Part shown: positions 1 through 64,000 of the stretch, piece by piece
Layout: each line of letters begins with the position of its first letter
How positions within the stretch are numbered: position 1 is the first letter of the stretch
From: Natronomonas marina
GTDB taxonomy: Archaea; Halobacteriota; Halobacteria; Halobacteriales; Haloarculaceae
DNA length: 64,000 nucleotides
Reading direction: 5' to 3'
NCBI RefSeq assembly: GCF_024298905.1
Contig: NZ_CP101154.1
Location: 2,232,001 to 2,296,000, forward strand
Position numbers and translations under genes: made by a program
The notes under the pieces: model-generated
Seen by the model: the letters and a program-made list of their open reading frames with translations, nothing else
Databases searched by the model: none
What the model was told of the DNA's origin: nothing

Positions 1-1450
1 TCTCAATAGCAGTCTTGGCCGCCTCAATCTTGTCGGTTACCTCTTCCAAATCCCTGTTCGAGGAACGCTCTTCCCGCTTATTCTCTAACTTCTTGATTTC
101 CTGCTGTTTTTTCTGGATATCCTCTTCCCGATCCTCTATATCCTCTCGAAGATCTCTGATATCGTTTTCAAGCTGCTTGATGTTCTGTTCCAACGTGTCG
201 CGCTCGCTTTCATCCGGAACACCTCCTAACTCATCTAATAGTTCATCACGTCGTTCCTGCTTGCCCTCGATCTTACTCGTAATTTCTTCAAGGCGAACCT
301 GCTTGTCCCCAGGAGCATCTTCGGGTGGTTCAACAGAATCAAGCCTATCTCGCATCTCACGCAGTTCAACAATTCTTTCCGTGATTTGCTCTTTCAAGTC
401 CTCATCGTGGTCCTCGTGATCGTGCTGCTTCAGATATTCAATATCCTCATTTCCACAGATCGGACACTCACCCTCTCGGGCCTCCTCAGTTAATTCGTAG
501 ATAATCTGATTACGCTCAATCTCCGACAGCTGCTTATCGTATTCCTCAATCTGTCTCTCAAGCTCCTGCTTCAAATCGGCTATATCATCAAACAGAATAG
601 CGTAGCGGAGCTCCTTCCACGACTCGTTCAACTCAGAAAGAATCCTGACCTTATCCTGTTGCAGGTCCTGAATCGCCTCTTCTAAGTCGTTGATCTCCTC
701 AATCTTCTCCTCATTTAGCTCTTCTAGCTCCTCACGCGTCTCCTCCAGTATATCATTCTTTTCCTGAATCTTGTCACGATCTTCCTCATTTTGCTCCTTC
801 AGGTCCTTGATATCATCCCGGTACTCCGATATTTCTTGTACAATCTCGTCGCGCTCACTTGCTTCCTCCTCAATCTTATCTCGACGAGGAATCAACCGGT
901 CCTCCAGCAGATCCTCAAGATCGTTCTGAGCATTGATTATTGTTCGATGCTTGAGAACAGTCTCAATCTCACGCTTCACCTGCTGCCCGGCATCTTCCTC
1001 GATCAGCCTCTGGATTCGTTCGCCATCTAAAAAGAAAAAGTCCTTCAGCTGCTCAGGGAGGATCTCTTCGATCTGGTTCTGAGCCTCTTCATCAGAATAG
1101 GTATTGGTATTCCCGATTAATGTAGTCTCTTCGTATGCACGCCCCTGTGTATGGTTGAACCGGTCGATTTCCCGGATAAGAGTGTAGTTCCTCTCACCTT
1201 CTTTGAATTTGATTTCGACCGACATTTTCTCTTCTCGGTCCTGCTTTGCACGTTCGTTCCAGTGCTCCGAATAATTCGTGCCGGGCCCATCTCCACCGTA
1301 TAGACCCCACTGGATCGCTGTATGAAGACTGGTCTTTCCCCCTCCCTGATCACCTTCTACTACGTGTATAGAACCATCGCGGTCGGTGAGGTCCAAGTGA
1401 GAATCCCGGTATGGCCGGAAGTTGACTATCTCTATAGATTGTAGCTTCAT
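1..1450 (-). CDS. Rad50/DndD-like SMC-type ATPase, C-terminus outside window
   Basis: A coiled-coil ABC ATPase that runs off the left edge. The ATG is at 1448-1450 and overlaps the stop of the upstream 60-aa gene (ATGA). Residues 33-40 form a Walker A loop (GDQGGGKT) after a typical Rad50/DndD N-terminus (MKLQSIEIVNFRPY). A DndD-like stretch (QLKDFFFLDGER) follows near residue 130. A long Lys/Glu-rich coiled coil comes next, broken by CPIC at residues 329-332 (nt 455-466), which is placed like a Rad50 zinc hook. The second half of the coiled coil then begins, and the signature and Walker B motifs lie beyond the window. In Dnd, Rad50 and related systems such ATPases bind DNA and power nuclease or helicase partners. 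Here it is the third gene of a coupled operon with a PLD-helicase. The exact system type is uncertain. Confidence 0.82.
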   Translation of the reverse strand, partial: MKLQSIEIVNFRPYRDSHLDLTDRDGSIHVVEGDQGGGKTSLHTAIQWGLYGGDGPGTNYSEHWNERAKQDREEKMSVEIKFKEGERNYTLIREIDRFNHTQGRAYEETTLIGNTNTYSDEEAQNQIEEILPEQLKDFFFLDGERIQRLIEEDAGQQVKREIETVLKHRTIINAQNDLEDLLEDRLIPRRDKIEEEASERDEIVQEISEYRDDIKDLKEQNEEDRDKIQEKNDILEETREELEELNEEKIEEINDLEEAIQDLQQDKVRILSELNESWKELRYAILFDDIADLKQELERQIEEYDKQLSEIERNQIIYELTEEAREGECPICGNEDIEYLKQHDHEDHDEDLKEQITERIVELREMRDRLDSVEPPEDAPGDKQVRLEEITSKIEGKQERRDELLDELGGVPDESERDTLEQNIKQLENDIRDLREDIEDREEDIQKKQQEIKKLENKREERSSNRDLEEVTDKIEAAKTAIE

Positions 1451-1629
1451 TTTTTATCTTCGAGGTAGTTATCTAAGAATCCTTCAAGAGCGTCTTTCTT
1501 TCCGCGACGTCTTGTTTTGTAGAGTTGCTGATCCTCCCAGTCGAGGATTTCCCGTAACATCTGTTTCGTGTGGAAGTCGTCAACTTCCTCATCTAAGATA
1601 TCCTCGATGTCCGGATCAATTCCTGTCAT
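1447..1629 (-). CDS. 60-aa acidic linker protein of the helicase-ATPase operon
   Basis: A very small protein rich in Asp/Glu, with a short basic patch (RRRGKK) near residue 42. It has no recognisable domain. The reading frame is believable because it overlaps the helicase stop at its 5' end (ATGA at 1626-1629) and the ATPase start at its 3' end (ATGA at 1447-1450), so the three genes are translationally coupled. Predicted to be mostly helical. A role as adaptor between helicase and SMC-like ATPase is inference only. Confidence 0.6.
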   Translation of the reverse strand: MTGIDPDIEDILDEEVDDFHTKQMLREILDWEDQQLYKTRRRGKKDALEGFLDNYLEDKK

Positions 1630-3722
1630 TCGAGATCGTACTGCGTGATGGCACGACTTAATCTTAAAATACGGGGATCATTCTCCATCTTATTCGCTGC
1701 ATCGGCATTCATAATACGTAGACGCTGTAGTTCGCGCTCGATAAGCGAAATCTCAGCAGGGACAAGATCAGCCTCCCCTGCTTTGATTTTCTCAAGATCA
1801 ACTGGTAAAGTGACGAAGTCATAGAGATGGGCCGGTTCGTCACTTTCTGCTTCACGCAAGATACGGCCACGTCGCTGCACGGCCTCTCGCTCCGTGGTAG
1901 AACTCGTTACCAATATAGCTGAGTCACACTCAGGTACGTCGATACCCTCCGTAAGGCAATCAATAGAAACCAAGACATCAATTTTCCCACCCTCAAAATG
2001 AGTTAACAGATTCTCTTTTTCGCTGGAGGGGAGACGACCGAGGAATATCGAGACAGTCTTCGTAGTATGATCGTCGACTTCCTCGACAACCTGTTCAGTG
2101 TGCTCTTCAGTATTACAGTAAACTAAGGTCCGTGATCCTGCTTCATCAATCAACGACCTCGTAACATCCAGCTTAGCCGAACACTCCTTAACAATCCGAG
2201 CTCGGTCCATCACCTCAACCTTCAGATCCGGATGCCGATCTGAGACCTCAATCAGAGACTGGTCCTCATAGGACTTGTACGTATTATACAGGTGGGAAAT
2301 CTCGGTAGAATGATCACGGAACCGCTTCCGTTCGCTGTCCGACAAGACAACCGGGTGAATGTGGTAGTCGTACTCGCTAAGCACTTCATATTCTTCTATT
2401 GCATCTTCTATCGATATTTCGTGGATCGTGTCCCCGAAGTATTCGATAATAGCTTCATCGCCGGGATCGTCACGGAATGGCGTAGCACTCAAAGCGATTC
2501 TGGCTCGATCCGCTTCCAGATCCGGGAAGATGGTTCGGCGAAGATTAGAACCCAAGTTGTGTACCTCATCCGCAATCACTGCAATCCCCGACTCCTTAGT
2601 CGAATTCACTCGTTCGATGACGTCTTCCATCGTGCTAGGATGCATTGTTGACACCACGAACAGAGGAGCCGACCGCTCAGTAAAGAGATAGTTCTGCAAA
2701 CGTTCACGCCAATTCGTGTCTCCCAGACACCGGACGATACTGCTCTCCGGGAAGAACCGTGTGATATTGTCACCATCTACCCACTGATTGACCAAGTCCT
2801 TCGTCGGAGCAAAGACAACAACAATATCGGAGTCCTCAACCGCGTGCTGCATTGCCAAAAGCGAGGTCCAGGTTTTCCCTGTACCTGTCGCGTGATCAAG
2901 AACAAGCCGATTCCCGTTATCAAGAAATCTCTCGATAGCCTCTTCCTGATACGGCCGCAGTTCAATATCCTCACGGCCGCTTACCCCGCCACTCCCACCA
3001 GGAATAACTTCATCCCAGTCGGGCTCGGACTCCGGGGCTTTCTCGATTAGATCCCTGCGAAGCGCCTCCGGAAAATCGAACACAGCAGACTCCGGATCCT
3101 CATCATTCCATAGCTGCTCAAACTCATCTATCTGCTTATTCAGCCGCGTTTTCTCATCCCACTCATTTTCCTCAGATTCCACCCAGTTCCGGAAAAGGCT
3201 GAAGCTCTCTCGATTCTGCCGCAATGCTTTGAACGACTCATTGGGCGATCCGGTAATCCCGATTGCGTTATCCTCGTCATCTCTGAAGATAGCAACCTTC
3301 TGATGCCACTCCGCTTCTTGCTGTGTCTGCAGTCTCCCCAATTCATCGGTTACCACACCAACCTTGATCTGCAGAATATCCTCGGCAACCAGCCAAGCCA
3401 AGGCCTCAATAACCTCCTCACGGCTCCCCTGCTTGACCTTCTCCCACTCAATCCGTTCGGACAAAACCTCGTCAGAATGACCCTGATCAATCGCTTCAAT
3501 ATCCTCCTCATAAAGCACAATTCCAGGCAGAAGACGGATTGTCCCGCCGTTCTCGATGAATTCAGGCAGTCCTTCAGAAAACAGCTCCAAAACAGAAGAC
3601 GAAAAGCTGCCGGTAATCCGATCATAGTAAGTCGAGTGCTTGAGCGCAGGAATAAAGAACTCCTCTAAGATATCCACGTGCCCAGGATAGTATCCCTCCC
3701 ACTGGTAATCCCTCAGAGACAT
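1626..3722 (-). CDS. PLD-nuclease-domain SF2 helicase (restriction-type)
   Basis: A 698-aa fusion. The N-terminal domain (about 1-180) resembles a phospholipase-D superfamily nuclease, with a histidine-lysine motif (WHQKVAIF, H140/K142) followed by GSPNES near 158-163. The SF2 helicase core follows: ATGTGKT (278-284), DEVH (385-388), SAT (412-414) and QRRGRILR near 620. PLD-helicase fusions occur in several restriction and phage-defence systems, where the helicase translocates on DNA and the PLD domain cuts. It is the first gene of the overlapping three-gene operon 3722 to 1. The upstream intergenic region is shared with the divergent gene at 3874. The combination with a methylase and an SMC-like ATPase recalls helicase-methylase-ATPase (Hma-like) defence loci, but I cannot confirm the type. 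Confidence 0.85.
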   Translation of the reverse strand: MSLRDYQWEGYYPGHVDILEEFFIPALKHSTYYDRITGSFSSSVLELFSEGLPEFIENGGTIRLLPGIVLYEEDIEAIDQGHSDEVLSERIEWEKVKQGSREEVIEALAWLVAEDILQIKVGVVTDELGRLQTQQEAEWHQKVAIFRDDEDNAIGITGSPNESFKALRQNRESFSLFRNWVESEENEWDEKTRLNKQIDEFEQLWNDEDPESAVFDFPEALRRDLIEKAPESEPDWDEVIPGGSGGVSGREDIELRPYQEEAIERFLDNGNRLVLDHATGTGKTWTSLLAMQHAVEDSDIVVVFAPTKDLVNQWVDGDNITRFFPESSIVRCLGDTNWRERLQNYLFTERSAPLFVVSTMHPSTMEDVIERVNSTKESGIAVIADEVHNLGSNLRRTIFPDLEADRARIALSATPFRDDPGDEAIIEYFGDTIHEISIEDAIEEYEVLSEYDYHIHPVVLSDSERKRFRDHSTEISHLYNTYKSYEDQSLIEVSDRHPDLKVEVMDRARIVKECSAKLDVTRSLIDEAGSRTLVYCNTEEHTEQVVEEVDDHTTKTVSIFLGRLPSSEKENLLTHFEGGKIDVLVSIDCLTEGIDVPECDSAILVTSSTTEREAVQRRGRILREAESDEPAHLYDFVTLPVDLEKIKAGEADLVPAEISLIERELQRLRIMNADAANKMENDPRILRLSRAITQYDLE

Positions 3723-3822
3723 CTACCACCATAGAGTACCCGAACTACAATAGAAATTGCCCTGTTGAGATTCCAGTTATTGATCGGCTTTTGGATTACA
3801 TACCGAGATTCGACCGCCGGAG

Positions 3823-3861
3823 TATTTTTACTTTGACAGAAGCGTTACAATCTCTGGAGGT
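3823..3861 (+). promoter_or_regulatory. Putative TATA box and SD before the 3874 gene
   Basis: An AT-rich TATTTTTA (3823-3830) is followed by GGAGGT (3856-3861), 12 nt before the ATG at 3874. The divergent helicase start at 3722 shares this intergenic region. Confidence 0.4.
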
Positions 3862-3873
3862 ATTTGGACGACT

Positions 3874-4362
3874 ATGACTAATTGGGAGATGCTCTTTGAG
3901 ACAATGGAGGAAGAGAATCCCGAGTGGGGATTCGAAGAGCTGGTTCGAGAAATGATTCGTCAGCAGACAGGTTTCGACTGCGAAAAAAAGCAGGTACTGG
4001 GACGGTCAGGAAATCACTATGAGGTTGATGCCGTACCCCTGATCAAAGGGCGTCAGAACGAAAGATATCTTCACCTCATCAATATCAAGGATACCATCAT
4101 AGCAGATACCAACAACAGTACTTGGTACAATCACGTTGATCGAGCACACGCCCGGATGGATGAAGTGGGCGGAGACTTCATTCCTAAATCACTCGTTCTA
4201 CGTGAATTCAGTGATGTAGGGGATCGGTCATTCAAAGCCGAATTCGCATCAATCGGAGCCCGCATCATTGATATCGAGTCATTTGGAACCCTAATCGAGG
4301 AAATCGAACTATTCGCAGAAAATCCTGCTCTATTTACTCAGCGACCCCTCGTTGACGAATAA
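3874..4362 (+). CDS. Mrr-like restriction-endonuclease-fold protein, degenerate
   Basis: A 162-aa protein beginning with FEELVREMI and a hydrophilic lead into HYEVDAVP (D52 region), then a beta strand LHLINIKD. This spacing recalls the D...(E/Q)xK core of Mrr-type REase-fold nucleases, but the expected E/Q before x-K is Asn (NIK). It may therefore be inactive, or may serve in DNA or protein binding. The gene stands alone on the plus strand between two minus-strand operons and has its own SD. It is convergent with the MORC-methylase gene, 49 bp away. The assignment rests on pattern only. A small unrelated DNA-binding protein remains possible. Confidence 0.5.
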   Translation: MTNWEMLFETMEEENPEWGFEELVREMIRQQTGFDCEKKQVLGRSGNHYEVDAVPLIKGRQNERYLHLINIKDTIIADTNNSTWYNHVDRAHARMDEVGGDFIPKSLVLREFSDVGDRSFKAEFASIGARIIDIESFGTLIEEIELFAENPALFTQRPLVDE

Positions 4363-4411
4363 CCCTCGTCACAGGATGATTGTTGCACAAATAGGAATCA
4401 GCACCAGACGC

Positions 4412-7345
4412 CTAACTGAGGGCTAACTCGTCGATTCCAAGAATCTCTATCTGATCTGCAGTCTCATCTTTACTTCCTTCTTGACTTCCCCCGCGACGCG
4501 GATTGTCCACAGAAAGACCAACGTTGCTCACAATCGGCGGCCACTCCTTCTGGGCGAATTCCTGTCTCCATTTGTTCGTCCCGACAGCCCGTTCGACCCA
4601 ATCAGACAGGCTAATCTTCTCCTTGTAATCGTAATGCCGTCCCCCCTCGTAGACATACAGATCGCCAATAGACGACATCTCAGATTGTGTTATTGCCTGT
4701 TCAAGAAATTCGCTGGTAGAATATACGTTGATAGTCGGATTGATTCCGTAAGAGGCACTGATCCCGTCGGCTGCAATCGACCGTAGGCTTTGCTGAAGAT
4801 TGGATTGAAGTTCCTCGTTCAGATCGTCGTCAACAATATAGTAGATATCCGAGTCGATAAACCGATCCTGATCAGTTGATCGGACGTTTATCTCCCGACA
4901 AAGGTGGAAAGCAGTGTGGATAGTCAGATCATCGTGCGAACCACCATTCGACTCCTTTCCGTGTTTCCGAAGAAGTTCACGGATATGCTTTATTTGCCGT
5001 AGACCTCCGATCACCTTCGCCAGATCTTCCTGTTGCTCAGATGTCTGAGACCGAAGCCGATCCCCGTACTTCTCTGAGATCTCATTCTTGACCGAGTTAT
5101 ATGCCTCACAATACTTTGGGCTCAGCTCGAAGCCGATAGAGCGACGTCCCATAATGTCGGCCACAGCAGGTACCGTTCCCGACCCGGCAAACGGGTCGAG
5201 CGCTATCGAATCCTGTTTCGTGGTCAAGCGTAGAATTCGCTCCACAAGCGCAGTGGGGAACGGTGCTGGATGATCCAGTGAATCAATCCCGCCAAATGAA
5301 CCCTGAGGAGGGGTTACGTGCTCCCAGATATTGTCCGGGACCTTACCTCGTGGATGATATCTTTCCGGATATTCGACCCACCACTGCTTGAACTGTGTCG
5401 GATCTGCTATACGTGTCTTGTCAACGTCAAACTCGAAGGAATCGGTTTTGCTGAAGCACAGGATGTACTCGAAGACGTTCCTGAACTGGCCGTCGCTGTT
5501 GTAGGGTAAGGCCCGGGTCTTGTTCCAGATAACGATATCTTGCAGCAGCCACGAATCCGACTTACGGTTATGGGTGTAGTCACATTCACGGCAGGTGAGT
5601 TGATGATCAAGCTGGTCTAGTCGCAGCGAAGAGCCACACTCAGGACATTGATCTATCCCTGATAAGTTCTGGCAAATAGAAGCAATATCGTTAGGGAGTT
5701 GGACGATTTCACCGTTGTTCTTGAACGTGTTCACCACCACCCAGAGAGTCCCGGAGTCTTTGGTAACGTTGTATACCTGCTGGAAGACCTCTCGCATCTC
5801 CTCAAGATACTGGTCGTATGAACCGCTTTGACCCAGCTGCTCCTCCGCTTCATACCCATAATCCTTGAGGTCGAAGTACGGCGGCGAAGTCAACGTTGCA
5901 TCGACAAAACCGCCTTCATCGGGAACATCATCGAACCCTCGAAGAGTCTCCTCCAGCTTCATCGAATCCTGCTGGTGGATTTCAAAAAGGTCATCAGCAG
6001 CGGAAAGACTGGACGTATCGATAGAGGGGCCAATATCAGCCGCTCCCGAGGAGGGCTCCGTAGAGTCTACCTCTCCAGTTGTGGTGGTTTCAGTCTCCAA
6101 CTCGGACTCGTCATATGCTTCGTCATACCGCTTCCCCTCTGGCTGGTATTCGTCGCTGGAGAGGATTTCACACAGGTTCTGCCATAATGTGCTGTTGGTA
6201 TCGACGCGAACCTTTTTATTGTCCGTTGGAACCTCGTCCGTCCCTTCCTTCGGGAAGATACGGACCTCACCCCCGAAATAGTTGTACTCGTTATTCCTGA
6301 TTAGGTCGAAAAGATCAGTGAATACCGAGGTCATCAAGATACGGCCATTAGCATAGATATCGACACCCTGCTTGGACTGGTTGGGTCTGAATCTGGTTCT
6401 GAACCGTCCACTTGTAGTGAAGAGACCAGGATAGTCGTCGGCCAGCTCACTGGTCATCGCGTCGAAATCAAGCGTTCCGCGTTCGAACTCTACCTGATAC
6501 ACTGCACCGTCATCACCCTCTATTTCAAACGAATCCTCCGCGTAAGGTGTCGGCGGGTCTTGATCGTTCGACACGTACTTGGGGAAGATTGGAATAACAG
6601 GTAAAGAGCCGCTCTTCCCGTTGGTCTCATCCTCGTAGTCGATGTATATCTCGTTCTCAGAGTGAACGGAGAGCAGCCGACGGAACTTGACTCCGAGCAG
6701 CTCTCGTAGTGTCTGTGCTTTGATTTCGAGTGATTTGGCTGATGGCCAGACGTCGTTATCGAACTTGGGTCGGCTACAGCTGACGTGAACACGGGTTCCA
6801 CTTTCGTATTCACCAAGGCTGTGATTACCGATACCTAACCCATCAATCCAGGCGTCATCATCGGCGCGAGAGATAGGCAGATCCGCGGTGATAGGCCCGT
6901 CAACCCGGTATCTCTCTGATCCACTGGCCTGGGTTACCAGTGTAAACCATTCGCTCTCGGGTGTGGGATTAGCCTGCGACAGAGTTTCCTCGAACCAAGC
7001 AAGGCTGGCTTTCAGACCCCAGCCAACGTTGTTCAGGATACCGTTGGATTCCTTCTTGTTCCCGGTTCGGAAGATTTCATTCTGAAGAGCTTCCCTGCTG
7101 ATACCTGGTCCATTATCGGCAATAGTCGTTCGGACAGTGTTCTCGGTGCGTCGAAGCGTGATTACTATCTTAATCGGGGTCTCCGGATCATCGAAGTATG
7201 CCTCGTTCTTCACCACGGACGAGACCGAGTTGTCGATTAGTTCCTGGAGCGCATCCTGATACCTTTCGTGCTGCTTTGCCATTCCCGAGGCCAACGTGGA
7301 GAGTTCTACCTCGGAATCGCAGGTCGCCCTGGTCTGACGACTCAT
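4412..7345 (-). CDS. MORC-type GHKL ATPase fused to DNA methyltransferase
   Basis: A 977-aa fusion. Residues 33-115 carry GHKL ATPase motifs: N-box ELIDN (35-39), DNGPG (77-81) and GWGLKAS (108-114). A MORC-like transducer region follows (GTRVHVSC near 183-190, GVDIYANGRIL near 327-337). An acidic Thr/Ser linker (about 403-452) leads to a beta-order DNA methyltransferase with catalytic TSPPY (486-490), an inserted zinc ribbon (C567, C570, C585, C588) and the AdoMet site DPFAGSGT (717-724). TSPPY is usual for N4-cytosine or related amino-methyltransferases. The C-terminal approximately 200 residues form a shared extra domain (SIGDLYVY, PPIVSNVGL). Iyer, Abhiman and Aravind (2008) described MORC ATPases in prokaryotic restriction-modification loci. 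It is homologous along its length to the two separate proteins at 7613 and 9573. Confidence 0.88.
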   Translation of the reverse strand: MSRQTRATCDSEVELSTLASGMAKQHERYQDALQELIDNSVSSVVKNEAYFDDPETPIKIVITLRRTENTVRTTIADNGPGISREALQNEIFRTGNKKESNGILNNVGWGLKASLAWFEETLSQANPTPESEWFTLVTQASGSERYRVDGPITADLPISRADDDAWIDGLGIGNHSLGEYESGTRVHVSCSRPKFDNDVWPSAKSLEIKAQTLRELLGVKFRRLLSVHSENEIYIDYEDETNGKSGSLPVIPIFPKYVSNDQDPPTPYAEDSFEIEGDDGAVYQVEFERGTLDFDAMTSELADDYPGLFTTSGRFRTRFRPNQSKQGVDIYANGRILMTSVFTDLFDLIRNNEYNYFGGEVRIFPKEGTDEVPTDNKKVRVDTNSTLWQNLCEILSSDEYQPEGKRYDEAYDESELETETTTTGEVDSTEPSSGAADIGPSIDTSSLSAADDLFEIHQQDSMKLEETLRGFDDVPDEGGFVDATLTSPPYFDLKDYGYEAEEQLGQSGSYDQYLEEMREVFQQVYNVTKDSGTLWVVVNTFKNNGEIVQLPNDIASICQNLSGIDQCPECGSSLRLDQLDHQLTCRECDYTHNRKSDSWLLQDIVIWNKTRALPYNSDGQFRNVFEYILCFSKTDSFEFDVDKTRIADPTQFKQWWVEYPERYHPRGKVPDNIWEHVTPPQGSFGGIDSLDHPAPFPTALVERILRLTTKQDSIALDPFAGSGTVPAVADIMGRRSIGFELSPKYCEAYNSVKNEISEKYGDRLRSQTSEQQEDLAKVIGGLRQIKHIRELLRKHGKESNGGSHDDLTIHTAFHLCREINVRSTDQDRFIDSDIYYIVDDDLNEELQSNLQQSLRSIAADGISASYGINPTINVYSTSEFLEQAITQSEMSSIGDLYVYEGGRHYDYKEKISLSDWVERAVGTNKWRQEFAQKEWPPIVSNVGLSVDNPRRGGSQEGSKDETADQIEILGIDELALS

Positions 7346-7612
7346 AGTTGTCTCCGGGGAGAGGAAGATTCACCAGTTGAGAGCCGCTTAAAAGCAATCT
7401 TGTTGAGCGCCAACGCGTTATCGGAGATAAATCCGGGCTGGCGGTCCGAAGCAACCATTATAGCAGACTCAAATTGATCTAGATGTTTTAAGTTTTCTGA
7501 TCGTTCCTGACACGTTTCTCGGACCAGTTCCCTAGTTACAGTGCTGTAGGCCTGTGGATAGAGGCCAAGGGTTCTTTGATGTTATATGGGTGGAGGTTAT
7601 CTACTACGTACG
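7346..7612. other. Divergent intergenic region between the two MORC/methylase operons
   Basis: This 267-bp gap separates the two oppositely directed operons, so both promoters should lie here. No clear gene is seen. An ATG at 7586 is in frame with the methyltransferase, but the better homology-supported start is 7613. GGTGGAGGT (7588-7596) may serve as ribosome binding site for the latter at long spacing. No strong inverted repeat was noted. Confidence 0.35.
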
Positions 7613-9172
7613 ATGGGTGAGACTTCGGATTCCGTCTTTGATATCCATCAAGCTGATGCGCGGAATCTAAAATCTGAGCTCGAAAAATGGTTTGAATCAA
7701 CTGATGGAGTGGTAGATGCAATCATTACTTCGCCTCCTTACGCCGATATGCAGGACTACGGCGACCAGGAAGGACAAATAGGCGAACAACTGTATGAGGA
7801 CTTTCTAGAAGACCTACGTACCATTTTCAAGCAGTGCTACAATGTGGCCTCTGACGAGAGTACACTGTGGATTGTCACAGATACCTTTCGTCGGAACAAC
7901 CGTATTGTCCGTCCTCCGTTCGATATCGCTGATGAGTTGGAAAATCTGGAAAAGCGCCGTCTCTGTCCTGACGAAGACTGTAATGGCCGGCTTCAGCGCG
8001 ACAGAGGAACCGGAATACTGCACTGCGACATCTGTGGTGAAGAGGTCAATCCTCTCGATGAATCTTGGCAGCTGAAAGATCATCTTATATGGAACAAGCA
8101 ACGGACGCGTCCCTGGCGAAAAAAAGGCCAGCTACGGAACATCTACGAACATATCTCGATGTACGCCAAGACGGATGACTACAAATACAACGCTGACTCC
8201 ATCCGTATTCAAGATACAGACGAATTCGGCCGATGGTGGGTAAATTACCCAGAGAGATACCATCCGAAAGGAAAATTACCTGAGAACATATGGGAGTTTC
8301 CGATCCCCAAACAGGGAGAGTGGGGGCCCAAACTCAACTACCATCCTAGCCCGTTTCCGGAACCTCTCGTCGAACGAATCATCAAATTAGCCACCGACCC
8401 CGGCGACACCGTCTTAGACCCGTTTGCCGGCGTTGGATCCACACTGGCAGTGGCGGAACGACTAAACCGTCGTCCGATTGGATTCGAACTCAATGAAGAG
8501 TTCATTGAACACTATCATAATCACGTCCTACCTTCGGTGGGTAAGCAGAAGACCGAACAGCAAACCCTAGTTGATGAGGACTCTAGACACAATCTCGAAT
8601 ACCTGATCTGGACACTTCGAATTCACAAATACGCTTTCCGACTACAAAGAGAACTGGTTAGCAACGAAGAAATCGGCATCCAACGGGAAGATTTCAACTC
8701 TGTGTTGGCGGTGACTGACCCGGAAACTATCGGTACCGATACCCGGCCCCAGACACAGCTGTACTACCTCGGCACCGACAAAGTCCGAAATCTCAAAGAC
8801 ACATTCGATCAAGCAGCAGAAAACTTGATCTCTGCAAACAGGGGGTCTGGAGACTATTACGAAGTTGACTTCGAACTAAACGCATATCCCGTCGAGGACT
8901 GGTTCGAAGGGACTGTTTCCCAAGTACTCGATCTCTCTTCTATTGATCATCTATATGTCTATTCTGACGGTGTCCACCACTGGTATCAAGCCGAAATCAC
9001 GTTCGACCAGTGGAAATCGATGGTCGCTAACAGCGAGTGGAAACGATACCAGAGTACTCACTGGACACCCCTTGTCTCGAATCTTGGTATCCAAGTTGAA
9101 AATCCTCAACAGGAGGTCGAGAAGGTTGATAAACACCAGACGGTACTTAGAAATTTTAATGAGGATGTATGA
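7613..9172 (+). CDS. Stand-alone DNA methyltransferase, paralogue of the fused one
   Basis: About 519 aa, or 528 if started at 7586. Motif order is that of beta-class amino-methyltransferases: TSPPY (39-43), an inserted zinc ribbon (C118, C123, C138, C141), then DPFAGVGS (269-276). The protein aligns with the methyltransferase half of the 4412-7345 fusion almost end to end. Shared blocks include WWVNYPERYHPKGKLP, the region before the AdoMet motif, and the C-terminal block SIDHLYVY...TPLVSNLGI. It probably modifies host DNA for self/non-self discrimination; the target base and site are unknown. It is the first gene of a plus-strand operon continuing with a MORC ATPase, McrB-like and McrC-like genes, but about 400 bp separate it from the next start, so a second promoter is possible. 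Confidence 0.88.
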   Translation: MGETSDSVFDIHQADARNLKSELEKWFESTDGVVDAIITSPPYADMQDYGDQEGQIGEQLYEDFLEDLRTIFKQCYNVASDESTLWIVTDTFRRNNRIVRPPFDIADELENLEKRRLCPDEDCNGRLQRDRGTGILHCDICGEEVNPLDESWQLKDHLIWNKQRTRPWRKKGQLRNIYEHISMYAKTDDYKYNADSIRIQDTDEFGRWWVNYPERYHPKGKLPENIWEFPIPKQGEWGPKLNYHPSPFPEPLVERIIKLATDPGDTVLDPFAGVGSTLAVAERLNRRPIGFELNEEFIEHYHNHVLPSVGKQKTEQQTLVDEDSRHNLEYLIWTLRIHKYAFRLQRELVSNEEIGIQREDFNSVLAVTDPETIGTDTRPQTQLYYLGTDKVRNLKDTFDQAAENLISANRGSGDYYEVDFELNAYPVEDWFEGTVSQVLDLSSIDHLYVYSDGVHHWYQAEITFDQWKSMVANSEWKRYQSTHWTPLVSNLGIQVENPQQEVEKVDKHQTVLRNFNEDV

Positions 9173-9572
9173 CATTCCCTATCTATAGGTCCTCTTCAAT
9201 ATAATCAGTTGGAATTCCCCTGTTGATCAGCTCCTTCTCTTTACTATAGTATCGGTCTGGTAGGGGGTGTCTGATCACTCTAGCGCTATGAACACAACCT
9301 GCGGCAACTGCCACTTTTTCGCCCGTGTCCGGGCACTTTTGTTCGGATTTATCTGGTGGGAAGTGGCAACAACTTTGAAGAACTACACCGAGGGCACGGC
9401 AGATGATATTCTTGTATTTTTCGAAGGCACCGCTCCTTATCGGCTTTCGATGAGCACACAAAGACAAAGTAGGGGGGGCTATTTCAACATATATGATACT
9501 GAAACCGGCTCGCGTTCGCTCTCCAGTCCACACCTCATCCCCGCTAGGGAGAGTTGGAGGGTGGGTGAAAGC
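9173..9572 (+). other. 400-bp gap upstream of the MORC gene
   Basis: Both strands are open over much of this stretch, but neither reading has recognisable domains. The plus-strand frame continues into the MORC gene from an ATG at 9267. The extra 102 residues have no counterpart in the fused paralogue, while the ATG at 9573 follows GGAGG (9556-9560), so I treat 9267-9572 as leader. The minus-strand reading (9183-9653) has a CPDTGEK segment of unknown value. Confidence 0.35.
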
Positions 9573-11597
9573 ATGAGCAATACTGGTAATTCCGAGGCGA
9601 TCAATACTGAATCTGATCTCCAGCAGCTGAAGCCCCTCCTCGCTAAACAGCACGATAACTATCGCGAGATGCTGCAGGAGCCGATTGATAATTCTATCTC
9701 TGCGACTGTGGAAAACGAACTGTACTACAACGATCCCGAGCCATTTATGATTCAGCTTGATTTTGAGCGCCGACCAGAAACCTGCCGTGTGATCGTGTCT
9801 GATGCCGGTTGTGGGATGTCTCGAGAAGTCATCCGCGATTATGTATTTAGCACCGGCGATACGAACTACTCGGATGGCATTCTCAACAATATCGGCGCTG
9901 GGTTGAAAGCTAGTATTTGTTGGTGTGAGGAATCACTGAGCAGTGCACAAGGACCCTCCGGATATGATAACCGGTTCCATGTGCTTTCCCGAGAACCAGA
10001 TGAAGACCAGTATCAACGGGTCGATGGTCCTGTCGAACGTGGGATTGAGGTTTACAATTCAGATGATACTGAGCTTTGGGAGGAGGGAGCCGATGAGTTA
10101 CCCCAGACAGAGCACGGGACACGAGTCCATTTGACCTGTGCTGTGCAGGACTTCAATGAAGGAGTTGCACCAAGAGCTACTAATCTCGAGACGAAGATAC
10201 GATATCTACAAGAGGAACTCGGGGTTCGTTTCCAGCATCTTCTCAATGCTCATGAGGATAACTCGATTATCATTACGTACCGCGACATTGAAGACGGAGA
10301 TATCGTAGACGAGGATACACTCGAGGTCACACCCATTGAGCCTCGTTTCAAAGCGAAACCTTCAGACACTGATGTTGGCGAGATCACAGATTATAATTCG
10401 TTTGAGGATTTTGGGGAAGCGGTAGCTGGCATCTCCACGGAAGATATTGGATCAGAACAGTACGGTTGGCATACAACCACAATCTCGTTCGACAACACCG
10501 GAGAAACTTTCTATGTCTCATATGAGTACGGTGAACTTGACTTGGACGCGATGTTTGAGGAAACAAATGCCGAAGGACGGAATTTGAAAATCACCTCTCC
10601 AAGCACCAAGGGGTTCCGTTGGCGATATAAGCGTAATCAGGAAGGTACAGGGATCGATGTATACGGAAACGGCCGGATACTCAACTCGGCAGAGTGGCCT
10701 TTTGATCTCACATACAATAACCAGTATAACGGGTACTGTGGTATGTTGCGGGTTATTCCTGCAGACCCAGAACAGTACGAGCTTCCAACGACCAACGACA
10801 AAACTGGGGTTGAGAAGAGTTCAGACCTTTGGCAGGAGCTCTCCGAGTGGCTGAATGACTCCAAACGAACTCCAGTTGCTACCTACGAGGAAGGCGGAAG
10901 CGGTAGTGGCGGCGGTAGTGGCGGAAGCGGTACCAGCGGCAGTAGTGGCGGAAGCGGTGGTGGCGGCGGTAGTGGCGGAAGCGGTACCAGCGGCAGTAGT
11001 GGCGGAAGCGGTGGTGGCGGCGGTAGTGGCGGAAGCGGTGGTGGCGGCGGTAGTGGCGGAAGCGGTGGTGGCGGCGGTAGTGGCGGAAGCGGTACCAGCG
11101 GCAGTAGTGGCGGAAGCGGTGGTGGCGGCGGTAGTGGCGGAAGCGGTACCAGCGGCAGTAGTGGCGGAAGCGGTGGTGGCGGCGGTAGTGGCGGAAGCGG
11201 TGGTGGCGGCGGTAGTGGCGGAAGCGGTGATAGCGGCAGTAGTAGCGGCGGTGATACTGATAACCGAATTCAGACTGTGATCAGCAAAGTTAGAGACGGA
11301 GGCGGGGAAAACATCCAACGCAATAGTGAGGTTGAAGAAGTAATAATCGACCTCATTTCACAGCATCCAGGAGCGGGCGATGTACTCCACATCGTCGTTG
11401 ACGGTAATGCAACTCCAGAAGATATCTATCGGGCAATGCTTTACCAAGACCACTACAAGCGAACCTCCGATGATTATGAAGGCACAGTGATTTGGGCGAC
11501 CGATGCGTCAGAAATTGCCCAGAGAGATATTGAATCTGTCAAGAGTCGTAATGACGAGCACGGAGATCCGTATTCTATCCAACTTAATATCGACTAA
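9573..11597 (+). CDS. MORC-type GHKL ATPase with Gly/Ser repeat linker
   Basis: 674 aa from the ATG at 9573, preceded by GGAGG. GHKL motifs: EPIDN (36-40, a Pro variant of the N-box that keeps Glu and Asn), DAGCG (77-81) and GAGLKAS (108-114). The middle part matches the MORC half of the 4412-7345 fusion (GTRVHLTC, ELGVRFQHLL, GIDVYGNGRIL, ELPTTNDKT). Residues about 441-557 are 13 copies of a nine-residue Gly/Ser unit. A compact C-terminal domain of about 110 residues (HIVVDGNATPEDIY) follows and is not recognised. MORC/GHKL ATPases dimerise on ATP binding and can clamp or compact DNA. The stop overlaps the McrB-like ATG at 11597 (TAATG), so the two are coupled. Confidence 0.86.
   Translation: MSNTGNSEAINTESDLQQLKPLLAKQHDNYREMLQEPIDNSISATVENELYYNDPEPFMIQLDFERRPETCRVIVSDAGCGMSREVIRDYVFSTGDTNYSDGILNNIGAGLKASICWCEESLSSAQGPSGYDNRFHVLSREPDEDQYQRVDGPVERGIEVYNSDDTELWEEGADELPQTEHGTRVHLTCAVQDFNEGVAPRATNLETKIRYLQEELGVRFQHLLNAHEDNSIIITYRDIEDGDIVDEDTLEVTPIEPRFKAKPSDTDVGEITDYNSFEDFGEAVAGISTEDIGSEQYGWHTTTISFDNTGETFYVSYEYGELDLDAMFEETNAEGRNLKITSPSTKGFRWRYKRNQEGTGIDVYGNGRILNSAEWPFDLTYNNQYNGYCGMLRVIPADPEQYELPTTNDKTGVEKSSDLWQELSEWLNDSKRTPVATYEEGGSGSGGGSGGSGTSGSSGGSGGGGGSGGSGTSGSSGGSGGGGGSGGSGGGGGSGGSGGGGGSGGSGTSGSSGGSGGGGGSGGSGTSGSSGGSGGGGGSGGSGGGGGSGGSGDSGSSSGGDTDNRIQTVISKVRDGGGENIQRNSEVEEVIIDLISQHPGAGDVLHIVVDGNATPEDIYRAMLYQDHYKRTSDDYEGTVIWATDASEIAQRDIESVKSRNDEHGDPYSIQLNID
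10893..11243 (+). repeat. 13 tandem 27-bp units encoding a Gly/Ser linker
   Basis: The coding DNA consists of 27-bp units translating as GGSG followed by TSGSS or GGGGS. The order of the two unit types is irregular, the first unit is GGSGSGGGS and the last GGSGDSGSS. The units stay in frame and are nearly identical in DNA, which suggests recent slippage or unequal exchange. Both strands therefore show artificial open frames here. Confidence 0.9.
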
Positions 11598-13699
11598 TGC
11601 CCCGACATAGTACCGTCTACCCGATGCCCGGTGGTGTAGAAAGCCAGGACGAGACTATTTTGGAAGCTGTAAATTTCGTGGACTCTGAGTCTCCTACATA
11701 TGAGGCCCTTGTCAGCTGGATCCTCGAACAGGGGGAGATGACCAGTGAGGAATCCGCAGAGCGCCGGATTTCTTTTCTTAAACAGGCGGATCTTCTCTCA
11801 CAGAATGTTGAACAGATGCGGGTCGGTAGTAATGGATACCAACTTCTCGATGCCGGTGACAAACAACAAGCACTCTACACTATTCTGGATGATGAATATC
11901 TTGGTATATCAACACTCCTGAAACTAGTCGATGACTATGACACAAAAGAACAACTTCATCAGGCACTTATTGAGAACCTCGATCAAGATGTCGATTGGAG
12001 AGAACTTCATCAAACCAACCACCGGCTCAATTATCTCCGAAGTATAGGGTATGTCGACCTCCATGAGGACGACACTTATGCGCCTACACCCGCCGGCCGT
12101 GCCCGACTAAGCGAGACGGATACGCCTGACTCCCAGTATAGTGAACCACCAACACCGACGGAATTGATGTCTTCGATACGGGATGATTCTGGCACGACGC
12201 CGGATTTCTACTGGGTGAACCATGACAATACAGGCCACAGCTCTACTAATTATATTCGGCCACGTCTCGATACCGATACTGGTGTCTCTCCCCGTGACAT
12301 AGGACCCTCAGATATCATCTTTCGGTATGAGGATGGCGAAGTGATCGGATATTCTACGCTTCGTGAACCAGGTACAATCACGACCGAGTCGGGAACAGAG
12401 TACTATCGGACTCCTGTATTTTTCCGAGAATTTTCAGCGTCAGTTCCTCTGTCTTCGGTTATTGGAGCCTTGACATCGTCAGAGCATCTATCGGAGGCGG
12501 TACTTGAGGATCCTTCATATCCTTTTACAGAAACTGGTCTCCGAAATATCTCGCTCGGCGTGCTGCCATCGGGGGCGGCGAAAACTATCTTCGAGATGGG
12601 AGGTGAACTTGACCGGTATGCTGACGTAGATGTTGAACTTGAGCTTTCAGCTTCTCAATTGCCCGAAAAAGACGATTTCGACCTGCACTTCCCCGAAGAA
12701 CCCTTCGATGCGATGATGGAGGAGATTGAGGAAGCACTGCTGAACGATCAACACCTTATTTTGATCGGCCCGCCCGGTTCAGGGAAGACGAAATTAGCGC
12801 AAACCATTGCTGGTGAAGTGAATAATCGTGATGGGTACGCTTTGGTGACGGCCACAGCAGATTGGTCGACCTTCGATACTGTAGGCGGGTACCAACCAGA
12901 TAGAGAGGCACAGCTCGATTTTATCCCTGGAGTTTTTCTCTCCCGATTTCAACGATCAGATGCGGCCCCTGCAAACGAATGGCTAATTGTCGACGAGATT
13001 AACCGCGCGAATATTGATAAAGCGTTTGGCAGCTTTTTTTCCGCCCTCTCTGGTGACGATGTTACCACCGCGTTCAAATCTAGCGACGGCAACGAAATCG
13101 AGATACTCGGGAGTGGCGATGCCGACCAGATAATCCGCCCGAGTCGCTACTACATCCCGAAAACGTGGCGTCTCATTGCGACGATGAACACACATGACAA
13201 GATGTCGTTATACGATATGAGCTACGCGTTCATGCGCCGCTTTGCGTTCATCCACGTCGGTGCCCCAGACGCAGGAGAAATCAGCACAGATCTTATTAAA
13301 GAATATGTCTCAGAGTGGTCTCAACTATCGGTTAGTGAAAAGGGTTCTGGCGACGCCGAAAACGAATATGGGGAAGAACAAGGATTAGTAATACATGAAG
13401 ATGGATTGGATGATATCGCCTCGTTCTGGGAAACGTTGCAGCCACATCGAACTATTGGCCCGGCGATTATCCGGAACCTCAGCCTAGCTCTCGCACGTCA
13501 GGGCCCCGATACTGCCGATTTGACCGGACCACTGAAAATGTACGTTCTTCCGCAATTGGAGGATCTCCCGGAGAATACGCAGATAGACGCGATTAATGCA
13601 TTATTGAATAATGATGAAATTCCGCTTGCACGGGAACGATTCAGGCGTTTTGCCAGCGACTACTTTGGTATCGATAGAGAACGATTCACTACTGGGTAA
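11597..13699 (+). CDS. McrB-type AAA+ GTPase with winged-helix and EVE/PUA-like regions
   Basis: 700 aa. The C-terminal half has the McrB signature: GPPGSGKT (391-398), DEINRA (466-471) and MNTHDKMSLYD with MRRF (530-550). In McrBC-type systems this is the NTP-driven motor that assembles as hexamers and activates the nuclease subunit. The N-terminal 180 residues look like winged-helix segments. Residues about 200-320 (FYWVNHDN, PSDIIFRYEDGEVIGYS, TPVFFREFS) resemble the PUA/EVE fold that reads modified bases in other McrB proteins; that call is from pattern only. The start overlaps the MORC stop, and the next gene begins 5 bp after its stop. With the MORC and methylase genes it forms one operon. 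Confidence 0.85.
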   Translation: MPRHSTVYPMPGGVESQDETILEAVNFVDSESPTYEALVSWILEQGEMTSEESAERRISFLKQADLLSQNVEQMRVGSNGYQLLDAGDKQQALYTILDDEYLGISTLLKLVDDYDTKEQLHQALIENLDQDVDWRELHQTNHRLNYLRSIGYVDLHEDDTYAPTPAGRARLSETDTPDSQYSEPPTPTELMSSIRDDSGTTPDFYWVNHDNTGHSSTNYIRPRLDTDTGVSPRDIGPSDIIFRYEDGEVIGYSTLREPGTITTESGTEYYRTPVFFREFSASVPLSSVIGALTSSEHLSEAVLEDPSYPFTETGLRNISLGVLPSGAAKTIFEMGGELDRYADVDVELELSASQLPEKDDFDLHFPEEPFDAMMEEIEEALLNDQHLILIGPPGSGKTKLAQTIAGEVNNRDGYALVTATADWSTFDTVGGYQPDREAQLDFIPGVFLSRFQRSDAAPANEWLIVDEINRANIDKAFGSFFSALSGDDVTTAFKSSDGNEIEILGSGDADQIIRPSRYYIPKTWRLIATMNTHDKMSLYDMSYAFMRRFAFIHVGAPDAGEISTDLIKEYVSEWSQLSVSEKGSGDAENEYGEEQGLVIHEDGLDDIASFWETLQPHRTIGPAIIRNLSLALARQGPDTADLTGPLKMYVLPQLEDLPENTQIDAINALLNNDEIPLARERFRRFASDYFGIDRERFTTG

Positions 13700-13704
13700 C
13701 TTGG

Positions 13705-15129
13705 ATGGTCAACCATTCCTCCGCGTCTAAGACTCCTGCAACCCAGTTAATTAAGGATACTGCTGGATCGTTCCATACTTATATTGGAAAGGGAGTGAGT
13801 GTTCCTGGAATCGGTGATATCGATACGGATCCTTCGCTGAATGTGAATGATCTTGAATCTCTCCTACGAGTTCATTTCGTCCTTACGGGTTCGACGTTAG
13901 CCACAGGAACCCATAGCTCTCCCGAGGTAGTTCCGTTCATCAAAGCACTCCCCGACCATATCCGCCGCCTCAACCGCTCGACCTATCAAGAATCGGAACT
14001 GGTTGCTGGCGGTGTTGACGGGCGGATCGATTGGGGAGAAACAGTCGAGATGTACAGCCGGCGAGGGTTCGTTGACGGGACAAAATTCATTTGTAATCAA
14101 CATCGGACCGAGTACGACACCCCGGAAAACCAGGTTCTCAAGCGGCTTTTACTGGAAATTCATTCTGTCTTTCAGAACGAACTCGAAGCCACCACTGATG
14201 ATCCAGAGAGTTATCAGTGGCTGTCTGAATGGTTGAAAAAACCAGGATTACTTACGACGCTGACCGAAACACTTTATCAGAATGTATATTTAGATGATGT
14301 TTCCCCGTCAGAGCGCATCCCTCAACGTATCCTTCGTACGGTCAAATCCTCTCGTCAATCGTTGTATCGGGATGCGGCCTCCCTGCTTGAGCAATACTAT
14401 TCCTTTCAAAACCGGAACTTTGAGCGAGAGAAGGCAACAGATATCCTTCAGAATGTCTACATCCGACCGAATACCGATAATGGTGGGAGACTCTTCGAGA
14501 TCTATTGGCTATTCAAGATACTTGATGAAGTAACAGGTGGGGAACTTCAGATTATTCGATCAGGAACCGATCTTATCGCACGTTGGGAGGCTGGTGGTTC
14601 CCAGTACGACCTTTACCACCACACTACAGGGCCAGATATGCTATCATTCTCGGTCCACTCAGCCGACGTAGAGTCACAACTTCATCACCTTGAGGACCAC
14701 TTCGAGTCGATGAATTACTTCCAGCGAACCCATACAGTACAACGAGATACCGCAGAGATTGCTGAGACTGCGTTAGGGTCGAGTACTCATAAGACTCTCT
14801 GGACTGGCGTCCCGGATATCTTGCTCGTCCGGACCAATCCGGATAATGAGCTTACGGGCATACTGATTGGCGAAGTGAAATATTCTCGTGACGTTCAGTA
14901 CATCAAAGATGGAGTTGAAGAACTCCTCGAGTATCTTTATCATCTCCATTACAATGGAGACTATATCGTAACACCTTCTCCAACCGACGCTAATTTCGAG
15001 AGCGAAATTCCCGTCGTGGGGGCCCTCTTCGTGGACAAACTTCCTCCAGAGACGGATGACAGTGAACTCCCAATTTCATTAGTTGAGTATGGGGACTCGT
15101 ATATTCCGTTCCCAGACAATTCGTCATAA
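13705..15129 (+). CDS. McrC-like PD-(D/E)xK nuclease (DUF2357-like)
   Basis: 474 aa. The first 250 residues resemble the DUF2357/McrC-type N-terminal region (GGVDGRIDWGET, then FICNQHRTEYDTPENQVLK). The nuclease core is D371 in GVPDILL, followed by E390 and K392 in IGEVKYS, with a downstream GVEELLEYLYHL helix as in McrC proteins. It should supply the DNA cleavage activity of the plus-strand operon, driven by the McrB-like protein 5 bp upstream. It is the last gene of the operon and is followed by a convergent small gene. The catalytic set is intact, so the system is probably functional. Confidence 0.82.
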   Translation: MVNHSSASKTPATQLIKDTAGSFHTYIGKGVSVPGIGDIDTDPSLNVNDLESLLRVHFVLTGSTLATGTHSSPEVVPFIKALPDHIRRLNRSTYQESELVAGGVDGRIDWGETVEMYSRRGFVDGTKFICNQHRTEYDTPENQVLKRLLLEIHSVFQNELEATTDDPESYQWLSEWLKKPGLLTTLTETLYQNVYLDDVSPSERIPQRILRTVKSSRQSLYRDAASLLEQYYSFQNRNFEREKATDILQNVYIRPNTDNGGRLFEIYWLFKILDEVTGGELQIIRSGTDLIARWEAGGSQYDLYHHTTGPDMLSFSVHSADVESQLHHLEDHFESMNYFQRTHTVQRDTAEIAETALGSSTHKTLWTGVPDILLVRTNPDNELTGILIGEVKYSRDVQYIKDGVEELLEYLYHLHYNGDYIVTPSPTDANFESEIPVVGALFVDKLPPETDDSELPISLVEYGDSYIPFPDNSS

Positions 15130-15237
15130 GAACGGGAAACGCTCTCTGTCATCGAGTATTATTCGGACCGCTACGGTTTCACAGCGCCAGCTCTACCCGA
15201 CCAACAACTTGCTTCCGAAGAGCGAGGGAAATGTCCC

Positions 15238-15450
15238 TCATTCATTATTTTCACACACTGCTTCACGTAGTTCTTCCAGAAGATCCTCTCGATTCTCAGC
15301 TAAAATTTCAACATCCTCATCTACATTCTCTATCTTCGTACGGATACGGCTTACAACTCTATAGCGATAGTTGTCAGAGACTTCTGCCTCACCATCTAAG
15401 ATTTCACGTTCACGCTCGGTGAGGAGCCCCCGATACTGATCATCAACCAT
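15238..15450 (-). CDS. Small haloarchaeal LTEREREIL regulator-like protein
   Basis: About 70 aa from the ATG at 15450; a GTG at 15501 would add 17 residues without family-like sequence. The core LLTEREREIL...VSDNYRYRVVSRIR is common among small haloarchaeal proteins from plasmids and viruses, and looks like a helix-turn-helix. It ends with EELREAVCE. No experimental function is known to me. The upstream DNA contains a cluster of AGT(A/G)ACT boxes and a 12-bp palindrome. This would fit autoregulation, and possibly control of the divergent RAMP operon at 15654. It is convergent with the McrC-like gene. Confidence 0.65.
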   Translation of the reverse strand: MVDDQYRGLLTEREREILDGEAEVSDNYRYRVVSRIRTKIENVDEDVEILAENREDLLEELREAVCENNE

Positions 15451-15476
15451 AATTGTCGATTGGTCGCCTCCACCAT

Positions 15477-15565
15477 AGTAACTCTTACTGGCCACAGCCA
15501 CTTATTACTATATATAGTCATGATAACTGTAAACAGTAACTATTAAGTGACTGCATATAGTAACT
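15477..15565. promoter_or_regulatory. Cluster of AGTRACT boxes and palindromes
   Basis: AGTAACT or AGTGACT occurs at 15477-15483, 15535-15541, 15546-15552 and 15559-15565. A perfect palindrome ACTATATATAGT lies at 15507-15518. ACTGT/ACAGT flank AA at 15526-15537. The AT-rich stretch lies between the small regulator gene (minus) and the RAMP operon (plus) and probably contains both promoters and operator sites. Confidence 0.55.
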
Positions 15566-15615
15566 ACTAACGTGGAAAATTGGCTCCTCGGGGCGTGAGA
15601 AGTGTCGGAAATGCC

Positions 15616-15633
15616 CGGGTGCTAGAACACCCG
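15616..15633 (+). promoter_or_regulatory. Hairpin ahead of the RAMP operon
   Basis: CGGGTG (15616-15621), a six-base loop (CTAGAA), then CACCCG (15628-15633). This perfect stem lies 20-50 nt before the first RAMP-operon start and would be in the 5' leader if transcription begins in the AGTRACT region. Confidence 0.45.
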
Positions 15634-15653
15634 AGCCGGATTCCCCACAGTGT

Positions 15654-16259
15654 GTGAAAGAACCCATGAACCATTCAAAGCTACCAACTCAAGAGTCCAT
15701 CGACGATCAGTTAATTGAAGAAATATCACAATTACAACAAGATGCGCTCGGGGAAGGGGCCGCGGCTTGCGAAGCCTGCGGTGAAAAACTGCGGGAAGGC
15801 GAACCGATCGTCGCGTTCGCCTTCCGACCGGCCGACCAACCGGCCTTCGAGATCGGGCACGTGAAATGCACTGAGTGTCGGCACGAGCCGACGGAGTACT
15901 TTACGCTCGGCGTGTGCGAACTCGTGCTTGACGGCCGCGTCGGGACCTGTGCTGACCCTGCAACACAGTCGTCGTGGCCGGTCCTGCTGGCACCACGCCC
16001 ACGCGCGGTGAGTCCGGCGGACACCACAACAGTACAACCCCTACCGGGAACCACGTGGTTCCGACACCCAATTGCGCGGAGCGACGTCTTCGCTGCGGCG
16101 GATCGCCCATCGACGCGCAAACCTTGGCAGCGACCAGTGGTGCGAGGTGACAACGCAGACCCTGATAGCACACCTGAACCGGATTCGAAGGGTGACGACA
16201 CGGTCGAAACTAGTGCCCCTCGCGCACCTGATGGCGGCCAGCCGGGGGGTGCTCGCTGA
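15654..16259 (+). CDS. Zinc-finger protein, first gene of the RAMP (HRAMP-like) operon
   Basis: 201 aa from a GTG at 15654; an ATG at 15666 (residue 5) is an alternative start. The N-terminal half carries a zinc-ribbon pattern: CEAC near residue 35 and CTEC near residue 72. It is followed by a Pro/Ser/Thr-rich tail that is probably disordered. The next gene, a Cas7-like RAMP, starts 2 bp after its stop, so it belongs to the same operon. Type IV CRISPR loci also begin with a zinc-finger protein (Csf1), but I see no alignment that proves a relation; that idea is inference. Confidence 0.6.
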   Translation: MKEPMNHSKLPTQESIDDQLIEEISQLQQDALGEGAAACEACGEKLREGEPIVAFAFRPADQPAFEIGHVKCTECRHEPTEYFTLGVCELVLDGRVGTCADPATQSSWPVLLAPRPRAVSPADTTTVQPLPGTTWFRHPIARSDVFAAADRPSTRKPWQRPVVRGDNADPDSTPEPDSKGDDTVETSAPRAPDGGQPGGAR

Positions 16260-16261
16260 CG

Positions 16262-17233
16262 ATGCACGGAGACGAAGACTCGCAGACTTTCGACGCGTCG
16301 CACCTTGACATCGACTTCGACCTCCCGCGCCCGGTCGATGAGATGCTGTTCCCGGACTTGTACGTCGGCCTCGATATCGGCCTGCTGGCACCGGGCGATG
16401 GGATCGTGACGGATCGCCACCACGCGTCAGCGGATCGGTACGAAGCGGATGATCCACAGAATCAGATTGCCGGACAGATCTCGCCGTTCACATTATCGGG
16501 TTGGCTGCGCCATGGCTGTGAAGGAGTGGTGCAGACGGCGGGGACGACGGCCTGCCATCCGGGCAATGCCGACGCCGACTACATGCTCGACGACGTCTAC
16601 GACCGCGACCTGGAAAACGGGTATCACGAGAAAGGCAGCTGTGTTGATGACAACGGGGATGACGACGCGGGCTGCGTCATTCACGACTTGTTCGGTGGGT
16701 TCGGTGACCGGGCGGGCCGCGTGATCCGCCGGCCGATCCGCTTCTCACCAATTCGACGGCAGGTGGACGTGACGAAGGGCGAAGCCGAAGCGCACTACCG
16801 CCAGCTCAACACGCAGGTACGCTCGCGCAACGAAGCTGACGAGGGCCAACCGCTCCGGCAGGCGACCCGGGACGTGGTCGGCAACCTCGTGGGGACGTGG
16901 CGACTGACGCTTCGGGAGTTGAAGCCCGAATATGTGGGCTTGCTCGTCGAGGCCATCTCATACCTGGATGCCCACAGTGACGTCTACGAGATGCAACTCG
17001 GCGGGGCGCGGAATTTCGGTGCTGGCATCGCCGATGTTGAGGTGGTGAATCCGCTGTACACGGAGGCTGAACTCCGGCGGGTCTACAACCGCTCGCAGGA
17101 CCCGACAAGCGGGATGGGGACGAAGGACGACATCTGGCGTAATCAGTGTCGTGACGAGTTCGTGCGCGCACTGCAGGCTCGGACAGCCGCTGGTGACGGC
17201 GACCTGCCGATGCCGACGGAGGACTCGGCGTGA
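16262..17233 (+). CDS. Cas7-like RAMP protein (HRAMP)
   Basis: 323 aa with the layout of Cas7-family RAMPs. SPFTLSGWLRHGCEG (74-88) matches the S-x-x-G-x-x-R strand-helix turn. GCVIHDLFGGFG (137-148) resembles the C-x-LFG segment of Csm3/Csf2-type Cas7. LGGARNFGAG (246-255) is the glycine-rich loop near the end. Cas7 proteins form the RNA-binding backbone of class 1 effectors. Makarova and colleagues (2019) described haloarchaeal HRAMP loci with diverged Cas5 and Cas7, a conserved unknown protein and assorted nucleases but no array; this operon fits that description. No catalytic aspartate typical of Csm3 is obvious. The stop overlaps the GTG of the next gene. Confidence 0.78.
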   Translation: MHGDEDSQTFDASHLDIDFDLPRPVDEMLFPDLYVGLDIGLLAPGDGIVTDRHHASADRYEADDPQNQIAGQISPFTLSGWLRHGCEGVVQTAGTTACHPGNADADYMLDDVYDRDLENGYHEKGSCVDDNGDDDAGCVIHDLFGGFGDRAGRVIRRPIRFSPIRRQVDVTKGEAEAHYRQLNTQVRSRNEADEGQPLRQATRDVVGNLVGTWRLTLRELKPEYVGLLVEAISYLDAHSDVYEMQLGGARNFGAGIADVEVVNPLYTEAELRRVYNRSQDPTSGMGTKDDIWRNQCRDEFVRALQARTAAGDGDLPMPTEDSA

Positions 17234-17499
17234 CCCGAGACGCAGATTGGGACCCCAACCCGGAACCGGACCCTGACCGCGCGTGTGCTCGGGACTGGCA
17301 GCCAGTCGAAGCGCCCAAGCGCCGTCGGGAGCCGAAACGCGAGGACGAACCGGTGCAGCGGTCGTCAGAAGCAGCGGACGATGCGTCCGGCCTTGACCCT
17401 GACCCGGCAGCACGAGCACACGACACCCAAGAGCGCGACCACGCCGCGCGTCAAGCCCGTGGAGACGTTGAGCCGGACGTAGGTGGCCGGCATGGTTGA
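17230..17499 (+). CDS. Small charged protein of the RAMP operon
   Basis: 89 aa, GTG start overlapping the Cas7-like stop (GTGA) and ending 8 nt inside the next gene. Composition is strongly Asp/Arg/Pro/Ala and probably disordered. No domain was recognised. It could be a real small subunit or an intervening frame tolerated in very GC-rich DNA. The double overlap argues for a gene, the composition against. Confidence 0.35.
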   Translation: MTRDADWDPNPEPDPDRACARDWQPVEAPKRRREPKREDEPVQRSSEAADDASGLDPDPAARAHDTQERDHAARQARGDVEPDVGGRHG

Positions 17500-18370
17500 C
17501 GGGCCGGCCCTGGAGGCCGACAGGAGCCGTGAGGACGCGTCCACGCGGGCGGCCCCGATGGTGGCGGTGTACCGGCACGACGTCCACAAGCTGCGGCACA
17601 GGCGGCACAGCGCGGCGGCGGAGTCGTATGCTGGCGTGGCGGTGAATGAGACGGTGCCGTTGCATGCGGATCGGGATGCGGCGTTGTTGAGTCGGCCGCG
17701 TGGAGAGCCCGAGCAGACGGTCGCCAATCACTGGTCGCCGTACCGTTTGTCGCTGTTGACGGGCGAGACAGCTGTCGAGACGGACCGGATTCAGGCGGCT
17801 GCTGGTGGCGGGTTCCGCGACCTCGTGACACCTGATGACCCGGAGCGGTTGCACGCGCGGTGGCTTCCGAGCGCGGTCGCCGGGGCCTACAGCGAATCGG
17901 TCCACTACCCGTATACGTCGCTGCAGTATCACACGCTGCTCGCGGCGGCACTTCTGGATGCCTACCGGGCGGGGCGCGCGTTCGAGGACCTGTGGTTGGT
18001 GGCGACGGGTTCGAGCCTGGACGACGCCTCGACGACGGACACGGCAACGACTCGTGACCCGGAGGCGGCGCTGGCGGCCGACGAGGTCGAGCCGCACCGA
18101 ACGGTGTGCTGGACGCCCGACCTCGCGCTCCACGTGACGGCCACGCCCGGTGACAGCCCGGCGGCGAGACTCGGCGACGCACCGGCGCGCTCGTTTGCGG
18201 ACGTGTGGTCGCGTCTGCCTGCGCACCCGATCGACACGGATGGCGGGCGGCGTTGGCGTCTCTTGGATGCCCAACTGCGTCGCATCCGGTCGTGGTCGGT
18301 GGCGTTGGCGTACATCGATGAATTCATCGAATTGCACGGCTCGGCGGCCGAACGGGGTGATGGGGCGTGA
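17492..18370 (+). CDS. Conserved unknown protein of HRAMP-type operon
   Basis: 292 aa from the ATG at 17492; a GTG at 17483 is also possible. No known domain is visible. It has a mixed alpha/beta look with a block SVHYPYTSLQYHTLLAAALLDAYR and a Trp-rich C-terminal part (DVWSRLP, RRWRLLDAQLRRIRSWS). Its place between the two RAMP genes matches the uncharacterised conserved protein reported for HRAMP loci, which makes it a candidate large or small subunit of the complex. The spacing to the next RAMP start is 43 bp, with GGAGG at 18385-18389. Confidence 0.6.
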   Translation: MVDGPALEADRSREDASTRAAPMVAVYRHDVHKLRHRRHSAAAESYAGVAVNETVPLHADRDAALLSRPRGEPEQTVANHWSPYRLSLLTGETAVETDRIQAAAGGGFRDLVTPDDPERLHARWLPSAVAGAYSESVHYPYTSLQYHTLLAAALLDAYRAGRAFEDLWLVATGSSLDDASTTDTATTRDPEAALAADEVEPHRTVCWTPDLALHVTATPGDSPAARLGDAPARSFADVWSRLPAHPIDTDGGRRWRLLDAQLRRIRSWSVALAYIDEFIELHGSAAERGDGA

Positions 18371-18413
18371 TTCCCATCACGAACTGGAGGCGAAACGAGG
18401 GGGTGTGTGACCG

Positions 18414-19355
18414 ATGACCACGATCCAGCAGGTGCTGTTCGAGATGGAATCCGACTACATGGGGCACCCGTACTTCCTGACGGGCCACGCTTTATTCAAC
18501 GCGCTTGCCCGCCGCGTGAATGGCCGGGTGCGTCGAGCGCTCAACGTGAGTACGGGCGTGTTCATCCCTGGTGAGTACGGGGCGTATCCGGAGTCACATT
18601 CGCACGACGGGTATGCAGGGAAGCTTGGGATGTCGCTCCCACCTGTTGAGGCGTACGAGGATGTGTTCGTGTTTCGAGACGCGGCGCAGCGGTGGTTGCT
18701 GGATTCACGGCCGCGGGACGCGCATAACACGCACGACATTCAGAGCCATGGCGGCCGACTGGCGTTCGCACCGGCGACCCGGTTCGGGCAGCCGCCCGAG
18801 CATCGAAACACGAAGCGGACGATGCACTGGTACGTCCACTGCTACCTGCACGGTGACGGGGGCGACGAGGACATCCTCCCGCTCTCCGAGGGCGTGCTGG
18901 ATGGGTTGCGTGTCGGCGGGGCGCGGAACTACGGGCTCGGTGAACTGTCGCTGACAGATACGCAGGGCATCGACGTGGACGCGCTCGATTATTCGCGGGT
19001 CCGCTCGGCTGACGAATTGCAGATCGAATTGCTGTCGCCGTACGTGGTGCAGAGTGAGTATCCGGGGGCGGACAGGCAGTCAGTGCCGTGGTGGTGGGCA
19101 TCCGACAGGCAGTTACGCCGACGGCAGACACGGCTCGTCGCTGGCGATGACGCGCATGAGGTGGCGACGATCGATCATGGGCAGGTCGTCGCGTACGCAG
19201 GTGATCGGCCGGTCGAGACCGCGAAAAACGGCATCCAGCGTGTTGGGACACACGCGAAGTATGGGTTCGGTGAGCTTCGCTTGCGACCGGCCGACGCGGA
19301 CCGCGTGCCAGAGCGGGCGCAGGCGGAGGCAGACCAGCAGGGAGGTGAGTCGTGA
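18414..19355 (+). CDS. RAMP protein with two glycine-rich loops (Cas5-like)
   Basis: 313 aa. Two RAMP-type glycine-rich loops are visible: LRVGGARNYGLGEL (165-178) and QRVGTHAKYGFGEL (near 275-288). There are therefore probably two ferredoxin-like RRM units, as in Cas5, Cas6 or double RAMPs. The first loop shares GGARN(F/Y)G with the Cas7-like protein two genes upstream. The N-terminal half contains several histidines (SHSHDG, NTHDIQSHGG), but no arrangement that proves a Cas6-like nuclease. The likely role is binding one end of a guide RNA in the HRAMP complex. Its stop overlaps the following exonuclease start (TGATG). Confidence 0.72.
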   Translation: MTTIQQVLFEMESDYMGHPYFLTGHALFNALARRVNGRVRRALNVSTGVFIPGEYGAYPESHSHDGYAGKLGMSLPPVEAYEDVFVFRDAAQRWLLDSRPRDAHNTHDIQSHGGRLAFAPATRFGQPPEHRNTKRTMHWYVHCYLHGDGGDEDILPLSEGVLDGLRVGGARNYGLGELSLTDTQGIDVDALDYSRVRSADELQIELLSPYVVQSEYPGADRQSVPWWWASDRQLRRRQTRLVAGDDAHEVATIDHGQVVAYAGDRPVETAKNGIQRVGTHAKYGFGELRLRPADADRVPERAQAEADQQGGES

Positions 19356-20038
19356 TGGCGGCGTTAGAGTTGATCGCGTTTGATATCGAGACGACTGGCT
19401 TCGCGGTTGCTGATACGGTGACCGTTGCCGGGTTCGCGCTGCCGGTCGGCGTTCGTGTGTTCTGCCAGACGGGTGGCCGGTCACCGTCGAGTGACGATGT
19501 CGAGATGGCGGTGCGGGAACGAGTAGACTGTCACGTTCAGGTGTCGCTGCACGCGACGGAACGGGCGTTGCTGGAGGCGCTCGGGACGTTCGTGACCGAG
19601 CGGTTCGCCGATGATGACGTGCTACTGGCGGCGTTTAACGGTGAGACCTGGCAGGCGGGGTTTGACCTCCCGTTCCTCCGGACGCGACTCGCGCGAACAG
19701 GTGTCGAGTGGCCGTTTCAGGACCTACCGTACACGGATTTGCTGCCGGTCCTGACACAGCGGTTCAACACGATGATGGACGACGAGTCGGAGGCCCGTCG
19801 GGACCTCGCCGGCGTGTACGCAACGCTGTGCGACGGGGCAGTTGGGGCGATGGATCCGTTCGATGACAGTCAGGAGGCGGTCACGGCCTTCGAAAACGGA
19901 CACTTCGGTGATCTCGTCACGCACAACGTGGCGGACGTGCAGCGAACGCGGCAGTTGGGGCTGGTCGCCGAACGGTACTGCAGCAAATCGGATTTCCAGT
20001 TGAAGTCACTGACGCCGACGGTGGACAGCAAGGGCTGA
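19355..20038 (+). CDS. DEDD-family 3'-5' exonuclease (RNase H fold)
   Basis: About 227 aa from the ATG at 19355, preceded by GGAGGTGA (19341-19348); a GTG at 19352 adds one residue. Exo motif I is FDIETTGF (residues 8-15), motif II is FNGETWQAGFDLPFL (near 88-102), and motif III is HNVADVQRTRQLG near 190. These are the acidic metal ligands of DnaQ/PolB-type exonucleases. It is coupled to the RAMP gene by a TGATG overlap, so it is a good candidate for one of the alternative nucleases that HRAMP loci are thought to use. The substrate (DNA or RNA) is unknown. Confidence 0.75.
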   Translation: MAALELIAFDIETTGFAVADTVTVAGFALPVGVRVFCQTGGRSPSSDDVEMAVRERVDCHVQVSLHATERALLEALGTFVTERFADDDVLLAAFNGETWQAGFDLPFLRTRLARTGVEWPFQDLPYTDLLPVLTQRFNTMMDDESEARRDLAGVYATLCDGAVGAMDPFDDSQEAVTAFENGHFGDLVTHNVADVQRTRQLGLVAERYCSKSDFQLKSLTPTVDSKG

Positions 20039-20227
20039 ACGCCAGTGTGGCTGCAGGAGTGCGGATTGAAGCGATACACCACACCAACGAGTCTGACGCC
20101 ACCGCGACGCGGACGACTCTGCAGGCAGGCGGTACATCGAGAGACCACAGATGCTCGAATCAAACCTAATCGAAGCGATGGTGTCGAATCACGGAGCAAC
20201 CAAACTGACGGCGTCGGAGGTGCTCTA

Positions 20228-21217
20228 ATGCCCGGGCATGACCAGTGTCACGAGACGGTGGATCCGGAAACGCGCGAGGACATGCTGGCCAAGTACAAGC
20301 ATCGCTGTCAGGGCTGTGGACGGTGTGGCCCGGCGGCTGGCGGCCTCGCCACGCTGCACGTCCATCACTTGACACGTGACCCGGAGGAGATGGACGAACA
20401 CGACGAGGAGAACCTGACGGTCCTCTGCCGATCGTGCCACAGTTGGCAGCATCAGCAGACGACCGAGGAGGACGTCCCCGTCGAACTCACGGACGAGGAC
20501 TTGACCGTGCTGCTCCCACAAGACGTCGAGATTCTCCGGATCCTAGCCGACTCCGGGCCGCTATCCACCGGTGACGTGACCGAGAAACTCTCGATGGACC
20601 TGACGGTGACGGCTGTCCGAGAACGGTTGTGGGTGTTAATGGGACTGGAGAGTCTGGTTGCGTCACGTGATCGGCAGATCGTCGACCAGGATGTCGATAC
20701 CGGCGAGTGGGGCATGGTCGGCCAGATCGATCACCGGGCGAGGGGTCGTATCCCGACGAATCCGCAGACGCTGTTGCAACGCGTCCAGGACGAGTTCGTT
20801 CGACGGGCGCTGGACCGCGGCTGTGACCGAGATGCGATCATGGCCGTGCTTGGTATCTCTCGTCGGACGACGTTCTACCGGGAGAAACGGGCGCACGCCT
20901 ACGCACTGCCGTTGGATGCGATCGATCGACGTAACGGCGGGCGACCACCAGCGGATGATGCGGGTGACGGAAGCGACGTAACAGGATCTGACAATCCGAC
21001 GGAGTCGGTTGGAGATGGCCAGCAGCGACTCGACACGGTTGCTGATGGCAGCGGTCAGGAGGACGCGGTTTCAGTTGATGTGTCCGAACAGGCGACGGAT
21101 GAATCGTCGGACGAGCGTGAGGGGCGGGAGAACCGCGTATCGAGTGAGCAACCAGCGGTCCAGGGTCACATTCAGCAGGCGATTGCGGCATTACAGCGGC
21201 TTGATGGCGAACTCTGA
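20228..21217 (+). CDS. HNH endonuclease with C-terminal HTH domains
   Basis: 329 aa from the ATG at 20228, where TAATG joins it to a preceding very short frame. The N-terminal HNH zinc domain: CQGCG, then LHVHHL, then ENLTVLCRSCHSWQH (about residues 22-77). A winged-helix segment (about 90-150) and a Fis-like HTH (DAIMAVLGISRRTTFY, near 205-220) follow, with a long acidic disordered tail. This HNH-HTH family is widespread in haloarchaeal mobile DNA. Its place after the exonuclease suggests it is the second nuclease of the RAMP locus, though the 189-bp gap leaves membership open. A 25-residue frame (20151-20228) precedes it; its reality is uncertain. Confidence 0.72.
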   Translation: MPGHDQCHETVDPETREDMLAKYKHRCQGCGRCGPAAGGLATLHVHHLTRDPEEMDEHDEENLTVLCRSCHSWQHQQTTEEDVPVELTDEDLTVLLPQDVEILRILADSGPLSTGDVTEKLSMDLTVTAVRERLWVLMGLESLVASRDRQIVDQDVDTGEWGMVGQIDHRARGRIPTNPQTLLQRVQDEFVRRALDRGCDRDAIMAVLGISRRTTFYREKRAHAYALPLDAIDRRNGGRPPADDAGDGSDVTGSDNPTESVGDGQQRLDTVADGSGQEDAVSVDVSEQATDESSDEREGRENRVSSEQPAVQGHIQQAIAALQRLDGEL

Positions 21218-21375
21218 ACTCGCCTGACGACGGCGAGTCACAGTTTTCAATGAACACCTACGATGTGCCGAGCATCATATCCGATTTACCCATATAAACG
21301 TTTGGAAAATCGTGGTTTTGAGTACTAATTCGCTTTCTCAGTTTACAATCCATTAAGTGTATGTGGGTATTATAG

Positions 21376-22500
21376 ATGGATGTAATGGTAGCTGAAGATG
21401 CGGTCCCCGCGACTGAAGCACATGAATTGACCGGTGGCAGTGTTGACCCTGACATCCGAACTGACATTGAGACTGACGACCGATTCTATCCGCCTGCAGA
21501 TGGCACGGACGGTGAGCAATCCGGAACGACTGGTGAACTTGCGGACACCACACAGACAGCCACATCGGACGTTAACCACGAAGTGCTGAATTCCGAGACA
21601 GCGCGACAATTCAAAACGCAATTTCGCCGACGAACGGACAGCGATATCGTGAATGTCGCGGCGGTAGAGGATGACTATGTTCTCATGTTCGACAGCAAGA
21701 GTACTGGCGAGTGGATGATTCGCGTCCCGAAGACCAGGCAGGCAGTGATGCCAGATGAGCGGTTCTGGACAATTCCTGAGAATTGGGAGAAACGGCTCAC
21801 AGTCGACAGCCCGTACCGGCCTGAGGAAATCCTGTACAGCATCCCGGAATCAGGCGTGTTCGTGGTGGTCGAACCCCTCGCACAAAAGCTCTCCAGAAAA
21901 GCCGGGTACCGGGTGAAGTCAGTTGGTGATCTCGATATCACGTGCCGGCCGCCCAACCACGATCGGCTGGAGCCGGCGCTGGGAAAGCACGGTGTTGATG
22001 TTGAGGTGACCAACGAGATAGATCAGCTGATTGAGCGCTGGAGTGAATTCGAAGTGAAGTACTTGATGCAACTTATCGAGGACGGGCGGCAGTACGTGAT
22101 GAGTGCGGTGACCATCCGGGAGACGCCGACGGTTGACTCGTGGTACTTTGACCCATGGGCGGGTGAGCGGGAGCAGAAGCTTAGTGAGATCATCAGCTCT
22201 GTCTGTGATGTCGACGACGATATCAGCAAACTGTTGGCTGGCTTTCTGGCCGAAACGGGCATCGCAATGCAGTCGGCAGAGCTCACCGTGGATGAGGACA
22301 CGCGACTGCCGCCCGGATACCGAGTGCAGGCTGCCGTTGAGCGTGGGTGTGCGCCGGGCGACGCGGTGGATGAACTCACGGAGCGATTCGATGCGACTAC
22401 ACCGATGTCGTCATCGGCCAGCCGGGAGGCGGACGACCCGAGGACGAGGCAAATCTTCCGATCGGCAATCCAGCAAGTCGCCGTCCGAGAGTCACGGTAA
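21376..22500 (+). CDS. Haloarchaeal hypothetical protein
   Basis: 374 aa. The N-terminal 70 residues are acidic and disordered. The middle (about 80-240) contains beta-rich segments (DDYVLMFDSKSTGEWMIRVP, GVFVVVEPLAQKLSRK). The C-terminal part is helical, with a regular DAVDELTERFD stretch. No known domain is recognised. Upstream lies a 158-bp AT-rich spacer, so it has its own promoter and is not clearly part of the RAMP operon. An internal ATG at 21385 is an alternative start. Confidence 0.5.
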   Translation: MDVMVAEDAVPATEAHELTGGSVDPDIRTDIETDDRFYPPADGTDGEQSGTTGELADTTQTATSDVNHEVLNSETARQFKTQFRRRTDSDIVNVAAVEDDYVLMFDSKSTGEWMIRVPKTRQAVMPDERFWTIPENWEKRLTVDSPYRPEEILYSIPESGVFVVVEPLAQKLSRKAGYRVKSVGDLDITCRPPNHDRLEPALGKHGVDVEVTNEIDQLIERWSEFEVKYLMQLIEDGRQYVMSAVTIRETPTVDSWYFDPWAGEREQKLSEIISSVCDVDDDISKLLAGFLAETGIAMQSAELTVDEDTRLPPGYRVQAAVERGCAPGDAVDELTERFDATTPMSSSASREADDPRTRQIFRSAIQQVAVRESR

Positions 22501-22634
22501 TAGCTGGACGCGCCAGTATCAACCAAACTGAGTCCTATAACTTCCACGTGCTGGACGGCGACCTGTGTCACCGACAAGGGGAGTGATGTGCCGGAATAAC
22601 TCGCTCCGGTGTGACGCTTCGTAGTCTGGAAGAG

Positions 22635-22640
22635 TATAAA
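22635..22640 (+). promoter_or_regulatory. TATA box of the 22675 gene
   Basis: TATAAA in an AT-rich stretch, 35 nt before the ATG at 22675. A leader of only a few nucleotides would result, as is usual in haloarchaea. Confidence 0.45.
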
Positions 22641-22674
22641 TTTGGATTATTCCCGAATTATTGGTAACTATTAG

Positions 22675-23343
22675 ATGTACGAACTGTTCGACGAGACAGC
22701 GGCCCGCGTCCTGCTCGCTATCGAGCCGGGCGATTCGATCCGACGAGTGGCCCACCACCTCCACACCCCGTACGAGACAGTCCGGCAGGCGGTCAACCGA
22801 CTTGAGGATGCGGGCTATCTCGCCTACGACGGTGGCCTGTTCGTCACCGACGATCGCGTCCGCGAGACAGCACGCGACCTACTGGCCGCGAGTGCTGATG
22901 TGAGTCCACCATCCATCGAAGAGGCGTACGTCCTCCCGCAGTTCGGCGACTGGCCGTTCGCGTTCGCTCGGATCGATGCCGTCTACGTCTGGACGCAGGG
23001 TGGCTACCAGGTCGGTCGGAATCCCGACGACTATCCGATATTTCTTGCCGTCCGTGAACAGGACATCGAGAGGTGGCAGAGCTTTTTCCAGCGATTCGGA
23101 CTTCCGACGGCGTTCGAGCGCCAACCGCGAGACGCGGTTGAGGGGACACTCCAGATCGTCCTCGATCCGCGACCCACGCTCGAAATCGACCACGTCGACG
23201 GCTACTCGGTCGTCCCTCGTGACGAGACCGTCGCCTACATGCGTGAGCACTACGCGCAGTTCCAGTCGGCGCTGTCGATGCTTGACCGGATGTACGACGA
23301 TCTCGATGTGGCCGACCGCGAGTCGGAACAGGGTCGCTCGTGA
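22675..23343 (+). CDS. Winged-helix regulator, orphan antitoxin-like
   Basis: 222 aa. Residues 1-70 are a winged helix (IRRVAHHLHTPYETVRQAVNRLEDAGYL). The rest has a conserved haloarchaeal look (YVWTQGGYQVGRNPDDYPIF, FGLPTAFERQPRDAVE, HVDGYSVVP). Proteins of this type are, as far as I recall, often placed as HTH partner beside a toxin-like gene. No such gene follows here, and the 200 bp downstream hold no matching frame, so it may be an orphan. It carries its own TATA box. Confidence 0.55.
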   Translation: MYELFDETAARVLLAIEPGDSIRRVAHHLHTPYETVRQAVNRLEDAGYLAYDGGLFVTDDRVRETARDLLAASADVSPPSIEEAYVLPQFGDWPFAFARIDAVYVWTQGGYQVGRNPDDYPIFLAVREQDIERWQSFFQRFGLPTAFERQPRDAVEGTLQIVLDPRPTLEIDHVDGYSVVPRDETVAYMREHYAQFQSALSMLDRMYDDLDVADRESEQGRS

Positions 23344-23590
23344 GCTTCATGATGATGGCACCACTGCCCCTCAGGACACCGGTGACCACATGGCCGCCAG
23401 GGGAACCAGACCCGCCTTGATGATTTGGTGATTGTCGATTTACAATGATGTTTATGAAATACACAGACGGCGACTTTCTGAAAACCCTAACCTTCAAATA
23501 AGGGCGTGTGAAGCCCTGAGACTCTGTTTTGCGTCCCCAGTTTCCAACTCTTTATGGCAGTATGGTTCATATGCTTATCCGGAATCAGAT

Positions 23591-24262
23591 ATGACCGGAT
23601 ATCACACAGGATGGTTAGACCATAGCGAGTACTTGCAGGCACGCACCCCGCTCACTGAACGGCAAGCAGATGTACTTGCCCTCTGGAAAAACGGTGAATC
23701 GATTGATGAAATCGGCGACACCCTTGGGCTCCCTTCGGACAGGGTCGAAGACCACTGGTCTGACATCCTTGACCAGTGGGACCGGGCTCAAGAACTCTGT
23801 ACGATTTTGGGACCGCAACCATGGGATGACGGCGAGACGCGGGACATCGACGCCGTCGACGATACGACGTGGAATCTGCTTGCCTCTACCGCGAGGAACG
23901 AGTCCGACGAAGACCGTACTCGTGTCGAACTCGAATTGTATTTCGGGCATTGGGGCATATGTGATCCTACCTACCTCTTCGTCGAACGGGAAATCAAGGA
24001 TGTCGACGACTACGCGACCGAGACCAACGTGAAACGTGGAGCCTACGTACCAGATGGATTACGCAATACCATCTACGAGGGCGTAGATACGATCGACGAG
24101 TTCTACTTGCGCTCCGTATTACTGGAAAAGAGTGGTATTGACCCGGGCGCGGACTATGCGCCGCACCCGGAGGATGTGCTTGACCGAGACATCTCTCGGA
24201 ACGAAATCGAGGCCGCTCGGGAGCGCGTTATGGATCGCGTCGTCCATCACACTGTCGAGTAA
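23591..24262 (+). CDS. HTH protein with LuxR-type motif
   Basis: 223 aa from the ATG at 23591; a TTG at 23432 extends it by 53 residues that look unlike the rest. LTERQADVLALWKNGES followed by IGDTLGLPSDRVEDHW is a LuxR/sigma-4-like HTH. The C-terminal two thirds are acidic and not recognised (ELELYFGHWGICDP, VKRGAYVPDGLRN). The papain-like gene starts 5 bp after its stop, so the two probably form an operon. Confidence 0.55.
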   Translation: MTGYHTGWLDHSEYLQARTPLTERQADVLALWKNGESIDEIGDTLGLPSDRVEDHWSDILDQWDRAQELCTILGPQPWDDGETRDIDAVDDTTWNLLASTARNESDEDRTRVELELYFGHWGICDPTYLFVEREIKDVDDYATETNVKRGAYVPDGLRNTIYEGVDTIDEFYLRSVLLEKSGIDPGADYAPHPEDVLDRDISRNEIEAARERVMDRVVHHTVE

Positions 24263-24267
24263 AAGAG

Positions 24268-24783
24268 GTGCCGACGGTGAATCCAGCTTCTACGTACGTC
24301 GAGACGTCACGAGAACGATCTCCGATGTATCGGTACGTGGCAGACAACGGAGAAGGCGTGGCGAAACAGGAGATAGAGCACGTAAGGGTTGCTGGGCGTC
24401 GGATCGCACTATCCGACGCTGTGACCGCCGCGGAACGAACACTCATCAAAGAAGCCATCGAAGCGACAACGCAGTCTGCAAAAACCTGTTTTGGAAACGC
24501 GCTGCGAATGTGGGTATACAATGACCGGTTCAAGTATACCGAGGGATTCGCGGTCATGGACGATCTCGATCTGGATGGGACTGAGCATGCGTGGTGTATG
24601 CTGGACGGGGAGAAACTCGTGGATGTCACCGAGGCATTCGACGATTATCACGGGGCGATCATTTCCGACCCTGAGATTCTAGAACGCTACACGGGAGCAG
24701 AGCTCACTAACAGCGGGATAATCGGAAATCACAACAACCGGTACGAGTTCCTTCGAGAACGAGGGTACACAGACTACAGGTAA
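24268..24783 (+). CDS. Papain/transglutaminase-like cysteine protein
   Basis: 171 aa from a GTG at 24268; GTG 24277 is also possible. A plausible Cys-His-Asp triad is visible: C74 in KTCFGNAL, H107 in EHAWC and D119 in KLVDVT. The order and spacing fit transglutaminase-like or papain-like proteins of phages and mobile elements. Function (protease, acyltransferase or toxin) is unknown. It is coupled to the HTH gene upstream. Confidence 0.5.
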   Translation: MPTVNPASTYVETSRERSPMYRYVADNGEGVAKQEIEHVRVAGRRIALSDAVTAAERTLIKEAIEATTQSAKTCFGNALRMWVYNDRFKYTEGFAVMDDLDLDGTEHAWCMLDGEKLVDVTEAFDDYHGAIISDPEILERYTGAELTNSGIIGNHNNRYEFLRERGYTDYR

Positions 24784-24939
24784 CACGGTTAGGTGGCTCA
24801 GTGCTCTTGTGTAGGAACACCCCGCAGTCGTGACTGAGTATCGGATCGAATCGGCGTTATTCATGCGCGTGTGAACGCGTCGATTAGCACAGCGAGCAGG
24901 CGACGCAGATCCTGCTGAGATTCGAGCCTAGCAGAACAG

Positions 24940-25053
24940 TTAGATTCTGTGTATGCTCAGCGGTTCAAGAGCTGACTTTCCCGAAACTAGCACTAAACAA
25001 TCACCTTTATCACTGCTGGATTTAGAGTCTATGTACGCTGAGCGGCTATGGAG
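24940..25053. repeat. Diverged direct repeat before abiEi
   Basis: TTAGATTCTGTGTATGCTCA at 24940 recurs as TTAGAGTCTATGTACGCTGA at 25022, and similarity continues for about 12 more bases. The second copy reaches the ATG of the AbiEi-like gene. AbiEi proteins repress their own promoter, so these could be binding sites. Confidence 0.4.
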
Positions 25054-25881
25054 TCAACAAACGAGGAAGAAGCTCAACGAAAGAGCCTGTCGACGCGCGA
25101 GTCGCAGGCACTGTCACGGCTCGCAAGCGAGAACCGGCAGGTCATCACGATTAGTGACATCGCGGACGCACTTGACATCCCGCGGAAGTCGGCGAAGGAT
25201 ATGGCGTATGCGCTCAAGGAGAAAGGGTGGCTTGAGCGGATCGCTCACGGGAAGTATCTCATCCTGCCGCTCGCTGCGGGCGAGAACGCGGTCTATACCG
25301 CACACGAGTTCGTAATCGCGTCAGCGCTCGTGGAGCCAATGTACGTCGGGTACTGGAGTGCGCTGAATCACCACGGGCTTACAGAGCAGATGTCCCGCAC
25401 TGTGTACATCGTGACGACAGTGCGCGCCCAAGAGCGCGAAATCCACGGTGTTACGTATCGACCCGTGTCGGTCACTGAGCAGAAGTTTTTCGGCTATCAA
25501 CCGACTCCGGTTGGGTCGAGCCAGGTGAACATTTCGAGTGTCGAAAAGACCCTGGTCGATTGCGCCGACCATCCGGAGTTCTGCGGAGGTATCAGCGAGC
25601 TTGCGAAGGCGATGCAGAACGCTGTTGAGATGCGATGTTCATGGGAGCGAGTCATCGAGTACCTGCGGCGTGTCGGGAACGGTGCCGCAACGAAACGAAT
25701 TGTCTATCTCGCCGACCAGTTGGATATCGACCTTCCGGAGTATCGGGACCTCGTTGAGAACTTCACGACTGGATATCCACTACTTGATCCGACGAGAGAA
25801 GCGACGGGGACCCGTGACAGCACATACCAACTCCGCCTGAACGTCACCCCCGAATCGTTCCTCGCGGATGAGTTCTCATGA
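25048..25881 (+). CDS. abiEi: AbiEi-like antitoxin (type IV TA)
   Basis: 277 aa. The N-terminal winged helix (TISDIADALDIPRKSAKDMAYALKEKGWL) leads to the AbiEi antitoxin domain (GKYLILPL, ALVEPMYVGYWSALNHHGLTEQ, ISSVEKTLVDCADHPEFCGG). In the AbiE system this protein represses the operon and counters the AbiEii nucleotidyltransferase. Its stop overlaps an ATG (25878) of what would be the AbiEii toxin, but that frame is only 43 codons. The antitoxin itself looks complete. Confidence 0.85.
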   Translation: MESTNEEEAQRKSLSTRESQALSRLASENRQVITISDIADALDIPRKSAKDMAYALKEKGWLERIAHGKYLILPLAAGENAVYTAHEFVIASALVEPMYVGYWSALNHHGLTEQMSRTVYIVTTVRAQEREIHGVTYRPVSVTEQKFFGYQPTPVGSSQVNISSVEKTLVDCADHPEFCGGISELAKAMQNAVEMRCSWERVIEYLRRVGNGAATKRIVYLADQLDIDLPEYRDLVENFTTGYPLLDPTREATGTRDSTYQLRLNVTPESFLADEFS

Positions 25882-26009
25882 TTTCCGACGCGCAACTCCG
25901 ACGGCTGGCCAGAGAACTGGATGCTATGGATGAGACGGACTCCGATAGGAGCGACTGCTCGTCTCGGGATCAGCACCAGAATTATGGGGTATCGGGTTAT
26001 AGGTTATAG
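25878..26009 (+). pseudogene. Truncated AbiEii toxin remnant
   Basis: ATGA overlap with abiEi. The first 14 codons (MISDAQLRRLAREL) match the usual AbiEii opening; then the frame turns into unrelated sequence and stops at 26007-26009. A full AbiEii has roughly 250-300 residues including a GS-x-D nucleotidyltransferase motif; none is present. The region downstream goes directly into tumE. Confidence 0.7.
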
Positions 26010-26021
26010 TGACAGGGCAAC

Positions 26022-26321
26022 ATGGCTGATGGTGATGTCGTACTCAACCGGAACTTCGAGGTTGATGCCGAGGCAGGGACACGGGTCGAATTGTTCGCTG
26101 TCGAGAGCTCCTCGTCACCGGGCGGGTACTACTACCGATTTCAGTACTACGCTCCGGAAGAGGGGGAGCAGATCCTCCGGTACGACAACGCCCACGATTC
26201 CGATGTCGGTCCGCATCACCGGCACCACGCTGACGAGGTGACCGGCATCGAGTTCGAGGGGCTCCAAGACCATGTTACCCGCTTTCGCCACGAGGTGACC
26301 GAAATCAATGCCCGACGATAA
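26022..26321 (+). CDS. tumE: TumE-family toxin (DUF6516)
   Basis: 99 aa. The typical haloarchaeal TumE pattern is present: LNRNFEVDAEAGTRVEL, YYYRFQYYAPEEGEQILRYDNAH, then HHRHH and GIEFEGLQDHVTRFRHEV. The YDNAH-x-HHRH region is the family hallmark. It overlaps the antitoxin start by 14 nt. The pair forms a toxin-antitoxin operon 12 bp after the AbiEii remnant. Confidence 0.8.
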   Translation: MADGDVVLNRNFEVDAEAGTRVELFAVESSSSPGGYYYRFQYYAPEEGEQILRYDNAHDSDVGPHHRHHADEVTGIEFEGLQDHVTRFRHEVTEINARR

Positions 26322-26751
26322 CCACACCGACATGCCCGCACCCGAGGATATGAACTTCCCGGACACACTGCGCGTCACGATTGCCTCGGCCGAGGATGCA
26401 TTCGACGAGGCGGTCGAAGCCGCCGGCGCTGCCGAGGACGGCGAGCAGCGCGACGCGGTCGTCTCGTTCGAGACTGCCGAGGGAATCCGGAAACTGCTCA
26501 CGGATCGCCGACTCGAACTGCTGCGCTCGCTGATGGGTCGGCCAGCCGAGAGCATCACGGAGTTGGCCGACCGACTCGGACGCAGTTACTCGGCCGTGCA
26601 CGAAGATGTTGAAGTCCTCGCTGAGTACGGGATCGTCCAGTACCGCGAGGCAGGGCAGGCGAAGCAGCCCTTCGTCCCCTACGAGACGATCGAGTTCGAC
26701 GTGACAATCCGTGCGCCGCTGACGGGCGGCGACACTGAAGCCCCTGTATGA
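26308..26751 (+). CDS. tumA: TumA-family antitoxin (HVO_A0114 family, winged helix)
   Basis: 147 aa. VSFETAEGIRKLLTDRRLELLRSLMGRPAESITELADRLG is a winged helix of the HVO_A0114 family, which neutralises TumE-type proteins and probably represses the operon. It continues with SYSAVHEDVEVLAEYGIVQ and FVPYETIEFDV, all usual in the family. The N-terminal 35 residues are acidic. It appears intact. Confidence 0.82.
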   Translation: MPDDNHTDMPAPEDMNFPDTLRVTIASAEDAFDEAVEAAGAAEDGEQRDAVVSFETAEGIRKLLTDRRLELLRSLMGRPAESITELADRLGRSYSAVHEDVEVLAEYGIVQYREAGQAKQPFVPYETIEFDVTIRAPLTGGDTEAPV

Positions 26752-26796
26752 GAGAAGATGGTCGCCAGAACTAGTTCAGGATGTACATCGGACGGG

Positions 26797-26874
26797 GGGA
26801 GGGGGTGTGTCCGCAATTAGGCTGATATGTTTGTTACAGTATATTATAGTGCAGAGGGAGGGGTGTGTCCGCAA
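26797..26874 (+). repeat. Two G-rich direct repeats downstream of tumA
   Basis: GGGAGGGGGTGTGTCCGCAA (26797-26816) recurs with one G fewer at 26856-26874, a period of 59 bp. AT-rich DNA lies between them. No gene is visible from 26752 to 27100. The repeats could be iterons or binding sites; they carry no other recognisable signature. Confidence 0.55.
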
Positions 26875-26962
26875 AAGAATACACTTTCAGGGTTTGATGA
26901 TGGCGTGTAATAGAGGGGATTGAAATGGTTTCGATATCAGTATTTTTTAAATTCGTCTGTGT

Positions 26963-27107
26963 GCGCGCCAGCGGGTCATCGGTTGCGCAGGAACAACGAA
27001 AGCTGTGGAATCACCGGATGACGTACGTATCAGCGTCCAGAGAACGGCGTAGACGGACCACACCCACACGATTTTGCCGCTCACTACCGAAGGTACTGGT
27101 ATGTCCT
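26963..27107 (+). repeat. Copy A of a diverged long repeat (see 34813-34960)
   Basis: The shared blocks are GCGCGCCAGC, TTGCGCAGGAACAA, GAAAGCT and ATTTTGCCGCTC followed by CTACCGA. The distance from first to last block is 108 bases here and 109 in the other copy. No coding sequence is conserved in this copy before the ATG at 27101. Confidence 0.65.
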
Positions 27108-28099
27108 TCCGCGAGAGTTGGTCCACGTTGGTGGAGGAACTCGATACGCTCCCTGAGGGTGCGACGCTGCGCACGCCGCTCTCGCACAAGCAGTTTCGCA
27201 CTGCCGATGTCCAAGAACACCGTGTCATCATCAAGTTTCTCGACCGCGAGCATGATGAGACACGGCCGTTACACCGCGACCAGTTCGAGACGCTGTACCG
27301 ACGGATCACTGACGAACCGAACGGATTCGAGCTTGATCGACTGCCGCCTGACGCCGACCCGTATCCAGCAGTCCTGAGCGTCCACCCACGCTTCGAAATC
27401 GACGAAGAAAGGGGTGTGATTGTCGAGACAGACGCGGAGACCACGAGCCAGGTACTGGACGCTGCGGATGACACCGACGCTGAGGCGACAGACCGAATGG
27501 AGCCGGACCTGGATGTCTATGCGGATGCGCTGCTGCTTGTTGACGCCCTCGAACGACACGACGTGACCGCGCTCCAAGACATGGAGACAGACGGACTCGT
27601 CAACATCTATACGCTCCTCTCGGACGTCCAACGCAACGCGAACGATCTCCGCCAGGACGTGGGCGATGTGCTTCTCAGCCGGCTGCACCACGACCGACCA
27701 GTCAGCGGTCCCTTCGGGTCCGTCCAGCGGACGACACGACGCAATCGGTCGCTGAAAGACGAGGAGGAGGTCCTGGACACGCTTGCGGAGGCCGGGATTG
27801 ACCGCGAACGGGTGATGGGGGTTGACCGCGACAAGGTCGATGATGCACTCGCTGTCACGGATCTCTCCGAATCTGATGTCTACGAGATCGAAGAGTCAGC
27901 GTACGTCCGGAAGGCCGAGGTGGATCAGGACCGCAAAGAAACGCGACTACAGGGGCTCAAGGATCAACTCGCGGCGACCGAGGGCGAGGAGGCCGCCGAG
28001 CTTCGTAACGAGATCGAAGCCCTCGAAGCCCGGATCGATGAATTGACTGAATTCAAATCTGGCCGGGAGTTCCACACGCAGGCCGGCGGCGAGTCATAG
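27101..28099 (+). CDS. Haloarchaeal hypothetical with C-terminal coiled coil
   Basis: 332 aa from the ATG at 27101; 27074 adds nine residues. The N-terminal domain (SFRESWSTLVEELDTLP, HRVIIKFLDRE) is unknown. The middle is rich in Asp/Glu, and the last 60 residues (VRKAEVDQDRKETRLQGLKD...EALEARIDELTEF) form a coiled coil. Its 5' end coincides with repeat copy A. Possibly a plasmid-type protein; no function can be given. Confidence 0.55.
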   Translation: MSFRESWSTLVEELDTLPEGATLRTPLSHKQFRTADVQEHRVIIKFLDREHDETRPLHRDQFETLYRRITDEPNGFELDRLPPDADPYPAVLSVHPRFEIDEERGVIVETDAETTSQVLDAADDTDAEATDRMEPDLDVYADALLLVDALERHDVTALQDMETDGLVNIYTLLSDVQRNANDLRQDVGDVLLSRLHHDRPVSGPFGSVQRTTRRNRSLKDEEEVLDTLAEAGIDRERVMGVDRDKVDDALAVTDLSESDVYEIEESAYVRKAEVDQDRKETRLQGLKDQLAATEGEEAAELRNEIEALEARIDELTEFKSGREFHTQAGGES

Positions 28100-28144
28100 G
28101 TTGACGGCTGATGGTGGAGACTGGTCTGCGAGGCAAACGAATCG

Positions 28145-28639
28145 CTACTGGAGTTCTGCGCCACAGTTCGGACAGAAGCGTTCGTCGCCGTCCAGCAGGT
28201 GAAGACACTCGACACAGAAGCGGTTGCTCGGTGCGGTGGCAACCTCTTCGAGGAAGTCCATCGCAGTTCGGTCTTCGACACCTGGCCCATAACCATCAGC
28301 ATACCCCGGTAACGTCGAAGCCCACTGGACGGTCCCCTCATCATCGACGAGTGCGACGTTGCCGGCGATGTCGAGCTTCCCGTATCGTTTGAAGCCTTCT
28401 GAGGGAGTCGGCTCGATGGACTGGTTCAGAGCACGATTCCGTTTGAGGTCACGTTCGTAGACGGTTTCTGGCGTCGCAGACCGTACCTCGCCGGGAAACT
28501 CCGTAATCGATCCGTGTTGTTCGTCGATCCGATCGATCTCCACCGCGAGGCCATGGTCATCGTGGAGCGTTCGCAACAGTCGGAGCACATGCTCGTGGTG
28601 CTCACGAATATCGGCGTCAGCGTAGTATCGGAGTTTCAT
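28145..28639 (-). CDS. Zinc-ribbon protein with N-terminal alpha/beta domain
   Basis: 164 aa. The N-terminal part (LRYYADADIREHHEHVLRLL, DDHGLAVEIDRI) looks like a thioredoxin-type or REC-like alpha/beta fold. The end has a C4 zinc ribbon, CVEC and CPNC. It follows the HTH gene at 28650 by 10 bp, so the two are an operon on the minus strand. Confidence 0.5.
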   Translation of the reverse strand: MKLRYYADADIREHHEHVLRLLRTLHDDHGLAVEIDRIDEQHGSITEFPGEVRSATPETVYERDLKRNRALNQSIEPTPSEGFKRYGKLDIAGNVALVDDEGTVQWASTLPGYADGYGPGVEDRTAMDFLEEVATAPSNRFCVECLHLLDGDERFCPNCGAELQ

Positions 28640-28649
28640 ATTCGGCGGG

Positions 28650-28982
28650 TTACGCGTGATGCACGATATGCTTCATGTCAGTCTCGATTTCCCGACGACC
28701 AGAGGGCGTGATTCGGTACACCGTCTCTTGGGGCTGGTCGTCAGGAGCGCCGATACGGGCTGCGAGGCCAGCATCGATGAGATCACCGACGTGACTCTCA
28801 ACGCCGTCCTCGACGATTGTGGCGAGATCCTCTCTGGAGACGTCACCGTTCTCGTGCAGGTAGGACAGGATCGCGTACTTGGTGGCGTGTGCGAGTGCTG
28901 CTTTCCGCGCAACCGCATCATCAAGCGTTCCGAACGACTCGTCGAATCGGTCTCTCGCCCATCCTTCGACCGGCGATGTCAT
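28650..28982 (-). CDS. Winged-helix regulator (ArsR/MarR-like)
   Basis: 110 aa from the ATG at 28982; an ATG at 29054 extends it. ARKAALAHATKYAILSYLHENGDVSREDLATIVEDGVESHVGDLIDAGL is a winged helix, with the wing at ETVYRITPSGRREIETD. It is a common haloarchaeal transcription-factor type and sits upstream of a zinc-ribbon protein in a two-gene unit. Confidence 0.65.
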   Translation of the reverse strand: MTSPVEGWARDRFDESFGTLDDAVARKAALAHATKYAILSYLHENGDVSREDLATIVEDGVESHVGDLIDAGLAARIGAPDDQPQETVYRITPSGRREIETDMKHIVHHA

Positions 28983-29162
28983 ATCCCGAAGTTCGCGTCC
29001 GATAGAGGTAATTCCTCGTGATTCGCATCGGCAGCCACTCGCTCCGATTGTCACGGGGAATCCATCTCAGTGTCAACTGTGGACTGGCTGTTCAGACGGA
29101 GCCGTATAGCCAGTTCGCGTGCCTTCTGAATTTCAGGCCACTGTGCCAGTACTATTGTCGGA

Positions 29163-29780
29163 TTAGACCTTCAGCAGGTGATCATAGATCCGTTCGGTCG
29201 TCTGGATACTCCGGTGACGGAGCCGATTGCGGACATCGTAGAGCGTGTTCTCATCTTCTTCGTTCATCATCCGGTAGGCAACACCATGTCGGAGCGCATG
29301 CGGTGTCACGTCACCGGCATCACCGCGACTGCCGTCAATTTTGTATGGGCGCACTGCTGCTGCTTCAGCAACTTTGTGAAGCATATTCCGGACGCCCTGC
29401 TCTGAAATTCTGTCCGAGGAACGAGATGGGAACAGCGCTGGTGATTCCTTCCATCGATTGGTGAGGTAGGCCGACAGCAATCGTGCAGTATCGTCCGCCA
29501 GTTCGAGCGTTACCGGCGGTGGCGAGTTCTCGTTGGGGTAGTCTTTCTGGATCTCTGTTGGCAGATAGAGTTCCGAGTTGTTGCTCCGAAGCAGTGAGAC
29601 ATCCACTTGGACGAGTTCCCCCACTCGAAGTCCGGTATCGTACGTGAACGCAATGATGGCTTCGTTGCGTTGTTGGAGATACTCTGCACCTGTCGCGTAA
29701 CAGGCCGATCGGAGTGCTTCGACTTGGTCTGGCGTGAGCCATACTTTGGCACGAACTTTGGAATCTGCAGAATCGCTCAT
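29163..29780 (-). CDS. Tyrosine recombinase (XerC/D-like), catalytic domain only
   Basis: 205 aa. Catalytic residues: R52 in TGLRVGELV, HALRH near 160-164, RHRSIQTTERIYDHLL with the nucleophile Y199 and the preceding His. There is no N-terminal SAM-like core-binding domain, which is frequent in haloarchaeal plasmid recombinases. It may resolve or integrate the element between the repeats at 26.96 and 34.81 kb. No direct repeats at gene ends were identified. Confidence 0.82.
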   Translation of the reverse strand: MSDSADSKVRAKVWLTPDQVEALRSACYATGAEYLQQRNEAIIAFTYDTGLRVGELVQVDVSLLRSNNSELYLPTEIQKDYPNENSPPPVTLELADDTARLLSAYLTNRWKESPALFPSRSSDRISEQGVRNMLHKVAEAAAVRPYKIDGSRGDAGDVTPHALRHGVAYRMMNEEDENTLYDVRNRLRHRSIQTTERIYDHLLKV

Positions 29781-29909
29781 TACAATGAATCCTCTTTATA
29801 TACTATCACGGGCCATGGGCAATTGAACTTTGGAGTTCACAAACAGACTCCAAAGTTTAGATATTGGTGGTTTTCTATCTACTCCCAGACACACGAAAAG
29901 CAGACAAGA

Positions 29910-30680
29910 TCAGATCAGGTATCCATCGTTGAGGCCTTCACACCAAGTGATCTCGAAAGGGAGCTCGGAATTGATTTCGTCCAGGGCACGCATAATTTCC
30001 GGTCTAGTTTCGTATGCTTTGGCCATTCCTTCCCAACTCTCATTATAGGAATGCTCCACCTCCCACTCGTCGATCGAGGATCCGCCCCGCATTCTTAGGT
30101 AGTGAGTGATTTTCAGATCCCTAATCTCAATTCTAATCTCATTGATTTCCTCATGCTTCCCCGACTTCCAAGTCACATGGAGTTTCGTAGAATTGTTGGG
30201 GAATTTGGAATGAAATCTCGAACATACCTTATCGAGCATATTCTCTGCTGAGGATTCAATTTTCTCTTCGAGCTGGCTATAGATATGGTCAGGTATGTCC
30301 CCTCGTGAGTCGAAATAATCAAGTAATTTCTGTATCTCGCTTTCCGTTAGTTCCGGTAACTTTGAGGGGTCAAGGTTTGGTGCGTCTTCTTGATGACTAT
30401 CGACTCCTTGATTGTTTGTATAGATGAGATCAGCTGATCGGAGTGGATTGATGATCCCCCATGGGAGATCATCTTCGTCTTCGTAACCCAACTCAGATAT
30501 AAGTTGATCGGCTTCGCTGGTAGTCTGGTAGGTTATGTTCCCAACATCAGACGGTCGAGCAGTAATATAATATCCATCGTCATTCACGTATGAGTGAAAG
30601 ACTGGCACACTACCCACTCCTCTCGGCGGGATATAAATACGGGGGTCTATCGACTCAGGAAACCTGAGGCGACTGAGCAC
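29910..30680 (-). CDS. Hypothetical protein
   Basis: 256 aa from a GTG at 30680. It begins MLSRLRFPESIDPRIYIPPRG and ends WCEGLNDGYLI. It is rich in charged and aromatic residues with mixed alpha/beta composition. No domain was recognised, and codon use is AT-richer than in its neighbours. Isolated on the minus strand between the recombinase and the OB-like gene, it is probably element-specific. Confidence 0.45.
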   Translation of the reverse strand: MLSRLRFPESIDPRIYIPPRGVGSVPVFHSYVNDDGYYITARPSDVGNITYQTTSEADQLISELGYEDEDDLPWGIINPLRSADLIYTNNQGVDSHQEDAPNLDPSKLPELTESEIQKLLDYFDSRGDIPDHIYSQLEEKIESSAENMLDKVCSRFHSKFPNNSTKLHVTWKSGKHEEINEIRIEIRDLKITHYLRMRGGSSIDEWEVEHSYNESWEGMAKAYETRPEIMRALDEINSELPFEITWCEGLNDGYLI

Positions 30681-30713
30681 TCCAGAGTTGGATAAAAAAT
30701 AGGGGTCGGGGGT

Positions 30714-31028
30714 TCACGAGTTGGTGTCGTAGAGCTCCTTCACGTAGGCACCGTCGTGGAGCATGAGTTGGACTTCGCCACGGGGGTCGTAGTAGTGGTC
30801 TTTGCCGTTCAGGATGTAGACTTTTCCAGGTTCCAGGCGAACGTCGGGGTCGTAGACAACGAAGGCCCGGATGTCTCCGTAGTTCATCGACTTGTCCCAG
30901 AGGAGCCCCTTCTGGTAGGGTCGATGGCTGTTCAGATCTTGCTCACAAGTCACCTGAGCTTTAACGAGGACATTGTCTCCTGTCCCAGAAAGATCGGCGA
31001 GATCAGCGAGTCCCTGCTTTTGCGCCAT
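30714..31028 (-). CDS. Small OB-like protein of plasmid/virus type
   Basis: 104 aa from the ATG at 31028, which has a strong SD (GGAGGT, 31034-31039 on the complement). The segments DNVLVKAQVTCEQDLN, IRAFVVYDPDV and LEPGKVYILNG suggest a beta-barrel OB-like fold. It lies directly after the zinc-ribbon gene (31030-31422), whose stop overlaps the SD region, so the two are coupled. A role in single-stranded nucleic acid binding is inference. Confidence 0.55.
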   Translation of the reverse strand: MAQKQGLADLADLSGTGDNVLVKAQVTCEQDLNSHRPYQKGLLWDKSMNYGDIRAFVVYDPDVRLEPGKVYILNGKDHYYDPRGEVQLMLHDGAYVKELYDTNS

Positions 31029-31029
31029 T

Positions 31030-31422
31030 TCAGTTACCTCCCTTTCGAGTGATGCTGATCGCTCCGGTGCTCCGACCAGCCTCGGCGGTCGAACCACACC
31101 ACGGGCAGGTCTCGTTTGTTCGAAGCGGTTCGTGGGGGTGACCGCACCCCTGACACCGAACCTTGCCGGGTGCTTGGACCCGTGTCCTACTGGCGTACAT
31201 CACGGTCGTAATGACTCCGTTCTTGCAGGTCATCAGCAGGTCCATCAACGGGTGGAGCCGAGCCTCGTGGTAGTCTTTGTCCGGTGCTTCGACTCGAACC
31301 CCGCGTTCCCACGCTGTTGCGAGGGGGACGTCTCCGTTGTCGAATCGGTTGTCGTACTCGTCTGCTGCGTGGGACGACACAACTGGACGCTGATGCTGGT
31401 CGCTGGTGGTTTTCGTGTTCAT
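31030..31422 (-). CDS. Zinc-ribbon protein, coupled to OB-like gene
   Basis: 130 aa. The C-terminal C4 zinc ribbon is CQGC and CPWC. The N-terminal half contains a basic and acidic mix with no domain call (YDNRFDNGDVPLATAWERG). The gene pair is of a type seen on haloarchaeal plasmids and proviruses. The region upstream, 31423-32010, contains the structured stretch described separately. Confidence 0.5.
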   Translation of the reverse strand: MNTKTTSDQHQRPVVSSHAADEYDNRFDNGDVPLATAWERGVRVEAPDKDYHEARLHPLMDLLMTCKNGVITTVMYASRTRVQAPGKVRCQGCGHPHEPLRTNETCPWCGSTAEAGRSTGAISITRKGGN

Positions 31423-31770
31423 GGGTAGAATCCTCTGGTCGGCAAGGTCGGATCCGCCCCTGCCGAAGTGTGCTCAGTCGGACGAACGGTCTCTGAGAAT
31501 CGCTATCGCGTCGTCGGGTGAGGGGAATATCGAACCGGCAAGCTACACGCTACGCTCGGTGACGATGCTCTGGGCTCAAGTTCACTTCGGCGGGACGTCA
31601 ACCGAAGCGAGAGTGCTGCTCAGAACGTTGAAAACCCTTCGCAATCCACGGAGTCATCCCCTGACGCCGCTCAACGTAGGGTCAAAGGGCCCGAAGCCCC
31701 TTCGTGTAATCCTTCGCGGGCGAGCGCCAAAGGTAACCCTTAGCTGACGAAGCCGAGCCAATCATCACGA

Positions 31771-31856
31771 CCTGCCGTAAGGCAGGTAAAGGGTATTATG
31801 GAAGGCCTCGAAAAGAGGCCGGAAAATCGGCATACCCTCGCTGGCTCTCCGAGCCA
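31771..31856 (+). ncRNA. Possible structured RNA with three hairpins
   Basis: In the 588-bp gap 31423-32010 no gene is convincing, but stems line up on the plus strand. CCTGCC-GTAA-GGCAGG (31771-31786). An outer GGGTAT/ATACCC (31791-31796 with 31832-31837) enclosing GGCCTC/GAGGCC (31804-31820). TGGCTC/GAGCCA (31842-31856). The first loop is a GNRA tetraloop on the plus strand. On the minus strand the same stretch would be a far-upstream leader of the 31422 gene. The RNA class is unknown. Confidence 0.35.
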
Positions 31857-32010
31857 CCTCAGCCGGGAACCCCTCAATAACAGTATTGTCGCAGGACCAT
31901 ACTTAAACCCAAATTAAGGGAGTACCCCCTCATCTGTTTCCGTATCCTGTCATACTCCGGACTGTTCAGCAGCGCTGCATTAAAGAACGCGTCCGGTGCA
32001 GGGTTAATGG

Positions 32011-32754
32011 ATGAGTCACTCGGTGTGGGAGACTGCCACTATTGACGATACTATCCGGGAGATCACTACTGGTGCCCGGTTAGATTATCGGGCAGGGCCC
32101 ATACACGAGAGCGAAGGGGACGGAGATTTGCCGCCGGCATGGGGGGTCGATGTTGAATCATACGCCGTCGGGTACGAACCTGTAGGGGAGACTTCTATTG
32201 GGGATGCTTCAGAGCGGTACAGGCACTCAAAATTCTCTCGGTTTCGAACACCTGCTGATCGTCTCGCCAAACACAACGAGGGACGGCATCCGTCAGATGG
32301 GACGCTGAGTGCGCGGCTTGCTCGACTCGATAAGAAACGAATCACGCAAGCGTACTGTTCTCGGTTCGGTGTCACTCAGTTCCAGCGAGATGAGGCGGTG
32401 CGGGCGATGCTCTTGTTGGATCTCGACGACTTCGGACAGAACAAACGGATCGAGAAGGTGGCGTTAACAGTCATCCGGGTCGTCGTCAACTACAATCGCT
32501 TCGCACACCTACGGAAGAAGGACGCTCCGCGAATTTCGGAGACAGAGGATTTCAAACGTCTGGCTGAGTCCGTTCATCTGGATAAGCGAACGATGCGGCG
32601 GCTATCGAGAAGCATTAAGGAGAAGCTGAGCGCGGCTGAGTTCTTCGAAAAGGATCTGGAGCGCCAAGCCCTTCGACAAGCGGAGTTCCAGCACCGAACC
32701 GAACCTGACAGGCAACAACCCGGCCATGAGTGGCCTGACCATACCTCTGAATAG
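32011..32754 (+). CDS. Haloarchaeal cyclin-fold-like protein (RNAP-associated family?)
   Basis: 247 aa. The middle and C-terminal part is helical (LSARLARLDKKRITQAYC, RDEAVRAMLLLDLDDFG, KVALTVIRVVVNYNRF, RLAESVHLDKRTMRRLSRSIKE) and resembles TFB/cyclin repeats. HSKFSRFRTPADRLAKHNEG is a phrase I associate with haloarchaeal proteins annotated as RNA polymerase subunit epsilon, with low certainty. A transcription-related role is plausible. The gene follows the structured gap and carries its own promoter. Confidence 0.45.
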   Translation: MSHSVWETATIDDTIREITTGARLDYRAGPIHESEGDGDLPPAWGVDVESYAVGYEPVGETSIGDASERYRHSKFSRFRTPADRLAKHNEGRHPSDGTLSARLARLDKKRITQAYCSRFGVTQFQRDEAVRAMLLLDLDDFGQNKRIEKVALTVIRVVVNYNRFAHLRKKDAPRISETEDFKRLAESVHLDKRTMRRLSRSIKEKLSAAEFFEKDLERQALRQAEFQHRTEPDRQQPGHEWPDHTSE

Positions 32755-32795
32755 AACTTTCATACCGCCACTAAAATGGTGTCTTATGATTGAGG

Positions 32796-33140
32796 ATGAA
32801 TCTGGTAACGAGCGAAACTGAGTCCTGGACAGTTGAGTGGGCGACACCTACGCCAGGTGGTGATGGATACCTGGATAACTTGGTGTTGAGCCGTGACCAA
32901 GCACGTGAGTATGGCGACGAGCTTGTGATGTCCCTACGGGTGGATGGAAGCCTGCTGCAGGAGCGCGGAATAGATCCTGCTGAGCCGTTTGCGTGGAAGG
33001 TTGAAGACGGGGAGTTGCTGACAGAGCAGATTTCACGCCAATCGTTCGAAGCCGTTGCGGAGAGTAATCGAGACGATGCTGAATACGCCAGTCAAGTACT
33101 GGACTATCGAGCGAGACGACGGCTAAGCGACACACGGTAG
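32796..33140 (+). CDS. Small hypothetical protein
   Basis: 114 aa from the ATG at 32796; a TTG at 32790 adds two residues. Acidic, with no recognised domain (SWTVEWATPTPGGDGYLDNLV, EPFAWKVEDGELL). It lies 41 bp after the preceding gene on the same strand, so it may be cotranscribed. Confidence 0.45.
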   Translation: MNLVTSETESWTVEWATPTPGGDGYLDNLVLSRDQAREYGDELVMSLRVDGSLLQERGIDPAEPFAWKVEDGELLTEQISRQSFEAVAESNRDDAEYASQVLDYRARRRLSDTR

Positions 33141-33266
33141 TGGTCGGTCGCGTCCGTCGGAATCGAGACATCGGTCGTTCCCACAGTCGCTAGCGGTGAT
33201 AGAGAGCTGCTTCTGCTGTCACCGTATTATGTCCAGAGAACAATCTTCGGTTAGACAATTCTGAAT

Positions 33267-33303
33267 TAGCCTATTCTGGATTAGGCTATTCGAGAGTTTT
33301 ATT
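33267..33303 (+). promoter_or_regulatory. Inverted repeat and TATA-like box before the AAA+ gene
   Basis: TAGCCTA (33267-33273) and TAGGCTA (33282-33288) flank an 8-nt spacer. TTTTATT (33297-33303) lies 24 nt before the ATG at 33327 and would give a nearly leaderless mRNA. An AATTCTGAATT palindrome precedes the repeat. Confidence 0.5.
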
Positions 33304-33326
33304 CGGCTGGACGCCAGTTAGAGGAT

Positions 33327-34718
33327 ATGGAGCGATTCGTGGATCGGGAGGATGAACTCAGCCGGCTTCGAGATTGCTATGCGTCGGATGACGCTGACAT
33401 GGTCGTGATTTTTGGGCGTCGCCGTCTCGGGAAGACCGAACTCGTTCGTGAGTCTTTGGAAGACCGCGATGACGCTGTCCTGTACCAGGCGACCGAAACG
33501 ACCCGGCAGATCCAACTGGATGCGTTCGTGGATGTGGCGGCAGAGTCGTTTCCAGGAATCGACCGGATTGAGGACGAGTGGGAGTCGTTGCTTGGGTACC
33601 TCGCTGATCAGGATGCAGTCATCGTGCTGGACGAGTTCCCATACCTGATTGACGCTGACGAGAGCCTTCCATCGGTGATCCAGCGACTGTGGGATCAGGA
33701 GTTGCGCGAGACTGGCGTGACGCTCGTGCTTGTGGGATCCTCGATTAGTATGATGGAGGAGGCGACGCTCCTCGGGAACAGTCCGTTGTATGGCCGGTTC
33801 ACTGAGAAGATCAATCTGCGTCAGCTCGATTTTGCTGCTGCACGCACGTTCTTTCCTGAGGGCTACTCCCCTGAACAACTGTTGCTCGCGTGGGGTGTGT
33901 TTGGCGGGACGCCGTACTATCTGGACGGCGTCGATCTGGACAACGATCTCGGCACAGCCATCCAACAGTCGCTGCTGTCACGGCAGGGGTTCCTGCACGA
34001 CGAGCCGGAGTACGTCCTTCGCACTGAGCTGACGGAGCCGAACCGGTACTTCGCTATCCTGAAAGCGATCGCGGCCGGGAACACGACGTCGAACGAGATT
34101 GCGCAAACGGTCGGGATCGATAGCAAACAGATTTCGACGTACACGCAGAAACTTGAGCGGCTGCGACTGGTCGAACGGGAAGTCCCGGTGACTGAGGATA
34201 AGACAAAATCACGCCGAGGCCGGTACCGGATTCTCGACCCGTTGTTCCGGTTTTGGTTCCGGTTCGTCTACGGGAACGAAGACCGGTACGAGCGGTTGGG
34301 GGCCGATGCGTACGAGACGGTTATTGAACCGGAACTAGCGGATTTCGTGAGTCCGGCGTTCGAAACCCGGTGTCAGGATATCCTGCCTGATCTGTATCCC
34401 GATACGATGTTCACCGACATCGGGCGCTGGTGGTACAACGAGTACGAGGTGGACGTCGTCGGGCTCGCCGCAGACGGGACGATGGTGACGGGCGAGTGTA
34501 AGTTCACGTCTGCACCACTCGATTATAGCGCGCTCGCCTCGCTTGAATCTCACACGGAGGAGATTCGATGGTCGCCCGATGGTGCGGACATTGAGCACGA
34601 GTATGCGCTGTTCGCCCGAAACGGGTTCACGCAATCCGTTCAAGACGCAGCTGCTGACCGTGACGACCTGCAGTTGTTCGATCTTGAGGAAATCGTTGAC
34701 TCGAGCGCGTCGCGGTAG
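33327..34718 (+). CDS. Archaeal AAA+ ATPase with DUF234 nuclease-like domain
   Basis: 463 aa. The N-terminal STAND-like AAA+ ATPase has Walker A GRRRLGKTEL (near 30-39) and Walker B IVLDEFPYL (near 100). A winged helix follows (TTSNEIAQTVGIDSKQISTYTQKLERL), then a C-terminal DUF234 domain with a PD-(D/E)xK-like core (NEYEVDVVGL, VTGECKF). These ATPases are common in archaea and are often linked to mobile elements or defence; the biochemical role is unsettled. The gene has an inverted repeat over its promoter. It is intact. Confidence 0.85.
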   Translation: MERFVDREDELSRLRDCYASDDADMVVIFGRRRLGKTELVRESLEDRDDAVLYQATETTRQIQLDAFVDVAAESFPGIDRIEDEWESLLGYLADQDAVIVLDEFPYLIDADESLPSVIQRLWDQELRETGVTLVLVGSSISMMEEATLLGNSPLYGRFTEKINLRQLDFAAARTFFPEGYSPEQLLLAWGVFGGTPYYLDGVDLDNDLGTAIQQSLLSRQGFLHDEPEYVLRTELTEPNRYFAILKAIAAGNTTSNEIAQTVGIDSKQISTYTQKLERLRLVEREVPVTEDKTKSRRGRYRILDPLFRFWFRFVYGNEDRYERLGADAYETVIEPELADFVSPAFETRCQDILPDLYPDTMFTDIGRWWYNEYEVDVVGLAADGTMVTGECKFTSAPLDYSALASLESHTEEIRWSPDGADIEHEYALFARNGFTQSVQDAAADRDDLQLFDLEEIVDSSASR

Positions 34719-34812
34719 GTGCGTTGAGAGCCGGGGCATCGGCCGATGACGAGAGAATGTGTACGACATCGTCAATCCCGTGTTCCGGACCGTGTGTTAC
34801 CCATCTCCCGGC

Positions 34813-34960
34813 GCGCGCCAGCAGGCCACCGATTGCGCAGGAACAATGAAAGCTTTGAAAACACGGGACTACTCCGCCTTCGATGCCTCGGAGATAGCGC
34901 ACATGGACCACGTTCCACACAATTTTGCCGCTCGCTACCGACGATACTGGTCTGACTGGT
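34813..34960 (+). repeat. Copy B of the diverged long repeat (see 26963-27107)
   Basis: The shared blocks are the same as in copy A, with 109 bases between first and last. Here the blocks fall inside an open frame (34846-35037). It sits 7.85 kb from copy A, in the same orientation. Confidence 0.65.
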
Positions 34961-35037
34961 GCGGTCAGAGACTCGTTGATAATCAAACGACTGTCGCTGG
35001 CGAGGTTATTTACCTATATGATATAAAATTAGACTAG
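34846..35037 (+). CDS. Short protein over repeat copy B
   Basis: 63 aa (begins MKALKTRDYSAFDASEIAHM, includes HNFAARYRRYW). No domain is recognised. The frame is open through the whole repeat, while the copy at 26963 has a disrupted frame. This may be the surviving N-terminus of a gene of which only fragments remain. The following 194 bp (35038-35231) show no gene. Confidence 0.35.
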   Translation: MKALKTRDYSAFDASEIAHMDHVPHNFAARYRRYWSDWCGQRLVDNQTTVAGEVIYLYDIKLD

Positions 35038-35231
35038 GAATCAACGTACCGAGTAGATATTCGACAAAGGAGGAACGCTGGAGGGTGACTGCCTGAAACG
35101 ACAGGACGCTACCGTCCCACGCAAAGAGAACCGGTTGACCATAGGTCACGGTGCAGTGAGGCTCCGGATACCCTTCCCGAAGTCGATTCTCGGTCAGCGT
35201 CCCCTGCGAGAACCCCTACGGAGACAAGACA

Positions 35232-36257
35232 ATGCGACAATATAGAAAAGTCAGCATCGACGAGCTAATCGAGGAGAATCGGAAAGACCCGCGGTACGAC
35301 ACGGACATGGACACCTACACCGTGGACGGCCTGACCGTTCAGGAGTACCTCGGCGGCGAGGGAATCCTGCCGATGGTCACACCGGGTTCCGGGCGGCAAT
35401 TCCCGGGCGTCGTTGGGTATTTCGACTGCAGCGAGATGCTTAACGAAGGAACGCCGAACGGCTGGACGACCGCGTTCATCTCTGACAATCACCGTGAGCA
35501 CTACCACCCCTCGGGCCCGGCGTTCATCGACCCGGTGCAGAACATCGAGGAGTGGTTCACCATCCGGAGTCACAGCGCAGCCTCCCGGAGACTGCCGCGG
35601 ACTTCCTGGCCACACGACGCGGATGCACCACGGGAAGACAGCGCATACTGGTCGCGTGATCTCCACACACCGGATTGGGCCCGGGAAGCGACCACTGACC
35701 CGATTGACCCGACAGACGTGCACGACCGGCAGGCAGGACTCACCGCGTTCGAGGATGCTACTCAAGCAGACGTCAACCCCGATGCGCTTGACCCCGAAGA
35801 CGCCCGCCTCGAAGACCTGCCCGCGTTCATCGATGCAGCCGAGCGCGACGACTGCCTCAACAAGTACGATCCAGCGAAGAACTCAGTCAAGTCCCAATGC
35901 GACCACTGCGGCGGCGAGGATCCGTGGCTGGTGCCACTGGAACGCGGTGTTCGTTCTGTCCGTGACGGTGGCATTACGGAAGGGAATCCGGATTATGACC
36001 ACTGTGAGCCAGAAGACGGCGACATCGAATCTTGCGCTTGCTGTAGGTGTCCCACATGCGGTGGGCAGAGTATCTCTCACCGAAAGACGCGGTCACCGTC
36101 TTACCGGTGTAACACGTGCAAATTGGAATTCGAGCATCCGATCGAATTTCCGAGCGAAGAAGGCGAACGCGCGCGCCTCTACTGGCGGTGCAAACACTGC
36201 CGGAAGCCGACCATGGCTCCGTTCCCGGGAATCCCGACGGCGCTTCTGGATGACTGA
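35232..36257 (+). CDS. Hypothetical protein with tandem zinc ribbons
   Basis: 341 aa. The N-terminal domain (residues 1-150: YRKVSIDELIEENRKDPRYD, PGVVGYFDCSEM, AFISDNHREHYHPSGPAFIDP) is unknown. The C-terminal third has several CxxC pairs (CDHC, CACC, CPTC, CNTC, CKHC), consistent with two or more zinc ribbons. Its opening MRQYRKVS resembles that of the 50-aa protein at 36499. No function can be assigned. Confidence 0.5.
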   Translation: MRQYRKVSIDELIEENRKDPRYDTDMDTYTVDGLTVQEYLGGEGILPMVTPGSGRQFPGVVGYFDCSEMLNEGTPNGWTTAFISDNHREHYHPSGPAFIDPVQNIEEWFTIRSHSAASRRLPRTSWPHDADAPREDSAYWSRDLHTPDWAREATTDPIDPTDVHDRQAGLTAFEDATQADVNPDALDPEDARLEDLPAFIDAAERDDCLNKYDPAKNSVKSQCDHCGGEDPWLVPLERGVRSVRDGGITEGNPDYDHCEPEDGDIESCACCRCPTCGGQSISHRKTRSPSYRCNTCKLEFEHPIEFPSEEGERARLYWRCKHCRKPTMAPFPGIPTALLDD

Positions 36258-36498
36258 TTTTGCCGCGCACTTTTTCCGGCGACAACACCACCCGTCTATA
36301 CACCGCAATCGATACCCACCTCGTTCCGTTCACTTCCGTCGGCACAGCTACGCCGCGCCAGCACTGCGCCCGCAGGCCAGAGGCCTGGCGCTGGCCGCCG
36401 GGAAGCGCACGCCCGTCGGCACCCGAGACGACGCGCTGAATCCGGCGGGTAAATCCCGCTCCAACCCCACTACAAATCCACCTATTAGATAGACCATT

Positions 36499-36651
36499 AT
36501 GGGACAATATCGACGTTTTTCCGAGGTTGATTTCGATTCTCCACGGAACCAGAGGTGGCAAGAAGCTCGGAAACGCTCGGAGAATCAGTACGTTATATTC
36601 TCCGATTTCCCACAGCTTGCAGCCGAAGGTGTGGGAGTGGCGCGGCAGTAA
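36499..36651 (+). CDS. 50-aa protein resembling the start of the 35232 gene
   Basis: ATG 36499 to TAA 36651. It opens MGQYRRFSEVDF, similar to MRQYRKVSIDEL of the zinc-ribbon gene, and then diverges. It could be a truncated relative. The spacing of 241 bp to the zinc-ribbon gene holds no other gene. Reality is uncertain. Confidence 0.35.
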   Translation: MGQYRRFSEVDFDSPRNQRWQEARKRSENQYVIFSDFPQLAAEGVGVARQ

Positions 36652-36944
36652 CAATCTCATCGTGGTCGGTGTCCGGATCCGATATTTTCGAATGGGTCTG
36701 TCTCCACTCAGTGGTGACTTGCGAGTATTTGACAGTCGTCATCAGTGTCCGATTTCGTAACAGATCCGCTTGTGAAATGTTCGGTACGGTTTGGATTTCG
36801 GGTTCACTATAGAGGAGAATGATCTTTACAGAACATACCAAGGAATGTGGCTGAGTCGGCAAATTCGAAGTATTCGCGGATAAAATAGTCACTGTACGAC
36901 GAGGGTTTTTAAGTACCTGTATAATATTCCGCTTTGTCTCAAAA

Positions 36945-38052
36945 ATGCACAGGGATAGACTCGAACCAATCACTCCAGAGGAAGCCGAAGAGATGTACCT
37001 GGACGAGCGCAAGGAAGACGCCAGGTATGCCACAATTCAGACAATCAAGGACGGGGTCGGGCTCTTCGTTGAGTGGACTAATGAATCAGGTATCGACAAT
37101 ATGAATAATATTCGGGGGCGGGAATTGCGCCGATTCAAGAACTGGTGTCAGGATACGTCCGATAATAGCACGGTTAGTCTTAATGGAATTATGAGCGTCT
37201 TGCGGCGGTTTCTCGTCTTCTGTGTCGAGATCGAGGCGGTCTACTCTGACGTTCCGAACAAAACCCCTGTTCCAAACGTGCCTGATGATGAGGGTGTTTC
37301 CAATGACAAACCGAGCGACGAGGAAGTCAACGCAGCACTTGACTTTCTCGAAGCGCATGAACCGTGCTCGCGTCGCCATGTTGAGTTTCGGCTCATCAAA
37401 GAACTCGGGAACCGGGTCGGCGCTGTTCGCGCGATTGACAAGGATGACGTGATCGACAAGGATGATGAAGAAGGTCCTGCGATTCGACTTCGGCATCGTC
37501 CGGAGAAGGAGTTCGAAAATGAAAGAGGGACGCCGCTCAAAAACGGGACAGATGGACAGCGACATCAGAACATCTCACGGGAGCTGGCGGACCTCATCAA
37601 GCGGTACGTGAACAGCCCTCAGCGCCCCGATGTAGAAGACAAGTTTGGAAGAGAACCACTATTGACGACAGAAAACGGCCGTCCCGAAATAACGACGATC
37701 CGGCGAGACCTGTACAAACTCACCCGTCCCTGCGAATACACGGGTGAGTGCCCACACGATCGTGAGATCGCGTCGTGTACGGCGACGATCAGTCGACACG
37801 CATCCGAGTGTCCGTCGAGCCATAGTCCCCATCCGCTTCGACGGTGGTCGATAGAACACCAGATCGAGAGTGGGGTGTCCAAGGAGCTGCTCACCGATCG
37901 GGTGGATGTCTCGGTTCCGGTACTGAACGAACACTACGACACGCGAACTGAGGAGCGAAGGCGGGAGCACCGGTTAGAAGTGCTGGAGAAAATCTTCGAC
38001 GGCTACGGTGATCCTGAGGCAACGATAGATGCCGGTGTCCTTGTCAATATGT
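36945..38052 (+). pseudogene. Tyrosine recombinase gene, 5' part, cut by ISH8-type element
   Basis: Encodes the catalytic part of a haloarchaeal integrase: TNESGIDNMNNIRGRELRRF (core-binding), LGNRVGAVRAID (Arg), HPLRRWSIEHQ (HxxR) and VLNEHYDTRTEE (Tyr). The frame is interrupted at 38053 by the IS. Reading through into the IS gives a few extra codons (NMSFVLV) and a stop at 38067-38069. The downstream part 39505-39884 continues the same frame. The first 1108 nt plus 380 nt sum to a 496-codon frame including stop, so the native protein would be 495 aa. The catalytic residues are all in the 5' part, so a truncated enzyme could still act. Confidence 0.8.
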
Positions 38053-39494
38053 CATTCGTTCTAGTTTAGGGGCGGTCAAAGCCGAACTCACCCCGTTCAA
38101 CCTGCTCACGTAACCGATTTCTGTGTGGATTTGGATTTCGTGATGCCCACAGCAACAGCTCGTCCAAATCCGGCAGTTCGTAGCCCAACTCAACCATGAG
38201 ATACAGCTGGATCAGATGAGCGTGGCGTTCGACGGCTAGCGAACAGCGACGACGAGGGAGCCGCGACGCCGACTCGTCGGCGTCTGCGGCGGCTTCGACC
38301 TCACGCTGTCTTGCCTCAATCGACCGTAACTCATCCACGATCACACGACTCATCAACAACGAAATCGCCGCCATGATGATCAGTGCCTCGATGATGTAGG
38401 CGTCGGTCGTGTTGATCTCGTCCAAGCCGAACCGCGATTTCAATTCCTTGAACAGCAGTTCGACCTCCCAGCGCGCCCGATAGAGCTGCGCGATATCGGG
38501 CGCGCTGTACTCCTCACGCGCTAGATTCGTTAGATACAGATGGTACTCTTCGCTCTCCTCGTTGCGCAGCCCGACCAGTCGAAACGTCCGGGTCGCGCTG
38601 GCGCCCGACCCTCGCTTGCGCTCGAACGAGAGCGTGATGCGGACGTCGATTTCCTGTCGCTGCAGGTCGTCGAGGACGGCCTGCAGCGACTCTCCTTCCA
38701 GCGGAATGCTGTTGCCTCGCCACGTTCGCAGTTCCTCGACGATCTCGAAGTTTGCGTTGTCCTTGACTCGGGAGACGAACCAGCCGCCGTTCTGGTCGAT
38801 TCGGTCGAACAACCAGAAGTCGTAGAAGCCTAAATCAAGCAGGATGAGGGCGTCAGCTACCCACTCGCCGGTGGGTAGCTGACTCCGTTCATGAGTAGTG
38901 CCGTCAGTTGTGCGGAACCGTGTTGGAAGACCTGTCGAGAGTGACTCCGTGAGGTGGAGTTTCAGTTCAGCTTGGTCTTCGCCAGTTGCTGCGTAGATAT
39001 CAGCGGCGTCTTGGTACAGCGAAACGATAGTTGCGTCGGCGATGAGGACGTCTCGAAATCGTTCGAGACGTCCGTTCAACTCGGTTCGTCCGGTATCGAG
39101 ATTCTCGATGGCGTCATCGAGAATCTCTCGAAGGAGTGCAACGAAGCCCGGTTCGAACCAGTCGTGGAATGCCGCGTAAGAGAGTTCGTCGCAGTCAGCC
39201 ATCTCGACGTAGCGGTCGAGAAATGCTTGCAGGGAGCGGTCTGAGCCAGCGGCGAAGCCAAACGAGAGCGTGTAAAACAGCGCAACGATGTCGAACTTCC
39301 GCTCACGCTCAACGAGATTCGTTGCGCGAGCGCGCTCGCGCAACTCATCAGAGGGAAACGCTCTTTGAATTCGGTCAACAACTACCGAGTCCGGTGGAGA
39401 GTACACACTTCCCACCGGGTTCCTCAACCGGGTAGTTGCGACGATATCTAATCAACAGATAGCAACAGGATTCTCCACTAAACTAGAACGGATG
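38053..39494 (-). mobile_element. IS4-family (ISH8 group) insertion sequence, 1442 bp
   Basis: Ends are CATTCGTTCTAGTTTAG (left) and CATCCGTTCTAGTTTAG read from the right end, one mismatch in 17 bp. The flanking 10-bp direct repeat GTCAATATGT is at 38043-38052 and 39495-39504. Length, end sequence and 10-bp duplication match the ISH8 group. It carries one transposase gene on the minus strand. Intact ends suggest that it may still be mobile. Confidence 0.9.
38066..39427 (-). CDS. IS4-family transposase (ISH8 group)
   Basis: 453 aa, DDE fold. VLIADATIVSLYQ holds the first aspartate and ALILLDLGFYDFWLFDRI the second. YRARWEVELLFKELK gives the Y-R-E-K signature of IS4 transposases. Full length, without frameshift. 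Confidence 0.9.
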   Translation of the reverse strand: MRNPVGSVYSPPDSVVVDRIQRAFPSDELRERARATNLVERERKFDIVALFYTLSFGFAAGSDRSLQAFLDRYVEMADCDELSYAAFHDWFEPGFVALLREILDDAIENLDTGRTELNGRLERFRDVLIADATIVSLYQDAADIYAATGEDQAELKLHLTESLSTGLPTRFRTTDGTTHERSQLPTGEWVADALILLDLGFYDFWLFDRIDQNGGWFVSRVKDNANFEIVEELRTWRGNSIPLEGESLQAVLDDLQRQEIDVRITLSFERKRGSGASATRTFRLVGLRNEESEEYHLYLTNLAREEYSAPDIAQLYRARWEVELLFKELKSRFGLDEINTTDAYIIEALIIMAAISLLMSRVIVDELRSIEARQREVEAAADADESASRLPRRRCSLAVERHAHLIQLYLMVELGYELPDLDELLLWASRNPNPHRNRLREQVERGEFGFDRP

Positions 39495-39504
39495 GTCAAT
39501 ATGT

Positions 39505-39884
39505 TCATCAACAGTGACGGGACAGTCGATACGGAGGCGCTCATGGAATTCAATAGAACTGATGAATCGACATCCGGAGACGACGTGATAGTGCCTGAAG
39601 ACGACGAATCAATGGCTGAGGAACAGTTGACGTTCGACGAACTCCCCGACGACACAACGGGCGTACTGCATCCAGGAGCCGTATTTGTCATCGGTGGATT
39701 CGCTGTCGGGCGGTTGCTGGTGAATCGTCTTCGACGAGAGCTCGAAAACTTAGCGTCCCGACCAGGTGCATCCCTCCATCCAAACAGAGAACGAATGGCC
39801 AGAGGCGCAGTTGCCTACTCGTTGTTCGTCGGCATGGTTTCACTCAACCTATTCAGTCTAAGTCTTCTTCCCGGGGCCGTTTAG
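39505..39884 (+). pseudogene. 3' part of the IS-split recombinase, with two membrane segments
   Basis: Continues the recombinase frame after the second copy of the target duplication. The encoded tail is acidic (EFNRTDESTSGDDVIVPEDDES), followed by hydrophobic GAVFVIGGFAVGRLLV and SLFVGMVSLNLFSLSLLPGA, both likely membrane segments. An ATG at 39492 lets the piece be read as an independent 130-aa protein, which may be how it would be annotated alone. Confidence 0.75.
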
Positions 39885-39951
39885 TTGAAACTAGAGGCAG
39901 TAGTTTGTTACTCGAAAAAATCGGCAGGGGGTTCGCTAACTGGCTATCCCC

Positions 39952-40950
39952 TCAGATCTCATCGAGGTAGCCGCGGCGTTGTTCCAGTTTCACCTCCGCG
40001 GATCGTTTGTCGTAGTGCTTGTCGAGTACTTTCCGACTCACATTCATACGATCACTGACAACTTCGATCGGCACGTCTTCCGTGAGGAAGTGCGTGATAC
40101 TCCCACGACGAATGGCGTGCGGGCTAACTGCTTCGGGACACTTCCTCTCGATGCCCTGGTTGCAGTCAGGACACGGGTCGTCAAGATAGCACGGCGCGGT
40201 GATCTTGTTGATTTTTCGACGGATCGTTCCTCGGCACATCCGTCCGTGCTCTGTTGTCAGCAGAGGCTTCCTGCCGTACTCGTCGGTGACGTCGTACCGG
40301 AACGTATCGACGTGGTCTTTGAGTAGCTCTGTCACTTCGGCAGACATCGCTACGAATCGTTCGCCGCTCTTTCCGTTTTTCAACGTCGTACCTTGATCAG
40401 GTCGATGGACGAGTTCGACGCGTTTCTCGTCGAAGTCTACATCGGTCAGATCGACCGAGTAGGCAGCTCCCATGCGCATTCCGGTTTCCCAAAGGAATGC
40501 GAGTAGGACGTGGTGCATTGAGGCGTACTCGTACCGCGAGAGGTGCGCGAGAAGCTTCTCTGCTCGCTCCGCCTCAAGGATTTTTTCGCTACTCTGTTGG
40601 CTACGCCGGACGCGCGGAATCATCAACTTCGAATAGAGGTTCTCCGGAACCGCCTCTACCGAGCCGGCCCACTTGAGAAAGACGCGGAAGCCCGACATCA
40701 TATTCTTCATCGTGAGCGCGTTGACGTCATCGTCGTCAGCCAGCCAGAGCCGGTACCGCTGGATGTCCCGGCCCGACAGGTCGTTCAGGTTGTCAATATC
40801 CTCCTCGTCACACCACTCCAGGAAGTGTTTCATCCGGTAGCGGTGATTCTGGACGGTCGAGTCTGTACAGTCTGTTGCCTTGTGTTCGAGGAACAGCTTG
40901 GTCCCCGTCTCGGGATCAAGCGGTTCGAGATCGTCTTTGTCCGTGGTCAT
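39952..40950 (-). CDS. Tyrosine recombinase/integrase near the island boundary
   Basis: 332 aa from the ATG at 40950; an upstream ATG at 41043 would add 31 residues. Core-binding part: STVQNHRYRMKHFLEWCDEEDIDNL. Catalytic domain: WETGMRMGAAYSVDL (Arg), PHAIRRGSITHFLTED (HxxR) and VLDKHYDKRSAE (Tyr). A zinc-like cluster CYLDDPCPDC/CPEA is inserted, as in many haloarchaeal integrases. It lies 80 bp from tRNA-end-like repeats at 41029 and 41166. This makes it the likely integrase of the island. Confidence 0.85.
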   Translation of the reverse strand: MTTDKDDLEPLDPETGTKLFLEHKATDCTDSTVQNHRYRMKHFLEWCDEEDIDNLNDLSGRDIQRYRLWLADDDDVNALTMKNMMSGFRVFLKWAGSVEAVPENLYSKLMIPRVRRSQQSSEKILEAERAEKLLAHLSRYEYASMHHVLLAFLWETGMRMGAAYSVDLTDVDFDEKRVELVHRPDQGTTLKNGKSGERFVAMSAEVTELLKDHVDTFRYDVTDEYGRKPLLTTEHGRMCRGTIRRKINKITAPCYLDDPCPDCNQGIERKCPEAVSPHAIRRGSITHFLTEDVPIEVVSDRMNVSRKVLDKHYDKRSAEVKLEQRRGYLDEI

Positions 40951-41028
40951 CGTTGTCACGGACCGCCTGTAGAAGGGCGCTCTACCGCGTGAACGGCGGC
41001 GAAGGGTCAGTACGTACCTCGCGCTTAG

Positions 41029-41179
41029 TCCGCCCCGACCCATTTCCGTGCCGCAACGCGACGAGCGTAGCGAGGAGCCTTCGGCACGGAAATCGTCCGA
41101 AGGATTCGAACCCGGGAAGTCGCAGCGCCGAGCGAAGTGAGGCGACCGTCTTCCTTCGGTTCGAATCCGCCCCGACCCA
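41029..41179. repeat. tRNA-3'-end-like attachment repeats
   Basis: TCCGCCCCGACCCA occurs at 41029-41042 and at 41166-41179. The second copy extends to GGTTCGAATCC (from 41158), the T-loop plus acceptor end of a tRNA-like sequence. GGATTCGAACCC (41102-41113) is another T-loop-like piece in reverse. A perfect 12-bp inverted repeat ATTTCCGTGCCG/CGGCACGGAAAT sits at 41042-41053 and 41082-41093. No complete tRNA gene is present. This looks like one or several scars of integration at a tRNA gene. Confidence 0.6.
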
Positions 41180-41360
41180 CTTCTCGAACGGAGCGTAGCG
41201 GAGTGAGAGACCAGCAGGGCGCTGTACGCCGAGCAGCCGCCGGTATTATCTAGAATATCGGCTATCCATCCCCGTCCCGGTGGTCGTTTGGTATTCTATG
41301 ACAGTGGCCTTTGGACAGTTTTGTCAGGAAATACTTTCCGTTCCACACGTCGGATGAGGT

Positions 41361-43688
41361 ATGTCGTTCGACAGACGTTCGGTACTGAAGGCAACGGGTG
41401 CGGCACTCGGTGGGAAGCTGTTCTCGACGACGGGTGCTGCCGCCGGCAGACGAATCGACGACGCGTTCGATCTCTCCAGCGAGGAGTTACAGGAGGCGCT
41501 CGTGGTGCTGGAACCCGGCGCGGACTACAGCCTCCTCGACCGGTACGAGACGCCGATGGGCACCTTCGAGATGGAGGCGCTGGACATCGTCTACACGAAG
41601 GCGACCGGGCCGGAACTGGAGCGCATCGCGGGCCACAACAGGGTCCAGTACGTCCAGTACAACCACGAACTGGAGTACGACAACGGCGACGCCCAGATAG
41701 CGACGAAGTCGGGGGTCGTCCAGGACGGTCTCGGCTACACCGGCCGAGGGGTCCATGTGGCGGTCATCGACAGCGGACTCGACGCGTATCATCCGGACCT
41801 GGCGCCGCGGCTGAGCCACCACTTCCAGTTCGTCAACCCGCTCCAGGAGGGCGTCGCCTACGTCGATGCGGCGTACGCCGACACCGACGACATCGGCCAC
41901 GGTACCCACTGTGCCGGCACCGTCGCCGGCGAGGGCAACGTCGACAGCAGCCACGAGGGGATGGCCCCCGACGCCGACCTGACCGTCTACTCGCAGGGCG
42001 TCGGCATCTTCGTCCTCTCGTCGGTCGCGGCGTTCGACCACCTGCTGACGGAACTGCACCCGGAGGACCCGGTGCAGATCACGTCGAACTCCTACGGTAG
42101 CGCCGGCGGCAACGACTTCAACCCCTCCGGCGGCTGGGAACGGGCGACCTGGCGCGCCTTCGAGGAGGGCATCCTCAGCGTCGGGTCGGCGGGCAACTCC
42201 GGGCCGGGCACGAACACGCTCGGCGGTTCCAAGACCGGACCGCACACCCTCTCGGTGGCGGCCAGCCACGACGGCCAGGGCCAGGACGTCCACGACACCA
42301 AGGCACCGACCGACTTCTCCTCGCGGGGCCGGAAGGGAAATTACGACGACGGCGAGGGCGCCCGCTGGGACGAGTTCCCCGACGGGGAGGGCGGCTTCAC
42401 CGCCGAGGACCGCGAGACGGGACTCAGGAACCTGCGTGCGCTCAACTCCGATGCCGCAGGGGACCGCGAGACGGTCAACACGTTCGAGGAGACCGTCACG
42501 GTCGGGCCGGGCGCGGACGCCAGCGTCGCCGGCGGGCCGTCCGTCGGTAGCTCGTCGTTCGTCGAGTACGTGCCGGCCGACGGTGCGGCGAACGTCCGGG
42601 CGACGCTGAGCTGGCCCGACGGCACCCAGGACATCGACCTCTACATCCACGAGGGTGCCGAGGACGGCCCGGTGCTCGCCAGTTCCACGAACGGCCAGAC
42701 GACCTCGCCGAGTCCCGGCGGCGGCGAACTCGAGGTTATCGCGACGGACATCGACCCCGACAAGACCTACTACTTCGAGGTCGACCCGTGGACGGCCGTC
42801 CAGGCGCAGTGTACCCTCTCCGTGGAGGAGCGTGGTCCGCCGCCGGAGGTCGACCTGCCGGGCGACCCGGAGGGTCCGCTGGGGGTCTATCGGCCCGGCG
42901 TCATCGCGCCCGGTCACGCGGTCATCTCGACGCAGGGCGCCTCCGCGCTGAAGGCACTCGACGAGGAGGGCCCAACCTCGACGAGAACTGGTCCGCTGTA
43001 CACCGCACTTTCCGGTACGTCGATGTCCTGTCCGGTCGTCGCCGGAGTCTGTGCCCAGGTGATGGAGGCCTGGTACACGAACAACGGCGAGGAGTACCCC
43101 TCCCCGGAGCAGGTTATCCGCATCGTGGAGGGCACCGCCGAGGAGAACGCGGCGGACGCCTACAACCCCTACAACGCCGGTGCGGGCTTCGTCAACGCCC
43201 GCAGCGCGGTCGAGACGGCCATCGAGGGCGGGGTCCCCGACTACACCGACGTGACGCTCCCGGCAGCCGACGTCGACGAGGGCGGCGACGACGTGCCCTC
43301 GGCGCCGGACCTCACCGCCTCGGGCTCCCGGACCGACGACGGGACCGTCTTCACCGGCGGCCAGACCAACCGGGTCGACATCACCGTCTCGGAGACCTCC
43401 GAGCCGGTCGTCGTCACCGACGCCGTTCCGGACGGCTGGACCGTCGACACCCGTTACGGCGACGCCGAGTCCGTCGAGGACGGGACGGTCGTCCTCGGCA
43501 CCGTCGACCCCAGCGAGGTCGAAGGCGATGCCACCGTCACGAAGACGTACTTCGTCGAGGCACCCTCCGGGCCGCAGGCGACGAACAGCTACAGTTTCGG
43601 CCCGGCGACGGCCACGGTCGTCGACGCGGACGTGAGCGTCCAGATAGCCGGCACCGACTCGAACTACGTCGTCGGTCCGAGTACGTGA
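41361..43688 (+). CDS. Secreted subtilisin-like serine protease (halolysin type)
   Basis: 775 aa. The Tat signal RRSVLK is at residues 5-10, followed by a hydrophobic stretch to about 28. The S8 catalytic triad is intact: D137 (AVIDSGLD), H180 (GHGTHCAG) and S554 (SGTSMSCP). A long insertion between H180 and S554 holds a pre-peptidase-C-like beta domain (DIDLYIHEG near 420). A C-terminal beta domain follows (VDITVSETSEPVVVTD). It is exported in folded form. The gene is monocistronic at the start of the GC-rich core. Typical halolysins are shorter, about 400-530 residues. Confidence 0.9.
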   Translation: MSFDRRSVLKATGAALGGKLFSTTGAAAGRRIDDAFDLSSEELQEALVVLEPGADYSLLDRYETPMGTFEMEALDIVYTKATGPELERIAGHNRVQYVQYNHELEYDNGDAQIATKSGVVQDGLGYTGRGVHVAVIDSGLDAYHPDLAPRLSHHFQFVNPLQEGVAYVDAAYADTDDIGHGTHCAGTVAGEGNVDSSHEGMAPDADLTVYSQGVGIFVLSSVAAFDHLLTELHPEDPVQITSNSYGSAGGNDFNPSGGWERATWRAFEEGILSVGSAGNSGPGTNTLGGSKTGPHTLSVAASHDGQGQDVHDTKAPTDFSSRGRKGNYDDGEGARWDEFPDGEGGFTAEDRETGLRNLRALNSDAAGDRETVNTFEETVTVGPGADASVAGGPSVGSSSFVEYVPADGAANVRATLSWPDGTQDIDLYIHEGAEDGPVLASSTNGQTTSPSPGGGELEVIATDIDPDKTYYFEVDPWTAVQAQCTLSVEERGPPPEVDLPGDPEGPLGVYRPGVIAPGHAVISTQGASALKALDEEGPTSTRTGPLYTALSGTSMSCPVVAGVCAQVMEAWYTNNGEEYPSPEQVIRIVEGTAEENAADAYNPYNAGAGFVNARSAVETAIEGGVPDYTDVTLPAADVDEGGDDVPSAPDLTASGSRTDDGTVFTGGQTNRVDITVSETSEPVVVTDAVPDGWTVDTRYGDAESVEDGTVVLGTVDPSEVEGDATVTKTYFVEAPSGPQATNSYSFGPATATVVDADVSVQIAGTDSNYVVGPST

Positions 43689-43770
43689 CCGGGCCGTAGC
43701 CGCTCGGCCGAAAGACCGGCCGGGAACCGAGTCGCTTACCCCGACCGCGGCCGTTCCTCCGGGCACGAGC

Positions 43771-44358
43771 ATGCGATCCCAGGCGGAAGCGGTCCTCCGG
43801 GAGGACCCGGTGATGGCGGAGCTACTCGAACGGCACGACCCCTACACCGAACGGGATCGCGAGCCCTTCGAACGGCTCTGCGTCTCGATCATCAACCAGC
43901 AGCTCTCGACGGAAAGCGCCGCGGCCGTCCGCGAGCGGGCCTTCGAGACGCTCGGAGAGGTGACGCCGGAGCGGGTGCTGTCGGCCGACGAGGCGGCGCT
44001 CCGGGACGCCGGGCTCTCGGCGTCGAAGGTGGAGTACCTGCACAACGCCGCGAGCGCGTTCCAGCGGGACGATCTGACGCCGGCGGGACTGGCCGACGAC
44101 TCGGACGATGCGGTCGTCGACCGACTCACCGAGATCAAGGGCATCGGCACCTGGACCGCCGAGATGTACCTCATCTTCGTGCTCGAGCGGCCGGACGTGC
44201 TGCCGCTGGGCGACCTCGCGGTTCGCCGCGGCATCGAGCAACTGTACGCCGACGGCGGGGAGATGACCCGCGCCGAGATGCGCGAGGCCGCCGAAGCCTG
44301 GCGTCCATACCGGAGCCACGGGACGCGGTACGTCTGGGCCGCCTACGAGTCGGAGTGA
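43771..44358 (+). CDS. DNA-3-methyladenine glycosylase (HhH-GPD, AlkA-like)
   Basis: 195 aa. HhH motif IKGIGTWTAEMYL near residue 132, with catalytic Asp in PLGDLAVRRG. SIINQQLS near residue 40 is the usual N-terminal signature. It excises alkylated bases in base-excision repair. The size fits the short archaeal AlkA/MagIII type. It stands alone on the plus strand 82 bp after the protease gene. Confidence 0.85.
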   Translation: MRSQAEAVLREDPVMAELLERHDPYTERDREPFERLCVSIINQQLSTESAAAVRERAFETLGEVTPERVLSADEAALRDAGLSASKVEYLHNAASAFQRDDLTPAGLADDSDDAVVDRLTEIKGIGTWTAEMYLIFVLERPDVLPLGDLAVRRGIEQLYADGGEMTRAEMREAAEAWRPYRSHGTRYVWAAYESE

Positions 44359-44724
44359 CCTCGCGTCCGACGCGGACGTCGGCACGACAACCGGAGATAT
44401 TTTCCCTCTCCTGGGACGGTCGATTCGTCACGACACCCGCATCGTCGGTTGGTTCGGTCCGATCCGTGCGTTACCAGTTATTCGGACGCTCGATACTCGT
44501 CCGAGACCGCCCGAGAGACTCTCAAAGGACCGATTTCGGACGCTCGGATTGTTTCCTGCCGAGAGGCACGTCCGACAAAGCGGCAATATACGACGAGTGA
44601 GAGGATCGCTGGCAGGCCTGACCGCAACGGGTAGACTCTATTTTCGGTTGTACGTCCTTGTCACAATGATTGTTATCGACTACCGCAGACGTTCGGGACG
44701 TGAGGGAACGCCGGAGTGGTCACC
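44359..44724. other. 366-bp gap before nirA
   Basis: No gene is convincing. Short frames occur on the plus strand without domains. AT-rich patches such as CTATTTTCGG (around 44637) and ATGATTGTTATC (around 44666) could belong to the nitrite reductase promoter. GGAG (44713-44716) precedes the GTG at 44725. Confidence 0.3.
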
Positions 44725-46446
44725 GTGAACACCGTCGAACGGTGGAAACAGGAGAAACACCCGCTCGACGTCATCGAGGACGTCAAGCGCTACGCCGAGG
44801 AGGGGATGAGCTTCGACGAGATCGAGGCCGACGCCGGCGACGGCGAGTGGGAGCGGCTCAAGTGGGCCGGGATGTACGCCCACGGCCGCCAGCGCGGCTA
44901 CTTCATGATGCGAACGAAGGTGCCGGGCGGCCGCCTGACGCCCGAGCAGGCCGAGGTGATCGGCGAAGTGGCCGACGAGTACGCCACCGCGCCCGAAGCG
45001 TACGGCGGCGAGAACCAGAACAACATCTGGGGCGACGCCTTCCTCGACATCACGACCAGACAGGACATCCAGAAACACTGGATCGAGGTCGAGGATGTCC
45101 CCGAGATCTGGGACCGTTACGGCGAGGTGGGCCTCACCACGATCCAGGGCTGCGGCGACTCCGCCCGGAACGTGCTGGGCTGTCCGGCGGCCGGCCTCGA
45201 CGACCACGAGTGCTTCGACGCCCAGCCGGTGATCGCCGCCGTCTCGGACTTTTTCACCGAGAACCGAGAGTACGCCAACCTCCCGCGGAAGTTCAAGATG
45301 ACCATCACCGGCTGTCGGCACGACTGCGCCCAGTCGCAGATCAACGACGTCGGCCTGGTGCCGGCCCGCAAGGAGGTCGGCGGCGAGGAGTACTACGGCT
45401 TCCACGCACGCGTCGGCGGCGGCCTCTCGGACGGCCCGCGGATGGCCTCGAACCTCGACGTGTTCGTCCGTCCGGAGGACGCCGTGGAGTTCTGCCGCGC
45501 CGTCGCCCAGACGTTCAAGGAACTCGGCGACCGGAACAACCGCGGCGTCTGCCGGATGCGCTATCTGGTCCAGCAGATGGGTCCCGAAACGTTCGAGGAG
45601 GCCGTCCGCGACCGCTGTACGGTCGATCTCCGCTCGCGTGGGGCCGACCTCACCGAGGGGTACACCGGCGACCACGTCGGCGTCCACGACCAGAAACAGG
45701 ACGGCCTCAAGTACGTCGGCTTCAACGTCATCGCGGGGCGGATGGGCGGCGACGAGTTCGCCGCGGCTGCCCGCGCCGCCCGGGAGTACGGCACCGACGA
45801 CGCGACGATTCGGCTGGCGACCGACCAGAACTTCCTCGTCACGCACGTTCCCGAGGAGAACGTCGGCGACCTCCTGAACGAGCCGTTCGCCCGCAAGTAC
45901 CGCCCCGACCCCGGACCGTTCTCGCGGGGCGCGGTCGGCTGTACCGGCTCGGAGTTCTGCAACTACGGCATCATCGAGACGAAGAACCGCGTCCGCCGGT
46001 GGGCCAAGGCGCTGGACCGCCGCATCGAGACGCCCGACGACCTCGAGGTCGTCCGGATGCACATGTCCGGCTGTTCGGCCTCCTGTGCCCAGCCGCAGAT
46101 CGCCGACATCGGCTTCCGCGGCGAGACCGTCGACATCGACGATCCCGAGGGAACCACCAACGAGGAAGGGGACAACATCGTCGAGGGGATGGACTTCGGC
46201 CTCGGCGGCTCGCTCGGCGCCGACAACGAGTTCCTCGACTGGGTCGAACACGCCGTCCCGGCCGACGCCGTCATCCCGGCGCTGGAGGAACTGTTCGACG
46301 CCTACGCGGACGAGCGGACCGACGGTGAGCGGTTCTACGAGTGGTGCCGGCGCGTCGACAACGACCGCCTCCGGGACGTGATGCAGCGGGCCGACGCCAA
46401 CGTCGCGGGCGGCGTCCCCCACGAGGAGGTGACGAGCGATGACTGA
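44725..46446 (+). CDS. nirA: Ferredoxin nitrite/sulfite reductase (siroheme, NirA-like)
   Basis: 573 aa from a GTG at 44725 (MNTVERWKQEKHPLDVIED). A siroheme-[4Fe-4S] reductase: the pseudo-symmetric halves carry GCRHDCAQSQINDVG and GCSASCAQPQIADIG. GCTGSEFCNYG supplies the C-x5-C pair that, with C-x3-C, binds the cluster. It reduces nitrite to ammonia or sulfite to sulfide with six electrons; the substrate cannot be settled from sequence. The stop overlaps the next gene by 8 nt, coupling it to an F420-dehydrogenase-like protein. Confidence 0.85.
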   Translation: MNTVERWKQEKHPLDVIEDVKRYAEEGMSFDEIEADAGDGEWERLKWAGMYAHGRQRGYFMMRTKVPGGRLTPEQAEVIGEVADEYATAPEAYGGENQNNIWGDAFLDITTRQDIQKHWIEVEDVPEIWDRYGEVGLTTIQGCGDSARNVLGCPAAGLDDHECFDAQPVIAAVSDFFTENREYANLPRKFKMTITGCRHDCAQSQINDVGLVPARKEVGGEEYYGFHARVGGGLSDGPRMASNLDVFVRPEDAVEFCRAVAQTFKELGDRNNRGVCRMRYLVQQMGPETFEEAVRDRCTVDLRSRGADLTEGYTGDHVGVHDQKQDGLKYVGFNVIAGRMGGDEFAAAARAAREYGTDDATIRLATDQNFLVTHVPEENVGDLLNEPFARKYRPDPGPFSRGAVGCTGSEFCNYGIIETKNRVRRWAKALDRRIETPDDLEVVRMHMSGCSASCAQPQIADIGFRGETVDIDDPEGTTNEEGDNIVEGMDFGLGGSLGADNEFLDWVEHAVPADAVIPALEELFDAYADERTDGERFYEWCRRVDNDRLRDVMQRADANVAGGVPHEEVTSDD

Positions 46447-48097
46447 GACGCCGGACGCGCCCGCCGACGTCGCACCGGAACTGCACGAGGCCGACGGCGA
46501 GGACGCCGACGGCTCCCCGTCCCTTCCGGGCGTCCCCGACGTCGACGTCGACCCCGAGGCCGTCCAGGTGCCGCCCGTCAGCGGCCGGGAGGCAGGCCAC
46601 TCGACGTCGACGGGCAAGCCGATACGGTTCTTCCGTTCCGACAGGCGGCCGGAGGGTGACGCCGACCGTGGCTGCGACGACGGCTCCTGTGGCTGTGACG
46701 GGAACGACTCGGGCGGGCCGTCCCGCACGGCGCCGGTGGCCGACGGCGGCGCGACGCCCGCCAACGTCGACGGCGAGGGCAGCCTCGGCGACCTGGAGTT
46801 CACCGAGCCGGCCGAGGGCGTCAGCCAGGACGTCGAGGGGTCGGCGCCGGACGAACGCGTCGGCGTGCCGGAGGGCGTCGACCTGGAGACGCCGAGTTAC
46901 CGCATCCGCGCCGAGATGAACGACATCGAGGAGCCGGACGACAAGACGTGGTTCATGGAGCTGGACGCGGCGGTCATCGACGAGGGGCGCTGCATCCAGT
47001 GTGGCACCTGCGTCGCCTCCTGTCCCTCGGACTCCATCGGCATCGGCGACGACGGCCTGCCGGAACTGGTCAAGATGTGCACCGGCTGCTCGCTGTGCTG
47101 GGACTTCTGTCCTCGCGGCGGCCTGCGCTACGAGCGCCAGTGGAAGATCACCGGCGGCGAGGACAACGTGAAAGGCGCCGGCGACCCGATCACGGAGTTC
47201 TCCGCGAAGGTCGAAGACGACTGGCGCGAGAACGCCCAGGACGGCGGGCTGGTCACCTCGGTCCTGATCCACCTGCTCGAGGCCGGCGAAATCGACGGCG
47301 CGCTCATCGCTACCGAGTCCGACGACGAGCCCTGGAAGGCAGAGAGCTTCCTGGCGACGACGCCGGCCGAGTGCATCGAGAACGCTGGCAGCTTCTACAA
47401 CCAGACGATGGCGCTCGGCAACCTCGACGTCGACCAGTGGGAGGAGAAACTCCCCGACGAGGATCCCGCGGACCTCTCGCTGGCGCTCGTCGGGACGCCC
47501 TGCGAGATAGAGGGCATCCGCGCGCTGCAGGACTTCGAGTGGGACTACGCCAGCCAGGAGGCCGGCGTCCGTGCCGTCGACTACACAATCGCGCTGATGT
47601 GCACGAAGAACTTCAACTACCGGCGGCTCATGGGCGAGAAACTCGAGGCGGAGCGCGGCATCGCCCCGGAGGACATCGGGAAGATGGACGTCCTTCACGG
47701 GAACATGATGGTGTACGACCACAGCGGCGAGATGATCTTAGAGGAGGACGTCGAGGAGTTCCACGACGCGGCGCTGAAGGGCTGTGACGAGTGTGCGGAC
47801 TTCACGGGCTACTGTGCGGACCTGACGGTCGGGTCGGTCGGCTCCAGCGACGAGTACTCCAGCGTCATCGTCCGGACCGAACAGGGGCTGAAGGCGTGGG
47901 AGCTGACCGAGCCGGACCTGGACTACCACGACCTCGAGGACCGCAGTGCCATCGGCGGGCTGCAGAGCTGGGACAAGAAGAAGGCGTTCGAGTCGCTGCA
48001 GCGACCGTTCGACCCCGACGCCCCGCGGTTCATCGAGTACACCGACCACGCCGACAGCTACGGGACGATCCGGAACCCCCACGAGGACGCCCACTGA
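46439..48097 (+). CDS. F420H2 dehydrogenase beta-like ferredoxin/flavoprotein (FrhB/FpoF-like)
   Basis: 552 aa. An N-terminal acidic, partly Cys-rich tail (about 1-150, CDDGSCGCDG near 80) is unlike the family. Two [4Fe-4S] ferredoxin motifs follow, CIQCGTCVASCP and CTGCSLCWDFCP (near 185-225), then the FrhB-type flavin/F420 domain (VGTPCEIEGIRALQ, MCTKNFNY, KGCDECADFTGYCADLTVGSVG). Such proteins pass electrons between F420H2 and iron-sulfur partners. Overlap with nirA suggests F420H2 or ferredoxin drives the reductase, like a split form of F420-dependent sulfite reductase (Fsr). That link is inference. Confidence 0.8.
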   Translation: MTETPDAPADVAPELHEADGEDADGSPSLPGVPDVDVDPEAVQVPPVSGREAGHSTSTGKPIRFFRSDRRPEGDADRGCDDGSCGCDGNDSGGPSRTAPVADGGATPANVDGEGSLGDLEFTEPAEGVSQDVEGSAPDERVGVPEGVDLETPSYRIRAEMNDIEEPDDKTWFMELDAAVIDEGRCIQCGTCVASCPSDSIGIGDDGLPELVKMCTGCSLCWDFCPRGGLRYERQWKITGGEDNVKGAGDPITEFSAKVEDDWRENAQDGGLVTSVLIHLLEAGEIDGALIATESDDEPWKAESFLATTPAECIENAGSFYNQTMALGNLDVDQWEEKLPDEDPADLSLALVGTPCEIEGIRALQDFEWDYASQEAGVRAVDYTIALMCTKNFNYRRLMGEKLEAERGIAPEDIGKMDVLHGNMMVYDHSGEMILEEDVEEFHDAALKGCDECADFTGYCADLTVGSVGSSDEYSSVIVRTEQGLKAWELTEPDLDYHDLEDRSAIGGLQSWDKKKAFESLQRPFDPDAPRFIEYTDHADSYGTIRNPHEDAH

Positions 48098-48240
48098 ACG
48101 CCGGCGTCCCGCACGGTGAACCGATTCGAGCCACCGGCGCGGCAGGCCAAACGATCCGGTGGTTTCGGTCGTCGGGGTTATCCGAGCGTGAAAAACGTCT
48201 CCGGGGCTTATGAACGGTAGGCCCGTAGCGGTGGTAACGA

Positions 48241-48861
48241 ATGCGTCCGTCGTCCAATGCCACCGCCGATTTGCCGGGCCCGACCTGTCGGTCGGGCCAC
48301 GTCCTGCTGCGTTCGTCGTCGGACCGGCGCGAGCCAGTGCCCTGTCCGCCGGGCGAGGAGGACACGGAACGGCGCCTGCTTGTCGTTTCGCTCTCCGGCG
48401 ACGCCGAGGCCCGCGTCGCGGCCATCGAGGCGTGCGGGGGACTCCCCGAGGAGGTAGCCGTCCTCACCGCCGGCGAGACACGGAGCGCGGCGGCCGCCTC
48501 GACGGCGCCGGGTCCGACGACCGCTCGCGGCGGGACGGAACTGTCCTGGGCGACGGTGTCCAGCGCCGCCGACCTCTCCGGTATCGGCGTCAAGATCGAC
48601 CGCTGTCTGTCGTCGTGGAGCGACGGGCCGCCGGTCCAGATCTGTTTCGATTCGGTATCGGCGCTGCTCGAGACGACGGACCTGCCGACGGTGTTTCGGT
48701 TCCTCCACGTACTGATGCGGCGGATCGACGCCGCCGACGCCGTCGCACACTACCATCTCGACCCCTCGGTACACGGACAGCGGACCGTCTCGACGATCGA
48801 GACGCTCTTCGAGGCCGTCCGCGAGTACGACGAAACGACCGACCGCTGGGTCGACGCGTAG
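48241..48861 (+). CDS. RecA/KaiC-like haloarchaeal protein (DUF7504-like)
   Basis: 206 aa. The N-terminal CxxG stretch is unclear. The core has LLVVSLSGDAEARVA, then QICFDSVSALLETTDLPTVFRFLHVLMRR and DAVAHYHLDPSVHGQRTVSTIETLFEAV. That layout belongs to the haloarchaeal KaiC/RecA-like family annotated DUF7504. The Walker A is not evident. It stands alone, with unknown role, possibly in signalling. Confidence 0.55.
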   Translation: MRPSSNATADLPGPTCRSGHVLLRSSSDRREPVPCPPGEEDTERRLLVVSLSGDAEARVAAIEACGGLPEEVAVLTAGETRSAAAASTAPGPTTARGGTELSWATVSSAADLSGIGVKIDRCLSSWSDGPPVQICFDSVSALLETTDLPTVFRFLHVLMRRIDAADAVAHYHLDPSVHGQRTVSTIETLFEAVREYDETTDRWVDA

Positions 48862-49028
48862 CGGCGGTCGGTAGGCACTGCTTTCTCTCGGCCGCGCGAG
48901 GATCGTTCTCGGCCGCCGGAACACACCCCGAGGTGGCGCGGGAGGGTATAAGCGACCGGCTATACTGACCAGAGACTTTTTACGTGTAATGGCGAATCTA
49001 CCCTGCAAGGGCAGGCAGTAACGAATCG

Positions 49029-50105
49029 ATGACAGAAAGAGACTCACAGCCGGACGATAGCGAGAACCGACCGGAGGAGGTCGGCGGGTTCCAGTTCCCG
49101 ATGTCCGACGGCGGTTCGGAGGACGCCGACCGCCAACAGCCGACCGGCGAGACGGACGGCGGGTTCCCCGACGTTCGGGACGACTCGGCGGTCGGGTCGG
49201 CGGACGAGGCCGACGGAAGAGGGACGGTCGGTCGTGCCGACTTCGCCGGCTTCGACTTCGGGACGTGGCTCGATCAGACCGAGGCCAGAACCACGACAAC
49301 GACGACCGAGGAGACCGCGACCGAAGCCGAACTCGAAGCCGAAGCGGAGGAGCAGGCCGGCCTCGAACCGTCTTACTCCGGGTTCGGGTTCCGACAGTGG
49401 ATGGAGGACGACGACGCCGAGGGACCGGAGCGGCCGCCGGACACTCCCCGCGTCGTCACCGAAAGCCTCGCGGAGCACGAGTCCGAGAGCGCCGCGAGTT
49501 CGGCTGCCGCCGGAGCGACCGTCGGCGCCGACGGGAGCCGGTTCCAGTTCGCGGACTGGCTCGGCGAGGGCGGCACCGAGTACGTCGACCCCGACGTGCT
49601 GCAGTCGGAGCCGACCGCCAGTGCCGCGCAAGCGGGCGCGACGGCACCGGGCGATCCGGGGTATCCCACGCCGCCGGGCGGCGGCATCTCCGACCTCCCA
49701 CCGGCGAAAATCGCCGTGTTCGCGGTGTTCGCGGCCACGCTCGCGGCGGTGGCGATGACGCTGGCCGGCGGCGTCGCTCCGCTCGGTCCGGGGACCGGCT
49801 TCGCCGCTCCCGGCGGCGGTGGCGGGGCACAGACGGGAGCAGCGCCGGCCGCTACCGGGACGCCGGCGCCGACGGCGACCGACACGCCGGAACCGACGGC
49901 CACCCCGACACCCACGGCCACCCCGACACCCACCTCGACGCCGACCCCGACGCCGACGGCCACCCCGACACCCACCTCGACGCCGACCCCGACGCCGACG
50001 GCTACACCGACCCCGACGCCCGAACCAACCCCGACGCCGACGCCCGAACCGACGCCGACCCCGACCGAGGACGACGGCGGCCTTCTGGACCCCCTCACGG
50101 GGTAG
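49029..50105 (+). CDS. Membrane-anchored surface protein with FxFxxW repeats and TP-rich stalk
   Basis: 358 aa. Repeated short motifs precede the membrane: GFQFPM (near 19), GFDFGTWLDQ (near 75), GFGFRQWMED (near 116) and RFQFADWLGE (near 172). A single membrane segment (AVFAVFAATLAAVAMTLAGG, near 230-250) follows, then a Gly-rich hinge and a Thr-Pro stalk of over 80 residues. The acidic N-terminal part would be inside the cell and the stalk outside, probably O-glycosylated and crossing the S-layer. No signal peptide is seen. The function is unknown. Confidence 0.6.
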   Translation: MTERDSQPDDSENRPEEVGGFQFPMSDGGSEDADRQQPTGETDGGFPDVRDDSAVGSADEADGRGTVGRADFAGFDFGTWLDQTEARTTTTTTEETATEAELEAEAEEQAGLEPSYSGFGFRQWMEDDDAEGPERPPDTPRVVTESLAEHESESAASSAAAGATVGADGSRFQFADWLGEGGTEYVDPDVLQSEPTASAAQAGATAPGDPGYPTPPGGGISDLPPAKIAVFAVFAATLAAVAMTLAGGVAPLGPGTGFAAPGGGGGAQTGAAPAATGTPAPTATDTPEPTATPTPTATPTPTSTPTPTPTATPTPTSTPTPTPTATPTPTPEPTPTPTPEPTPTPTEDDGGLLDPLTG

Positions 50106-50184
50106 ACGGACGGCTCTTTTCCATCGCAGTCCCGCAGGTCGCTTCGCTCGCCACGCCGAGACGTCGCTCCGGCCGGGCCTCCCG

Positions 50185-50976
50185 CTACTCCAATCCCAGG
50201 TCCACGTCGAAGCTGTTGCCGGGACGGGGGACGCCTTTGACCGTGACCGTCTCGCCGGTCATGAACGCGGCGGCGTCGCTGGCGAGGAACTGGACGACAT
50301 CGGCGACATCCTCGGTGTAACCGATGCGCCGGTCGACGGTCTCGCGGGCCGGCATCGACTCCTCGCGGATGCCGAGCGTGTCGGCGACCCCCGGCGTCTG
50401 GATCAGGCCGGGTGCGACGCAGTTGACCCGGACGCCATCGTCGGCCCACTCGACGGCCAGCGTCTCCGTCAGCCGGATTATGGCTGCCTTGGCCGCGCTG
50501 TAGTGGCTCTCGTTCGGCGCGGCGTGCTGGCCGTTCACGCTGGAGACGTTGACGATACAACCCCCCTGGCCGGCGCGCATGTGCGCGCCGGCGGCCTGGG
50601 TGCAGTGGAACGTGCCGTGGAGGTTGAGGTCGACGATGGACTTCCAGCCGTTCTCGGAGATGTCCTCGAAGGCGGCGACGAACTCACCACCGGCGTTGTT
50701 GACGAGCAGGTCGACGCCGCCGAACTCCTCGACGGTCGCCTCGACGAAGGCGTCGACTGCCTCGCGGTCACGGACGTCGCACTCGACCGCGAGGGCACGG
50801 CCACCATCGTCACGGATGCCCTCAGCGACGGGGTCGACCCGTTCCTGTGCCCGCGAGCAGATGGCGACGCTGGCGCCGTCGGCGGCCAGCCGTTCGGCGA
50901 TGGTGCGGCCGATGCCCTGGGAAGCACCGGTGACGATGGCGTTGCGACCCTCGACGCTGAACTGGTCCGTCGGCAT
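50185..50976 (-). CDS. Short-chain dehydrogenase/reductase
   Basis: 263 aa from the ATG at 50976 (an upstream ATG at 51033 is less likely). NAD(P)-binding TGASQGIG, NNAGG, catalytic Ser in NVSSVNG and YSAAK (Y and K four apart), PGLIQTP. SDR substrate cannot be deduced; 3-oxoacyl-ACP reductase or glucose-dehydrogenase-like. Monocistronic, convergent with the 49029 gene. Confidence 0.82.
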   Translation of the reverse strand: MPTDQFSVEGRNAIVTGASQGIGRTIAERLAADGASVAICSRAQERVDPVAEGIRDDGGRALAVECDVRDREAVDAFVEATVEEFGGVDLLVNNAGGEFVAAFEDISENGWKSIVDLNLHGTFHCTQAAGAHMRAGQGGCIVNVSSVNGQHAAPNESHYSAAKAAIIRLTETLAVEWADDGVRVNCVAPGLIQTPGVADTLGIREESMPARETVDRRIGYTEDVADVVQFLASDAAAFMTGETVTVKGVPRPGNSFDVDLGLE

Positions 50977-51196
50977 GGGCCGACCGTCGGCGGCCGCCGG
51001 CAAGACTGTATCGGCGGCGGTAGTCCGGAACACGATACCGTCGGGGGACCAGCATCCGCGAGCGAACGGAGTGAGCGAGCGGTTCCCGGCGGTGAGGCGC
51101 CCGGAGGGCGACGAATCGCCGTAGCGACGAGCGACTACCGCGGCCCGCAGGGCAGCGACAGGAGCGAGTCGCGCATATTTTCCCCAAGTTTTTGCC

Positions 51197-51221
51197 GGCC
51201 CGTCGGCAGCGCCGACGGGCC
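51197..51221 (-). terminator. Hairpin downstream of sucD
   Basis: GGCCCGTCGGC-AGC-GCCGACGGGCC, a perfect 11-bp stem beginning 19 bases past the sucD stop. A short T run (CTTTTT on the transcript) precedes the stem. Archaeal termination mostly uses T runs; the stem may stabilise the 3' end. Confidence 0.6.
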
Positions 51222-51239
51222 GTGTAAAAAGTGGGGGCG

Positions 51240-52105
51240 TTAGAGCAGGTCCTCGATGTGGTCGACGACCTCCTCGGGGGTGTCGCCGACGGGGACGCCG
51301 GCGTCGTTGAGGGCGTCGATCTTCGATTCGGCGGTGCCGGTCCCGCTACCGGAGACGATGGCGCCGGCGTGGCCCATCCGCTTGCCCGGCGGGGCGGTTC
51401 GGCCGGCGATGAAGCCGGCGACCGGCGTGTCCATGTACTGGCCGATGTAGTCGGCGGCCTCCTCCTCGTCCTCGCCGCCGATCTCGCCGCACATGACGAC
51501 GGCGTGGGTCTCGGGATCGGCCTCGAACATCTCGAGGGCGTCGACGAAGTCGGTCCCGATGATGGGGTCGCCGCCGATGCCGACGGCAGTGGTCTGCCCG
51601 AGGCCGCGGTTCGTGAGGTTGTCGACGACCTGGTAGGTCAGCGTCCCCGACCGGGAGACCAGGCCGACGTTGCCGTCGGCGAAGATGTTGCCGGGCAGGA
51701 TGCCGAGTTTGGCCTCGCCGGGCGTGATGAGGCCGGGGCAGTTCGGGCCGACGAGATGGGTGTCGGTCTCCCGCAGTTTGCGGTAGACCTTCGACATGTC
51801 CTGCTGGGGGATGCCCTCGGTGATGGCGACGACCAGATCCAGCGGCGCGTCCAGCGCCTCGAACAGCGCGTCGGCGGCGAACGCCGGCGGGACGAAGACG
51901 ACCGACGTGTCGGCGTCCTCCGCGCGGGCGGCGCCCTCGACGGTGTCGTAGACGGGGACGCCGTCGACCTCCTGGCCGCCCTTGCCGGGGACGGCGCCGG
52001 CGACGACGTTCGTCCCGTACTCGATCATCTGGCGGGTGTGAAACTTCCCCTCGCCGCCGGTGATGCCCTGTACCACGACGCGGCTGTCCGAATCGACCAG
52101 GATGC

Positions 52106-52109
<4 letters not shown>
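51240..52109 (-). CDS. sucD: Succinyl-CoA ligase alpha subunit
   Basis: 289 aa. The CoA-binding Rossmann domain begins [18 protein letters not shown]. The phospho-histidine is in [20 protein letters not shown] and [13 protein letters not shown] are typical. With SucC it interconverts succinyl-CoA and succinate with ADP/GDP phosphorylation in the TCA cycle. ATG at 52107-52109 overlaps the sucC stop (ATGA). Confidence 0.95.
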
Positions 52110-53251
<1,142 letters not shown>

Positions 53252-53346
53252 CCGTATCGAACGGCGTCCGGCATCCGCTTAAAACGTGCTATGTTCGCCC
53301 GAAACGGGGGGAAAACGGCGAGGAGTGCGCTCGCGGAGGGGCGAGG

Positions 53347-54294
53347 TCAGTCGGCGGCGCCGCGGTCGGCGCCCTCGATTGCGACCAGTTCCTCGACGGG
53401 TGGCACCTCGCCGTCGGCGTCGGTGATGATGTCGAGGCGACGAGTGAGCTTGTCGCGGGCGTACTCGACGATCGCCCCGTGGTCGACGGGACCCTCGATG
53501 TCGGTGAAGATACCGGCGACGTGGGGCATCAGCTCCGTGAGCGTCCCCCGAACGACGGCCTCGTCGACGCCTTCCTCCTGGACGAGTCGGCGGACCTCGT
53601 GCATCCCGAAGCCGACGTGGCGGCCCTCGTCGCTGCGGATCTTTGCGATGCCGTCGACGAGGCCGGGCAGCGTCGGCATCTCCTCGCGGGACCGCGTGAT
53701 GACGGCGTCGTCGCCCGTCTCGCCGAACGCCGACTGGAGGCTGTAGTAGGCCGTCTGTGCCAGCACGGACTCGGCGACGATGTGGTAGTGGCTGTAGGCG
53801 CGGGTCTGCGTCTCCGGCGACTGGTCGTCGAGCAGTGCCGCCATCGCGTCCTCGACGGCGTCGAACATCGCCACGTAATCGTCGTTGAGGTATCGCTCGT
53901 CCGTCGGGTCGGCCGGCTCCAGTCCCAGTTCCTCGGCGACGGGATCGAGCACCTCCTCCCAGTAGCGGTCGAAGAAGCGGGTGTGCTTTGCCTCCTCGTA
54001 CAGTTGCGTGGTGAGGAACATCTGGGCGTCGGTGCCCTCCAGGGCGAGTCCGAGCGGCATCAGGTCCTCGGTGACGGCCTCCTCGCCACCGCCGAACCGG
54101 GCGACGCCGAGGCGGAGCATGTCGAACTCCTCGCCAGTGAACTCGTCTTCGTACTCCAGCAGCGCCTCGCGGTCGCTCGCGAGGTCGATGTCGTGGGGGT
54201 CCCAGTGCCGGTACACCGCGTTCCGGAAGTAGCCGCCAGCGAAGGAGTCGGGGTCGCTCCGGGTACCGCGGTCGGTGCTCGTCAGTTTCGCCAT
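53347..54294 (-). CDS. R2-like diiron oxidase (R2lox-like)
   Basis: 315 aa from the ATG at 54294. A ferritin-like four-helix protein with metal-binding pairs YEEAKH (near 106) and SDEGRHVGFG (near 216). Family members bind a Mn/Fe or Fe/Fe centre and a fatty-acid ligand, and are often annotated as ribonucleotide reductase beta; radical tyrosine evidence is lacking here. Monocistronic, divergent from a HTH-10 regulator. The substrate is not known. Confidence 0.78.
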   Translation of the reverse strand: MAKLTSTDRGTRSDPDSFAGGYFRNAVYRHWDPHDIDLASDREALLEYEDEFTGEEFDMLRLGVARFGGGEEAVTEDLMPLGLALEGTDAQMFLTTQLYEEAKHTRFFDRYWEEVLDPVAEELGLEPADPTDERYLNDDYVAMFDAVEDAMAALLDDQSPETQTRAYSHYHIVAESVLAQTAYYSLQSAFGETGDDAVITRSREEMPTLPGLVDGIAKIRSDEGRHVGFGMHEVRRLVQEEGVDEAVVRGTLTELMPHVAGIFTDIEGPVDHGAIVEYARDKLTRRLDIITDADGEVPPVEELVAIEGADRGAAD

Positions 54295-54378
54295 GTTAGT
54301 GTCACACACTACCACGACGTGGGTTCTCGCCCTGTTATCTGGGGAGGCTTTTTGATCGGGACCGACCGATGGAGGGGT

Positions 54379-55029
54379 ATGCGAACCGCGACGGTGCGGC
54401 TCTCGCCGCCCGGGACGGGCCTGCACCCGGCCGACGCGGAAGTGGCCGCGCGGCCGGACCTCGGGCGGGAGGCCATCGACCACATCACGGCCCTGGCGGA
54501 CGGTGCGGGGGTCGTGCTCTGTCGGCTCCGGGGCGACGCCGCGGCGCTGGCGGACGTACTCGCGGACACCGAGGGAGTCCTCGATTCCCACGTCACCGAC
54601 GCCGACGGCACGCTCTACGCGTACGTCCACTTCCGCCCGACGGAGACGGCCGAGGCGCTCCTGGAGCTCCGGCGCGCCCACGAACTCGTCGTCCGGACGC
54701 CGATTCGCTGGCTCGCGGACGGTCGGCTAGAGGTGTCGGCGGTCGGCGACGACCGGACGCTGCAGGCGGCCGTCGCGGGGCTGCCCGACGCCGTCGGCGT
54801 CGAGTTGGTCGAGTTGCGGGAGTACGACCCCTCGACCGATCGGGCGGAGGCGCTCTTGACCGACCGACAACTCGAGGTGCTGGACGCGGCGCTGGATGCC
54901 GGGTACTACGAGCAGCCCCGCCGGGCGAATCAGGCCGACGTGGCCGAGGCGGTCGGACTCGCGCCCGCGACGGTCGGCGAGCACCTGCGCCGCATCGAGG
55001 GGACGGTCATGCGGTCGCTGCGGGAGTGA
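54379..55029 (+). CDS. HTH-10 (bacterio-opsin-activator-type) regulator
   Basis: 216 aa. The N-terminal domain is beta-rich (MRTATVRLSPPGTGLHPAD), and the C-terminal HTH-10 reads LLTDRQLEVLDAALDAGYYEQPRRA, then DVAEAVGLAPATVGEHLRRIE. GGAGGGG (54371-54377) is the SD. Divergent from the diiron oxidase gene at 84 bp, so it may control that gene. Confidence 0.8.
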   Translation: MRTATVRLSPPGTGLHPADAEVAARPDLGREAIDHITALADGAGVVLCRLRGDAAALADVLADTEGVLDSHVTDADGTLYAYVHFRPTETAEALLELRRAHELVVRTPIRWLADGRLEVSAVGDDRTLQAAVAGLPDAVGVELVELREYDPSTDRAEALLTDRQLEVLDAALDAGYYEQPRRANQADVAEAVGLAPATVGEHLRRIEGTVMRSLRE

Positions 55030-55071
55030 CGGGCGGCGCGGTCGGACCTGCGGTTCCCGGTCGCAACGGGG

Positions 55072-55740
55072 TCACTCCTCCGACAGGACGTCCGGTCGGT
55101 CGGCGATGACGCCGTCGACGCCCATCGCCGCGAGCGAGTCGGCTTCCCCGCTGTGACTGACGGTCCAGGCGTTGACGCTCATGCCGGCACGGTGGGCGTC
55201 GCGGACGAGGCGGTCGTCGCAGGACTCGACCGAGGGATGGAGGTAGCCACAGCCGACCTCGCGGGCCGTTTCGACGGCCGAATCGCTATCGTCGGTGAGC
55301 AACGCCCGCGGCACCGCGGGGTCGACGTCCCGACACGCCGCGAGAGTCTCGGGCGAGAACGAGGAGACGACGGCCTGGGGGTGCAGCGACGTCACGGACG
55401 CCAGCGCGTCGGCCGCCGTGCCCGTCTCCTTGAGTTCGACGTTGACGCCGACGGCGTCGGGGATGGCCTCCAGGATTTCCACCAGCGCCGGGACCCCCTC
55501 GCCACTCTCCAGCACGTCCAGGTCGCGGAGTTCCGCGAGCGTGTGGTCGGCGACGGGGCCCTCGCCGTCGGTGACGCGGTCGACCGTCGCGTCGTGGACG
55601 ACGACGAGTTCGCCGCTCGCACACCGGCGAACGTCGACTTCGACGGCGTCGGCCACCTCGGCGGCCGTCACGACCGCTCGCCGGGTGTTCTCCGGATTGA
55701 CGCCCGCGAACCCCCGGTGGGCGATGAGTCGCACGTCCAC
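55072..55740 (-). CDS. Glycerophosphodiester phosphodiesterase
   Basis: 222 aa from a GTG at 55740; a GTG at 55791 adds 17 Pro-rich residues. GDPD pattern: LIAHRGFAGVNPENT, EVDVRRCASGELVVVHD, VNVELKETG, SFSPETL and HRAGMSVNAWTV. Hydrolyses glycerophosphodiesters to sn-glycerol 3-phosphate and alcohol. Cytosolic (no signal). Convergent with the HTH-10 gene. Confidence 0.88.
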   Translation of the reverse strand: MDVRLIAHRGFAGVNPENTRRAVVTAAEVADAVEVDVRRCASGELVVVHDATVDRVTDGEGPVADHTLAELRDLDVLESGEGVPALVEILEAIPDAVGVNVELKETGTAADALASVTSLHPQAVVSSFSPETLAACRDVDPAVPRALLTDDSDSAVETAREVGCGYLHPSVESCDDRLVRDAHRAGMSVNAWTVSHSGEADSLAAMGVDGVIADRPDVLSEE

Positions 55741-55873
55741 ATCGCCCGGCGGCGACGGGCAAGTCTCTGTCGGTGGCTCTCGAACTATCACTTAAAACCG
55801 ATCCACGCGGCGGAAGTGGTCGGCGGCGGCGACCGGCAACCGAATTTATCCGGTCGGAACCCCTACGAGGGGT

Positions 55874-56581
55874 ATGGACGCGTCCTACGATTTCGAGGAG
55901 TCGGTCGTGCTGGTGACCGGAGTCAGCGGTGCGCTCGGTAGCGCCGTCGCGGCGGCGTTCGACGATTGCGGGGCGACGGTCTGTGGGGCAGACGTCGTGG
56001 CTCCCACGGAGGAGGACGCGCTGGTCGAACCCGGAACGGTCGAGTTCTACGAGACCGACGCCACCGACGAGGACAGCGTCGCCGAGACGGTCGAGACCAT
56101 CGTCGACGAGCACGGCCGCCTCGACGCGCTCTGCAACGTCGCGGGCACCTGGCGCGGCGGCGACCCCATCCACGAGACCGACGTCTCCGAGTTCGAGCTG
56201 CTGTTCGACGTGAACCTGAAGTCGATGTTCCTGACATCGAAGCACGCCATCCCGCACCTCCGGGAGACGGAGGGCGCCATCGTCTCGGTGTCGGCCCGGT
56301 CGTCGCTGGAGGGCGGCGAGGGCGACGGACCCTACCGGGCCTCGAAGGCCGGCGTTCGCCTCCTGACGGAGACCATCGCCGAGGAGAACCTCGGCACCGT
56401 CCGGGCCAACGCCGTCATGCCGAGCGTCATCGACACGCCGATGAACCGCGAGATGATGCCGGACGCCGACCACGACGAGTGGGTCGACCCCGCCGATATC
56501 GCCGACGTGGTGCTGTTCCTCTGTACGGGGCAGGCAGGCGTCACCAGCGGCGCCGCGGTGCCGGTCTACGGCGAGGCCTGA
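55874..56581 (+). CDS. SDR-family oxidoreductase
   Basis: 235 aa. TGVSGALGSA nucleotide loop, CNVAG, SVSARSS and YRASK catalytic segment, VIDTPMNREMM loop. GAGGGG precedes the ATG. Substrate unknown. Monocistronic. Confidence 0.8.
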   Translation: MDASYDFEESVVLVTGVSGALGSAVAAAFDDCGATVCGADVVAPTEEDALVEPGTVEFYETDATDEDSVAETVETIVDEHGRLDALCNVAGTWRGGDPIHETDVSEFELLFDVNLKSMFLTSKHAIPHLRETEGAIVSVSARSSLEGGEGDGPYRASKAGVRLLTETIAEENLGTVRANAVMPSVIDTPMNREMMPDADHDEWVDPADIADVVLFLCTGQAGVTSGAAVPVYGEA

Positions 56582-56696
56582 CCGAGCGGCGACGCCGACA
56601 CGCCAGCGGATCGGCTTGTGCCGCCGTCGATTGACGGCCGTCCTGTCGGTTCGGTTCCACCAAATTTTTCCGTCAGTTGTGCCGCAACGACAACAC

Positions 56697-58019
56697 ATGG
56701 CCGACAGAGAGACGTGGGCGACCAGACTGGGATTCATCCTCGCATCGGTCGGCAGCGCGGTCGGACTGGGGAACATCTGGCGGTTCCCCTTCCAGACCGC
56801 CGAGAACGGCGGCGCGGCGTTCCTCGCGGTGTACCTGGCGGCGGTCGTGATAATCGGCCTGCCGGCGCTTTTGGCGGAGTTCGTCATCGGCCGCCGGGCG
56901 AACATCAACGCCATCACCGCCTTCGACCGACTCGACAAGCCGAACTGGAAGGCGGTCGGCGCTTTGGGCGTCCTCGCCGGCTTCTGGACGATGTCGTACT
57001 ACAGCGTCGTCGGCGGGTGGGTCATCCGCTACGTCTTCGGCAGCGCGACGGGGGCGTACTTCGGCGACCCCGGACCAGCCGATTACTTCGGTATGATCGC
57101 CTCCGGCCTGGACGCGGTCTTCCTGCACTTCGTGTTCATGGCCGTCACCGTCGGCATCGTCGCGCTGGGCGTCGAGGACGGCATCGAGAAGGCGACGAAG
57201 CTGATGGTGCCGAGCATCGTCGTGCTGATGGTGGGGCTGGCGGCCTACGCCGCGACCCTGCCCGGCGGCGGCGAGGGGTACGCGTTCTTCCTGACGCCGG
57301 ACCTCGGGACCATCGTCGCCAACTTCGAGACGGTGGTCCCGGCCGCGGTCGGACAGGCGCTGTTCTCGCTGTCGCTCGGCTTCTCGGTGATGATAACGTA
57401 CGCCTCCTACCTCGGGAAGGACGAGAACCTCGGGACCGACGGCGTCAGCATCGCGGCGTTCAACACCTTCGTCGGCGTGCTGGCCGGCTTCGTCGTCTTC
57501 CCGCTTTTGTTCGCACAGGGGGTCGAGGTCGGCGACGCCGGCGCAGGCGCGGTGTTCGTCTCGGTCGCGTCCGCGTTCGTGGACCTGCCCTTCGGCAGGG
57601 TTCTCGGCGTCGTCTTCTTCGGCGTCGTGCTCATCGCAGCGCTGTCGTCGGCCATCAGCCTGCTGGAGGTCGTCGTCTCCTACGTCGTCGACAACTATCG
57701 GTTCAGCCGTCCGGCGACCGCCGTCGGCCTCGGTGCCGTGCTCTTCGTCGGCGGTATCCCCTCTGCGATGTACGACGGATGGCTCGGCTGGTTCGACACC
57801 GTCGCGGTGAACCTGCTGCTGCCGCTGGCGGCGCTCGGCGTCGTCTTCTTCGTGGGCTGGGTGATGGCCGGCGACGCCGTCGACGAGATTCGGCAGGGCA
57901 CCGGCGGCGCCGAGACACTGTCGGTCGTGTGGCTGTGGTCGCTCCGGACAGTGGTGCTCGTGGCCGTGGCCGGGACCCTCGTTTTGAGCCTCCAGGGGCT
58001 GTCGGCACCGCCGCTGTAG
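56697..58019 (+). CDS. Neurotransmitter:sodium symporter family transporter
   Basis: 440 aa from the ATG at 56697. The NSS signature GSAVGLGNIWRFPFQTAENGG is near residues 17-37 in the first membrane segment, and SLGFSVMITYASYLG in the middle is also typical. Hydrophobicity gives about 11-12 segments. Na+-coupled uptake of amino acids or related solutes is expected; the substrate is unknown. Confidence 0.88.
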   Translation: MADRETWATRLGFILASVGSAVGLGNIWRFPFQTAENGGAAFLAVYLAAVVIIGLPALLAEFVIGRRANINAITAFDRLDKPNWKAVGALGVLAGFWTMSYYSVVGGWVIRYVFGSATGAYFGDPGPADYFGMIASGLDAVFLHFVFMAVTVGIVALGVEDGIEKATKLMVPSIVVLMVGLAAYAATLPGGGEGYAFFLTPDLGTIVANFETVVPAAVGQALFSLSLGFSVMITYASYLGKDENLGTDGVSIAAFNTFVGVLAGFVVFPLLFAQGVEVGDAGAGAVFVSVASAFVDLPFGRVLGVVFFGVVLIAALSSAISLLEVVVSYVVDNYRFSRPATAVGLGAVLFVGGIPSAMYDGWLGWFDTVAVNLLLPLAALGVVFFVGWVMAGDAVDEIRQGTGGAETLSVVWLWSLRTVVLVAVAGTLVLSLQGLSAPPL

Positions 58020-58089
58020 GGAGTCGGAAACTCTTTTCTAGGTGCCCGTCGTTGCAGCCGTCAATGAGTCACGCGGGGCGTGAGATGGC

Positions 58090-59640
58090 ATGACGATGGA
58101 GGAGGACCTCGAGGAACTGCGCGAGAAGAAGCGCGAGGCCGCGAAGGGCGGCGGCGAGGAGCGCATCGCAAAACAGCACGAAAAGGGGAAGATGACCGCC
58201 CGCGAGCGGATCGACTACTTCCTCGACGACAGCACCTTCCAGGAGTTCGACCAGCTGAAGACCCACCGGTCGACGAACTTCGACATGGACGAACGCCACC
58301 CCTACGGCGACGGCGTCGTCACCGGCTACGGCGAGGTCGACGGCCGACAGGTGTTCGTCTTCGCCCACGACTTCACCGTCTTCGGCGGGTCCCTCGGCGA
58401 AGCCTTCGCCGAGAAGGTCTGCAAGGTGATGGACCGCGCCATCGAGACCGGCGCGCCCATCGTCGGGCTGAACGACTCGGCGGGCGCCCGCATCCAGGAG
58501 GGCATCGACTCCCTCGCGGGGTACGCCGACATATTCCACCGCAACCAGAAGGCGAGCGGCGTCGTCCCACAGATCTCGGCCATCATGGGTCCCTGCGCCG
58601 GCGGCGCGGTCTACTCGCCGGCCATCACCGACTTCGTGTTCATGGTCGAGGACACCAGCCACATGTTCATCACGGGGCCGGACGTCATCGAGACGGTGAC
58701 CGGCGAGGAGGTGGGCTTCGAGGAACTGGGCGGCGCCCGGACCCACACCACCGAGTCCGGCGTCGCCCACTTCTCGTCGGCCGACGAGAAGGAGGCGCTG
58801 GACGACATCCGGTATCTGCTCTCCTTTCTGCCGTCGAACAACGTCGAGGACCCCCCGCAGGTCGAGCCGTGGGACGACCCCGACCGCCGCGACGAGGAAC
58901 TGGCCGACATCGTCCCGTCGGAACCGCAGAAGCCCTACGACATCGTCGACGTCATCGACCGGGTCGTCGACGAGGACTCCTTCTTCGAGGTCGGGGAGGG
59001 CTTCGCCCGCAACCTCGTGACCGGGTTCGGCCGGCTGGACGGCCGCTCGGTCGGCATCGTCGCCAACCAGCCGCGCGTCAACGCCGGCACGCTCGACATC
59101 GAGTCCTCGCTGAAGGGCGCCCGGTTCGTCCGCTTCTGTGACGCCTTCAACGTCCCCATCCTCACCTTCGTCGACGTGCCGGGGTTCATGCCCGGCACCG
59201 ACCAGGAGCACAACGGCATCATCAAACACGGCGCGAAACTCCTGTACGCCTACTCGGAGGCGACGGTACCGCTGCTCACCGTCATCACCCGCAAGGCCTA
59301 CGGCGGCGCCTACGACGTGATGGCCTCCAAGCACCTGGAGGCCGACGTCAACTACGCCTGGCCAACCGCCGAAATCGCGGTCATGGGACCGAAGGGCGCG
59401 GTCAACGTCCTCTACAGCGACGAACTCGAGGCGGCCGACGACGTCGAGAGCCGCCGAGAGGAGCTCATCGACGACTACCGCGACACCTTCGCCAACCCCT
59501 ACACGGCGGCCGAGCGGGGCTTCGTCGACGACGTCCTCGAACCGGCCGAGACGCGCCCGCGGCTCATCCGGGACCTGCGGATGCTCGAATCCAAGCGCAA
59601 GGACCAGCCCGACCGCAAGCACGGCAACATCCCGCTATGA
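58090..59640 (+). CDS. pccB: Propionyl-CoA carboxylase carboxyltransferase subunit
   Basis: 516 aa. AccD/PccB layout: [43 protein letters not shown] and [13 protein letters not shown] in the first half; [28 protein letters not shown] and [10 protein letters not shown] in the second. It transfers CO2 from biotin to propionyl- and/or acetyl-CoA. Its stop overlaps pccX (ATGA). Confidence 0.93.
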
Positions 59641-59876
59641 GGCTGGACGTTCCCGACGACGCCGACTCGGCGGAGGCGGCCGCCATCGCCGCCGCCGTTC
59701 GGGCGCACGTCTCGGCCGACGACTCGGAGGACGAGGCGGCGTCCGACGACGGCTGGGACGGGGCCCGCTGGCGGTTCCGGGGCCGTGTGGACGCGCTCCA
59801 GCGCCGCCGCGTCCGCGTGCCGACGGCCGCGCCCCAGGACGCCTGGACTGCGGCCGGCCGGACCGACCGCCTCTGA
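59637..59876 (+). CDS. pccX: Propionyl-CoA carboxylase small subunit PccX-like
   Basis: 79 aa, acidic N-terminus then [19 protein letters not shown] and a tail [16 protein letters not shown] small third subunit in this position was described for the Haloferax mediterranei enzyme and is needed for activity there. Overlaps pccB by ATGA; pccA follows after 185 bp. Confidence 0.75.
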
Positions 59877-60061
59877 ACGCCGGCCGGTCCGTCGTCGACG
59901 CGACCGAATCGGTCCCCCCGGTGTCGTCCGCGACGCGTCGCCGGCAGTTCGTCAACCCGCGATACGGAATCGGTAGACGGCCTGCGGGCGTAAATTCTCC
60001 CGGAGTTTGCAATTGTGGAAATCGACAGAATGACGTATGCCCCGCGATTTGCTCCGCACAC

Positions 60062-61900
<1,839 letters not shown>

Positions 61901-61998
61901 CACCCGCCCGACGGCGGAACTTCTATATATACTTTCAGCTGAGTTCTAGCGCTGTGTTCTCGCGTGCGTCTATACTGGAGCCAGTAGCATACGTTCGT

Positions 61999-62151
61999 AT
62001 GTCGAGCAGCGAGGAGGTCCGACACGGCATCGCGGTCTGTGAGAACTGCGATGCGATCCAGCCGGTGGAAGTACGCCCGGATGGTGAACTCGAGGCGATG
62101 GGGAACCCGAACTGCCGGTGTGGGAGCAACCAGTTCCGATTGGTCGAATAA
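61999..62151 (+). CDS. 50-aa zinc-ribbon protein
   Basis: From the ATG at 61999. CENC near residue 14 and CRCG near residue 41 form a probable zinc site; the rest is acidic. One of many small haloarchaeal zinc-finger proteins. Some of these proteins affect cell physiology, but nothing specific can be said here. Confidence 0.6.
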   Translation: MSSSEEVRHGIAVCENCDAIQPVEVRPDGELEAMGNPNCRCGSNQFRLVE

Positions 62152-62265
62152 GCCGAGACCGGCTCCGACCGGTCGAACGGGCCGACCGTCGACGATTTTC
62201 GAGTCCTCTCTTGCGGTGAGTTCGCCGGCGCCGCTGTCGTGTGTACGCGAGGCTCCGCGCCGACG

Positions 62266-62496
62266 TCAGTTGTCGATCTGTATCGAAACGACGTACAGCA
62301 GGGCGATACAGAGCGGTAACGCCGTCATCACGAGGACGCCCACGAGCAGGTAGCCGCCCACGGGGCCGAGGGCCAACTCCGGGGTCGGGACGGCGGCGCG
62401 GCCGGGGAGCATCGGCGCCGAGAGCGCGAGTCCGCCGGCAACGCCAGCGAGGAAGGCGCCCGCGGTTCCGGTCGGGTCACGGAAGCTACTGCTCAC
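62266..62496 (-). CDS. Small two-helix membrane protein
   Basis: 76 aa from a GTG at 62496. Two hydrophobic segments: AGAFLAGVAGGLALSAPML and GGYLLVGVLVMTALPLCIALLYVV. No known domain. It lies 29 bp after the membrane protein at 62526 on the same strand. Confidence 0.55.
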   Translation of the reverse strand: MSSSFRDPTGTAGAFLAGVAGGLALSAPMLPGRAAVPTPELALGPVGGYLLVGVLVMTALPLCIALLYVVSIQIDN

Positions 62497-62525
62497 GGCG
62501 ACCCTTGCGCTTGCGGGTATATAAT

Positions 62526-63308
62526 TCACCCGAGGGTTACCGCCGAGACGAGGACGGCGGTGCCCGACCAGAGCGTCACGACCGAGACGACGAAGACGAC
62601 GGTCCGGCCGGCGTCGGTCCGCCACCGCGAGAGCCGACCGCAGACGGCGACGATCACGAGTCCGACCGCGAGGTGGGCGGCGACGAGGGCCCACCACCCG
62701 GGAGCGACGCCGGCCGCCGAAAACGCCGGGCGCAGCGCCGACGCGAAGAGCCCCTCGGCGTCGGCCGCCAGCAGACGTCCGGCGGCGACGGATGCGGCCC
62801 CCTCGAAGACGACGGTCACGACGGCGAACAGCCCGGAGAGCCGCAGTTCGGTGAACAGGTCCGTGACGAGGAACCCGAACGCGACGAAGCCGACCGCTGC
62901 CGGTACGGCGGCGGCGACGGGCACGATGAGGACCCACACGAGGCTGCTCGCGGGCGCCCCCAGGTGGGTCACAAGCGCCACGAGGACGACGGCGGCGACC
63001 CCGACGCCCGCGGCCGCGAAGTAGCGCTCCCGGTAGTCGACCCCCCAACCGGCGGCAAGACGGCCGACGACGATCCACGAGGCGGCGGCGAACCCCGCGA
63101 CGACCGAGAGGAGCAGGCTCGCCGAGGGGGACGTTTCGAGGGCCGCGTAGACGCCGGCGCCGCTGGCGACCGTGACGGCTCCGCCCGCGACTGCCCAGGG
63201 GCCGGCCGCCGGAACCGTCCAGTGGGAGAACCCGTCTTCGACGGCGAGGCCGACGGCCGCGAGCGTTGCGAGACACGACACGACGACCGCCGGCGACGCC
63301 ACCTCCAT
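62526..63308 (-). CDS. Multi-spanning membrane protein
   Basis: 260 aa from the ATG at 63308. About seven or eight hydrophobic segments (for example VVSCLATLAAVGLAV, LLLSVVAGFAAASWIVVG, VLIVPVAAAVPAAVGFVAFG). The ATG at 63419 is less likely. No family is certain; the Ala/Val-rich pattern resembles haloarchaeal integral membrane proteins of unknown function. Confidence 0.6.
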   Translation of the reverse strand: MEVASPAVVVSCLATLAAVGLAVEDGFSHWTVPAAGPWAVAGGAVTVASGAGVYAALETSPSASLLLSVVAGFAAASWIVVGRLAAGWGVDYRERYFAAAGVGVAAVVLVALVTHLGAPASSLVWVLIVPVAAAVPAAVGFVAFGFLVTDLFTELRLSGLFAVVTVVFEGAASVAAGRLLAADAEGLFASALRPAFSAAGVAPGWWALVAAHLAVGLVIVAVCGRLSRWRTDAGRTVVFVVSVVTLWSGTAVLVSAVTLG

Positions 63309-63493
63309 ACTCCCCGCCGCGCTCCGGGAGAGAAAAGCCCTTGCGGTCCGGACGACCGGCGACCGGCCGCGGTCCCGAGCACTCGACTCCCGGTACGAGC
63401 CCGGTTCCGCCGGAATCACGGTGGGTTCGAGACGGGCTCGCGTAGCTGATCGATGCGAGACATTATACTGTAGGGGTGACGAATGGTGGCACG

Positions 63494-64000
63494 ATGGGAC
63501 GCTTCGACGACTACGTGCCAGCCGGGGCGATCCTGGCGCTCGGTGGCCTCGGGGCTATCGCCGTCGCGGGGTGGTACGCCTCGACCGTGGAGACGATCGA
63601 CGGGCTGTTGCTCCTCGCGCTGGCGCCGCTGTTCGTCGCCGGTGGACTGCTGGCCTCGCTCGGCTATCGCGTCCGCTCGCTGGATGCCGGCGGGGTCCGC
63701 GTCGTGGCCTGGACCCTCGTGCCCGCCGTCGCGGTCGCCGCGGTCGGCGACCTCCTCTTGGCCCAGGAGTTCGGCATCACGCTCCCGGACTCGGTGCTGG
63801 TGGTCGCCACCATCGCGTCGGTCGGCGGCGCCGCCGGCGCAGTCGGCGGGTTCCTCGCCGCACGCCAGGAGAGCGCGGTCGCGGACGCCGAGCGGCGAGC
63901 CGACCGGGCCGAGCGGTTCGTCGAGGGCGCAAGCGGGTTCGCCGTCGTCCGACTGGACCCCGAGGGGTTCGTCGAGACCTGGAGCGAGGGCGCGGCGGCC
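63494..64000 (+). CDS. Membrane sensor protein, 3' end outside window
   Basis: 169 residues visible from the ATG at 63494. About four membrane segments (AILALGGLGAIAVAGWYAS, LLLLALAPLFVAGGLLASLGY, VVAWTLVPAVAVAAVGDLLL, VVATIASVGGAAGAVGGFLA) are followed by a helical linker (ADAERRADRAERFVEGA). The start of a PAS-like domain (GFAVVRLDPEGFVETWSEGA) comes next. A histidine kinase is likely but its catalytic domain is not in view. Confidence 0.7.
   Translation, partial: MGRFDDYVPAGAILALGGLGAIAVAGWYASTVETIDGLLLLALAPLFVAGGLLASLGYRVRSLDAGGVRVVAWTLVPAVAVAAVGDLLLAQEFGITLPDSVLVVATIASVGGAAGAVGGFLAARQESAVADAERRADRAERFVEGASGFAVVRLDPEGFVETWSEGAAA

What the first reader, a model, noticed from the sequence alone, without database searches (positions are those of the whole stretch)
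7613..15129. Four-gene methylase-MORC-McrB-McrC defence operon
Start/stop overlap and close spacing join the MORC, McrB-like and McrC-like genes, with a zinc-ribbon methyltransferase ahead. MORC ATPases in prokaryotic restriction loci are known from comparative genomics (Iyer, Abhiman, Aravind 2008), but I know of no experiments on this set. A GHKL clamp plus an NTP-driven McrBC motor could load on unmodified or modified DNA and cut it.
Basis: partly seen in the sequence, partly recalled or inferred. Interest (0 to 1): 0.8.

Follow-up and report, generated by a model that had tools for sequence, protein, structure and literature searches.

The report
GHKL-McrBC cassette beside methylation-type Pbe system
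In a salt-loving archaeon, a three-gene DNA-cutting cassette (an ATP-driven clamp plus a two-part nuclease) sits beside a separate anti-virus system that marks the cell's own DNA with methyl groups; the two seem to travel as a pair, but the four-gene unit first proposed is drawn across the border between them.

Summary
The four genes are real and intact, but the proposed four-gene operon is mis-drawn. MORC/GHKL (start more likely 9573 than 9267), McrB-like and McrC-like form a tight three-gene operon. Three results show this. DNA identity of 92-94% to a relative (G269) runs from window base 1 to 9156 (except one insertion at 3763-4413) and stops 16 bases before the methyltransferase stop codon. 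The methyltransferase has close orthologues in 9 genomes, always beside the GHKL-methyltransferase fusion and Pbe, but beside this GHKL-McrBC cassette in only 3. The GHKL tree shows the modules have reassorted. Even so, all five intact GHKL-McrBC cassettes found lie beside Pbe and this rare zinc-ribbon methyltransferase family. Best reading: a methylation-coupled Pbe island with an exchangeable GHKL-McrB-McrC nuclease arm, probably LlaJI-like (cutting DNA that lacks the self methyl mark); a modification-dependent (Type IV) action is the main rival. I found no description of this cassette in the papers searched.

The parts
9573..11597 (+). GHKL (MORC/paraMORC-like) ATPase, 674 aa: GHKL + S5-type transducer, Gly/Ser linker, C-terminal alpha-beta-beta-beta-alpha-beta domain without a conserved (D/E)xK
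   Evidence: start 9573 rather than GTG 9267 from the alignment with G205
10893..11248 (+). 27-bp tandem repeat (13 copies) coding the Gly/Ser linker of the GHKL protein; linker length and composition vary among orthologues
11597..13699 (+). McrB-like AAA+ NTPase, 700 aa: N-terminal double winged-helix reader domain (aa 1-180), Walker A GPPGSGKT, NxxD signature MNTHDK
   Evidence: overlaps the GHKL stop
13705..15129 (+). McrC-like nuclease, 474 aa, invariant PD...GEVK; haloarchaeal McrC family without a Pfam model
   Evidence: AlphaFold model poor and uninformative
7613..9172 (+). zinc-ribbon beta-class amino DNA methyltransferase (TSPPY ... DPFAGxG); belongs to the Pbe/GHKL-MTase block, not to the McrBC operon
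4412..7345 (-). GHKL ATPase fused to a zinc-ribbon methyltransferase, 977 aa; divergent partner of the MTase at 7613
   Evidence: orthologues in 9 genomes plus a Halococcus dombrowskii plasmid
1626..3722 (-). PbeA: PLD-like domain + superfamily II helicase
   Evidence: PADLOC PbeA E 4e-238; Pfam ResIII, Helicase_C
1447..1629 (-). PbeB-like 60-aa protein
   Evidence: position between PbeA and PbeC; PbeB described as 66 aa
1..1450 (-). PbeC (DndD-like CxC ABC ATPase), continues upstream outside the window (genome 2231531-2233450)
   Evidence: PADLOC PbeC 4e-169 for the G269 orthologue. PbeD and a wH-HNH endonuclease follow outside the window in L074

Best explanation
The site is a composite defence island of two separable modules. 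Module A (genome just upstream of the window to window 9172): a Pbe-type (CxC ABC ATPase/DndE) antiviral system whose self mark is base methylation by two zinc-ribbon amino-methyltransferases, one of them fused to a GHKL ATPase, instead of DndCDEA phosphorothioation. Module B (9573-15129): a three-gene nuclease cassette in which a GHKL ATPase dimer works as an ATP-gated clamp or checkpoint, McrB forms the NTP-driven ring with a double winged-helix reader, and McrC cuts. I think module B most likely works like LlaJI: it attacks incoming DNA that lacks the methyl mark placed by module A's methyltransferases, so A's marks protect the host from B. Shown: gene content, motifs, operon structure, module border, reassortment, constant co-location. 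Inferred: complex formation, the direction of methylation sensitivity, cleavage, antiviral effect.
For: Module border: 92-94% DNA identity to G269 over 1-3762 and 4414-9156, ending 16 bases before the MTase stop, then none until 15613. Orthologues of the MTase at 50% identity or more occur in 9 genomes, all beside the GHKL-MTase fusion and Pbe; only 3 carry the same GHKL-McrBC cassette. The Halococcus dombrowskii plasmid and the Halobaculum rubrum plasmid (= G139) show MTase + GHKL-MTase + Pbe without McrBC. DndC is absent from the genome. Module B is conserved as GHKL-McrB-McrC in G000, G205, G352 and G373, with a diverged rearranged form in G269 that has the same C-terminal GHKL domain. The four solo GHKLs are one clade (100/100), and the window's solo GHKL is sister to G205's while its fusion is sister to G269's, so the modules reassort. 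All five intact cassettes lie beside Pbe and a member of the zinc-ribbon MTase family, which was found in only 13 genomes; the only copy without that MTase (G042) is truncated. Catalytic motifs are invariant. LlaJI: two MTases + McrB-like specificity subunit + McrC-like nuclease restrict unmethylated DNA.
Against: The McrB reader domain (double winged helix) is also the N-terminus of an HNH endonuclease, and 18 of 18 sampled HNH copies stand alone with no associated MTase recognised within about 8 kb (one locus has an unrelated distant NPPY-motif ORF); two wH-McrBC pairs likewise. That pattern fits Type IV, modification-dependent enzymes. The five cassettes represent perhaps three independent lineages (G352/G373 and window/G205 are pairs), so the association is less strong than 5 of 5. 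McrC assignment rests on a remote profile match and a motif; its fold could not be confirmed. No methylation or infection data exist.
Confidence: 0.45

Rival explanations
1. Type IV reading: the GHKL-McrB-McrC cassette recognises modified invading DNA through the McrB winged-helix domain and cuts it, independently of the neighbouring methyltransferases; co-location with Pbe only reflects defence-island clustering.
For: Canonical McrBC is modification-dependent. The same reader domain occurs in 133 of 391 genomes, mostly in orphan effectors without an MTase. Two-gene McrBC relatives of this McrC family without GHKL were the rule in 14 sampled loci.
Against: All five GHKL-bearing cassettes sit beside a rare MTase family and Pbe, and the cassette in the same slot of G269 was exchanged for another GHKL-McrBC rather than lost.
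Confidence: 0.35
2. One reading: MTase + MORC + McrB + McrC is one self-contained four-gene restriction-modification operon.
For: Same strand, consecutive order, and a LlaJI-like gene list.
Against: 400-nt gap; the homology border lies at the MTase stop; the MTase is always paired with the GHKL-MTase and usually lacks this cassette; the modules have different phylogenies.
Confidence: 0.08
3. Abortive guard: the cassette responds to loss or invasion of epigenetic state (for example inhibition of the MTases by a virus) and destroys the host chromosome.
For: Killing of cells by McrBC on epigenetic methylation is on record for E. coli (PMC2614495, abstract); a suicide mode was proposed for Pbe-type systems (PMC10853773).
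Against: No toxin or trigger gene identified here; nothing in the sequence separates it from ordinary restriction.
Confidence: 0.12

Closest known systems
DndCDEA-PbeABCD (CxC ABC ATPase-DndE system), Xiong 2019 PMC6459918; reappraisal PMC10853773
   Same: PbeA (PLD + SF2 helicase), PbeB-size protein, PbeC ATPase and PbeD in the same order
   Different: No DndC in the genome; two zinc-ribbon MTases, one fused to GHKL, take the place of the phosphorothioate genes. Pbe with methylases is already on record in both papers, but GHKL/MORC and McrBC are not mentioned in PMC10853773
LlaJI restriction-modification system (PMC1459862)
   Same: Two methyltransferases plus McrB-like AAA+ subunit plus McrC-like PD-(D/E)xK subunit
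   Different: LlaJI has 5mC-MTases in one operon and no GHKL; here the MTases are TSPPY amino-MTases in a separate module and a GHKL gene heads the McrBC operon
McrBC Type IV restriction, NxxD clade (E. coli McrBC; census PMC11090510)
   Same: McrB NxxD motif, McrC adjacent, PD-(D/E)xK
   Different: Winged-helix N-terminal reader, McrC not matched by PF10117, GHKL subunit in the operon
MORC/paraMORC loci (Iyer 2008, PMC2292703)
   Same: GHKL + S5 ATPase in restriction loci, some with HKD(PLD)-SF2 helicases and methylases
   Different: No McrB/McrC mentioned there; MORC motif matched except its polar position
VcSduA, GHKL-Shedu (PMC12137116)
   Same: GHKL ATPase controlling a PD-(D/E)xK nuclease, anti-phage activity lost on GHKL or nuclease mutation
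   Different: Nuclease is fused DUF4263; here the nuclease is a separate McrC-like subunit driven by McrB

Membership tests
PbeABCD / CxC-DndE system (left module) | PbeA: PLD-like + SF2 helicase | tested here: met
   PADLOC PbeA 4e-238; Pfam ResIII, Helicase_C, weak PLDc_2
PbeABCD / CxC-DndE system (left module) | PbeC ATPase with small PbeB and PbeD beside it | tested here: met
   PbeC 4e-169 (G269 orthologue), DndD-like match 1.2e-47 in the own genome, 60-aa and about 136-aa neighbours
DndCDEA-PbeABCD (phosphorothioate type) | DndC / phosphorothioation genes present | tested here: not met
   TIGR03183 absent from the genome
McrBC | McrB-like AAA+ with Walker A/B and NxxD motif | tested here: met
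   GPPGSGKT, WLIVDEINR, MNTHDK; NF008457 2.5e-14
McrBC | McrC partner with PD-(D/E)xK | tested here: met
   invariant PD371, E390, K392
McrBC | McrC homology (PF10117 / DUF2357-type) | tested here: inconclusive
   No PF10117 hit; hhalign to canonical McrC 83% probability, E 9e-6, 127 columns; no fold match, model poor
MORC family (Iyer 2008) | GHKL N, G1, G2 motifs plus S5-type domain | tested here: met
   Foldseek to Hsp90, SMCHD1, TopoVIB, MutL, MORC3
MORC family (Iyer 2008) | GhXhhpXXRhl motif | tested here: not met
   GIDVYGNGRIL / GVDVYANGRIL: every position fits except the polar one; hence 'MORC/paraMORC-like'
LlaJI-type R-M | two MTases linked to McrB-like and McrC-like genes | tested here: met
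   both MTases and McrBC within 11 kb, but in separable modules
LlaJI-type R-M | cleaves unmethylated DNA, methylation protects | not testable with these tools
   needs experiment
Type IV (modification-dependent) restriction | recognises modified DNA, no partner MTase | tested here: inconclusive
   reader domain usually in orphan effectors, but GHKL-McrBC always near an MTase
CoCoNuT | NxD motif and coiled-coil McrB | tested here: not met
   NxxD motif; definition

The most novel reading that the evidence does not exclude
The two GHKL proteins of the island are halves of one methylation checkpoint: the GHKL of the methyltransferase fusion and the solo GHKL of the McrBC operon pair (or compete) on DNA, read methylation status, and hand unmarked DNA either to methylation or to Pbe and McrBC attack. 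This would be a MORC-type ATPase acting as the switch between marking and cutting.
Probability: 0.2. Interest if true: 0.8.

Novelty: new variant of a known kind. Interest (0 to 1): 0.5.

Why it matters
It adds a GHKL-McrB-McrC cassette and a GHKL-methyltransferase fusion to the known parts of methylation-coupled Pbe systems, of which only the phosphorothioate form has been tested in the papers read. It gives a compact archaeal setting in which to ask what MORC-type ATPases do in restriction, a question open since 2008, with a built-in comparison: the same island with and without the cassette in related species.

Tried and rejected
(1) Four-gene operon: rejected on the homology border, distribution and tree. 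(2) 'The winged-helix N-terminus is special to this island' (after): rejected by a profile search, 133 of 391 genomes, and by 18 of 18 orphan HNH copies. (3) Fold confirmation of McrC: model too poor, no match; sequence search of the PDB empty. (4) The GHKL C-terminal domain as an active nuclease: predicted alpha-beta-beta-beta-alpha-beta but no conserved (D/E)xK; treated as non-catalytic. (5) PADLOC, Pfam and NCBIfam name no system for the three-gene operon. (6) genome contigs gave only the G205 genome, Halorubrum halodurans; plasmids gave two GHKL-MTase loci, phages none. (7) A literature search for MORC + McrB in defence found no paper; MORC/paraMORC searches led to Iyer 2008 and VcSduA.

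Full report
OBSERVATION. The four ORFs exist and are intact. The MTase (7613-9172) is a beta-class amino-methyltransferase (N6_N4_Mtase, 1.8e-44) with TSPPY, DPFAGxG and four invariant zinc-ribbon cysteines. The GHKL gene is best read from ATG 9573: the frame is open from GTG 9267, but the nearest orthologue begins at the position of 9573. Its stop overlaps the McrB start (TAATG), and McrC starts 5 nt after McrB. So three genes form a tight operon; the MTase is about 400 nt upstream.

DOMAINS. GHKL: N-box QEPIDNS, G1 DAGCGM and G2 GILNNIGAGLK are conserved in all relatives. The AlphaFold model (mean pLDDT 64) matches Hsp90, SMCHD1, topoisomerase VI-B, MutL and MORC3, that is, GHKL plus S5-type transducer. 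The MORC-specific motif is met except at the polar position. A 27-bp tandem repeat codes a Gly/Ser linker before a C-terminal domain shared only by the solo GHKLs. McrB: Walker A, Walker B, NxxD motif, and a double winged-helix N-terminus (Pfam matches to the stand-alone and HNH-fused forms are weak HTH_45 hits). McrC: no Pfam family, but invariant PD...GE(V/C)K, a weak NCBIfam McrC match, and a profile match to canonical McrC including E. coli K-12 McrC (83% probability, E 9e-6). The McrC fold could not be confirmed.

On the left, divergent from the MTase, is a 977-aa GHKL-methyltransferase fusion (4412-7345), followed by PbeA (PADLOC 4e-238), a 60-aa PbeB-like protein, PbeC and PbeD, and an HNH endonuclease outside the window. 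DndC is absent from the genome, so this is a Pbe locus without phosphorothioation genes.

WHERE THE BORDER LIES. Against G269 the window is 94% identical at DNA level over 1-3762 and 92% over 4414-9156, then unrelated until the first gene of the next system at 15613. In G269 the same slot holds a different McrB-McrC-GHKL set (27-32% protein identity for McrC and McrB; GHKL 30%), arranged otherwise. The MTase has orthologues (50% identity or more) in nine genomes, all with the GHKL-MTase fusion and Pbe beside it, also on a Halococcus dombrowskii plasmid (the Halobaculum rubrum plasmid is G139). Only three of the nine carry the same GHKL-McrBC cassette, and G269 carries the diverged one. The solo GHKLs form one clade (100/100); the window's solo GHKL pairs with G205's while its fusion pairs with G269's. 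The two modules have therefore been recombined.

YET THEY KEEP COMPANY. Solo GHKL-McrB-McrC was found in 4 of 391 genomes plus the diverged G269 form and a truncated copy in G042. All five intact ones lie within a few kb of Pbe; roughly forty genomes carry a full-length PbeA (my count). All five also lie near a member of the zinc-ribbon MTase family, seen in 13 genomes in all. The truncated G042 copy is the only one without that MTase. These five are not all independent (G352/G373 and window/G205 are sister pairs), so I treat this as good but not overwhelming support for a functional link.

MECHANISM. I weigh two directions of methylation sensitivity. For a LlaJI-like action (cuts unmethylated DNA, self protected by the neighbouring MTases): the constant company of the MTases, and the experimental precedent of LlaJI, two MTases plus McrB-like specificity subunit plus McrC-like nuclease. 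For Type IV: the reader domain of McrB is widespread (133 of 391 genomes) and was found mostly in orphan effectors; 18 of 18 sampled HNH copies have no recognised partner MTase within about 8 kb (MTases were recognised there by motif and similarity only, so some may be missed; one locus has a distant ORF with an NPPY motif). I lean to the first at 0.45 against 0.35. The GHKL role as an ATP-gated clamp or switch is inferred from the GHKL/S5 fold and from VcSduA, where mutation of either the GHKL or the nuclease abolished defence.

NOVELTY. MORC and Pbe genes in restriction loci, Pbe with methylases, and McrBC with MTases are each known. The GHKL-McrB-McrC operon and the GHKL-MTase fusion with Pbe are not mentioned in Iyer 2008 (McrB/McrC 0 hits) or in PMC10853773 (MORC, GHKL, McrB 0 hits), and a paper search for the combination returned none. 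That is absence in the held library, not proof of novelty. I rate it a new variant of a known kind.

Noticed in passing
window 15654-21217: A haloarchaeal RAMP (HRAMP-like) CRISPR derivative is directly downstream: Cas7-like 16262, Cas5/Cmr3-like 18414, an exonuclease-like gene 19352 and an HNH gene 20045. Homologues stand beside Dnd-Pbe loci in G344 (L121) and G188 (L123), so HRAMP and Pbe may be regular neighbours.
   Followed up: partly
window 3763-4413: A 650-bp insertion relative to G269, carrying a 162-aa ORF (3874-4362, + strand) with no family match, between PbeA and the GHKL-MTase fusion.
   Followed up: partly
L074:7977-9020 (-), L067:18664-19656; window 11597-12142: A double winged-helix domain shared by the McrB N-terminus, a highly conserved orphan HNH endonuclease (61-82% identity among sampled haloarchaea), a stand-alone 183-aa gene in G022 and long McrBs; it has no strong Pfam match and looks like a general haloarchaeal restriction reader.
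   Followed up: partly
L061:19939-20193: A remnant (84 aa, 60% identical) of the GHKL-MTase N-terminus between the McrC and PbeA genes of G205, a trace of recombination between the modules.
   Followed up: no
L062:5187-6809 and equivalents in G210 and G373: Homing-endonuclease-repeat (HNH_repeat) genes sit between PbeD and the GHKL-MTase fusion in several Halorubrum-type Pbe loci; a Dam gene flanks the same loci.
   Followed up: no
window 1-15600: GC 0.47-0.52 against 0.65-0.72 in the last third of the window: the whole Pbe/GHKL-McrBC island is compositionally foreign.
   Followed up: no

Follow-up and report, generated by a model that had tools for sequence, protein, structure and literature searches.

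Structured units ending in a copy of the tRNA 3′ part lie behind tRNA genes across one order of haloarchaea

The window analysed here, a stretch of 64,000 nucleotides from the genome of Natronomonas marina, holds at about 41 kb the right end of a genomic island and, directly beyond it, a unit of 137 bp (Table 1). A first-pass annotation of this DNA had noticed that TCCGCCCCGACCCA is repeated 137 bp apart, that the second copy carries a T-loop, that a third T-loop-like piece is inverted and that a 12-bp perfect inverted repeat is present, and we find all of these. It had read the repeats as tRNA-end duplications marking the right edge of the island. This holds for the first copy, which is the attR site, but not for the second, which closes the separate 137-bp unit.

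Table 1. Features at the right end of the island and in the adjoining unit (positions in the window)
Feature	Position	Strand	Remarks
Island tyrosine integrase	39952..40950	-	332 aa; ORF could begin as far up as 41043
CAGTACGTACC	41008..41018	+	Faces ACGTACTG just inside the left end of the island (L005 1218-1225); by eye
attR, TCCGCCCCGACCCA (first copy)	41029..41042	+	Copies tRNA-Val positions 60-73
tRNA-tail cassette, type I unit, 137 bp	41043..41179	+	Model match 41102-41168, 96.3 bits
Hairpin 1	41042..41093	+	12-bp stem; includes GAGCGTAGCGAG
12-bp perfect inverted repeat	41042-41053 / 41082-41093		
Inverted T-arm, GGATTCGAACC	41102..41112	+	Exact inverse of GGTTCGAATCC (11 nt, 100%)
Inner bulged hairpin	41113..41157	+	GGAAGTCG-CAG-CGCC-GAGCGAAGTGA-GGCG-AC-CGTCTTCC; spacers CG and TTC
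Direct copy of tRNA-Val positions 52-73	41158..41179	+	T-arm and acceptor 3′ strand; closes the unit
T-loop in second copy, GGTTCGAATCC	41158-41168		
TCCGCCCCGACCCA (second copy)	41166-41179		

The island, about 85.3 kb in size (85,334 bp from core to core), is an ordinary tRNA-integrated element: 44 kb to the left of the window there is an intact tRNA-Val(CAC) gene (2187635-2187708), attR at the opposite end has 14-15 nt in common with its 3′ end, and an integrase gene is found at the right end. Thus the intact tRNA gene and the left repeat that the first-pass annotation had placed outside the window both exist, the repeat being identical over 23 nt to the 3′ end of tRNA-Val(CAC) at G000:C1:2187686-2187708. 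The GC content rises from 0.57 to 0.64-0.71 at 41 kb, in agreement with the GC-richer DNA described beyond the edge.

The integrase gene, likewise already noticed nearby, runs leftwards with a likely start at 40950; the longest ORF (363 aa) starts at the edge of the first TCCGCCCCGACCCA copy and matches Pfam Phage_integrase (PF00589, E 6.3e-13) and SAM-like N-domains. With the 332-aa form, matches to NCBIfam Xer-type models stay under the cut-offs, and at this locus the integron integrase model TIGR02249 reaches 31.6 bits against a cut-off of 265. SNJ2-type integrase systems have the accessory proteins Orf2 and Orf3. Like this type, the island has a SAM-like N-domain with a Phage_integrase domain and a short core at a tRNA 3′ end (13-14 bp in the type). 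These domain traits do not single out SNJ2, because the available text of PMC8371274 gives the same domains for the XerA, XerC and pNOB8 families. Facing CAGTACGT / ACGTACTG repeats (41008-41018; L005 1218-1225), seen by eye, flank the att core on the island side, and such inverted repeats around the core are possible integrase sites. Just inside the island, 38066-39427 (-) and 36945-38069 (+) of the window hold an IS4-family transposase (NF033592, 279.5 bits, cut-off 115) and, beside it, an ORF that matches a SAM-like integrase N-domain below its cut-off.

Compared with its shuffles, the 137-nt stretch has a better fold (z = -4.2, 0/200 as good), and both arms of its hairpin 1 have changed in step in the relative G013 (L346; by eye). 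Used as a query, this stretch retrieved the unit also behind tRNA-Gly(GCC) and tRNA-Arg(CCT) of the window's genome, where its T-arm letters are in each case those of the tRNA in front. The pattern GAGCGNAGCGAG occurs 51 times in the 4.0-Mb genome, against 43 times for the reversed pattern, so that there is no general genome-wide enrichment. We infer that 41043-41179 stood directly behind tRNA-Val and was then displaced by 85 kb through the island. Repeated integration at one tRNA gene, which the first-pass annotation had offered as the source of the second copy, is not supported in that form, since the unit is structured, non-coding and found behind many different tRNAs. Nor is the second copy another island edge, a candidate that we rejected since this copy closes a non-coding hairpin unit.

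A first covariance model, built from the units of tRNA-Val, tRNA-Gly(GCC) and tRNA-Arg(CCT) of the window's genome, matched 54 of 60 genomes, the window's own included. Of the 30 loci L036-L065 matched by this model, 28 hold a tRNA gene, and many kinds of tRNA are among them; at L056 the first scan had missed a tRNA-Gly, and L047 has none in its stretch. A second model matched 87 of 91 genomes of the order (again including the window's own and the other model sources), with at most 11 candidates scored per genome and 80% completeness required. It matched none of 301 other genomes of the phylum, of which 16 are shown and 285 unlisted ones are taken as lying outside the order, the list being arranged by kinship. 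A pattern scan of named genomes gave at least 120 loci; 50 of those listed have a tail-matched unit, all in Halobacteria according to title and lineage, and among the other listed loci the model matches are all haloarchaeal, with no match at a bacterial locus. None of 49 IMG/VR pattern matches has a model match at E <= 0.01 or holds a unit. The one viral match of the tail scan (L240) sits in a cluster of phage tRNAs. Rfam gives four weak matches to the unit region, far below the cut-offs, and no family that fits; at gathering score it finds only tRNAs, a ribosomal leader and one sRNA elsewhere in four loci.

A tail copy lies within 800 nt downstream of 7/43 and 9/39 tRNA matches in two genomes, and upstream of 0/90 predictions; the window's genome adds to this count tRNA-Val(CAC), displaced by the island, and tRNA-Arg(CCT), whose tail has decayed. 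Thus the family is near-universal in the sampled order, although only a minority of tRNA genes have a unit, and the tRNAs concerned differ in part between the two genomes.

The units are built as follows. Behind tRNA position 73 comes a leader, often with a hairpin (hairpin 1), then an 11-nt inverted T-arm, a second hairpin and the tail. Inside the arms, the consensus reads spacer (usually CT), stem NNAG(T/A)CG, CAG, a variable terminal stem, AC and CGTCTNN, followed by another spacer (usually TCC) and the copy of tRNA positions 52-73. The conserved sequence of the inner hairpin, AGWCGCAGC..GACCGTCT, is common to different families and anticodons. Hairpin 1 is more variable and is therefore the weaker feature compared with hairpin 2: 37 of 96 leader segments fold with z < -2, and the median z is -1.66 (mononucleotide shuffles).

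In the fetched sequences, many of which were fetched for holding a unit, we count 212 units at 143 distinct tRNA loci with 30 anticodons; in an upstream control with the same scan, unit-like matches occur at 3/262 tRNAs. The tail scan yielded 134 tail copies, 116 of them with an inverted T-arm, and 108 (core of at most 105 nt) were used for the hairpin analyses. Tail copies match their tRNA with an identity of 0.96-1.00 across positions 52-73, which falls to 0.08-0.66 across the twelve flanking positions on each side (up to 106 units); only the drop outside is informative, because matches were selected on positions 52-73. Similarly, units from the tail scan were selected for likeness to their own tRNA and match it by construction.

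The loci L036-L065 of the first model are free of this bias, as is a separate check for which we took one high-scoring listed match of the second model from each of 40 further genomes of the order (2/40 of these loci contain a training sequence). All 40 matches have a tRNA gene on the same strand 34-230 nt upstream, with 21 anticodons in all. There is thus no island between unit and tRNA in these cases, and the repeated additions at tRNA genes are mainly short cassettes, not islands. The tail equals the own tRNA over all 22 nt in 25/40 and to within 2 nt in 35/40, and the five exceptions differ mainly in the acceptor part. This part lies outside the model; for the 37 matches with at most 4 tail mismatches, it differs from the own tRNA at 0.43 of 11 nt on average, compared with 6.33 for tRNAs of other anticodons. 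One unit lies 202 nt behind tRNA-Thr(GGT) (L364, in G325), with a tail that differs from this tRNA at 7/22 positions; the T-arm of the tRNA itself, GATTCAAATTC, is unusual.

Units also form arrays. Among the 143 tRNA loci, 89 have a single unit, 40 a double, 13 a triple and one a fourfold array, and the spacing between tails is 94-188 nt in 62/69 cases. In the 54 arrays with at least two units, the tail nearest the tRNA fits it better in 24, the last tail in 4, and 26 are ties (p 1.8e-4); mean tail mismatches are 0.28 for the nearest and 1.46 for the last unit. Addition at the tRNA would leave this pattern, which gene conversion by the nearby tRNA could also produce. The number of units differs between close relatives: the orthologous tRNA-Val(CAC) gene of 18 genomes of the same genus, scanned with the window's tRNA-Val tail and read by eye, is followed by 0, 1, 2 or at least 3 units. 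Eight genomes have none, and G002 has only an acceptor-like scrap; G003, G004, G007, G017 and G019 have one each, G013 has two, and G011 and G014 have three. In G015, three units (the third with a decayed tail) are followed by a 5.5-kb insert and then at least one more unit.

Two arrangements stand apart. At tRNA-Lys(TTT) of G003 (L087), four tail copies lie 152-156 nt apart, some near-identical, unlike the mixed arrays elsewhere. In L193 (Halobacteriales archaeon QS_4_69_31, about 280-430), a unit interrupts tRNA-Asp(GTC) at the start of the T-arm, with the first tail and hairpin 1 absent; a deletion, an intermediate state or a fault of the assembly could account for this.

When each named contig is counted as its own genome, the nearest inner core shares the anticodon in 25/110 cases, against 5 expected. 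Descent at a single tRNA can thus be seen, although in most cases the nearest core is that of a different tRNA. In the assembly QS_1_68_20, the units of Glu-TTC and Arg-CCG agree at 61/63 inner nucleotides and have related leaders (52/81), with each unit carrying its own tail. Across anticodons, likeness within a genome is at chance (2/115 pairs at 0.9 or above, against 1.5 expected), with a mean of 0.47 within and 0.54 between genomes, and the argument for movement between tRNA genes thus comes from single cases.

A second kind of unit (type II) combines an inverted copy of the acceptor end with a hairpin, in many cases bearing a TTCG-type loop, and with a direct acceptor copy of 13 nt; this tail is close to the 14-nt core used by the island. 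Type II units lie downstream of 22/259 tRNAs and upstream of none; acceptor-only copies of any kind number 39 downstream and 4 upstream. Examples are found at L040 (about 203-256 nt downstream of tRNA-Ala), L084, L094, L374 and L383. The 5.5-kb piece in G015 (L345, about 2186-7728) lies between tail copies of the array and ends at its far side with the same 14-nt core. It encodes XhoI-like restriction enzyme, N4/N6 DNA methylase, SIR2-like and GmrSD-type (GmrSD_N) proteins, which are defence-type genes; among its 42 frames of at least 60 aa there is no relative of the window's integrase, and no integrase was seen. The tails of an array can therefore serve as insertion points for cargo.

The hairpins are supported by covariation. 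Our alignment comprises 106 matches, drawn from the window and from 81 of the 92 loci that bear units, and includes three antisense rows of units already present (L040 twice, L041). Among its 102 distinct sequences, 92.6% of cells pair, although the alignment was fitted to the model, which favours pairing, and 16/23 pairs show two-sided changes. None of 500 shuffles reaches any of five covariation measures, and when partners are slid by one to three columns, pairing falls to 29-61%.

Several traits of the fold bear on whether DNA or RNA is its working form. G.U pairs are rare in stem 2, with 6/675 pairs (setting aside the pair that is usually T.T); for comparison, 87 tRNAs of these loci have 54/985 in their acceptor and T stems (p 1.4e-7). 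In the T-arm stem the frequency of G.U pairs (37/1063) is not clearly lower than in tRNA stems. One pair of stem 2 is unpaired in 75/100. The apex GA-xy-GNA-yx-GA occurs in 64/108 inner hairpins, and such an apex with any triloop in 80/108 (shuffles: mean 2.5, maximum 9). GNA or GNNA loops on two G-C pairs are described in PMC4686876 as exceptionally stable DNA mini-hairpins, with GCGAAGC melting at 78 C. A tetraloop motif of the GNRA or TTCG type, a kind favoured in RNA, is found in 22/108. With DNA energies, 103/108 form 8 or more of the 11 T-arm pairs. On balance, these sequence traits suggest selection on, or production by, a folded DNA strand, although correction by template switching could mimic part of the DNA-like traits, and where quasi-palindromes undergo template switching, paired changes can arise in the absence of selection.

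The closest likeness among known systems is to the attC sites and cassette arrays of integrons, in which each unit of the row ends in a bulged hairpin and the base of this hairpin restores a double-stranded site; integrons are also described from archaea (PMC9668308). The units described here share with these arrays an anchor at one end and an attC-like hairpin of imperfect symmetry with an unpaired spacer and a bulge, and one of their arrays holds a gene-bearing piece, that of G015. They differ in that a tRNA gene serves as anchor, the T-arm of that tRNA forms the hairpin base, and the units are as a rule too short for genes. The R-box of attC sites has the consensus RYYYAAC/GTTRRRY. By eye, the T-arm GGTTCRAATCC and its inverse do not fit it, and because of this, and because the island's integrase here is not of the integron kind, we do not class the unit as an integron cassette. 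The units are attC-like in shape and arrangement and, by analogy, may be so in function. In CRISPR arrays and casposons, too, a repeat is duplicated with each new unit and growth occurs at one end, but our units are related hairpins, not varied spacers. REP and MITE elements are short non-coding repeats with dyad symmetry; in contrast, these units are tied to tRNA genes and matched to each of them, and the terminal inverted repeats of MITE or IS-derived elements are not seen by eye in the printed units.

Haloarchaeal islands and proviruses with Xer- or SNJ2-type integrases also duplicate the tRNA 3′ end (PMC8371274, PMC3119063, as far as their available text goes), and the 85-kb island is one such element, with a 14-15-nt core; the 137-bp unit differs from them in being gene-free, in occurring with no island separating it from its tRNA, and in its inverted T-arm and conserved hairpin. 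The main text of a paper on archaeal integrons contains neither 'halobacter' nor 'haloarchae' nor 'tRNA' (PMC9668308). For Haloferax gibbonsii, the consulted portion of PMC7921747 counts, without more, 11 partial tRNAs, several directly adjoining the full gene, and these may be the same units. Our searches of the open-licence literature, supplements aside, found no description of the family, which provisionally, and apparently, is undescribed.

We tentatively favour, as possible rather than probable, a reading in which the family is a cassette array at the DNA level, grown at tRNA genes and attC-like in its working without being an integron. A cassette would start after tRNA position 73 (or after the prior tail) and end with a copy of positions 52-73 of its own tRNA. 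On a free single strand, the inverted and direct T-arm copies would form an 11-bp duplex as in the tRNA gene, topped by an asymmetric spacer, a second stem with its usual T.T mismatch, the CAG/AC bulge and often a GNA mini-hairpin. The folded strand would then substitute for the recombination site of the tRNA, much as attC does for a double-stranded core in integrons. A trans-acting enzyme that exchanges or copies strands, whichever recombinase that may be, would add units (and remove them) at the tRNA-proximal end, and islands such as the 85-kb one would integrate at the tRNA or at a tail copy of an array. A wider version of this reading appears doubtful to us: an integron-like haloarchaeal system anchored at tRNAs, in which gene-free and sometimes gene-bearing cassettes (with defence genes, for example) are stacked tRNA-proximally and the tail is re-templated from the target tRNA. 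Our searches found no enzyme for the units. PF00589 match counts do not track them (4-14 matches in five unit-free genomes, 2 in one genome with at least 11 units), and we accordingly rejected integrase dosage as the driver of unit number.

Four other explanations deserve weighing. Units could arise as local accidents of replication, in which forks stall at tRNAs and fold-back priming and template switching occur at the T-arm with no dedicated enzyme, while slippage and gene conversion multiply and homogenise the quasi-palindromic products. We consider this rather unlikely. In its favour, the inverted arm and tail fit the nearby tRNA, the arrays L053, L087 and L046 resemble plain tandem duplications, no enzyme correlates, and both the shared anticodon of nearest cores (25/110 against 5) and the chance-level likeness across anticodons within a genome agree with it. 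However, slippage alone cannot invent an inner hairpin that is conserved across families and anticodons and, in our sample, restricted to one order. The units might instead act as RNA, transcribed with the tRNA and serving in 3′ processing, termination or tRNA control. Their place on the sense strand downstream of the tRNA (40/40, against 3/262 unit-like matches upstream) would fit such a role, as would the strong, covarying fold and the RNA-type tetraloops in 22/108. This role is nevertheless unlikely, given the few G.U pairs in stem 2, an apex that usually suits DNA, orthologous tRNAs that vary from zero to at least three units, tail copies at only 7/43 and 9/39 tRNA matches, and the absence of a matching Rfam family.

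A further possibility is that the units are ordinary att remnants of tRNA-targeting islands that were excised imperfectly or integrated in tandem. Islands use the same tRNA and the 14-nt core, type II units have a 13-nt acceptor tail, and a 22-nt tRNA duplication at a Haloquadratum prophage has been published (in the available text of PMC3119063), but an order-wide structured core with covarying arms is not expected of random scraps, which makes this origin improbable. Finally, a transposon-like insertion with a long target-site duplication, by a Cas1/casposase-like or similar enzyme, would make the tail the target and the tRNA the leader; the tail is indeed duplicated with sharp edges, and tRNA-proximal copies fit best, as in arrays growing at one end. 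Since no terminal inverted repeats are seen by eye in the printed units and it is the unit itself that bears the inverted T-arm, we regard this as very improbable indeed.

The small repeat is thus more interesting than the island edge beside which it was found: it belongs to a structured family, present in 87 of 91 sampled genomes of one order, that seems to be without a name so far. Even if replication accidents account for them, the loci would document how template switching at tRNA genes has proceeded in nature. Because the arrays offer spare integration cores, they could also help to explain why tRNA genes are island hot spots in haloarchaea. If the units are indeed folded-DNA recombination sites, attC-like logic would exist outside integrons, and tRNA genes would be loading docks for DNA cassettes.
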